DNA of 22,143 nt. Source: a virus. Below, one piece after another: positions 1 to 22,143 of this stretch (positions within the stretch are counted from its first letter, which is position 1; each line of letters starts with the position of its first letter). The stretch spans positions 1-22,143 of IMG/VR virus record IMGVR_UViG_3300044638_003845; one strand, given 5' to 3'. The notes under the pieces were generated by a model. The model searched no databases. It saw only the letters and a list, made by a program, of their open reading frames with translations, and had not been told where the DNA came from. The position numbers and the translations under genes were made by a program.

Positions 1-263
1 GAGCCAGACAGTGCAGTAACACTACAATCAATTAGACCTTGGTTTGCATTAAATGTTGCTGTACCGCTACCAGCTACACCAGTACTCCAAAGACCATTGT
101 CAGCAAATCTATGACTAGAATCAAATAGAGTAAGCGGCGATGATGTACGCAGTCGGCCAAATGCGTCACCTGCAGTTTCAGACTGCAATATTGAAACACT
201 ACTAGCATCAAGAAAGTCTTCTATCTTACGAGACAGCGTATAATTTTTAGTGTAGTTCGGCAT
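1..263 (-). CDS. Virion structural protein, N-terminal fragment (partial)
   Basis: The reading frame starts at an ATG at 263 and stays open to the window edge, giving about 87 residues beginning MPNYTKNYTLSRKIEDFLDA. Residues 33-52 contain AFGRLRTSSPLTLFDSSHRF, a pattern I recognise from the N-termini of large minor virion or tail proteins in many phages. The rest is rich in Gly, Ser, Thr and Asn, as expected for beta-rich structural proteins. It is the last gene of the late cluster in the direction of transcription and starts 20 bases after the preceding gene ends. The C-terminus lies outside the window, so total size and exact role (tail fibre, tail sheath-associated or decoration protein) cannot be decided. 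Confidence 0.6.
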   Translation of the reverse strand, partial: MPNYTKNYTLSRKIEDFLDASSVSILQSETAGDAFGRLRTSSPLTLFDSSHRFADNGLWSTGVAGSGTATFNANQGLIDCSVTALSG

Positions 264-283
264 TTTGTTATTAAAGTAATAGA

Positions 284-916
284 CTATTTAGACTTGCGAA
301 CTAAACTTAACTCTTCTTCCATATCAGAAAAATCATAGTCATCATCGCTCGCTTCAATCTCGTATTTTTCATCGACTGCAATATATGCATTGTCGAGCGC
401 GGTGTATAGTTGCGCTATAAGTGAACGAGTTTCTTCGTCGATTGAATCTAATTCTGAAAGAGTGTTATAGATCTCATCAGTCATTTCTGAGATGTCTTCT
501 AGCATAGCAAGTGATTCGCCTAGCGAATCACTTTCTTCTTCAGTGCCTTCATTTATGGCTTCTTTATCCAAATCACCTTCTTTAATTGTGCGCATACGTT
601 TATGAAGAGCTTTGTTTGCGTCATTCAATTTAGCATAGCTTTCAGTGCCATCACGGTCGATTAAACGCCATGGAAGGCGGTCATCATACATAACTGCAAA
701 AAAGATGTCTGCCCATTTTCCAGCACGCATTGGAATGCCCCAAAGTTCTTCTACTTTTCCACGATTAGGTCCTGGTTTGTATGTAGAAGGCCCGATTGGA
801 GCCTTTTCAAAACCTAAAGATTTTAGTGTAGAAATAAATACCTTATATTCTGCCATCATGCGACCGAGCAGCTCGTCACCAGATGATTCGTTTAAAATTT
901 CGTTTAATGATTTCAT
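284..916 (-). CDS. Acidic protein with capsid-targeting-like N-terminus, function unknown
   Basis: A 210-residue protein starting MKSLNEILNESS. The first ten residues resemble a T4 capsid-targeting peptide, with a possible prohead-protease site L-N-E|S after residue 10 and a second candidate (I-N-E|G) near residue 124. Residues 40-90 form a Trp/Pro-rich block (KPGPNRGKVEELWGIPMRAG) that looks folded. The second half is very acidic and probably helical, ending in basic VRKSK. The start overlaps the end of the upstream gene by four bases, indicating translational coupling. I do not recognise the family. Acidic, cleavable internal proteins are typical of T4-like prohead cores, so a head-core or co-packaged protein is a reasonable inference. 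Confidence 0.65.
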   Translation of the reverse strand: MKSLNEILNESSGDELLGRMMAEYKVFISTLKSLGFEKAPIGPSTYKPGPNRGKVEELWGIPMRAGKWADIFFAVMYDDRLPWRLIDRDGTESYAKLNDANKALHKRMRTIKEGDLDKEAINEGTEEESDSLGESLAMLEDISEMTDEIYNTLSELDSIDEETRSLIAQLYTALDNAYIAVDEKYEIEASDDDYDFSDMEEELSLVRKSK

Positions 917-1905
917 GCTTGTTGAATATACTTATTAAAGTTTTCTTTTAGTTCTACAAGTGAAGAATAGCTTGGTGATGTGGATGCATACTCATAGAGT
1001 GCATCTGTGTCTTTACATCCAGTAGCAAGTGAGACTATCTTCATGATACGAAGAGTGTCTAAACCTATTTCAGTTTCTTCCTTGATTGGATAGCCAACCT
1101 GCGCAGTCTTTTTAGTCTTTACAATCTTTAGCTTTGACGGATGCTCACTTGAAATTGGTGGAAGGTGAGCGCTGCGTATGCTACGCTTTGCGCCGTCTTC
1201 GCTTGAGGAGGTTGCAACCACTGTGCCGTCTGTAGTGTCTACTACTGCATAGAGTTCGCGCATTTCATCAAGTTCTATAGACTCTTTACGAGTTTTCTTA
1301 CGAGTTTTCATTAACAACTCATAGGTACGTCCATCATAACCGTTCTTTGCCCACAATTCGTGTTCATCATCGGTTAGACCTTTCATAAGGTCAGCAATTG
1401 CTTTCCAATTTTCTGTATCGATATACCGGTTTATTTGACTTGCAGATACTGTGCCTTCTTCAAGTTCGATTTCATCTTCTTCCTTTCTTAAATTAGAAAA
1501 CACTTTTCTCCAGGCAGCAGCCCTCTTAGCACGATCTTCTTTGTTTGCTTGACGAACTTGTGCGGTGTATGACATCTTTTTGCCATTTGTCTTAGTTTGT
1601 TCTTCAACAGTGTCTGTAATTACTGCTTCTTCTATACTCTCATTGCGTTGAGCAGCATAATATGCACCGAGTGCCATATTGATACGTTCTTTTTTTGACT
1701 TTCCGGCAAAGCGGGAGTTGTCACTGTCAATAAAATCACGAATCCAATCTCCGACTGGATCACTCTTTTTTAGTATTTCAGATAAGCTTTTAGTTTTCAT
1801 ATATTGTTGTATGTTTTGCCCAGGGGTGTCTTTTATATATTTATATAATAGGGCTTTTGTGCCCTCAAAGCCGGCACCATATTCTTCATCGAGTTGTGAA
1901 TTCAT
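913..1905 (-). CDS. Putative virion or prohead-core protein with GAG-DTPGQ and GKSKKER motifs
   Basis: A 330-residue protein. Residues 10-30 carry the block GAGFEGTKALLYKYIKDTPGQ (first 20: GAGFEGTKALLYKYIKDTPG), which I recognise from structural-region proteins of marine T4-like phages. Residues 60-90 hold RFAGKSKKERINMALGAYYA, another recurring block of such proteins. A second in-frame Met at residue 36 (base 1800) begins MKTKSLSEILKK, like the targeting peptides of neighbouring genes, and has a TATAAATA box 37 bases upstream (1838-1845). The gene may therefore give a full-length and a shorter product. I kept the long start because the GAG-DTPGQ block looks genuinely coding. Several (I/L)-x-E sites (SIEE|A, ELEE|G, ELDE|M) could be prohead-protease sites. 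The start overlaps the upstream gene by 20 bases. Function unknown. Confidence 0.65.
   Translation of the reverse strand: MNSQLDEEYGAGFEGTKALLYKYIKDTPGQNIQQYMKTKSLSEILKKSDPVGDWIRDFIDSDNSRFAGKSKKERINMALGAYYAAQRNESIEEAVITDTVEEQTKTNGKKMSYTAQVRQANKEDRAKRAAAWRKVFSNLRKEEDEIELEEGTVSASQINRYIDTENWKAIADLMKGLTDDEHELWAKNGYDGRTYELLMKTRKKTRKESIELDEMRELYAVVDTTDGTVVATSSSEDGAKRSIRSAHLPPISSEHPSKLKIVKTKKTAQVGYPIKEETEIGLDTLRIMKIVSLATGCKDTDALYEYASTSPSYSSLVELKENFNKYIQQA
1838..1845 (-). promoter_or_regulatory. Late-promoter-like octamer inside the GAG-DTPGQ gene
   Basis: The minus strand reads TATAAATA, an exact match to the T4 late -10 element. It lies 37 bases before the internal ATG at 1800, a normal leader length for T4 late genes. 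It also lies in codons for Tyr-Lys-Tyr-Ile, so chance is possible. Confidence 0.4.
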
Positions 1906-2749
1906 AACTAGTTATTTCTCGTATGTCATGTATAAAAAATTTAACTTGTTTGTCTTCAGTTTCATTTACACACGTGACATAGTTAGGACCACGATTGACA
2001 ATCTTATATTCTACGTTGTCTTTTATCGCCATTACACTGTCTCCAACGTTGTATATCTCACCAGAGATATAACGCTCACGTGTTTCGCTGAGTGTGTCAA
2101 ACTGAACGTGTTTACGAAAGTTATGACTTTCTTTTAGTCCCATACCAACGCGAACCGCATTAAAAAGATCTTTAACTGCGCCAAATGTTTTTGGTACTCC
2201 TTTAGCAAAGGTCTCTAGATCGTTGGTTGCAACGGCACTTCTCATTTTAGATGCGCTAATTTTGTATGTACTTTGACCTGTTACTGCATCTACATCTGGA
2301 TCACGTTGACCAGTAGATACAATCTTTATACCGTCTTTAAATTTATAATAGCCATGACTGCCCTTAACTCCATCATATTTTTGTAGAGTCGCTTTAAATT
2401 CTGCAACACGATCGCTGCCAACCGCAACGATAAGGTGTGTGTAGCCTTCATCATAGACGCTTGATGCGACGTTAAAAATATTTTTAATTGAGCGATCTAA
2501 GATAATATTACGACCATACTGCGGAAACATCTTTCGCATAAACTTGATCTTTTCTTCATAGCCAAGAGGATTTTTCTTAGGATCTTCGCTTTGAGAAGCA
2601 TAGATTCTAAATGGCTTTCCCTTTGCAATCTTTTGAGATATTGCATCAAAGTTTTCTTCATGTCCTATTGTAGGAGGGTTGAAGCGACCAAACGTGACGA
2701 CTATTTCTTTAGTCGTTTCCTCTAGATATGTTTTAAATGATTTTATCAT
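1886..2749 (-). CDS. NadR/NMNAT-like nucleotidyltransferase with capsid-targeting-like N-terminus
   Basis: A 287-residue protein of the HIGH-type cytidylyltransferase/adenylyltransferase superfamily. Numbering from the ATG at 2749: GRFNPPTIGH at 21-30 is the nucleotide-binding T-x-G-H motif, GSDR at 111-114 is the conserved mid-domain motif, and ISASKMR at 164-170 matches the terminal ISSTxxR motif. By family knowledge it would transfer a nucleotide from ATP or CTP to a phosphorylated acceptor such as nicotinamide mononucleotide; the true substrate is unknown. An in-frame Met 15 codons upstream (2794) is rejected because 2749 leaves one base after the upstream stop and puts MIKSFKTYLEE|T at the N-terminus, like its neighbours. 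Residues after about 200 form a small extra C-terminal domain. Packaging into the head is inferred from the N-terminus. Confidence 0.85.
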   Translation of the reverse strand: MIKSFKTYLEETTKEIVVTFGRFNPPTIGHEENFDAISQKIAKGKPFRIYASQSEDPKKNPLGYEEKIKFMRKMFPQYGRNIILDRSIKNIFNVASSVYDEGYTHLIVAVGSDRVAEFKATLQKYDGVKGSHGYYKFKDGIKIVSTGQRDPDVDAVTGQSTYKISASKMRSAVATNDLETFAKGVPKTFGAVKDLFNAVRVGMGLKESHNFRKHVQFDTLSETRERYISGEIYNVGDSVMAIKDNVEYKIVNRGPNYVTCVNETEDKQVKFFIHDIREITSYEFTTR

Positions 2750-2750
2750 A

Positions 2751-3404
2751 TTATTTTTGTGTTCGTGCCTTGAGACGTGCATTTTCTTTAGCACGAACTT
2801 GGCTTAACAGTCGTTGAGCCAAAGATTTTATCAAGGTTTTCTTTTGTGAAAGCATCTTTTCGATACGAGCACGACCAGCAAACGATAGTTCGCTTTTGCT
2901 CTTTCCGCCAGACAATCTTTTAACTAGTTCATTGCGAGCTGCACGTTGGGCGCGTGTCTTTAAAACAATGTTTGAAGCGCGACGACGAGAGGCACGATCA
3001 CGACCAACTTTGATTCTTGATTTTAAACGTCTCATAATTTGACGACGCTTCATACGCTGTTGTGGAGTTAATGCCTCAATAATTTCAAATTCTTCTTTTA
3101 GCATTGCCAACACACTGTCACGAGCATTTGTTAACAAGTCTATAGAGACTTGAATTTCTTTGGTCTTGTCTTGTTTTTTAAGACGTTCTAGCTCTGCATT
3201 TATGCGGCGAAGTTCGGCGTTCAACTCATATTTCGACATTGTGTCATAGACAGACTCTTCCATTTCTGGTTCTTCTTCACTGATCATCCAATCACGTTTG
3301 CGTTTTTTGTATGCAGTGATCATAATGTCGAGCGGATCATAGTCGTATGAGCCATCTGTAGGGTCAACTGTTAGTAGATCTTTAAGTCTTACTTCTTTTT
3401 TCAT
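2751..3404 (-). CDS. Basic, coiled-coil-rich virion-region protein, function unknown
   Basis: A 217-residue protein. Residues 55-80 are a charged Leu-rich helical segment that probably forms a coiled coil. From about residue 112 (ALTPQQRMKRRQIMRRLKSR) the protein is dominated by Arg, Lys and Ala to its end, consistent with nucleic-acid or acidic-core binding. I recognise the LTPQQRMKRRQIMRR pattern from proteins of unknown function in structural modules of marine T4-like phages. The sequence EIIE|A just before it fits the prohead-protease consensus, which would release the basic tail. An exact TATAAATA late box lies 12 bases before the ATG. The stop is followed after one base by the nucleotidyltransferase start, so the two are probably co-transcribed. 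Confidence 0.6.
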   Translation of the reverse strand: MKKEVRLKDLLTVDPTDGSYDYDPLDIMITAYKKRKRDWMISEEEPEMEESVYDTMSKYELNAELRRINAELERLKKQDKTKEIQVSIDLLTNARDSVLAMLKEEFEIIEALTPQQRMKRRQIMRRLKSRIKVGRDRASRRRASNIVLKTRAQRAARNELVKRLSGGKSKSELSFAGRARIEKMLSQKKTLIKSLAQRLLSQVRAKENARLKARTQK

Positions 3405-3416
3405 ATGCAGATTATA

Positions 3417-3424
3417 TATTTATA
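3417..3424 (-). promoter_or_regulatory. T4-type late promoter before the basic virion-region gene
   Basis: An exact TATAAATA on the minus strand, ending 12 bases before the ATG at 3404 and lying between two genes. It matches the complete T4 late -10 element; late promoters of this class need no -35 box. Confidence 0.6.
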
Positions 3425-3425
3425 C

Positions 3426-3869
3426 TTATTTACCCTTATGCTGCGCCCACAGGTCAGCATCTGTAGTCTTTTGAGTAGGTCCACCCACAATAAAGCTATT
3501 GACACGAGCATATGCCCATTGCTGTTGATTTGCTCCAGGACGATGACCTGTTTTCCATGCAGCCATACCACGATCAAATACTTTTTTAAGAATGCTGTAT
3601 GCTATTCCAGTTTTTTCTGATTTCTTTTGCAATGCTGATAGTTCTGACTCTTCAAGTTCTTCTCCATATTTGTCAGCATATGCTTTTGTCCACTTAGATG
3701 TTTTTGTGTCTGCGTGTGCGTCTCCTGGAGCAGGTTTGTATGCACTTGGATCATCATCACTCATGCGCGTCTGACGATTAAAATGAGCACTCCGTTTGTC
3801 AGATGTGCTTTTAGACAATCCTTTATAATAACCTGAGTTTTCTAGTAAATATTCTTTGAATGATTGCAT
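3426..3869 (-). CDS. Small conserved phage protein with capsid-targeting-like N-terminus
   Basis: A 147-residue protein starting MQSFKEYLLENS, with a possible prohead-protease site L-L-E|N after residue 10. It then shows two blocks I recognise from many phage proteins of unknown function: a KGLSKSTSDKRSAHF segment followed by DPSAYKPAPGDA (about residues 17-52), and a C-terminal block GMAAWKTGHRPGANQQQWAY followed by ARVNSF (about 105-130). The blocks are conserved and positively charged, which suggests nucleic-acid contact, but no activity has been shown that I know of. The start abuts the stop of the upstream gene, indicating translational coupling. Co-packaging in the head is inferred from the first ten residues. 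Confidence 0.7.
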   Translation of the reverse strand: MQSFKEYLLENSGYYKGLSKSTSDKRSAHFNRQTRMSDDDPSAYKPAPGDAHADTKTSKWTKAYADKYGEELEESELSALQKKSEKTGIAYSILKKVFDRGMAAWKTGHRPGANQQQWAYARVNSFIVGGPTQKTTDADLWAQHKGK

Positions 3870-4498
3870 TATGATGGAGTCGGTGTAAAGTTTGTCATAT
3901 AGTGATCATCCGTATAGCTAACTCTTATATTTTCCACGCTATAGATATTTTCATCAATCTTATAACCTGGATTTTTAGTTATGGGTGAATCACTCCATGC
4001 TTTGTCATGCCAAATAATTCTATTATTTGGATAGGCATAAAAATGACCGCTGTCTGCTTTAAACAGATGAGCACATTTGTGTTCGCTTGTTTCAGAAAAA
4101 TTAGTGTCAACTATTCCTTTATTTTCCCAACCCCAATCAAGCGTAAACAGATATTCTCCCCAAACACGTTGACTAGAAGGAGTAATTAGTTGTGCTCTCA
4201 ATCCTCTAAATCGTGCACGAATAGACACATCAATATATGGGCTAAAGCAGTCCCAATATACAAGTTCTTCTAATGGAAGAGGATCGCACTCTTTCCAACA
4301 AAATGCAGACAGCGGACGACGGGTCCAGTTTACACCATTTGATAGAAATGCTTCAAAAAGTGGTACACGATTTTCAATAGAAGCTACTGAGTGTATATTA
4401 GCGGGAGTATATTCACCATGACCCCTTTCATGATTGAAAAGATATTCGTTTCTTATGAAACACGTAATATTCGGGGTGTTATGATTTAGATAAGGCAT
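3869..4498 (-). CDS. Conserved myovirus protein, function unknown
   Basis: A 209-residue protein with many Trp, Tyr, His and Cys residues, including HERGHGEYTP (about 24-33), SAFCWKECDPLPLEELVYWD (64-83) and EHKCAHLFKADSGHFYAYPN (138-157) followed by NRIIWHD. I recognise this pattern from uncharacterised proteins of T4-like phages of marine bacteria and rhizobia. The conserved His/Cys positions could bind metal, but no known motif is complete. It has no targeting-like N-terminus, unlike both neighbours, and its ATG directly follows the ligase-like gene (four bases apart). A structural or head/tail completion role is possible from position only. Confidence 0.6.
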   Translation of the reverse strand: MPYLNHNTPNITCFIRNEYLFNHERGHGEYTPANIHSVASIENRVPLFEAFLSNGVNWTRRPLSAFCWKECDPLPLEELVYWDCFSPYIDVSIRARFRGLRAQLITPSSQRVWGEYLFTLDWGWENKGIVDTNFSETSEHKCAHLFKADSGHFYAYPNNRIIWHDKAWSDSPITKNPGYKIDENIYSVENIRVSYTDDHYMTNFTPTPS

Positions 4499-4502
4499 CC
4501 TA

Positions 4503-5741
4503 TTATCTTTCCCATCCTTTGATTATATTAGGATCAAAATTATTCTTAGAAAATGTCATGCGATCTACAAGTTTGACTACATTTTGTTTTATATGATCAT
4601 TGATAGCAAATCCTTCTTGACTTGAAACTCTAAATCCATCAACTGTACGAACAAACGTTGACATCTTTTTAAGCGTTTCAAGTTTGCGTATTATAATAAG
4701 TTTTGCTTCAACGATAGCGTTTTGCAATGCATAGACAAGTTCTAGGTTTTTCTTGTTCTCATCAGAGAAAAACTTTAAAAACTCATCTCGTTTAGCAGTC
4801 GCACTCGCTTTGCCAGCTTCACTCTTTTTAGATTCAATGTCTTTTGCATACTTGTCATTTATCCATGCAAGAAGATTGCGAACATGAGCAGCGGTATCGG
4901 TTATAGTTTCACCACGACGTACCAGTGTGTTGTTGAATGTTTCAAGAGTCTGTGCGAGCGATTGATCTGATTCAATCTCACGAAGAGTTGAACCACTAAT
5001 CTTTTGAAAGAGCGACCCTGCTTTTGATAGAGTCGCTGTTAACTCTTCGGTTTCTCGTGCAGTTAAGGTAGCTTTACCTGAAAGATCACGTATGTATGTG
5101 TCTGAAAACCACACGCTTGGAGTACGCTTAAGCACGCTTGAGTCAAATCCGTATGAAGCCTTCATGGTCTCAAATGAATTTCCAGTGTACTGAGTATGAA
5201 ACATTACACCAATCTTTGATGCCTTTATAGTTTTTGCGAGAGCACTATCGTTTGGTACTGCATAGACGATAGTATTTGGTTGAAACGTAAGATACTCAAC
5301 TCCATCAAATCTTTCAACCTTTAAATCTTTTTGAGTGTATGCAAGATCTCCTTGAAGCACTCCTTTGATACCCAACTTTTTAAATTCATTATAGGCAACG
5401 GTGAGTTTGTCTGCAAGATCACCACTCGTATCGGCCTTTATATCACTTTCACTCTTATAGACTTTTGGATTTTTATTAAAGATGCCTTTCTTAGCAACGA
5501 AAAATTGTCCATCACTTGGGTCGGTTCCAACAAATATTGCTGGAGCACCGTCAAACTTTGCAGCGACGTCATATGATTGAGGGCTATTGCCAGCCAACAT
5601 GTCTCTCATACTACGAAGTGCGATGATTGCTTCGCGTGCACCCTTTACTCCTCCATATAACACCTGATCCTCAATATGAACCATGTGCAAATTTTTACCT
5701 TCTGTTGAGGCTTCAGTTATGTGTTGTTTAAAGCTTTTCAT
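4503..5741 (-). CDS. Ligase-fold (KxDG) nucleotidyltransferase-like protein with capsid-targeting-like N-terminus
   Basis: A 412-residue protein. It begins MKSFKQHITE|A, a near copy of the T4 capsid-targeting peptide with the I-x-E cleavage site. Residues 61-70 (AKFDGAPAIF) fit motif I K-x-D-G of covalent nucleotidyltransferases (DNA/RNA ligases, capping enzymes), with K62 as candidate AMP acceptor. FFVAKKGIFNKNPKVYK (80-96) and GVLQGDLAYT (127-136) lie where later ligase motifs would fall, and TIVYAVP follows. I recall the family as a phage family of unknown function (DUF6267), so ligase activity is inferred from motifs. The second half (240-412) is helical. The gene follows its upstream neighbour after one base. 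If packaged, the enzyme would enter the cell with the DNA and could seal or modify ends. Confidence 0.65.
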   Translation of the reverse strand: MKSFKQHITEASTEGKNLHMVHIEDQVLYGGVKGAREAIIALRSMRDMLAGNSPQSYDVAAKFDGAPAIFVGTDPSDGQFFVAKKGIFNKNPKVYKSESDIKADTSGDLADKLTVAYNEFKKLGIKGVLQGDLAYTQKDLKVERFDGVEYLTFQPNTIVYAVPNDSALAKTIKASKIGVMFHTQYTGNSFETMKASYGFDSSVLKRTPSVWFSDTYIRDLSGKATLTARETEELTATLSKAGSLFQKISGSTLREIESDQSLAQTLETFNNTLVRRGETITDTAAHVRNLLAWINDKYAKDIESKKSEAGKASATAKRDEFLKFFSDENKKNLELVYALQNAIVEAKLIIIRKLETLKKMSTFVRTVDGFRVSSQEGFAINDHIKQNVVKLVDRMTFSKNNFDPNIIKGWER

Positions 5742-5742
5742 G

Positions 5743-6489
5743 TTAGAATGTTATGATGTCACGATTGCTCGCTGGTTTGTCTGTGACGACTATTCGGCCA
5801 GCACTATCACCTCGTGATGGTGATTTACTGTAGATTTTTGGTGTGCCGTTTGGATATTTCGCGGTTGGATCAAACGTCTGATCTTCGCGGCGACCTCGCA
5901 ATCTAAAATATAGGTCATGACTGTCTGCATACTTTTCGGCTGAAGTAAGTTTTCCATTTACTGTCAAGACTCCGTCATTGAATTTTGACTGTACATTCAT
6001 AGGACCAATATACATATAATCGATTGGACCTCCCATGGCTAAATTTCCAACTACAAGCAGTTTTTTATCGGCGTCGTTTAGAACGCCATAAGTATCTGGA
6101 ACTTTTTGACCAGCTTTTAATTTATTTTTAAGGTGTTTTTTATACGCAGCAGCATAGAATCTATAGCCGATTCCAGGTATAATCTCTTCGATACCTCGTA
6201 ATCCTCCGCCAGCAAGTGAAGGAGCGCTCTCGCCCTTCATAGAAATGTTTACAAATGTTCCGTTCTTTAAAAATAACTGAACGTCAGTATACGGCTCTGA
6301 TCCACTTGATTGGCGACCAGAATATTTTTCTGCATTGACCACGTTTTTTATATAAGAGTCGTCACTTTTAACAGTTATCGATTGCCCACCATTCTTTTTA
6401 ACTGCATATTTTACTGCTTTAACAAAGGATGATTCTTGACGCTCAGCTGATATACCAGCTTCTGTAATATATTCTTTAAAGCTTTTCAT
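5743..6489 (-). CDS. Putative nuclease-like protein with capsid-targeting-like N-terminus
   Basis: A 248-residue protein starting MKSFKEYITE|A, the best match in the window to the T4 capsid-targeting peptide (same length, same I-T-E|A cut). Residues 67-85 (YTDVQLFLKNGTFVNISMKG, start of block) read as a beta-hairpin with D69 and K85 in the spacing of a PD-(D/E)xK nuclease core, followed by SAPSLAGGGLRGIEEIIPG. I recognise the latter from phage proteins of unknown function. The usual acidic residue before the Lys is Ser (S-M-K), so catalysis is uncertain. GNLAMGGPIDYMYIGPMNVQ (148-167) is another conserved-looking block. The gene is spaced one base from both neighbours, so it belongs to one transcription unit with the ligase-like gene. 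Confidence 0.55.
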   Translation of the reverse strand: MKSFKEYITEAGISAERQESSFVKAVKYAVKKNGGQSITVKSDDSYIKNVVNAEKYSGRQSSGSEPYTDVQLFLKNGTFVNISMKGESAPSLAGGGLRGIEEIIPGIGYRFYAAAYKKHLKNKLKAGQKVPDTYGVLNDADKKLLVVGNLAMGGPIDYMYIGPMNVQSKFNDGVLTVNGKLTSAEKYADSHDLYFRLRGRREDQTFDPTAKYPNGTPKIYSKSPSRGDSAGRIVVTDKPASNRDIITF

Positions 6490-6490
6490 A

Positions 6491-7762
6491 TTATTCTAGT
6501 TTTACGAATGGGGCAGATACGTCAGAAGATGATGACGCATATGAAATACATGCAGTTACAAAATCGTCTTCGATCTTTTTTGATTTGATAATACTTATAA
6601 GTTGTAATCCAATAAATTTACTAAAACACCATGACACTCCTTTTTCAGAGCATTCCTTAACAAAATCTTCAAATTTAAGTTTTGTAGAATCCTTTGCATA
6701 CTTTTTGTAGTTGTCGTAAAACTCAGTGTATATTTTTGAATCTGCTTTATTTAATCCATCTCTTAATGGTTTTACATCAGTAAGTTGCGGAGCCTTTAGA
6801 CTGCGAAGAATGCCTTGAATTGGTCCATAAGATAGTTTGCCTTGATTGGCATTCTTTCCCTTAATCTCTCCTTGAAATGTTTCAGGAAATGTACGAAATT
6901 GAATTTTTCCATCTACTGTAAAATAGACATAAACGTCTTTACCTCCAAAAAATCCCTGTGTACCGGTAGTATAGTCAGTAAATTTAATGACCTTTTTCTT
7001 TCCACCAAAATTATAATATGAAAGATGTGCTTTACCCTTCATTATCTTTAATGATACGCCAATAATATCTTTGGATTTTAAATTCGCTATCAACATGTTG
7101 TTGAGATCAACAATATTCTTTGCTTTGGTAAGATCAGCCCTTGATCCTGCGGCAGAGACCATATAGATATCTGCTGGTGACCATTTATTTAAATTACTAA
7201 AAAGTTTTTCTTGACTATTTAATTTCTTCCAATGACTCTCAAGTTTATCAACCCAAGGAGAACCACGATGAAATGTATACTGTTTGCCTTTAAATTCTTT
7301 ATATAGCTCTTCAGCACCGAGTATCGAAGAAGCTCTCCATTCACCAGTTAATTTGCTTTCGATATTGCTTATAGTTTCATCTGTATTGGATTTAGAGTAG
7401 GCTTTTTTAATATCTTCTTTTGTATATTGTTTAGATCCGGCCCACTTGGCTTGCGCAAAAACAGCTTGAGCAGACTCACCTAATTTTGTAACATCTGCTC
7501 CGGCACCAGATCCTCCTCCGCCTCCAAATTCTTTATTTTTCTTAAGATCTGTAAATTTGTAGGTATTTTTATCAGTTCCAACAAGAATTGATTTTTTAAT
7601 ATCTTGTTTTTTAGCTACTTTAGAATATAGATCTTTATCAAAAATAAAGATAACCTTCTTTCCGTTGTTAAGTTCAAACGCATCTTTTTCTTTAAACTTT
7701 TTAAGAAACAAGTCTATGCGCCAATCGTACTTATAAATTTCTTGTTGTGAAAGTGATGCCAT
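6491..7762 (-). CDS. Conserved T4-like phage protein with Gly-rich linker, nuclease-like core
   Basis: A 423-residue Lys-rich protein. Residues 79-90 are FGGGGGSGAGAD, a linker I recognise from proteins in T4-like phages, followed by VTKLGESAQAVFAQAKW. Residues 193-200 (KWSPADIY) and 235-239 (GVSLK) give a D...S-x-K arrangement like the PD-(D/E)xK fold, similar to that in the downstream gene 5743-6489. This is suggestive only. The C-terminal 150 residues contain FRTFPETFQGEIKGKNANQG and a Cys-containing helix. There is no targeting-like N-terminus. A TATAAATA box ends 12 bases before the start, and the stop is one base from the next gene, so it probably heads a late transcript that includes the two packaged-type genes. 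Function unknown. Confidence 0.55.
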   Translation of the reverse strand: MASLSQQEIYKYDWRIDLFLKKFKEKDAFELNNGKKVIFIFDKDLYSKVAKKQDIKKSILVGTDKNTYKFTDLKKNKEFGGGGGSGAGADVTKLGESAQAVFAQAKWAGSKQYTKEDIKKAYSKSNTDETISNIESKLTGEWRASSILGAEELYKEFKGKQYTFHRGSPWVDKLESHWKKLNSQEKLFSNLNKWSPADIYMVSAAGSRADLTKAKNIVDLNNMLIANLKSKDIIGVSLKIMKGKAHLSYYNFGGKKKVIKFTDYTTGTQGFFGGKDVYVYFTVDGKIQFRTFPETFQGEIKGKNANQGKLSYGPIQGILRSLKAPQLTDVKPLRDGLNKADSKIYTEFYDNYKKYAKDSTKLKFEDFVKECSEKGVSWCFSKFIGLQLISIIKSKKIEDDFVTACISYASSSSDVSAPFVKLE

Positions 7763-7774
7763 AACTATCTTATC

Positions 7775-7782
7775 TATTTATA
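7775..7782 (-). promoter_or_regulatory. T4-type late promoter before the Gly-linker gene
   Basis: An exact TATAAATA on the minus strand, 12 bases before the ATG at 7762, overlapping the stop codon of the metallopeptidase gene. Confidence 0.6.
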
Positions 7783-8227
7783 ATTTCTTATGTTCTATAT
7801 AAGAATGATAGAGTTCTAGTTCTTTAGAATCTGCTTCTATTTCCCATGGTGACTTTTCATAGTCATAGTCTTTGTATATCTTGCCCTTCCAGCGGGCAGC
7901 ATTTGGTTTTTTTGCATAAAAACATAACTCATTTCGATCATACTGTTTTAGATGTACAAATTCATGGGCAAGCACTACCATAATAGCATGATACGATTCG
8001 TCATGATGCAATCTAATGATATAGTCTTCGTCTGGATCATCTTTGTAGCATTGATAGCAATCTCCAAATACTTTTTCATTTTCAACCAATCCTTTTACAA
8101 GTTGTATCTTTATACGTATATTACGTTTTCGTGGAAGCAATTGTTTTAGGTAAAAGTATGAAACATCATGCAACAAACGTTTTAGTCGTTTATCGCTGTT
8201 TGAGCCATATACCTTTATACAGATCAT
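7778..8227 (-). CDS. Putative zinc metallopeptidase (HExxH)
   Basis: A 149-residue protein. LAHEFVHLKQY contains H-E-F-V-H at residues 88-92, the gluzincin-type zinc and catalytic motif. SPWEIEAD at 126-133 supplies a likely third ligand (E129 or E131). The spacing of about 37 residues and the small size resemble SprT-like or IrrE-like single-domain peptidases found in phages. The substrate is unknown; a virion or prohead protein, or a host regulator, is possible. The gene stands alone between a strong terminator (8250-8275) and the promoter of the next gene, with its own late-like box TATAAGTA seven bases before the ATG. There is no signal peptide and no targeting-like N-terminus. No Shine-Dalgarno sequence precedes it. 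Confidence 0.7.
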   Translation of the reverse strand: MICIKVYGSNSDKRLKRLLHDVSYFYLKQLLPRKRNIRIKIQLVKGLVENEKVFGDCYQCYKDDPDEDYIIRLHHDESYHAIMVVLAHEFVHLKQYDRNELCFYAKKPNAARWKGKIYKDYDYEKSPWEIEADSKELELYHSYIEHKKL

Positions 8228-8234
8228 ACAACAA

Positions 8235-8242
8235 TACTTATA
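8235..8242 (-). promoter_or_regulatory. Late-promoter-like box before the metallopeptidase
   Basis: The minus strand reads TATAAGTA, seven of eight matches to the T4 late element. It lies directly after a terminator and seven bases before the ATG at 8227, where a promoter would be needed. Confidence 0.5.
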
Positions 8243-8249
8243 AGAAAAA

Positions 8250-8275
8250 CTGGGATCCTAGTTTTAGGATCCCAG
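8250..8275 (-). terminator. Rho-independent terminator after the membrane-protein gene
   Basis: A perfect 11-bp stem (CTGGGATCCTA / TAGGATCCCAG) with a four-base loop (AAAC on the minus strand), followed on the minus strand by TTTTTC. It lies 30 bases after the stop of the gene at 8306-8869 and should end that transcript. In the other direction the T-run begins about four bases further out, so weak two-way activity is possible. Confidence 0.85.
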
Positions 8276-8305
8276 CATATTTTTAAAGGTTATAATAGAG
8301 ATAAA

Positions 8306-8869
8306 TTATTTTTTAATGAGTTTATAAAGTTGGTCTGCAACAACTTGAGCAGACTCCCAATCTTTATTTTCTATGTTCTTTTTCATAGCATTAGTCAAAC
8401 GAGTAATTTTGCCTTTGTCATTTCCGGTGAGTAGAGCTTTTACATTATCGGCTGCTTTTTCTAATTCGTCTGGTTTAAGAATATATTTTCCTTTAATTGC
8501 ATTCCATATTCCTCTAAATGGCCCAATGACCCAAGGCTCAAGTGTTCCTCCAACTCCTCGACTATAGAGTGATAATAATACAAATGGACCCACTACAACC
8601 AATGCAAAATAAGTAGCAGCGAGAGCCCGTATATACATAAGAGAAGCACCGGAGCCAAGTTGTTGCGCAGCTACGTTAATACAAAAGTCCATTATAATAG
8701 AAAAACTTACGGCAGGTACTTCATTAAGTTCTTGTTTTTCCTCAACTATAGCACGAACGATTTCCTCTATAAATTGTTCATTAGTAGAGATTTCTTGAAT
8801 AGAAGTGGTATCGTTAGTATTATTTTCTAGAATATTTCTAGCAGCTTCAATTAGATGTTTGTTTTCCAT
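8306..8869 (-). CDS. Membrane-spanning late protein, possibly processed, function unknown
   Basis: A 187-residue protein. Residues 1-50 are acidic and helical, beginning MENKHLIE|A, where L-I-E|A fits the prohead-protease consensus although the peptide is shorter than the MKSFKEY type. ELNE|V at residue 50 is a second candidate. Residues about 80-102 (YIRALAATYFALVVVGPFVL, start) form a strong transmembrane segment, and 54-76 is a weaker hydrophobic stretch. The C-terminal third is basic and helical. The gene ends at a perfect terminator. A protein with a removable N-terminus and a membrane segment could be an internal head protein that enters the host membrane on DNA entry; this is inference. 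No family recognised. Confidence 0.6.
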   Translation of the reverse strand: MENKHLIEAARNILENNTNDTTSIQEISTNEQFIEEIVRAIVEEKQELNEVPAVSFSIIMDFCINVAAQQLGSGASLMYIRALAATYFALVVVGPFVLLSLYSRGVGGTLEPWVIGPFRGIWNAIKGKYILKPDELEKAADNVKALLTGNDKGKITRLTNAMKKNIENKDWESAQVVADQLYKLIKK

Positions 8870-8893
8870 TTTTTTTAGTTTATTTAGTTTATT

Positions 8894-10426
8894 TTATGCG
8901 TAGGACTCGATCATACGAGCAAGGTCGCCATCAGAAACTTCAACGCCTGCAGCAAGTGCTCCTGCAGCCATATTCAAGCCACGAGAGAGTTTACGAAGGT
9001 TAGCACTCTGTTTGCTTTTGCCTTTACGAAGCAGATCAACAACGTGTAAGCGAGCTTTCTGATCAAGATTTAAACCGTCTTCAAGCTTCATCTCTCCTAC
9101 AATCTTTTCCATAAAGTCATAGATTTCAGTTTCTGTAGGGTCGATGTTGATAATAAATGCACGAGTACGAAGAGCGCCGTCTGGATCAAGCTTATTAAGA
9201 TCGAGGTTTGAGATAAAGATAATCTTTCCAGTAAATTCGAAATAGCGTGGAATCAATCCTTGATCGATAATTTCATCGTCGCTCATGTCGTCTTCAGGAT
9301 CGACAACGTTTTTACCCATCTTGTTCCAAACGAGCTTGCGAATCTTTTTGGTATCGGTAGCAGCCTTTAACAGGTTGCGTGCTTCTTGATCACCAAGTGC
9401 GTCGTCGCTGTCATCAAAGAAAACAATATCATTTTTATAACGAAACAGCAATGAATAGAGACCAGCTGCGCTTGCAGAACCAGTATTCTTGAAATAGCCG
9501 TTTCCATCACTCAGTCCCATGCTTGAAAGAATCTTTTCAGTAGTGTGTGTTTTACCAACACCACCTTTACCAGAAACGAATAGCGCATTCGCTGCGCCAC
9601 TTACAGTAAGCTTAACAAGATTTTCAAGATCTTTTAGTTGTGCTTCAAAGGACAAACGATCTTGATTTTTTTCAAGTTCTTCTACTTCAGGAGAATAACT
9701 GTATTTTTCTTTGGCTGCTCCCTTTGAAACTGTACCAGACACGATTCCGATGCGAGCCATAATCTTTCCCTTTTCAGCTTTGATCTGCTTTAGGTCTTTT
9801 GCCTTGCCAACCCAGACATACTTGATGCCTTGCTTTTCAATATAGTTTGGATATGCCGCTGAAAGAGCGTCAAAGATTTTAACACCTGGAACACCAAACA
9901 TGCTGTAAATTTTGCTCTTTACAAAATTTGGATCGACGAGATAGTCAGCAATCTCATCAAAGATGGCTTCAAAGTCATGATTGCCACGAGCTTCATTCAA
10001 CACTCCTTCATAGAGTGGCACTTCGTCAGGCATGCTGTAAATCTTGCCAAGTTCGGCAGTTCCAGCGCTTAAGATGTCTGCGATAATAGGCAAAGTCTTT
10101 ACAAGTGATACATCCTGATCAAATTCAATATGAAAAGGAACTGGATTTTTACCGTTCCAATAATCTATCGAAGTAAGATTATTAAGCCCTACAAGTGAGC
10201 TTTGTGTCCAGTTAAAACGTACACTCATATTGCGCTTTGCCGAGTAAAGACGTAATCCAAAACCAATACCGTTAGAGTTTGTATATTTTTCTAAACCAGG
10301 ATATCTGAAAAACGTTGTGCCAGTTTTCTTCTTGAGATAGCGTTGAATGATGAATGCTGCTTTTTCTACAGATGATGTAGAGAGTGCCTCTGTTAGGTAA
10401 CGTTTAAATTCGGTTAGTCGTGACAT
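8894..10426 (-). CDS. AAA ATPase with capsid-targeting-like N-terminus
   Basis: A 510-residue P-loop ATPase. Walker A is GKGGVGKT at 286-293 and Walker B is DIVFFDD at 333-339. ISNLDLN in the later FTGKIIFISNLDLNKLD block fits sensor 1, and GALRTRAF would place arginine-finger residues. A separate N-terminal domain (about 20-140) has no motif I know. The protein begins MSRLTEFKRYLTE|A, a possible capsid-targeting peptide with cut site L-T-E|A, and has a second site VLNE|A at 145 that would remove the N-terminal domain. I recall similar ATPases of unknown function in marine T4-like phages. The gene is the first of the late module, preceded by two TATAAATA boxes and separated from the helicase by 40 bases. 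Whether it acts in DNA metabolism, assembly or ejection is unknown. Confidence 0.75.
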   Translation of the reverse strand: MSRLTEFKRYLTEALSTSSVEKAAFIIQRYLKKKTGTTFFRYPGLEKYTNSNGIGFGLRLYSAKRNMSVRFNWTQSSLVGLNNLTSIDYWNGKNPVPFHIEFDQDVSLVKTLPIIADILSAGTAELGKIYSMPDEVPLYEGVLNEARGNHDFEAIFDEIADYLVDPNFVKSKIYSMFGVPGVKIFDALSAAYPNYIEKQGIKYVWVGKAKDLKQIKAEKGKIMARIGIVSGTVSKGAAKEKYSYSPEVEELEKNQDRLSFEAQLKDLENLVKLTVSGAANALFVSGKGGVGKTHTTEKILSSMGLSDGNGYFKNTGSASAAGLYSLLFRYKNDIVFFDDSDDALGDQEARNLLKAATDTKKIRKLVWNKMGKNVVDPEDDMSDDEIIDQGLIPRYFEFTGKIIFISNLDLNKLDPDGALRTRAFIINIDPTETEIYDFMEKIVGEMKLEDGLNLDQKARLHVVDLLRKGKSKQSANLRKLSRGLNMAAGALAAGVEVSDGDLARMIESYA

Positions 10427-10432
10427 ATAGTG

Positions 10433-10440
10433 TATTTATA
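10433..10440 (-). promoter_or_regulatory. T4-type late promoter, proximal box before the AAA ATPase
   Basis: An exact TATAAATA on the minus strand, ending six bases before the ATG at 10426. Transcription from it would begin at or near the start codon, so it may be weak or give an almost leaderless message. Confidence 0.45.
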
Positions 10441-10455
10441 AAATAATTTATGTAT

Positions 10456-10463
10456 TATTTATA
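10456..10463 (-). promoter_or_regulatory. T4-type late promoter, distal box before the AAA ATPase
   Basis: An exact TATAAATA on the minus strand, 29 bases before the ATG at 10426 and just past the helicase stop. Its spacing gives a normal short leader. It marks the border between the replication genes and the late module. Confidence 0.7.
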
Positions 10464-10466
10464 TAA

Positions 10467-11855
10467 TTACACGTTTATGCTACTATAGTCTCTATTTTTT
10501 CGTTGACTATTAAATGGAGTGCTTACTACTGGAGAACTATCACCATCATTGGTAATATTTGCCATAGGATCTGAAATATCATATAGTCTCATCTTTGAAA
10601 GATCAATTCCGATAGTAAATCGTTTGTTGCTTGTTGGATCATTATAGCGATTCTTAAGCTGCTTGACCATAATTTGATTCATCTTATCAAGTTGTTCGGT
10701 GCGAATAAACGCAAGCATCAAGTCGGCCGTGGCAGGTAGTCCAAAACTTTCGCTGGTATCTGTAATTTCTACATCTGAATTATTAAATCCTCCGCGAGTG
10801 ACCTGAGTGGCACTCCATATTGGTACATTAAACTCAACTGCTAAACCGCGAAGTTCTTCAGCAATACTCTTGATTAGACTGTATGTGTTAACGCTTCCAC
10901 CAAGCCCCTTCATTCGACTGCTAGCACAGATATTTAGATAGTCAACATAGATAATGTCTGGCTCAAATTTTTTCTTGAGTTTTAATTCTAGCAACAGCGC
11001 TCTAAAGTGACCAACGTGAGCAGCTGCGGTTGGATATTCCTTTACGATAAGTTTTCCATGAGTTCGCTGACTTATAGATGATACCTTAGAGCGAAACTCA
11101 TTTTGTGATAGATCTTTAAGCTTATCGATTCGTATATCAAGCAGATTTGCATCGATACGTTCTGCGATACGTTCCTCAGCCATCTCAAGAGTAATATACA
11201 AGACATTTCGGCCTTGAGCAAGAGCCGCACTTGCCATATGACACATACCAAGACTTTTTCCACATCCTGTACCAGCAAGAATAATGTTTAGTGTTTTTCT
11301 TGGAATTCCACCACCAGTAATTGTATTAAACATATCCAAGTCGAATGGAATCTTATCTTCAGTCTTGTGATAAAACTCATAGCGACCGTCTACGTTTTCA
11401 AGATAATCATGCCCAACGTTTGTATCAAATGTTACACTTAGTGCTTTGCTAAGTATGCTTGGAATAGCACCTTCAGCTTTATCTTTTACCTTGCCATCTA
11501 TGATAGAAATTGATTCTATGATTGCAAGATGCACTGCACGATCTTTACACCATTTTTCAGTACTATCAAGCAGCCATTCACTTTCTACGACTATTGGACT
11601 TGCAAGTGATTGAATATGAGTCAGAGCATCGGTTGCATTCGGATGACGAATCTGTTCAGAATTTTGAAATTCGATTGCAAGCGCTGTTGAGTTTGGCAGC
11701 TTATTATATTTTGTAATAAACTTTAAGATGCAATCATAGACTAGACGAGACGCTCCTTCAAAATATTCTGGTTTTAAATGTGGTAATGCTTTACGACAAA
11801 ATGATTCTTGATGTATTAAATTATTAATTATAGTGCTTTCGAGACTGCTATCCAT
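10467..11855 (-). CDS. 41: Replicative DNA helicase, DnaB/T4 gp41 family
   Basis: A 462-residue RecA-fold hexameric helicase, close to the usual size of T4 gp41. An N-terminal helical domain (1-140) precedes the ATPase core: GGGIPRKTLNIILAGTGCGK (181-200) followed by S201 contains Walker A GTGCGKS. The block IIYVDYLNICASSRMKGLGG contains Walker B, and WSATQVTRGGFNNSDVEITD holds the conserved Gln and switch region of DnaB-type enzymes. It unwinds the fork ahead of the phage polymerase, moving on the lagging strand and recruiting primase. It overlaps the small upstream gene by eight bases and lies in the same unit as uvsX, as in T4 (uvsX-40-41). The C-terminal tail is Ser/Asn-rich and probably disordered. 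Confidence 0.95.
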   Translation of the reverse strand: MDSSLESTIINNLIHQESFCRKALPHLKPEYFEGASRLVYDCILKFITKYNKLPNSTALAIEFQNSEQIRHPNATDALTHIQSLASPIVVESEWLLDSTEKWCKDRAVHLAIIESISIIDGKVKDKAEGAIPSILSKALSVTFDTNVGHDYLENVDGRYEFYHKTEDKIPFDLDMFNTITGGGIPRKTLNIILAGTGCGKSLGMCHMASAALAQGRNVLYITLEMAEERIAERIDANLLDIRIDKLKDLSQNEFRSKVSSISQRTHGKLIVKEYPTAAAHVGHFRALLLELKLKKKFEPDIIYVDYLNICASSRMKGLGGSVNTYSLIKSIAEELRGLAVEFNVPIWSATQVTRGGFNNSDVEITDTSESFGLPATADLMLAFIRTEQLDKMNQIMVKQLKNRYNDPTSNKRFTIGIDLSKMRLYDISDPMANITNDGDSSPVVSTPFNSQRKNRDYSSINV

Positions 11856-12147
11856 GATTTCCTATTTTAAAGTCTTGATTTGAGAGTATATCGTTTAAGA
11901 CGTCACCAATATGGTTTTTAAATACGTCATCCGTATCTAGATCTATCTTATCTAGATTTTTTGGTATGTAAATAATTTTATACGCAAAAGATAATTTACA
12001 TACTCCATTATTTTCATCTTCATTTAATCGAATACTTCCATATTTGTAGATTAGATTAGAATATTGACCACTAGTTAGTTTAATTGCATAAACTTTATCG
12101 TTCGATGGATCGTCTACGAATATATAATCAGTTATTTCGCTTGGCAT
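11848..12147 (-). CDS. Small conserved protein in the position of T4 gene 40
   Basis: A 99-residue protein with a beta-rich N-terminal part (SEITDYIFVDDPSNDKVYAI) and a C-terminal acidic helix around DVFKNHIGDVLNDILSNQ (about 73-90). The pattern of strand-forming SFAYKII followed by an acidic helix with GD-x-L resembles small proteins that sit just before gp41 in many T4-like phages. In T4 this slot holds gene 40, the head-vertex assembly chaperone. The assignment rests on position and size, not on a firm motif. The last eight bases overlap the helicase start, so the two are translationally coupled. Confidence 0.65.
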   Translation of the reverse strand: MPSEITDYIFVDDPSNDKVYAIKLTSGQYSNLIYKYGSIRLNEDENNGVCKLSFAYKIIYIPKNLDKIDLDTDDVFKNHIGDVLNDILSNQDFKIGNHG

Positions 12148-12152
12148 AATTT

Positions 12153-12752
12153 TTAGTCACATGTGTTTCCATAGTGTTCAGGCAGCCAAACATACGAAGA
12201 AACTACATATTTTGAGTTGGATACTGGAGTTGCACCCTTATGAGGATACATAAAATATGGAGGGAAACATAGTACGTTGCCAGCTTCTGGTTTTATCGCA
12301 ATTTCTGTTCCGATATCAAACAACGTTTCTCCGCCTTCAGCAACATCGTTGAGATACCAAAACATTACGATTGCTCGTTTACTAGAAGGAATATCACAAT
12401 GATCAGTATGCCAATCAAAGATTCCAGTTCCTGGTTCATAACGCTTTATTCGTGGAGCTTCAAAATCTTTTAGCGGTTCATAGCATGGCAGTCTGTCTTT
12501 TAGAATGTTGCATGTTTTTTCAAGATAATGATTGTTTACTGCCCTCATGAGCTGCATCATTGGCACTCTAAATTCAGAGAACGCATCATGATCAAGCATG
12601 TTGATTTCACCAAAATCAAATATTTTATTTTTACGCTGTAGCTTTAATGGATCTGAAGCACCGATAGAATCATAGGTGTCTATAAGTGCTTGACACATAT
12701 CAAGCGGCATCGCTCCCTTGAGCAGCATTATATAGTCTGCAAGAGTTTTCAT
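12153..12752 (-). CDS. 2-oxoglutarate/Fe(II)-dependent dioxygenase (prolyl hydroxylase-like)
   Basis: A 199-residue protein of the double-stranded beta-helix dioxygenase superfamily. DWHTDHCD (113-120) gives H115 and D117, and HKGATPV gives H171: together the HxD...H iron triad. K181 in NSKYVVSSYVW fills the place of the basic residue that binds the 2-oxoglutarate carboxylate. GGETLF (140-145) is the signature turn of the prolyl 4-hydroxylase branch. Marine T4-like phages often carry such enzymes and their substrates are mostly unproven. Its place between uvsX and the helicase, close to the base-modification genes, makes a nucleic-acid substrate possible, although P4H-type protein hydroxylation is the default. 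The start overlaps the end of uvsX by four bases. Confidence 0.88.
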   Translation of the reverse strand: MKTLADYIMLLKGAMPLDMCQALIDTYDSIGASDPLKLQRKNKIFDFGEINMLDHDAFSEFRVPMMQLMRAVNNHYLEKTCNILKDRLPCYEPLKDFEAPRIKRYEPGTGIFDWHTDHCDIPSSKRAIVMFWYLNDVAEGGETLFDIGTEIAIKPEAGNVLCFPPYFMYPHKGATPVSNSKYVVSSYVWLPEHYGNTCD

Positions 12753-13810
12753 TCTTCTTCAAATGTAACTTCGTCCTGAGAATCATCGATCATGTCTCGT
12801 AGACCGATCGTATATTTCTTCTTGATATAAGAAGCAAAATCAGTTTTGGTAAAGATTGTTTCCCAAAAATCTTTCGTAAGAGTCTGAGCTGCACGAAGAT
12901 TTGCAGTAAGTTCAGTCTTTGTTGCTGGATCATATGCAACATACCAACCATTCTTTGGTTTTACTACATAGCCACCATCTACTGCAATATCAAGAAGACC
13001 ACTCCATTTTTGAATGCCGCCTTCCCAACTTACGCTAATCGGAATCTTACTCTTTTCTTTTACGAATCTAGATTTTTCAACGTTGATAACAAAATGATAG
13101 CCTTGAATCTCTGTGCCTTCTTTGTCTTGCTGACGCCCCAAAATCCAGATGTTGTCGGCAGAATAGGTGATGCCTGTTCCACCGCTAACGACAGCTTTAC
13201 TAAACATCTCTTGAGTTTGATATGTATGGTTAATTGCGAGAAGCGGAATATTCTTAAGAGTAAGATATGGAGTCACCATACGAAACAGACCCTTTAGACT
13301 TTTTGCTCGAGTCATGTCAGCGACACTCTTTTCATTCATCGCATCTTCAAGTTCTTTCTTGGATGCAAGGTTTCCTACCGAATCCACGACGATGATAACT
13401 TTGTCTTTGCGATCTAGTTCTTCAAGCTGATTTACGATATCAAACTTGAGTTCTTCGATATTTTTGATTGGAATATGAAGCACTCGATTTGTGTCAATAC
13501 CAAAACTTTCAAAATATGCTTGCGGACTTCCAAACTCGCTGTCATAAAACATCAAGCACGCATCGCTATGCTTCTTAAGATACGCGCTTGCCATAAGCAA
13601 CGCAAAACTTGTTTTAAAGTGTTTACTTGGACCTGCGAGTACGGTAAGACCGCTTGTAAGTCCTCCATCGATGCTGCCGCTCAGCGCAACGTTAATCATT
13701 GGAACGCTTGTACTCGTAACATCTTTATCAGAATAGAACGCACTCTCTGCAAGTACTTCAGCTTCTTTGATACGACAATTCTTTTTTAGTTTTTCTAATA
13801 CTGATGACAT
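12749..13810 (-). CDS. uvsX: RecA-like recombination protein UvsX
   Basis: A 353-residue strand-exchange ATPase. Walker A is GPSKHFKTS at 60-68, a form typical of UvsX rather than RecA (which has GPESSGKT). Walker B lies in KVIIVVDSVGNLASKKELED (about 136-155), and the L1/L2 region follows with NEKSVADMTRAKSLKGLFRM. GGTGITYSADNIWILGRQQD is the conserved strand before the core end. The acidic tail SQDEVTFEEE matches the tail seen in UvsX. It drives recombination-dependent replication and repair, normally with UvsY and gp32, neither of which is in the window. A sigma70-like promoter precedes it, so uvsX, the dioxygenase, the small gene and gp41 probably form one early/middle operon. Confidence 0.95.
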   Translation of the reverse strand: MSSVLEKLKKNCRIKEAEVLAESAFYSDKDVTSTSVPMINVALSGSIDGGLTSGLTVLAGPSKHFKTSFALLMASAYLKKHSDACLMFYDSEFGSPQAYFESFGIDTNRVLHIPIKNIEELKFDIVNQLEELDRKDKVIIVVDSVGNLASKKELEDAMNEKSVADMTRAKSLKGLFRMVTPYLTLKNIPLLAINHTYQTQEMFSKAVVSGGTGITYSADNIWILGRQQDKEGTEIQGYHFVINVEKSRFVKEKSKIPISVSWEGGIQKWSGLLDIAVDGGYVVKPKNGWYVAYDPATKTELTANLRAAQTLTKDFWETIFTKTDFASYIKKKYTIGLRDMIDDSQDEVTFEEE

Positions 13811-13832
13811 AATTTATTTGTGTTGTGTTGCT

Positions 13833-13861
13833 ATTATAATATATTCTTTTGTAAATGTACA
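13833..13861 (-). promoter_or_regulatory. Sigma70-like promoter before uvsX
   Basis: On the minus strand the -35 hexamer is TGTACA (13861-13856), followed by a 17-base spacer and a perfect -10 TATAAT (13838-13833). The ATG follows 22 bases later through a CA-rich leader with no Shine-Dalgarno site. The same TGTACA-17-TATAAT layout occurs at 20751-20779. Confidence 0.7.
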
Positions 13862-14914
13862 TTATAAAAAGAATGAATCTAAACTATTATTCTGATTCAA
13901 ATCTTTTTCGATGCCTGTCCAATGCGGATAAAATTCTCTAGACAAATGAACTGATTGTGGTTTTTCCATCTTTGCAAAGTCTAGCTCTCCAAGACTGTTT
14001 GCTAGATAGTCTGTCCATCGAATAAGCTTTGCTCTAGTCGCTATTCGTTCAGCTTCATCTGCAAATATCTGTCGACACTCGTTGCGTTGTTGCCAAGACC
14101 CATAGAATGGCTGACCTTTATAGTAGCCAGTTTTTGGCAACTTTCGAGATGGATTTTCAATCAAAAGCGGTTCATATATAGAGACGTCATCGATAGGCAA
14201 CGATTCTACCGCTTCGACATATCGTTTTACAAGATCCTTAGTATTTTGAATATAGTCTGGAGATATTCTGCAAAGATGATGTCTGATATCGATGTTGCCA
14301 AAATAGCACTCAAGCGCTTCAACTTGATTTAGATCTTTATGGGGAATAGTATCTCTGATTCCATCGTTGATCACTCCGTTTAATGTTTTAAACGGGATAG
14401 AATTTACAGTCCAACCTGGACGATACATACAAATCGAATGAGAATCTCCAATCACAACCTTGCTTGTTATGTGTGGAAACTTTAAGGTTGGAGCGTGTAT
14501 ATACATACGCTTAAGATTTTCAAGGTCGACTTCGAGCCATTCTTGTTGAATAGGTTTTTTGGCTTGCGTCGCCTTAGAGATTCGTTCAGACAGCATTTCA
14601 TGATATGCTGGAAAATCACATGCCAACGAAATGACACGACCTTTAAATTGAGAAAATGCTTTTACGTTTTTGACGTTTGAATATTTTTCGAGGCCTCCAA
14701 AAAGATTTAACGTACCAAACCAATCGTTTCCATGATAAACGTATAGTGTATCATATTGATTATAGTCGTCGACCTTTCCACCAAAATTAATGTCAAGATC
14801 AACTCCAGATTGTCGAATCATATCGGCATAAATTACACCCTGTGATGAACGATGAGACGATGGTCTATCGCTAATTGAATTAAATGGGCAGCTTAACAGT
14901 GCTTTCATCGACAT
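13862..14914 (-). CDS. GDSHS-motif (SGNH-like) protein of the hypermodification cassette
   Basis: A 350-residue protein. Residues 153-160 (VVIGDSHS) resemble the GDS nucleophile block of SGNH/GDSL hydrolases, with S158 as candidate nucleophile, and YRPGW follows. The C-terminal third holds LPKTGYYKGQPFYGSWQQRN followed by ECRQIF, and later LIRWTDYL and EKPQSVHLSREFY. I recognise this set from phage proteins of unknown function that travel with DNA-hypermodification genes. A catalytic His/Asp pair near the C-terminus, needed for a true SGNH hydrolase, cannot be fixed by eye. The gene lies between the transferase-like gene and uvsX with a 29-base gap upstream. An alternative start two codons in (MKALLSCP) is equally plausible. 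Role in trimming, transferring or activating the modifying group is inference. Confidence 0.55.
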   Translation of the reverse strand: MSMKALLSCPFNSISDRPSSHRSSQGVIYADMIRQSGVDLDINFGGKVDDYNQYDTLYVYHGNDWFGTLNLFGGLEKYSNVKNVKAFSQFKGRVISLACDFPAYHEMLSERISKATQAKKPIQQEWLEVDLENLKRMYIHAPTLKFPHITSKVVIGDSHSICMYRPGWTVNSIPFKTLNGVINDGIRDTIPHKDLNQVEALECYFGNIDIRHHLCRISPDYIQNTKDLVKRYVEAVESLPIDDVSIYEPLLIENPSRKLPKTGYYKGQPFYGSWQQRNECRQIFADEAERIATRAKLIRWTDYLANSLGELDFAKMEKPQSVHLSREFYPHWTGIEKDLNQNNSLDSFFL

Positions 14915-14943
14915 ACTATACTCTAAATTTATATCTTTGTAAA

Positions 14944-16014
14944 CTATTTTTTCTTACAATTTTCAAAATGCCGATAACCCTTTCCATCTAAGATAACTTT
15001 ACCTTCAGGATGTTTAGCTAAGCTAAAATTATTTGGAAAAATCCAATTATATGGAATACGTTTTGTAGGCGATTTAACGTTATGATTGATAGCTATATGT
15101 TTGTAAAATAGGCACGATTTATCTTCTATGTTTAGCATTTTTTGAGCAGTCATCGGGTTGCGAGAGTCTTCACATAATATCTTCATCTGCTCGAGCCAGA
15201 GTTTGCACATATCGTTTTCTGCAACAAATTGACCGTCACCATCTATAGAATATTGTGCTTTGCCGTTTATATTTTTGCCTCCGAAAATTTGATGCAAACC
15301 ATCAAAATGACCGGTTCCTCCATATAGCACACTCTCTGGATCCACTAGATCTGGAAACGACATAGCAAGATAGCGCGCGGCATTCTTGCATGGATAGAGC
15401 GGAGAACGAAAGCCTTGATGCTGCTTAAAATATGCTTCCATCAACTTAGCAAATTCCATCATCGTATACGGACGCTTAAGATTTTCAAGATGATGAGACA
15501 TCGCTGTTGCTGCTTTCAACGGTCCAGTTAACAGCCAATCTTTTACGTTTGTATTGAGTGGATAGTATATCTGAAACAAGTCGTTTCTAGCATGACGATT
15601 TCTAGAAAAATGATCGCGCGTCGATTCGATACCGTTTTCAATCAGATGTGTCAATGTTCCCCAATGTTCGTTCGTAAATGAAAAGACGAGTGTATACCAT
15701 AGAATATCTTTTAGATCTGTCATGCCTCGCATCAAATCACAAAACGGATGTTCATGCCAATGCAAGCGGTGAGAAAAGATTTGATAGTCTTCGGCCAGCA
15801 GCTTGTCTTCTCGTTTATCAAATGCATGACAAAATTCAAAAAACTTTTCAAGCCTCTGATCTAATGTCCAGTTTCTCATCCAACTGTCTATCGGCTTTTT
15901 ACCATTTTTTAGCGGAACGCTATGGTCAGTGTCTTCGTAGATAATGTTGTTATATTTTACACCATCCTCGATAAAATCTTCAAGAGTATTTTTGTTGCTA
16001 ATCATTTTTCCCAA
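14944..16014 (-). CDS. Putative DNA-base hypermodification protein, aGPT-pyrophosphorylase-like fold (copy A)
   Basis: A 356-residue, mostly helical protein. Its order of blocks fits the alpha-glutamyl/putrescinyl-thymine pyrophosphorylase-like (HhH glycosylase-fold; amino acid:DNA transferase) superfamily. A helix LWYTLVFSFTNEHWGTLTHL comes first, then CKNAARYLAMSFPDLVDPES, the Gly loop VLYGGTGHFDGLHQIFG, and finally MLNIEDKSCLFYKHI, which lies where the family has its E-D-x-x-C-x-x-x-K/R-Y motif. Enzymes of this class replace an activated 5-hydroxymethyl group on pyrimidine bases in DNA with an amine or amino acid. Assignment is by pattern, not alignment. It overlaps the PLP-enzyme gene by 13 bases, so both are made together. 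The start used here is the first in-frame ATG; the fourth codon is another ATG. Confidence 0.55.
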   Translation of the reverse strand: MGKMISNKNTLEDFIEDGVKYNNIIYEDTDHSVPLKNGKKPIDSWMRNWTLDQRLEKFFEFCHAFDKREDKLLAEDYQIFSHRLHWHEHPFCDLMRGMTDLKDILWYTLVFSFTNEHWGTLTHLIENGIESTRDHFSRNRHARNDLFQIYYPLNTNVKDWLLTGPLKAATAMSHHLENLKRPYTMMEFAKLMEAYFKQHQGFRSPLYPCKNAARYLAMSFPDLVDPESVLYGGTGHFDGLHQIFGGKNINGKAQYSIDGDGQFVAENDMCKLWLEQMKILCEDSRNPMTAQKMLNIEDKSCLFYKHIAINHNVKSPTKRIPYNWIFPNNFSLAKHPEGKVILDGKGYRHFENCKKK

Positions 16015-16874
16015 TCTCGATATGAATCTGTGTTGTCTATAATTGATTTATCATGAAGAATTGGATCGGTTCCAACATTCCACATTAAAATTCTACGACC
16101 AGTATTTTTTGGAATATATTTCCATACCTTTGCATCGTAGGTATTTACTGTAGGAAATGGAGGTAGATTTTCAGTCTTTTCGCTTTGAGGAAAATCTAAC
16201 GGTTCTGAAATTACGTGTGCTCGACCCAACTCTCCTGCCTTTAAGTTTCTAGCTACAGCGATACATGTAAACTTTGCATTAGGCCAAGCGATTTGAAGAG
16301 CTCGAGCTAAAACACCAGTTGATATGGCTACGTAAACTTCTTCTGGTTCTTCTATTGTTGAGGCAGCATGTACTATAGCCGCAGTAGCTAATTCGTGTTT
16401 AAGACCCAACGGAATAAAGTATGCTCCATTTTCTGATGCCCAACGTTTAGCATAGAGATTCAAGTTTGGCATCGCAGCGATTCTCTTAAAGTATGCTTGA
16501 GCTCCGCGTTCGATGCAACACGCTTGATGAACAGAAATTTTCTTTGAAGATGGCATAAAGAGTACGATCTTTTTACCAACATGGCGTTGCGCGACATCAC
16601 ACAAAGAGACTCCTGCTAGTCCTACACGAGGCTGACAATACACGAGTGTGTCTGAATCAATCTTGGATATAAGCAAATCTCCAGCTCGTGTCTTTGTGCC
16701 AACGATTAGATCATCTCGAACAACAAGCACTCCCTCATGCTCGACTACAACTGGATCAGGATTGTATGGAGTCCAACCTTCACACAACGAAAGATAGTAT
16801 TGCTTTGCTTCATGTGGTGACATGAGCCCAATGTCTTTGTTGTAACCGTCTATGATATGTGTATTGTGTGACAT
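16002..16874 (-). CDS. Fold-type II PLP-dependent enzyme of the hypermodification cassette
   Basis: A 290-residue protein. VVRDDLIVGTKTRAGDLLIS (51-70) matches the cofactor-binding start of tryptophan-synthase-beta/ACC-deaminase-like PLP enzymes, with K61 as candidate Schiff-base Lys. KKIVLFMPSSKKISVHQACC then ERGAQ (about 105-130) is the familiar strand-helix that normally handles the substrate carboxylate. STGVLARALQIAWPNAKFTC (about 186-205) replaces the usual Gly-rich phosphate loop. At 290 residues it is somewhat shorter than cellular relatives, and the C-terminal domain is reduced. Phage base-hypermodification loci often include a PLP enzyme that makes or reshapes the amino-acid group on the base. 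It overlaps one transferase-like gene and is one base from the other, which supports joint action. The precise reaction is unknown. Confidence 0.65.
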   Translation of the reverse strand: MSHNTHIIDGYNKDIGLMSPHEAKQYYLSLCEGWTPYNPDPVVVEHEGVLVVRDDLIVGTKTRAGDLLISKIDSDTLVYCQPRVGLAGVSLCDVAQRHVGKKIVLFMPSSKKISVHQACCIERGAQAYFKRIAAMPNLNLYAKRWASENGAYFIPLGLKHELATAAIVHAASTIEEPEEVYVAISTGVLARALQIAWPNAKFTCIAVARNLKAGELGRAHVISEPLDFPQSEKTENLPPFPTVNTYDAKVWKYIPKNTGRRILMWNVGTDPILHDKSIIDNTDSYRDWEK

Positions 16875-16875
16875 A

Positions 16876-18036
16876 TCAAAGTGATTCTACTAGTTTTTTA
16901 TACTGCTCTGCTGTCAAACCGTTTTCTTTAAGTATCTTGTCTCCTGTTGGATGAAAAGACAATTCATTGAAACTTTTAACCAATCCAAGTTCTAGCATCG
17001 CGCGCTGACGTCCAAACGGATGAACCAACTTGCTAGAATTCCAAATCTCATCCAAATCTAGATGACCATACGCATCTCCAGGCTTTACATAATTTTCAAG
17101 ATATCGAATAAAGTCACAACATACATCTTCGACGTTATACGGATAGCCACCAGTATCGTTATAAAGGCTTATCATAATTTCATCGACAAGCTGATCAGCC
17201 TTCATCTTTGTCTTTGACTTGGCGAGATATGAAATACTTTGAATAGCATTGCTGCCATAGTAGAACAGTGACTCTTTGTTTACAAACTCTGGAAACCAGT
17301 CAGCGATGTCTGCAACTATAGCAGCATACTGAAAATGATATTGACGCAGACCGTTGTCTACGTTCCACTTTAACATATACGAACCAATTTCCCGTAAATC
17401 TTTCTTGCCTCCTGCAGTTAAAAAATCTGCTAGATCTCTTGCAAGTTTTGGAGCATACTCACAAAGATAATAGTCACCGCCTCTTTTGTAAGAGGTATTT
17501 TCTGGTTTTGGAAATGCTGGAAACTGATAACCTACCGAAGTATAGAATGAATTTTTCTCATAGCGAACGATATCAGTCATCTTCTCAATGCTGTCTGCAC
17601 GATACAACTTGAAAAGCAGTGTATTATGATAGCCACTCGGTTTTAACGCATAGTTGATAGCAGAACCACATACTCGATGCAAGATAAAAACATATAGCCA
17701 TTCAGCTAAACCGAATGTGTCTTGCTTTCCTGTCCAGCTATTAGCTACTTCTACTCGTTGAGCAGAAGCTTTACCAGCTTTCATTTTTTGCCAATAAGGA
17801 TGACTCGATGTCCATCCATGAAAGCAGTCTTGAACGATTTGAGAAAATCCTGCATAGGCACGCTCTACTACATCATAGAGTTCAACCTTTTCCATTAGAT
17901 CATCACCGATATTGCTATCAATGTGATTGATCATGCCATATGGCGCAGTTAGACTTACATTACATTTTTCTTGCTGCTCCTTAGCAAGAGCATAGTAGCG
18001 TAGAAATTCTTCGTAGTATTCTGTTTTTTCTATCAT
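16876..18036 (-). CDS. Putative DNA-base hypermodification protein, aGPT-pyrophosphorylase-like fold (copy B)
   Basis: A 386-residue helical protein related in layout to the gene at 14944-16014. LAEWLYVFILHRVCGSAINY (about 129-148) is the first core helix pair. QYHFQYAAIVADIADWFPEF followed by VNKESLFYYGSNAIQSIS resembles the family's AY-x-IV-x-DL ... GPGA-x-x-GI segment. PYNVEDVCCDFIRYLENYVK is a clear match in type to the E-D-x-x-C-(D/E)-x-x-(K/R)-Y motif. By family knowledge such proteins act on modified pyrimidines in DNA. The Gly-rich loop is degenerate (YYGSNA), so one copy may be regulatory or have a different substrate. The gene follows the Nmad1-like gene after two bases and precedes the PLP gene by one. 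Confidence 0.6.
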   Translation of the reverse strand: MIEKTEYYEEFLRYYALAKEQQEKCNVSLTAPYGMINHIDSNIGDDLMEKVELYDVVERAYAGFSQIVQDCFHGWTSSHPYWQKMKAGKASAQRVEVANSWTGKQDTFGLAEWLYVFILHRVCGSAINYALKPSGYHNTLLFKLYRADSIEKMTDIVRYEKNSFYTSVGYQFPAFPKPENTSYKRGGDYYLCEYAPKLARDLADFLTAGGKKDLREIGSYMLKWNVDNGLRQYHFQYAAIVADIADWFPEFVNKESLFYYGSNAIQSISYLAKSKTKMKADQLVDEIMISLYNDTGGYPYNVEDVCCDFIRYLENYVKPGDAYGHLDLDEIWNSSKLVHPFGRQRAMLELGLVKSFNELSFHPTGDKILKENGLTAEQYKKLVESL

Positions 18037-18038
18037 TG

Positions 18039-18383
18039 TTAATCGTTTTTAGGACGATTTAAAAAATCACGACCTTCAATCTGACCGTCCATGCCGTTGC
18101 GACAATAAGAAACGATAAACGAACAGTAGTTGATCATATCTTTTGCAGAGTCTTCAATGCTTTCAAAGTTTTGAACATAAGTTGCATCATTTTCCATAGC
18201 AGCTACTACACTTCGCAGACGAAGCATCTTGGCATGAACGATATCAAGCAGAGTAGCTACACCGCGAGGATAATAGTCAGCCTGTCGTATAATGCTGTTT
18301 GGATTTTGATAGTCGTTGCCCTTTTTGAGTTGTAATTCTGCACACTCTTGAAGTACACGAATTGATTCACGTTCTGCTTTCAT
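18039..18383 (-). CDS. DUF1599/Nmad1-like protein
   Basis: A 114-residue protein starting MKAERESIRVL. KKGNDYQNPNSIIRQADYYP, then RGVATLLDIVHAKMLRLRSV, then NFESIEDSAKDMINYCSFIV give the pattern K-x-x-DY ... L-x-x-K-x-x-R-(L/I) ... ES-x-x-D-x-x-x-D-x-x-NY. This matches the small phage family DUF1599, also named nucleotide-modification-associated domain 1, a MazG-like all-helical fold proposed to work on nucleotides. A longer frame opens at 18461, but its first 26 residues lie on top of the conserved 41-residue gene; the ATG at 18383 leaves a seven-base gap and is preferred. It heads the cassette of base-modification genes, which agrees with a role in nucleotide-pool handling or modification. 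Confidence 0.6.
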   Translation of the reverse strand: MKAERESIRVLQECAELQLKKGNDYQNPNSIIRQADYYPRGVATLLDIVHAKMLRLRSVVAAMENDATYVQNFESIEDSAKDMINYCSFIVSYCRNGMDGQIEGRDFLNRPKND

Positions 18384-18390
18384 AATTTTA

Positions 18391-18516
18391 TTAGCCTTGA
18401 CCGCGAGAAAGTTTCTTATAGTTTTTAGACTGCTTAAGATGAGAAGTTTTGCTTTTGGCATGAATGCCTTTACGCTTAATTTTCTTTTGTTGTACTTTGA
18501 TTCCAGTGTGTTTCAT
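18391..18516 (-). CDS. Conserved 41-residue basic protein
   Basis: A short frame from ATG at 18516 to TAA at 18391 encodes 41 residues starting MKHTGIKVQQKKIKRKGIHA and ending SKNYKKLSRGQG. I recognise the RKG-(V/I)-H-(A/S)-K-x-K-T-S ... K-x-S-K-N-Y-x-K-x-x-RGQG pattern from small proteins conserved in T4-like phages, which argues strongly that it is real despite its size. About a third of the residues are Lys, Arg or His, so RNA or DNA binding is likely. It is preceded by a sigma70-like promoter (18524-18551) only seven bases from the ATG, and is followed after seven bases by the Nmad1-like gene. Function unknown. Confidence 0.8.
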   Translation of the reverse strand: MKHTGIKVQQKKIKRKGIHAKSKTSHLKQSKNYKKLSRGQG

Positions 18517-18523
18517 ATGTGTT

Positions 18524-18551
18524 ATTATATATTAGATTTAAATTTTGTAAA
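18524..18551 (-). promoter_or_regulatory. Sigma70-like promoter before the base-modification cassette
   Basis: On the minus strand TTTACA (18551-18546), a 16-base spacer, then a perfect TATAAT (18529-18524), seven bases before the ATG at 18516. The message would begin at or close to the start codon. It is placed to drive the 41-residue gene and the modification cassette downstream. Confidence 0.55.
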
Positions 18552-18553
18552 CA

Positions 18554-19108
18554 TTAAAGATTATATTCTTGAATATATTTTTCGGAAATACATTCTTTTT
18601 TATTTAGGCCATGACGAGACATACGAGATAGTGGAACTCTTTTCCTGCAAAAAATACAGTAACATGTGCCTTGTCTATAGGGGGCAGGTCTTCCAGTAAG
18701 TGTTTCAGATATTTTCTTCTTATGCTCGTCACTATGTCTTTTGCCTTTTAATGTGGTAGATATTTTTTTGTTGCGTTCTAAGTTTGCTCCAAATTTCATT
18801 CCTTTTGTTGGGCTTGTTCTTCCTTTAAGTTTCTTACTGATTTCAGAGTAATCAGTTGAAGAAACTCTTTTTTCAATATGTTCCGGTGATTGTTTATAAC
18901 CGTCAACATCTCTTCCACAATCCCAGTATTTTTTTAAAGAGTTGTATGCCATAGCATCTTCAGCGAGACCGTATTTTAGCCACAATTCATAATGAGCCTG
19001 ACTATGTTCACTTGGAGTTAGATATTCAATATTATCGTCATCATCGGATCCTCCCTGATGCTTCGGTATTATATGATGACGATGGTATCCTTTTTTGCGT
19101 GGTTTCAT
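18554..19108 (-). CDS. HNH homing endonuclease with NUMOD3 repeats and zinc finger
   Basis: A 184-residue free-standing homing endonuclease. Residues 8-40 form an HNH core: HRHHIIPKHQGGSDDDDNIE then YLTPSEHSQAHY, with the H-H pair at 11-12, N26 and the later His residues as metal/catalytic set. Two NUMOD3-type DNA-binding repeats follow (GRTSPTKGMKFG and KGKRHSDEHKKKISETLTGR). The C-terminus GTCYCIFCRKRVPLSRMSRH followed by GLNKKEC has two C-x-x-C or C-H pairs typical of a small zinc finger. Such enzymes cut phage genomes lacking the gene and spread by repair. It sits between gene 42 and the small basic gene with its own late promoter box, as many T4 homing endonucleases do, and so is probably a recent insertion. 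Confidence 0.9.
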   Translation of the reverse strand: MKPRKKGYHRHHIIPKHQGGSDDDDNIEYLTPSEHSQAHYELWLKYGLAEDAMAYNSLKKYWDCGRDVDGYKQSPEHIEKRVSSTDYSEISKKLKGRTSPTKGMKFGANLERNKKISTTLKGKRHSDEHKKKISETLTGRPAPYRQGTCYCIFCRKRVPLSRMSRHGLNKKECISEKYIQEYNL

Positions 19109-19114
19109 ATACTT

Positions 19115-19122
19115 TATTTATA
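19115..19122 (-). promoter_or_regulatory. T4-type late promoter before the HNH endonuclease
   Basis: An exact TATAAATA on the minus strand, six bases before the ATG at 19108, inside an otherwise early/middle gene block. Confidence 0.55.
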
Positions 19123-19153
19123 TAAGAAACCTACCAATTTTACATAATTTTTA

Positions 19154-19846
19154 TTATTCGTTAAGTGATGCAATATATTTCTCTATTAAGTAAAAATGTC
19201 GACTATACACATGCAGGCTGCCAACTTGCCAAGTGATTTTTCCAGCAGTTATCTTATCTGCCTTTTTAATTCCGCAATTATAGTCATAGACAAGTTTGTC
19301 TTGAACATACTTTTGCCACGCATAGTCATTTCGATATCCGTATACCACATCGTTGCTCCGCATCTGTACAACAACTTCAAGCATGCCATCACGAATAAGA
19401 TATTGAACTGCATTCGTGCAGATAAAGTCACTCATTCCATTCACACACCAATTGCTGTGCATAGACGGTCGAGTATAGATCGCGACTGCTCGACGACTGT
19501 TTGGTGAGCGAGTCAACTCCATAAGCACATTTTCATACTGACAATAGTTTTCTGAACTAAACATCAGATAGCCATAGTTGGAATTGATTTTACCATCACT
19601 GCTAGAGACGTCTTGCCAAATTTTAGGAACTGTTCCTGGTATATCAGCAACATACAAACTCATTGACAGATACCAATCTAGTTCGCGCTGAATATAGTCA
19701 TCGTTAATTTCACCAAAGATACTCGGTTCATCTGCACAAAAACTTGCACCAACAAGTTCAAGCGTCGATGCACCAGTTTTGTCAGTGATAAATTTTTTAG
19801 TTTTGTATTGATCTACAAAATGTTGTCGTATTTGACCTATTGTCAT
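19154..19846 (-). CDS. 42: Deoxycytidylate (dCMP) 5-hydroxymethylase, T4 gp42 family
   Basis: A 230-residue member of the thymidylate-synthase superfamily, close in size to T4 gp42. It turns dCMP and methylene-tetrahydrofolate into 5-hydroxymethyl-dCMP. Numbering from the ATG at 19846: C143 in MSDFICTNAVQYLIRDG is the catalytic Cys, followed by the MRSNDVVYGYRNDYAW block. D174, 31 residues after the Cys, stands where thymidylate synthases have the Asn that reads dUMP; Asp there marks dCMP use, as in T4 (C148/D179). GSLHVYSRHFYL is the conserved nucleotide-binding end. The frame extends ten codons upstream (19876), but 19846 leaves one base after the upstream stop and aligns with the family start. 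The phage is therefore expected to carry modified cytosine. Confidence 0.95.
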   Translation of the reverse strand: MTIGQIRQHFVDQYKTKKFITDKTGASTLELVGASFCADEPSIFGEINDDYIQRELDWYLSMSLYVADIPGTVPKIWQDVSSSDGKINSNYGYLMFSSENYCQYENVLMELTRSPNSRRAVAIYTRPSMHSNWCVNGMSDFICTNAVQYLIRDGMLEVVVQMRSNDVVYGYRNDYAWQKYVQDKLVYDYNCGIKKADKITAGKITWQVGSLHVYSRHFYLIEKYIASLNE

Positions 19847-19847
19847 A

Positions 19848-20210
19848 TTAACCAAAGATAGTTTTACGGCATGCAACGATTAGACTTAAATGATAGTTGT
19901 CCTGCTCTTCGAGGCAACTATTATGCTCGGCAAGCTCATCATAGTTTTCAGACAACTCGCACTCTATAATCTTATTGACTTGAAGTGGTCGATCATTCGT
20001 GATATAAAGATAGACGTCAGAGATGCCATCTTTAATTGAGTGACCATTCTCAATGGAAGACCATGAGATGTTGTTGAAACAATCTTGACGTTCGACAAAA
20101 TCAACTACCTTTGAAAATAGTTGATCTCGTAAAACATCAGTAGAGTGAGAATTTTTATTCGCACAAAACATTGAATATATGCGTTCAATTATGGTATGTG
20201 TGTCAGTCAT
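19848..20210 (-). CDS. Hypothetical protein upstream of gene 42
   Basis: A 120-residue protein starting MTDTHTIIERIYSMF. The frame is open 23 codons further upstream (20279), but that extension runs through a terminator hairpin and reads as non-coding, so the ATG at 20210 is chosen. There is a Cys/His-containing N-terminal helix, an acidic middle (NKIIECELSENYDELAEHNS) and a hydrophobic end (YHLSLIVACRKTIFG). No family recognised. The acidic, Asn-rich composition and position directly before the hydroxymethylase suggest a small early or middle phage gene. A TATAAATC box lies five bases upstream. Confidence 0.6.
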   Translation of the reverse strand: MTDTHTIIERIYSMFCANKNSHSTDVLRDQLFSKVVDFVERQDCFNNISWSSIENGHSIKDGISDVYLYITNDRPLQVNKIIECELSENYDELAEHNSCLEEQDNYHLSLIVACRKTIFG

Positions 20211-20215
20211 ATTAA

Positions 20216-20223
20216 GATTTATA
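20216..20223 (-). promoter_or_regulatory. Late-promoter-like box before the gene-42 operon
   Basis: The minus strand reads TATAAATC, seven of eight to the T4 late element, five bases before the ATG at 20210 and directly after a terminator. Some promoter is expected here. Confidence 0.4.
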
Positions 20224-20231
20224 CACAGAAA

Positions 20232-20265
20232 AATTCCAGACAGTAATTTTTTACCATCTGGAATT
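20232..20265 (-). terminator. Rho-independent terminator after the AT-hook-like gene
   Basis: On the minus strand AATTCCAGATGGTAA pairs with TTACTGTCTGGAATT around an AAAA loop: a 15-bp stem including two G-U pairs, followed by a T-run. On the plus strand the same two positions would be C-A mismatches, so the structure is built for minus-strand RNA. It begins about 18 bases after the stop at 20283. Confidence 0.85.
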
Positions 20266-20282
20266 TTTTCTGTAATCAATGA

Positions 20283-20723
20283 TTAGAGATTTTTGGTTTT
20301 ACGACGCTTTGGTTTTTCAGTCGCGCTAGAAAAATCTTCAGCGATTTCTTGAGGAGTTGCGATCCAGCAAAAGACTTCTCCGTCTTCGTTGTTTTGAGAC
20401 AACACTTCATCATTTTCAACGCTTGCTTCGACTGCCTTCTCAACAGTTGGTTTAGCAGCAACCTTTTTCGCGGCACTTGGTTTACGACCACGTTTAGTTG
20501 GACCTGCCTTTAGAGCAGCTGCGATAACTTCTGCTGGAGGAAGTTGTGGCAAATAACGACCGTAACCTACCGAATTCTTTTTACCAAGAAACGTGTGGTA
20601 GATTTCACGACAAGTCAATCCGTATGATTGACCGATTTGGAAAACCTCCTTAGCAGTAAAGCCAGCGGAGGAGTTTGGACGAGAATTGAACTCGTCAATC
20701 ATTTCTTTTACGCGTGTTAGCAT
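20283..20723 (-). CDS. Putative DNA-binding protein with AT-hook-like segment
   Basis: A 146-residue protein. Residues 1-60 are a compact, probably helical domain (FTAKEVFQIGQSYGLTCREI) that may be helix-turn-helix-like. Residues 70-95 are Ala/Lys/Pro-rich and include TKRGRKPSAAKK, the R-G-R-K-P core of an AT-hook. An acidic stretch (about 100-115) and a final basic KPKRRKTKNL follow. The mix suggests a DNA-binding or nucleoid-type protein made early; no specific family is recognised. It has its own sigma70-like promoter with a CA-rich leader and no Shine-Dalgarno site, and it ends at a strong terminator, so it forms a single-gene unit. Confidence 0.65.
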   Translation of the reverse strand: MLTRVKEMIDEFNSRPNSSAGFTAKEVFQIGQSYGLTCREIYHTFLGKKNSVGYGRYLPQLPPAEVIAAALKAGPTKRGRKPSAAKKVAAKPTVEKAVEASVENDEVLSQNNEDGEVFCWIATPQEIAEDFSSATEKPKRRKTKNL

Positions 20724-20750
20724 ATGTTTGTTGTTTGTTGTTAGGAGAGT

Positions 20751-20779
20751 ATTATACCGTAAAAATTATAGGATGTACA
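20751..20779 (-). promoter_or_regulatory. Early-type sigma70 promoter before the AT-hook-like gene
   Basis: On the minus strand AAAAAGTTGTGTACA carries -35 TGTACA (20779-20774), then a 17-base spacer and perfect -10 TATAAT (20756-20751). The ATG at 20723 follows after 27 bases of A/C-rich leader. The upstream block is shared with the promoter at 21448-21476. Confidence 0.75.
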
Positions 20780-20796
20780 CAACTTTTTAAGAAAAA

Positions 20797-20985
20797 TCAA
20801 ATTGAGTCGAGACTATATTGCTCGACATCATAGCTGTCGAATTTCAAAAGATCGCTTCGATTTTCTAGCGCAGCGATATATTCTGCTTTAGCACGCTCTG
20901 CAGCTTCAGTCGTAGAAAAACATCCGATGACTCGGGTGCCAATAAAGCTAAATTGCATCTTTCCAACTAGTGTATAGATTTCCAT
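20797..20985 (-). CDS. Small conserved phage protein, function unknown
   Basis: A 62-residue protein starting MEIYTLVGKMQFSFIGTRVI. The beta-beta-alpha look, with a run GCFSTTEAAERAKAEYIA in the middle and FDSYDVEQYSLDSI at the end, resembles small T4-like phage proteins of unknown function in early regions. No catalytic motif is present. It sits between a 58-residue gene and the promoter of the AT-hook-like gene and has no clear ribosome binding site. Confidence 0.6.
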   Translation of the reverse strand: MEIYTLVGKMQFSFIGTRVIGCFSTTEAAERAKAEYIAALENRSDLLKFDSYDVEQYSLDSI

Positions 20986-21012
20986 ATTTTGTTTTTAATG
21001 TATCAGTGTTCC

Positions 21013-21189
21013 TTAGTCAAGTTCGTTGTGACGCTTGATGATGTTAAAAAGATTATCGCGAAGGCGCATACGATCAACGCTATGCTTGTCGTAATCGATG
21101 AAGTTGATTGCTTCGTGACTTAGCGTCATAAGCTCGTCAATAGTCTTCATCAGCTTCTCAATAGTTTGTTCAACTGTGTCTATTTGCAT
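21013..21189 (-). CDS. Small helical protein of 58 residues
   Basis: A frame from ATG at 21189 to TAA at 21013 encodes 58 residues starting MQIDTVEQTIEKLMKTIDEL. It is almost wholly helical, with heptad-like spacing of Ile, Leu and Met suggesting a coiled coil, and ends FNIIKRHNELD. It fills the space between two other short genes on the same strand with little gap. AAGG lies right before the ATG but is too close for a normal Shine-Dalgarno site. No family recognised. Confidence 0.6.
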   Translation of the reverse strand: MQIDTVEQTIEKLMKTIDELMTLSHEAINFIDYDKHSVDRMRLRDNLFNIIKRHNELD

Positions 21190-21206
21190 ACCTTATTGTA
21201 TTGGTG

Positions 21207-21428
21207 TTAGTCTTCCCATCCTTCGAAGAGGATCTTACCATTTTTTTCAAGACGAGTAAACGTCAGTTGAGGACATTCGCAGTCGCCAATCTCGGTGCGA
21301 CTAGTGGTTCCCCTCATAGAGGTTGCCATTTTAGGTGACCGCGACCATGAAACGATAGTTTCTGTTCCAGCACCACCGCCGAAAATCCGAGGAGAGTGGC
21401 AATAGTTGATTTTAGTGAACTTGTACAT
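21207..21428 (-). CDS. Small hypothetical early protein
   Basis: A 73-residue protein beginning MYKFTKINYCHSPRIFGGGA. A Gly-rich turn, a Ser/Arg-rich middle (SWSRSPKMATSMRGTTSRTE) and a C-E-C pair near residue 50 are the visible features. No family recognised. It is first in a short row of small genes and has a sigma70-like promoter 19 bases upstream, so it is probably expressed early. The ATG is preceded by AAGCCAACCAT, with no Shine-Dalgarno site. Confidence 0.6.
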   Translation of the reverse strand: MYKFTKINYCHSPRIFGGGAGTETIVSWSRSPKMATSMRGTTSRTEIGDCECPQLTFTRLEKNGKILFEGWED

Positions 21429-21447
21429 ATGGTTGGCTTACGTGGTT

Positions 21448-21476
21448 ATTATAGCATAAAACTCACGGAAAGTACA
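21448..21476 (-). promoter_or_regulatory. Early-type sigma70 promoter before the row of small genes
   Basis: On the minus strand AAAAAAGTTGTGTACT has -35 TGTACT (21476-21471), a 17-base spacer and perfect -10 TATAAT (21453-21448). The upstream block GTTGTGTAC after an A-run is shared with the promoter at 20751-20779. Confidence 0.75.
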
Positions 21477-21559
21477 CAACTTTTTTCAACAAAATGCGCT
21501 TTTTTAGGGCCCTTGGGTCATATTTTAGGCATTTTTATCCCCCGGGGAGGCCTGGGACA

Positions 21560-21592
21560 GGGATAGTGTAGTACAAATAACCACACTATCCC
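21560..21592. other. Hairpin in a GC-rich intergenic region
   Basis: GGGATAGTGT (21560-21569) and ACACTATCCC (21583-21592) form a perfect 10-bp stem with a 13-base loop. It lies 25 bases after the stop of the 3D-domain gene and has no adjoining T-run on either strand. The next 60 bases (21500-21555) contain GGGCCC and CCCCCGGGG, unlike the AT-rich surroundings. A factor-dependent terminator, RNA-stability hairpin or protein-binding site is possible. Confidence 0.5.
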
Positions 21593-21617
21593 CAAACCTG
21601 CTTGCTGAGTGTATTTT

Positions 21618-22031
21618 TTACTTCAGAATATAAACATCCATCCAGGCAGGAGTGGACTTTACAAGCTGAGTGTATGATGATCTTGGAACGTAGATGTCAA
21701 AGACATATCCACGACCACGAGCAGCACTTTTGCGAGTAACGGCCGAACCACGGTCTTGGACGACGAAACTCCCATTTCCTACTTTTCCTTTCAAACCGGG
21801 AATGAATAACTTCGTTCCCATCTTGAAATCGGGGTGAGCAGCAACTGTCACACCGCTTTTTGCAGTTTTGGTTTTAGGACACGCAACCCTACTCCACCAT
21901 GGAGATTCGGGATAATAGTATGTAATGCGTGCCTTTATTTTTGTAGCATTCTTAGGTGTTGCGTATGTTGAATGCGCGTGACTAAGAAGCAATAATGAGG
22001 TTATAATTGTACACAATAGTTTTTTCATCAT
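21618..22031 (-). CDS. Exported 3D-domain (RlpA/MltA-like double-psi barrel) protein
   Basis: A 137-residue protein with a Sec signal peptide: MMKK, a hydrophobic core (LCTIITSLLLL) and a likely cut after TYA-24. The mature part fits the 3D domain, a double-psi beta-barrel seen in peptidoglycan lytic enzymes such as the MltA and YuiC groups. ITYYYPESPWW starts the barrel, GVTVAAHPD gives D68, VVQDRG gives D93 and YVFDIYV gives D112, the three Asp that name the fold. It would act on cell-wall glycan outside the inner membrane, perhaps in lysis or wall remodelling. AAAGGA lies nine bases before the first ATG, a clear Shine-Dalgarno site that most genes here lack, so it may be acquired from a bacterium. 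A start at the second Met is possible. Confidence 0.75.
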   Translation of the reverse strand: MMKKLLCTIITSLLLLSHAHSTYATPKNATKIKARITYYYPESPWWSRVACPKTKTAKSGVTVAAHPDFKMGTKLFIPGLKGKVGNGSFVVQDRGSAVTRKSAARGRGYVFDIYVPRSSYTQLVKSTPAWMDVYILK

Positions 22032-22143
22032 TATTTTGTTTCCTTTCTATCTTTAGTATTATTTGTCCTCAGCAAACAAGGAGAAGTAATACCCTCCTCA
22101 GTTTCATAATGTGCTTATGAAAGTCTTAACTACAAATTTTTTC
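22032..22143. other. Leader and upstream region of the 3D-domain gene
   Basis: The minus strand holds the Shine-Dalgarno AGAAAGGA (22048-22041). Further up lie two copies of CTGAGGA about 30 bases apart and a GGAG/CTCC hairpin between them, which could form a structured 5' leader. A 12-codon mini-frame (MKLRRVLLLLVC) opens near 22105. No clear -35/-10 pair is visible before the window ends. On the plus strand an ATG at 22117 runs open to the edge, too short to judge. Confidence 0.35.

What the first reader, a model, noticed from the sequence alone, without database searches (positions are those of the whole stretch)
4503..5741. A packaged protein with a ligase-type K-x-D-G motif
AKFDGAPAIF fits the adenylation motif of covalent nucleotidyltransferases, with GVLQGDLAY downstream. 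With the MKSFKQHITE|A peptide it would be a ligase-like enzyme delivered with the genome, ready to repair nicks or ends, or to act on host RNA, before any phage gene is expressed.
Basis: partly seen in the sequence, partly recalled or inferred. Interest (0 to 1): 0.65.

Follow-up and report, generated by a model that had tools for sequence, protein, structure and literature searches.

The report
Head-packaged ligase-like enzyme of marine phages
This phage gene, found across hundreds of marine viruses and known only as 'unknown function', most likely makes a nucleic-acid ligase-like enzyme that, in this virus, carries an address tag for being loaded into the virus head and sent into the host with the DNA.

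Summary
ORF 4503-5741 (minus strand, 412 aa) is DUF6267 (PF19782), annotated only as hypothetical in more than 460 phage records. A K-x-D-G match alone is weak evidence (16% of shuffles). But K62, D64, G65, D132, Y160, E376, G377 and K390 are unvarying in 124 aligned homologues and persist in far cyanophage members. AlphaFold2 gives pLDDT 91.9. The best 16 PDB structural matches are all RNA ligases (Z 8.8-7.3), followed by DNA ligases. The order of motifs I-III-IIIa-IV-V fits, with a helical insert between IIIa and IV and no OB domain. The leader MKSFKQHITE|A matches the T4 capsid targeting sequence at its four determining positions. The same pattern blindly recovers T4 IPII and IPIII. In S-CREM2 all three proteins with the strict pattern (in the genes read) are in the virion. 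Cyanophage DUF6267 lacks the leader and is absent from two virion tables. Neighbours with leaders are a HinP1I/MspI-like endonuclease, an NMNAT-like cytidylyltransferase and a DUF5824 protein; a natural fusion joins DUF6267 to the last two. Most DUF6267 phages tested have no recognised ligase. Adenylation, substrate and packaging of this protein are untested.

The parts
4503..5741 (-). DUF6267 protein, predicted ligase-like covalent nucleotidyltransferase (412 aa)
   Evidence: Pfam PF19782 E 8.9e-98; 465 phage records; AF2 pLDDT 91.9; best VIA matches all RNA ligases
5712..5741 (-). N-terminal capsid-targeting-like leader MKSFKQHITE, predicted cut after E10
   Evidence: Pattern census; 84 of 91 representatives of the window/DLP6 lineages carry it, 0 of 22 S-WAM1-type; T4 CTS positions 4, 7, 8, 10 (PMC9026906)
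5547..5558 (-). Motif I K62-F-D-G65, predicted adenylated lysine K62
   Evidence: Unvarying in A1 and in distant cyanophage members
5346..5354 (-). Candidate motif III, Q130-G131-D132 (Asp where known ligases have Glu)
   Evidence: D132 unvarying; on strand 128-136 of the model
5262..5285 (-). Candidate motif IIIa, F153-x-P-N-T-I-x-Y160
   Evidence: F153, P155, N156, I158, Y160 unvarying in A1
5181..5198 (-). Family signature H182-T-x-Y-x-G187
   Evidence: Unvarying in A1
4671..5060 (-). All-helical insert (residues 228-357) between motifs IIIa and IV
   Evidence: Model secondary structure; 131 aa here, 68-93 aa in six distant cyanophage members
4611..4616 (-). Motif IV E376-G377
   Evidence: Unvarying; start of strand 377-382
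4572..4574 (-). Motif V K390 (K-L-V-D-R)
   Evidence: Unvarying; on strand 387-391
5743..6489 (-). Adjacent leader-bearing (MKSFKEYITE|A) protein with a type II restriction endonuclease fold
   Evidence: AF2 pLDDT 84.1; HinP1I Z 8.4, MspI 7.6, HhaI 7.1, next row 4.5; Foldseek MspI E 5.4e-4
3426..3869 (-). Leader-bearing (MQSFKEYLLE|N) DUF5824 protein
   Evidence: PF19141 E 6.1e-26; leader
1886..2749 (-). Leader-bearing (MIKSFKTYLE|E) NMNAT-like cytidylyltransferase
   Evidence: phrog_395 E 1.9e-64; leader; homologues found in S-SM1, S-SZBM1 and S-CREM2 virions

Best explanation
The ORF encodes a covalent nucleotidyltransferase of the polynucleotide ligase superfamily, closest in fold to the OB-less RNA-ligase branch (Naegleria RNA ligase, REL1, T4 Rnl2). 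Proposed chemistry (inferred): ATP adenylates K62; E376 and the motif I/III acidic residues hold metal; K390 contacts the alpha phosphate; AMP passes to a 5' phosphate and a nick or break in a nucleic acid is sealed, with the helical insert (228-357) acting as a substrate module. In this phage lineage the first ten residues act like a T4 capsid targeting sequence: the protein joins the prohead core, the leader is cut after E10 by the gp21-type protease, and the mature enzyme enters the host with the DNA, alongside an endonuclease-fold protein, an NMNAT-like protein and a DUF5824 protein that carry the same leader. There it would act before phage genes are expressed. Sequence conservation, the predicted fold and the leader pattern are shown; catalysis, packaging of this protein and substrate are inferred. 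Step estimates: ligase-like fold 0.9, active enzyme 0.8, packaged 0.8.
For: Fold: VIA-align 2 puts RNA ligases in all of the first 16 rows (6vt0 Z 8.8, rmsd 3.9, 188 aligned; 1xdn Z 8.5; 2hvq Z 7.7; 6n0t Z 7.7), then DNA ligases at 6.9-6.3. Motifs: K62, D64, G65, D132, E376, G377, K390 unvarying, in the right order on the right strands. E376 would fall on Naegleria E312 if the C-terminal end of the alignment (403 on 339) is ungapped. Packaging: leader positions 4, 7, 8 and 10 are F, Y/F/H, L/I and E in 70 strict representatives, the positions mapped for T4 IPIII. The pattern recovers ipII and ipIII in T4. In S-CREM2, 3 of 3 strict-leader proteins are virion proteins and 0 of 80 non-virion proteins have it (Fisher p 0.004). 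In S-SM1 the one leader-bearing ORF is T4-GC190, detected in its virion. Linkage: one 994-aa protein fuses DUF6267, CTP_transf_like and DUF5824, three separate leader-bearing ORFs here.
Against: Foldseek alone finds ligases only weakly (best ligase E 0.086), and the tool warns that best Z of 7 to 8 is common for models without a clear match. Profile comparison with Rnl2 finds nothing (E 0.3), though Rnl2 against DNA ligases fails equally (E 0.31). Motif III is Asp rather than Glu, and the position of the second motif V lysine is Val. No proteome of a leader-bearing DUF6267 phage was found. The P1' residue after E10 varies (E, Q, S, A, N, D), and only 10 of 70 have the Ala seen in T4 IPs.
Confidence: 0.66

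Rival explanations
1. It is primarily the replication and repair DNA ligase of these phages, standing in for T4 gp30, and acts after expression in the infected cell; the leader in some lineages is a secondary addition.
For: It sits by gp43, uvsX and gp41 in cyanophages, pelagiphage, Melnitz and others. Six of eight complete DUF6267 phages have none of PF01068, PF01653, PF09414, PF09511, while T4 has three and no DUF6267. Of 12 long DUF6267 contigs, 10 lack PF01068. A published survey says most cyanophage-type jumbo phages lack any known DNA ligase (PMC7824862). Leaderless orthologues keep every motif.
Against: DLP6 and S-CRM01 carry a PF01068 ligase as well and S-CREM2 has an annotated DNA ligase. 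No OB domain follows motif V. Best structural matches are RNA ligases rather than DNA ligases.
Confidence: 0.2
2. It is an RNA-repair ligase carried in the head to undo tRNA or mRNA cleavage by host defence ribonucleases at the start of infection.
For: Closest folds are RNA ligases. In pelagiphage HTVC008M a P-loop protein matching Zeta_toxin and AAA_33 lies just downstream.
Against: No end-healing kinase or phosphatase was recognised in the window; the HTVC008M P-loop protein scores better as Zeta_toxin than as AAA_33. The leader-bearing neighbour here has a DNA endonuclease fold.
Confidence: 0.2
3. It is a ligase-fold protein that caps, AMPylates or otherwise modifies something other than a nucleic-acid break, or has lost catalysis and only binds nucleotide.
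For: Unusual motif III Asp, a single motif V lysine, and a family-specific H-T-x-Y-x-G signature; it can be fused to an NMNAT-like domain.
Against: Invariance of all motif residues down to distant members argues for catalysis.
Confidence: 0.12
4. The N-terminal peptide is not a packaging signal but an ordinary amphipathic helix, and the protein stays in the cell.
For: The first 14 residues are modelled with pLDDT below 50. Virion detection is shown only for other leader-bearing proteins.
Against: The same four-position pattern is on unrelated proteins, is found at internal ATGs once in 5,632, finds T4 IPII and IPIII, and marks S-CREM2 virion proteins. UvsX and gp41 neighbours never carry it (0 of 99).
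Confidence: 0.15

Closest known systems
Naegleria gruberi RNA ligase, REL1 and T4 Rnl2 (OB-less RNA ligases)
   Same: Nucleotidyltransferase fold over most of the domain (Z 8.8-7.5); K-x-x-G type motif I, motifs III, IIIa, IV, V in order
   Different: No detectable sequence similarity; Asp in motif III; one lysine in motif V; 131-aa helical insert between IIIa and IV; no C-terminal domain after motif V
T4 gp30 and other ATP-dependent DNA ligases (PF01068)
   Same: Superfamily fold (Z about 6.3-6.9) and motifs; gene neighbourhood of DNA replication and recombination
   Different: No OB domain or motif VI; no Pfam match; co-exists with PF01068 in DLP6 and S-CRM01
T4 internal head proteins IPII/IPIII and their capsid targeting sequence
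   Same: Ten-residue N-terminal leader with aromatic 4, aromatic or His 7, I/L 8, E 10
   Different: Cargo is a predicted enzyme of about 400 aa; residue after E10 is often not Ala
DUF6267 (PF19782) / cyanophage T4-GC 71 / phrog_455
   Same: Full-length member (E 8.9e-98)
   Different: Window lineage carries the leader; cyanophage members start directly at the conserved core

Membership tests
DUF6267 (PF19782) | Match over the Pfam gathering score along the profile | tested here: met
   328.5 bits against a cut-off of 27, profile 1-373 of 376
Covalent nucleotidyltransferase superfamily (ligases, capping enzymes) | Unvarying motif I K-x-D-G | tested here: met
   K62, D64, G65 in all 124 rows and in the divergent members
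Covalent nucleotidyltransferase superfamily (ligases, capping enzymes) | Motifs III, IIIa, IV, V in order on the expected strands | tested here: met
   D132, Y160, E376-G377, K390 unvarying and on strands of the model; motif III is Asp instead of Glu; motif assignment is mine, no residue-level superposition was available
Covalent nucleotidyltransferase superfamily (ligases, capping enzymes) | Nucleotidyltransferase fold | tested here: met
   Top 16 VIA rows RNA ligases, Z 8.8-7.3; predicted model, and Foldseek alone is weak
Covalent nucleotidyltransferase superfamily (ligases, capping enzymes) | Lysyl-NMP intermediate | not testable with these tools
   Needs biochemistry
RNA_ligase (PF09414, Rnl2/REL type) | Pfam match over cut-off | tested here: not met
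   No PF09414 hit in hmmscan at E up to 1; none in eight complete DUF6267 phages, T4 found
ATP-dependent DNA ligase (PF01068 with OB domain) | Pfam match and OB domain after motif V | tested here: not met
   No Pfam match; only 22 residues follow K390, modelled as one helix and coil
T4-type capsid-targeted internal proteins | N-terminal leader with the mapped determinants at positions 4, 7, 8, 10 | tested here: met
   F4, H7, I8, E10 here; F, Y/F/H, L/I, E across the family; T4 map in PMC9026906
T4-type capsid-targeted internal proteins | Present in the virion and cut after E10 | not testable with these tools
   No proteome of a leader-bearing DUF6267 phage found; leader association with virion proteins in S-CREM2 is indirect

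The most novel reading that the evidence does not exclude
DUF6267 is a previously unrecognised ligase family, the missing ligase of T4-like cyanophages and pelagiphages. One branch has turned it into a head-delivered enzyme by adding a capsid targeting sequence, and ships it with a co-packaged restriction-endonuclease-fold protein and an NMNAT-like enzyme as a first-minutes cut-and-seal kit.
Probability: 0.4. Interest if true: 0.82.

Novelty: new variant of a known kind. Interest (0 to 1): 0.66.

Why it matters
DUF6267 is in over 460 phage genome records, almost all from marine picocyanobacterial phages, with no function assigned; the library searched holds no paper naming it. A ligase assignment would answer why most such phages appear to have no ligase, a gap pointed out in the literature, and makes it directly testable. 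The leader pattern is a simple, checkable rule for which enzymes a T4-like phage sends into the cell with its DNA, a question open for most marine phages.

Tried and rejected
Counting K-x-D-G alone as evidence: rejected, 16% of shuffles have it. Sequence search of PDB with the protein or the profile: no ligase, only helical chance matches. Profile-profile comparison with T4 Rnl2 and with phage DNA ligases: no signal, uninformative because the Rnl2-DNA ligase control also fails. 'Packaging is a property of the whole family': rejected, 22 of 22 S-WAM1-type representatives lack the leader, and leaderless DUF6267 proteins are not in the S-SZBM1 or S-CREM2 virion tables while the leader-bearing cytidylyltransferase is. 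Absence from such tables is weak evidence. 'DUF6267 simply replaces gp30': not adopted as main reading because DLP6 and S-CRM01 have both. PADLOC and NCBIfam: nothing useful. Supplementary proteome tables (S-SM1, S-CRM01) could not be opened.

Full report
What is there. The window is a 22,143-base fragment of a T4-like phage, held as a virus record. ORF 4503-5741 on the minus strand encodes 412 aa with MKSFKQHITEA at the start, KFDG at 62-65 and GVLQGDLAY at 127-135. It is a full-length DUF6267 protein (PF19782; phrog_455), matched in 465 phage records, nearly all cyanophages; in the rows shown it is described as hypothetical or under the neighbouring cytidyltransferase's name. The family is T4-GC 71 in S-PM2, S-SM1 and S-SSM5 annotations.

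Conservation. Proteins from five scans of viral contigs and one of genome contigs were aligned. Thirty-one columns are unvarying in 124 sequences, including K62, D64, G65, G131, D132, F153, P155, N156, Y160, G178, H182, T183, Y185, G187, N271, K347, E376, G377, K390, R394, F397 and N401. Six cyanophage members (ACG-2014b, d, f, S-SSM5, S-SM1, RB11-B), cut down to 293-335 aa mainly through a shorter helical insert, still keep K62, D64, G65, D132, N156, Y160, H182, T183, E376, G377, K390 and R394. S-CREM2's copy reads K-I-D-G.

Fold. AlphaFold2 on that alignment gave mean pLDDT 91.9 and pTM 0.89, with only residues 1-14 below 50. Foldseek against PDB lists ligases near the top but with poor E-values. 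VIA-align 2 on Foldseek's candidates puts RNA ligases in all of the first 16 rows: Naegleria RNA ligase (Z 8.8), T. brucei REL1 (8.5), T4 Rnl2 (7.7), Trl1 (7.7); DNA ligases follow at 6.9-6.3 and DnaK helical rows at about 6.8. Z of 7-8 alone would not be decisive. The case rests on the uniform identity of the matches together with unvarying residues at the motif positions. Motif I follows strand 58-62, D132 is on strand 128-136, E376-G377 opens strand 377-382 and K390 is on strand 387-391. The aligned ranges of 6vt0 end at model 403 and chain 339, so, if ungapped there, E376 falls on E312, a residue mutated in that PDB series. The motif assignment is inference; coordinates could not be superposed by residue. 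An all-helical insert (228-357) separates IIIa from IV, and only 22 residues follow K390, so there is no OB domain. Sequence profiles do not link DUF6267 to Rnl2, but two accepted superfamily members, Rnl2 and phage DNA ligases, fail the same test.

Leader. Seventy of 130 representatives carry a strict M-x(1-4)-[FY]xx[FYH][IL]xE leader; aligned on the glutamate, position 4 is F (69 of 70), 7 is Y/F/H, 8 is L/I and 10 is E. The pattern was chosen to hold those letters, so the point is its frequency and its agreement with T4. These are the positions that T4 experiments assigned to capsid targeting (4, 7) and processing (8, 10) (PMC9026906). In whole T4 the pattern finds IPII, IPIII and one other protein (uvsW.1). 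At internal ATGs it occurs once in 5,632. It occurs on four unrelated ORFs of this window and on none of 99 UvsX and gp41 neighbours. In S-CREM2, whose virion was analysed by mass spectrometry (PMC10665884), three of the 96 genes I could read have the strict leader: SAM hydrolase, APH-like kinase and cytidylyltransferase. All three are virion proteins; none of 80 non-virion proteins has it. The authors of that study caution that such proteins might be carried over in purification. In S-SM1 the one leader-bearing ORF is T4-GC190, detected in its virion (PMC3037559). In S-SZBM1 the leader-bearing cytidylyltransferase (ORF 140) is in the virion list; the adjacent leaderless DUF6267 (ORF 141) is not. 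Leader presence follows the tree: 7 parsimony changes against 27 or more in shuffles, 3 after hand inspection of variants; 84 of 91 representatives from the window/DLP6 scans have it in strict or relaxed form, 0 of 22 S-WAM1-type do.

Context. DUF6267 follows gp43/uvsX/gp41 and precedes a cytidylyltransferase in most genomes seen. In the window the next gene upstream (5743-6489), with leader MKSFKEYITE|A, is modelled at pLDDT 84 and matches HinP1I (Z 8.4), MspI (7.6) and HhaI (7.1), with the next row at 4.5 and MspI at Foldseek E 5.4e-4. Unvarying E19, D69, S83 and K85 look like a PD-(D/E)XK site; that is inference. Other families occupy this place in other phages, several with the leader. A 994-aa natural protein fuses DUF6267, the cytidylyltransferase domain and DUF5824, three separate leader-bearing genes here, which ties them functionally.

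Ligase complement. Among eight complete DUF6267 phages, HTVC008M, Melnitz-3, C48C1, S-SM1, S-PM2 and S-WAM1 have no PF01068, PF01653, PF09414 or PF09511 match; DLP6 and S-CRM01 have PF01068; T4, without DUF6267, has PF01068, PF09414 and PF09511. Ten of 12 long DUF6267 contigs, some perhaps incomplete, lack PF01068. A published survey notes that most cyanophage-type jumbo phages lack any known DNA ligase (PMC7824862). DUF6267 is a candidate to fill that gap, though some phages carry both.

Mechanism. Shown: conservation, predicted fold, leader pattern and its association with virion proteins, context and fusion. Inferred: adenylation at K62, sealing of a nucleic-acid break, packaging and cleavage after E10, action on entry. 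Substrate is open: fold favours RNA or nicked-duplex ligases, while context and the missing-ligase pattern favour DNA. The leaderless cyanophage branch suggests that the enzyme's core role does not need packaging; packaging would be a lineage-specific trait.

Verdict. It is a new family of a known superfamily with an unusual delivery mode, not a new principle.

Noticed in passing
5743-6489 (-): Leader-bearing protein modelled as a HinP1I/MspI/HhaI-like restriction endonuclease fold; a possibly co-packaged endonuclease next to a ligase-like enzyme.
   Followed up: partly
L055:270-3251: Natural fusion of DUF6267, CTP_transf_like and DUF5824 in one 994-aa protein; L186 has a DUF6267-cytidylyltransferase fusion.
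   Followed up: partly
L504:423-653 (T4 uvsW.1): T4 uvsW.1 starts MLLEFKQFLYEASIDE, the same leader pattern as IPII/IPIII; a candidate unrecognised head-targeted protein in T4.
   Followed up: no
8894-10426 (-): AAA ATPase-like protein beginning MSRLTEFKRYLTEA, a leader variant missed by the strict pattern.
   Followed up: no
12749-20000 (-): Thymidylate synthase-like, weak glucosyltransferase-like and threonine-dehydratase-like proteins suggest a DNA base hypermodification cluster.
   Followed up: no
L494:7704-10313 (S-CREM2 Cas9-like virion protein): Virion-detected Cas9-like protein whose N-terminus MTSRWSNWSTGSDKKPLRFASFMAEA carries a leader-like segment after an extension; an S-CRM01 protein has a similar start MRQSRWAKWSRGTEVKLSLDSFIKEA.
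   Followed up: no
18554-19108 (-): Homing endonuclease-like ORF beside the thymidylate synthase-like gene.
   Followed up: no
L083:11724-12383 (HTVC008M): P-loop protein matching Zeta_toxin and AAA_33 just downstream of DUF6267 in pelagiphage HTVC008M.
   Followed up: partly

Follow-up and report, generated by a model that had tools for sequence, protein, structure and literature searches.

A candidate hydroxymethylcytosine hypermodification cassette between gene 42 and uvsX of a T4-related virus

Gene content between gene 42 and uvsX

The window, meaning the whole analysed stretch of 22,143 nucleotides from virus record IMGVR_UViG_3300044638_003845, keeps the T4 order gp42, uvsX, gp41. A gene 42-type dCMP hydroxymethylase of 240 aa (19154..19876, minus strand like all genes described here) is 60% identical to T4 gp42 (E 1e-103), the uvsX recombinase (12749..13810) is 52% identical to T4 UvsX and the gp41 primase-helicase (10467..11855) shares 39% identity with T4 gp41 (E 4e-108), which bears out the gene order proposed in an earlier note on this DNA. 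T4 itself has the order 42, b-gt, segA, uvsX, 40, 41. In the window, gene 42 is followed by an HNH gene, Nmad1, hel1, a PLP enzyme, hel2 and GDSHS, and uvsX forms the right-hand boundary of the cassette. These reading frames lie on one strand where the earlier note had placed them and are far from chance, as hel1 and hel2 each have relatives in hundreds of contigs; over 100 distinct viral contigs contain the cassette. The Nmad1, hel1, PLP and hel2 genes, all on a single strand, are separated by gaps of 1-2 bp or overlap.

The HNH/NUMOD3 homing endonuclease (18554..19108; PF01844 E 7e-6, PF07460 E 2e-5, phrog_655) is inserted between gp42 and Nmad1. Only 4 of the examined loci have this gene, so we do not regard it as part of the pathway. 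Similarly, a 2OG-Fe(II) oxygenase (12153..12752; PF13640 E 2e-9, phrog_61) sits between uvsX and the next small gene in only 2 of the loci examined. That small gene (11848..12147, phrog_3998) occupies the gp40 position as previously suggested, but BLAST and profile searches detected no similarity to T4 gp40 and the oxygenase separates it from uvsX.

The residue of the window gp42 at the position that specifies cytosine (T4 D179) is Asp, as it is in 91/91 gp42 homologues of the examined contigs, whereas M6-type dUMP hydroxymethylases show a different motif at this site. This is in accordance with the published criterion by which Asp at E. coli TS position 177, equivalent to T4 D179, in a thymidylate-synthase fold goes with modified cytosine (PMC8670742). 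In three large relatives (G001, G004 and G006), whose genomes may be incomplete, no thymidylate-synthase-fold gene was found.

Domain architecture and folds of the cassette proteins

GDSHS (13862..14914) was modeled with AF2 at a pLDDT of 91 and consists of a T4-BGT-like domain (about residues 1-145) and an SGNH-hydrolase-like domain (about 150-330). Foldseek against the PDB retrieved SGNH hydrolases (E 1e-5, probability 1.00) and T4 BGT (E 4e-4, probability 0.94-0.98), while hhalign aligned the protein to T4 BGT residues 27-100 with an E-value of 6e-5. PF09198 matches 20/46 GDSHS members, below the cut-off. The N-terminal third thus resembles BGT weakly but reproducibly. The resemblance is limited to one domain, in which Asp100 is Asp in only 33/46 members; the C-terminal UDP-glucose-binding GT-B domain is absent and this part matches SGNH hydrolases instead. 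Along with the fold, SGNH hallmarks include the serine of the G-D-S-H motif, the G-N block and the C-terminal H323, and residues S158, H159, G206, N207 and H323 are invariant in 46/46 members. The Asp of the DxxH motif is not conserved and is replaced by Gln, Lys or His, so hydrolase chemistry is not assured. GDSHS is thus not an unrelated insert; it forms the constant part around which the locus varies. The earlier note was right to place it in the beta-gt position, but this slot is not free of beta-GT, as the N-terminal domain resembles T4 BGT.

The earlier note had further proposed two transferase-fold proteins of the aGPT type. For hel2 (14944..16014, with a TTG start at 16014 and a more likely ATG at 16005), this is supported by the AF2 model (pLDDT 84). 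Foldseek searches of BFVD matched it with probabilities of 0.96-1.00 to ADDT, aGPT-Pplase1 and HMUDK_hel proteins, including those of phiRSL1 and PhiW-14, followed by a sharp drop. The top match, annotated as ADDT domain-containing, was left out as independent evidence because it is itself a hel2 relative (54% identical) and Pfam does not give that label on members. Fold rather than sequence supports hel2 as an amino acid:DNA transferase/aGPT-pyrophosphorylase; its putative activity is amino-acid transfer to an activated hydroxymethylpyrimidine in DNA. Relatives of hel2 occur in 227 viral contigs.

The second protein, hel1 (16876..18036, 386 aa), is predicted to be helical, has no Pfam, PHROG or PDB sequence match and was not placed in the aGPT group by sequence. 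Over 565 viral contigs contain hel1 relatives, whose column identity averages 69% in a sample of 46 sequences, and the protein carries the motif N-x-E-D-x-x-C-D-F. Profile searches against aGPT/ADDT families gave no significant match for either helical protein. PF18724 and PF18723 did not match hel2 significantly, PF18724 had no match in 14 cassette-bearing genomes, and Pfam scans across all hel1 and hel2 members returned nothing credible. Profile-profile comparison of both with the HMUDK and ADDT families was not significant, their tblastn searches against 50,697 phage records gave no match, and their profiles and that of GDSHS found nothing credible among PDB sequences. Smith-Waterman alignment of the hel1 and hel2 consensus sequences gave no signal. 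The hel1 and HMUDK family consensus sequences aligned with a z of about 4 (20/4000 shuffles), but this was not taken as proof because the known motifs are out of register.

The PLP enzyme (16002..16874, 290 aa) belongs to phrog_7093 (E 4e-38), the same PHROG as gp52 in the thymidine-hypermodification cluster of phage M6. Its family profile matches cysteine synthase 3rr2 at E 1.5e-5, the region around K61 being aligned to the catalytic lysine, and the predicted Schiff-base Lys61 is invariant in the family. Together with the fold-type II sequence profile, this substantiates the proposed PLP annotation. The Nmad1 label (18039..18461) also holds at family level, with PF07659 (DUF1599) matching 14/18 members (best E 5e-8); the window protein alone scores 0.0022, below the cut-off.

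Cassette types and relatives in Aeromonas phages

Helical partners were counted in 40 distinct complete gp42-to-uvsX spans. GDSHS is accompanied by hel1 in 16 and by an HMUDK_hel-like protein in 24, never by both or by neither. Accordingly, hel1 is present in 16/16 distinct spans of the window type, where it is an obligate GDSHS neighbor. In the other type, an inositol-phosphate synthase (INO1), a HAD-like protein and HMUDK_hel take the place of hel1, PLP and hel2; the synthase matches 1gr0 (E 4e-48) and co-occurs 41 times with HMUDK-like proteins but 0 times with hel1. In two contigs HMUDK_hel is above the Pfam cut-off, directly upstream of GDSHS. A minimal cassette type devoid of a helical protein was considered and rejected, as HMUDK_hel is present in these loci and was hidden in the GDSHS cluster via the 44RR fusion described below. 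In other large phages, GDSHS-hel1-hel2-PLP is also found together at a location apart from gp42, and a UDG-like gene adjoins hel1 in 41 loci. The exchange of operon parts among relatives suggests an interchangeable toolkit for viral DNA protection.

GDSHS is also present in Aeromonas phages 44RR, 31 and 25. In 44RR, ORF233c encodes one protein of 795 aa, of which the first ~335 aa are GDSHS and the remainder is HMUDK_hel-like (PF18723, E 9e-4). A stand-alone HMUDK_hel-like family matches this remainder at E 3e-47 and, at E 1e-7, the HMUDK family to which M6 gp55 belongs. A dCMP hydroxymethylase is present in 44RR and 25. An SGLT-like symporter adjoins the 44RR fusion and a UDP-galactopyranose mutase adjoins GDSHS in phages 25 and IME13, both of which encode a separate 358-aa protein (phrog_14998). 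Petrov et al. 2010 reported gene 42, alc and denB, but no glucosyltransferase, for 44RR, 31 and 25 and posed the question of whether phages of this kind modify 5hmC in some other way (PMC2993671). Their ORF233c/ORF225c, annotated as hypothetical (PMC2993671), place GDSHS in gene 42-positive T4 relatives, as in the window. Unlike the window, where GDSHS lies at gene 42, the Aeromonas gene is near motA, and it is fused to the HMUDK_hel-like domain in 44RR and 31 or located beside the mutase in 25.

A putative pathway on hydroxymethylcytosine

In phages M6 and ViI, thymidine hypermodification involves a dUMP hydroxymethylase, a P-loop kinase with HMUDK_hel, an ADDT and a PLP enzyme. The window shares with these Pseudomonas (M6) and Salmonella (ViI) systems a thymidylate-synthase-fold hydroxymethylpyrimidine synthase, an ADDT-fold protein and a PLP enzyme of one PHROG, and many relatives of its cassette share the UDG-like neighbor. 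It differs in starting from dCMP rather than dUMP, in having GDSHS in place of the P-loop kinase, and in hel1 and hel2, which PF18723/PF18724 do not recognize. We interpret the locus as a modular hydroxymethylcytosine hypermodification cassette that would do for cytosine what the M6/ViI pathway does for thymidine, with a probability of roughly 0.6. This agrees with the earlier proposal of a base-hypermodification cassette, for which gp42, the hel2 fold and the M6-family PLP enzyme argue. The operon probably decorates hydroxymethylcytosine in phage DNA with an amino-acid-derived group, a reasonable suggestion of that note given the hel2 fold and the PLP enzyme.

Based on the residue analysis, gp42 very likely makes 5-hydroxymethyl-dCMP, which would enter DNA as 5hmC. 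The core pair of GDSHS and its helical partner, here hel1, may then act on 5hmC in DNA in the role of the P-loop kinase and HMUDK_hel of thymidine-hypermodifying phages, with GDSHS binding the acceptor DNA through its BGT-like domain and providing catalysis through its SGNH-type domain. Subsequently, hel2 would put the amino-acid-derived group on the activated hydroxymethyl carbon, the PLP enzyme would supply or trim this group, and Nmad1 may modulate nucleotide pools. The modified base would protect phage DNA from nucleases. Background on the aGPT-Pplase/thymidine-hypermodification mechanism was drawn in part from PMC6449724. No Walker A motif, and thus no P-loop kinase domain of a 5-hmdU DNA kinase, was found in the proteins encoded by the cassette between gp42 and uvsX, while such a motif is present in 9/11 checked genes that adjoin HMUDK_hel or are fused with it in thymidine-type phages. 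Activation as in the known pathway therefore lacks an obvious enzyme here.

The idea that sugar decoration has simply been replaced is too simple, since the GDSHS core is BGT-like and sugar or cyclitol genes adjoin GDSHS in relatives. As in the T4 gene 42-beta-glucosyltransferase module, the cassette occupies the 42-uvsX slot, with 5hmC as the predicted substrate and a BGT-like domain; it differs by an SGNH-like domain in place of the UDP-glucose domain and by four extra genes. GDSHS could then be a divergent DNA glycosyl- or cyclitol-transferase leaving a sugar-like group on the base, with hel1, hel2 and PLP adding a second, minor decoration. The BGT-like domain in the beta-gt slot and the synthase, mutase (25 and IME13) and symporter (44RR) genes of relatives speak for this, but we consider it unlikely, as the C-terminal domain is SGNH-like and not the UDP-sugar-binding domain of BGT, the window cassette has no sugar-nucleotide gene and the phrog_14998 protein of IME13 and 25 could be the sugar transferase.

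Alternatively, the SGNH serine of GDSHS may esterify (acylate) the hydroxymethyl group of 5hmC, giving an acyloxymethylcytosine that either is the end product or serves hel2 as leaving group. The invariant GDSH and GNIDxRHH blocks and His323 would fit, SGNH folds include acyltransferases (3skv is among the Foldseek matches) and GDSHS, alone or fused, is found where a kinase is missing. Nevertheless, the third position of the triad is not a conserved Asp, no acyl donor gene was seen and the argument is one of homology alone, making acylation quite unlikely. Very unlikely is a mere syntenic cluster in a gp42-uvsX hotspot with hel1 and hel2 as DNA-glycosylase-like or DNA-binding proteins of repair or defence: despite their missing sequence match to ADDT/HMUDK, the differing gene content of the interval in T4 and the window and the UDG-like neighbor of hel1, hel2 matches specifically ADDT/aGPT-Pplase/HMUDK_hel folds, hel1 strictly alternates with bona fide HMUDK_hel, the helical partner is fused to GDSHS in 44RR, and the four-gene unit recurs away from gp42.

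The hypermodification cassette favored here also differs from described cytosine systems. RB69 is likewise a T4 relative with a group other than glucose on 5hmC, but its arabinosyl-5hmC depends on a glycosyltransferase and arabinose supply, not on ADDT, PLP or GDSHS proteins (PMC6024577). 5-carbamoyloxymethylcytosine, also a phage cytosine hypermodification, involves a carbamoyltransferase, of which the window has none (PMC8670742). CmoX/CmoY form a carboxymethylcytosine-glycine amide, with CmoY attaching an amino acid, glycine, but use a C5-carboxymethyltransferase and an AMP-forming ligase (PMC12783734), neither of which is in the window.

The relatives with INO1, HAD-like and HMUDK_hel proteins point to a sugar or cyclitol version on the same core. 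More tentatively, gene 42 T4-like phages may possess a second, unrecognized 5hmC finishing system, in which a constant core of a BGT/SGNH chimera and a helical aGPT-type partner replaces the P-loop DNA kinase and donor modules are exchangeable: an amino acid via PLP/hel2, inositol via INO1 and possibly galactofuranose or an imported sugar in the Aeromonas phages. If this is true, the final bases would differ and include cytosines with an amino acid or inositol attached via the hydroxymethyl group; to our knowledge, none of these has been described in nature. Amino-acid/HMUDK-type hypermodification would then include cytosine as well as thymidine, and the exchange of modules around a single core protein would widen the range of known DNA bases and DNA-modifying enzymes. 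GDSHS is also a candidate enzyme for the question raised in 2010 on the cultured phages 44RR, 31 and 25 (PMC2993671).

Gene order and substrate of the cassette

Sequence comparisons and structure models indicate that the genes from gp42 to uvsX belong to a real, widespread and modular locus that probably hypermodifies 5-hydroxymethylcytosine (5hmC). On the minus strand of the 22 kb viral record the order is gp42 (19154-19876), an HNH endonuclease, Nmad1 (DUF1599 family; 18039-18461), hel1 (16876-18036), a PLP enzyme (16002-16874), hel2 (14944-16014), the GDSHS protein (13862-14914), uvsX, a 2OG-Fe(II) oxygenase, a 99-aa protein and gp41. The earlier note had the order of gp42, uvsX and gp41 right (60%, 52% and 39% identity to the T4 counterparts), but no similarity to T4 gp40 was detected in the 99-aa protein that occupies the gp40 slot. 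Nmad1, hel1, PLP enzyme and hel2 are spaced by gaps of 1-2 bp or overlap, which fits a single operon. The T4 interval between 42 and uvsX holds b-gt, then segA; the homing endonuclease near gp42 in the window (18554-19108; HNH/NUMOD3 type) is unrelated to segA. At 12153-12752, flanked by uvsX and the gp40 slot, the gene for the 2OG-Fe(II) oxygenase was present in only two of the fetched loci; the enzyme may add a further tailoring step or have no connection with the modification.

At position 177 of E. coli thymidylate synthase, Asp corresponds to modified cytosine and Asn to dUMP (PMC8670742). The T4 gp42 counterpart is D179. Asp occupies this position in the gp42 of the window (motif YRND) and in 91/91 gp42 homologues from the fetched contigs, and is absent from dUMP hydroxymethylases of the type found in Pseudomonas phage M6. 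Two large relatives with the cassette away from gp42 (L265, L266) have an Asp-type second enzyme of their own. These residues point to cytosine as the substrate of the cassette.

The GDSHS protein and its helical partner

The GDSHS model (pLDDT 91) matched SGNH hydrolases among solved structures (e.g. 2hsj, PAF acetylhydrolase; E 1e-5, probability 1.00) and, separately, T4 beta-glucosyltransferase (BGT; 1j39, 1qkj, 1nzd; E 4e-4 to 2e-3, probability 0.94-0.98). Using hhalign, residues 30-100 of the family aligned on 27-100 of BGT (E 6e-5), ending at D100, the catalytic base of BGT. Asp stands at this column in 33 of the 46 members, and PF09198 matched 20 of the 46 below cut-off. We therefore describe GDSHS as a two-domain protein in which a BGT-like N-terminal part is followed by an SGNH-like domain. 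GDSH, GNIDxRHH and H323 are invariant, while the Asp normally present in DxxH is not conserved.

Loci from four viral scans were grouped and de-duplicated to 155. Cassette proteins served as bait in these scans, so the frequencies cannot be read as a census, while partner exclusivity is independent of baiting: GDSHS occurs with exactly one helical partner in all 40 gp42-to-uvsX groups. In 16 of them the partner is hel1 and in 24 it is an HMUDK-like protein; no group has both and none lacks both. In two contigs the HMUDK-like protein exceeded the Pfam threshold, and it matched the HMUDK family with E 1e-7 across 251 columns; judged by these profiles, it is a real member of HMUDK_hel, the helical domain of 5-hmdU DNA kinase (PF18723). 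It is accompanied by inositol-3-phosphate synthase (INO1; best structure 1gr0, E 4e-48) in 41/42 groups and also by a HAD-like protein. In hel1 groups, PLP enzyme and hel2 are common, not universal. Aeromonas phages 44RR and 31 encode GDSHS fused to the same HMUDK-like domain as a single 795-aa protein. This fusion and the strictly alternating partners make a good case for joint action of GDSHS and the helical protein.

In thymidine-hypermodifying phages, HMUDK_hel adjoins or is fused to a P-loop kinase, with Walker A in 9 of the 11 neighbours or fusion parts checked. In contrast, the cassette has GDSHS in that position, and none of its proteins between gp42 and uvsX contains Walker A. We infer that GDSHS replaces the kinase. 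In the isolated Microbacterium phage Neferthena (L248), genes for HMUDK_hel, a P-loop kinase and a TET-associated glycosyltransferase occur with a thymidylate-synthase homologue of the Asp (cytosine) type, which makes this phage another candidate for cytosine-based HMUDK chemistry.

Other neighbours recur. A C5-cytosine DNA methyltransferase-like gene (PF00145, E 2e-17) directly follows GDSHS at L140:9961-11160 and in 75 loci. A uracil-DNA-glycosylase-superfamily protein adjoins hel1 at L110:3539-3955 and in 41 loci, and resembles gp48 of the M6 hypermodification cluster. Loci of the L023-L080 type (126-256 kb contigs, e.g. L048, L049, L052) have the order GDSHS-hel1-hel2-PLP away from gp42, along with DUF6378 and ribonucleotide reductase genes. 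No thymidylate-synthase-fold gene was found in the related genomes G001, G004 and G006, which are possibly incomplete.

hel1, hel2 and the PLP enzyme

Sequence searches with hel2 gave no Pfam, PDB or phage match. Its AlphaFold model, built with 33 relatives as input, is good (pLDDT 84), and Foldseek against viral models returned amino acid:DNA transferase (ADDT), aGPT-Pplase1 and 5-hmdU-kinase helical proteins at probability 0.96-1.00, including those of Ralstonia phage phiRSL1, Microbacterium phage Lucky3 and Delftia phage PhiW-14. Below these came one further ADDT at 0.87, all others being at or below 0.15. We accept the ADDT/aGPT-Pplase fold for hel2 on the basis of this model, and an ADDT-type activity would be consistent with it. 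The earlier note considered both helical proteins aGPT-like; this holds for hel2 by its model, whereas no statistical test placed hel1 in any family. A profile comparison of the kind it had proposed, run here against HMUDK and ADDT families, gave no significant match for hel1 or, by hhalign, for hel2. The 386-aa hel1 is the obligate helical member of this cassette type and very conserved; its motif N-x-E-D-x-x-C-x-F resembles both D-I-E-x-x-L-C-E-F of HMUDK_hel and N-x-E-D-K-x-C-x-F of hel2.

The PLP enzyme was assigned to phrog_7093 (E 4e-38), which also contains gp52 from the M6 thymidine-hypermodification cluster. Its family profile matches cysteine synthases (E 1.5e-5), the region of the invariant K61 aligning to the catalytic lysine. 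Members in Erythrobacter phage R6L and Microcystis phage Mae-JY30 (L004, L005) lie within or beside ParB/DNA-methylase genes, a different modification context. Our best guess for the decoration is an amino-acid-type group in the window and a sugar or cyclitol in the INO1-type relatives.

Cultured relatives and other features

A GDSHS protein is encoded in 43 phage records, 38 of them from Aeromonas, 3 from Tenacibaculum and 2 from Stenotrophomonas phages. Petrov et al. (2010, PMC2993671) described phages 44RR, 31 and 25 as carrying gene 42 but no glucosyltransferases, and left their modification open. In 44RR and 25, gp42 is of the Asp type. Immediately upstream of the 44RR fusion, ORF234c (L002:4408-5931) is an SGLT-like sodium/sugar symporter (E 3e-103 to 2xq2) that may take up the donor used for the modification. 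Beside GDSHS, phages 25 and IME13 carry UDP-galactopyranose mutase and a 358-aa protein without assigned function.

Elsewhere in the window, the minus-strand proteins at 284-916, 1886-2794, 3426-3869, 4503-5741, 5743-6489 and 8894-10426 begin with similar peptides (MKSLNEILNE, MIKSFKTYLEE, MQSFKEYLLEN, MKSFKQHITEA, MKSFKEYITEA and LTEFKRYLTEA). These look like T4-type capsid-targeting sequences cleaved by the head protease, and the proteins are possibly a set of internal head proteins.
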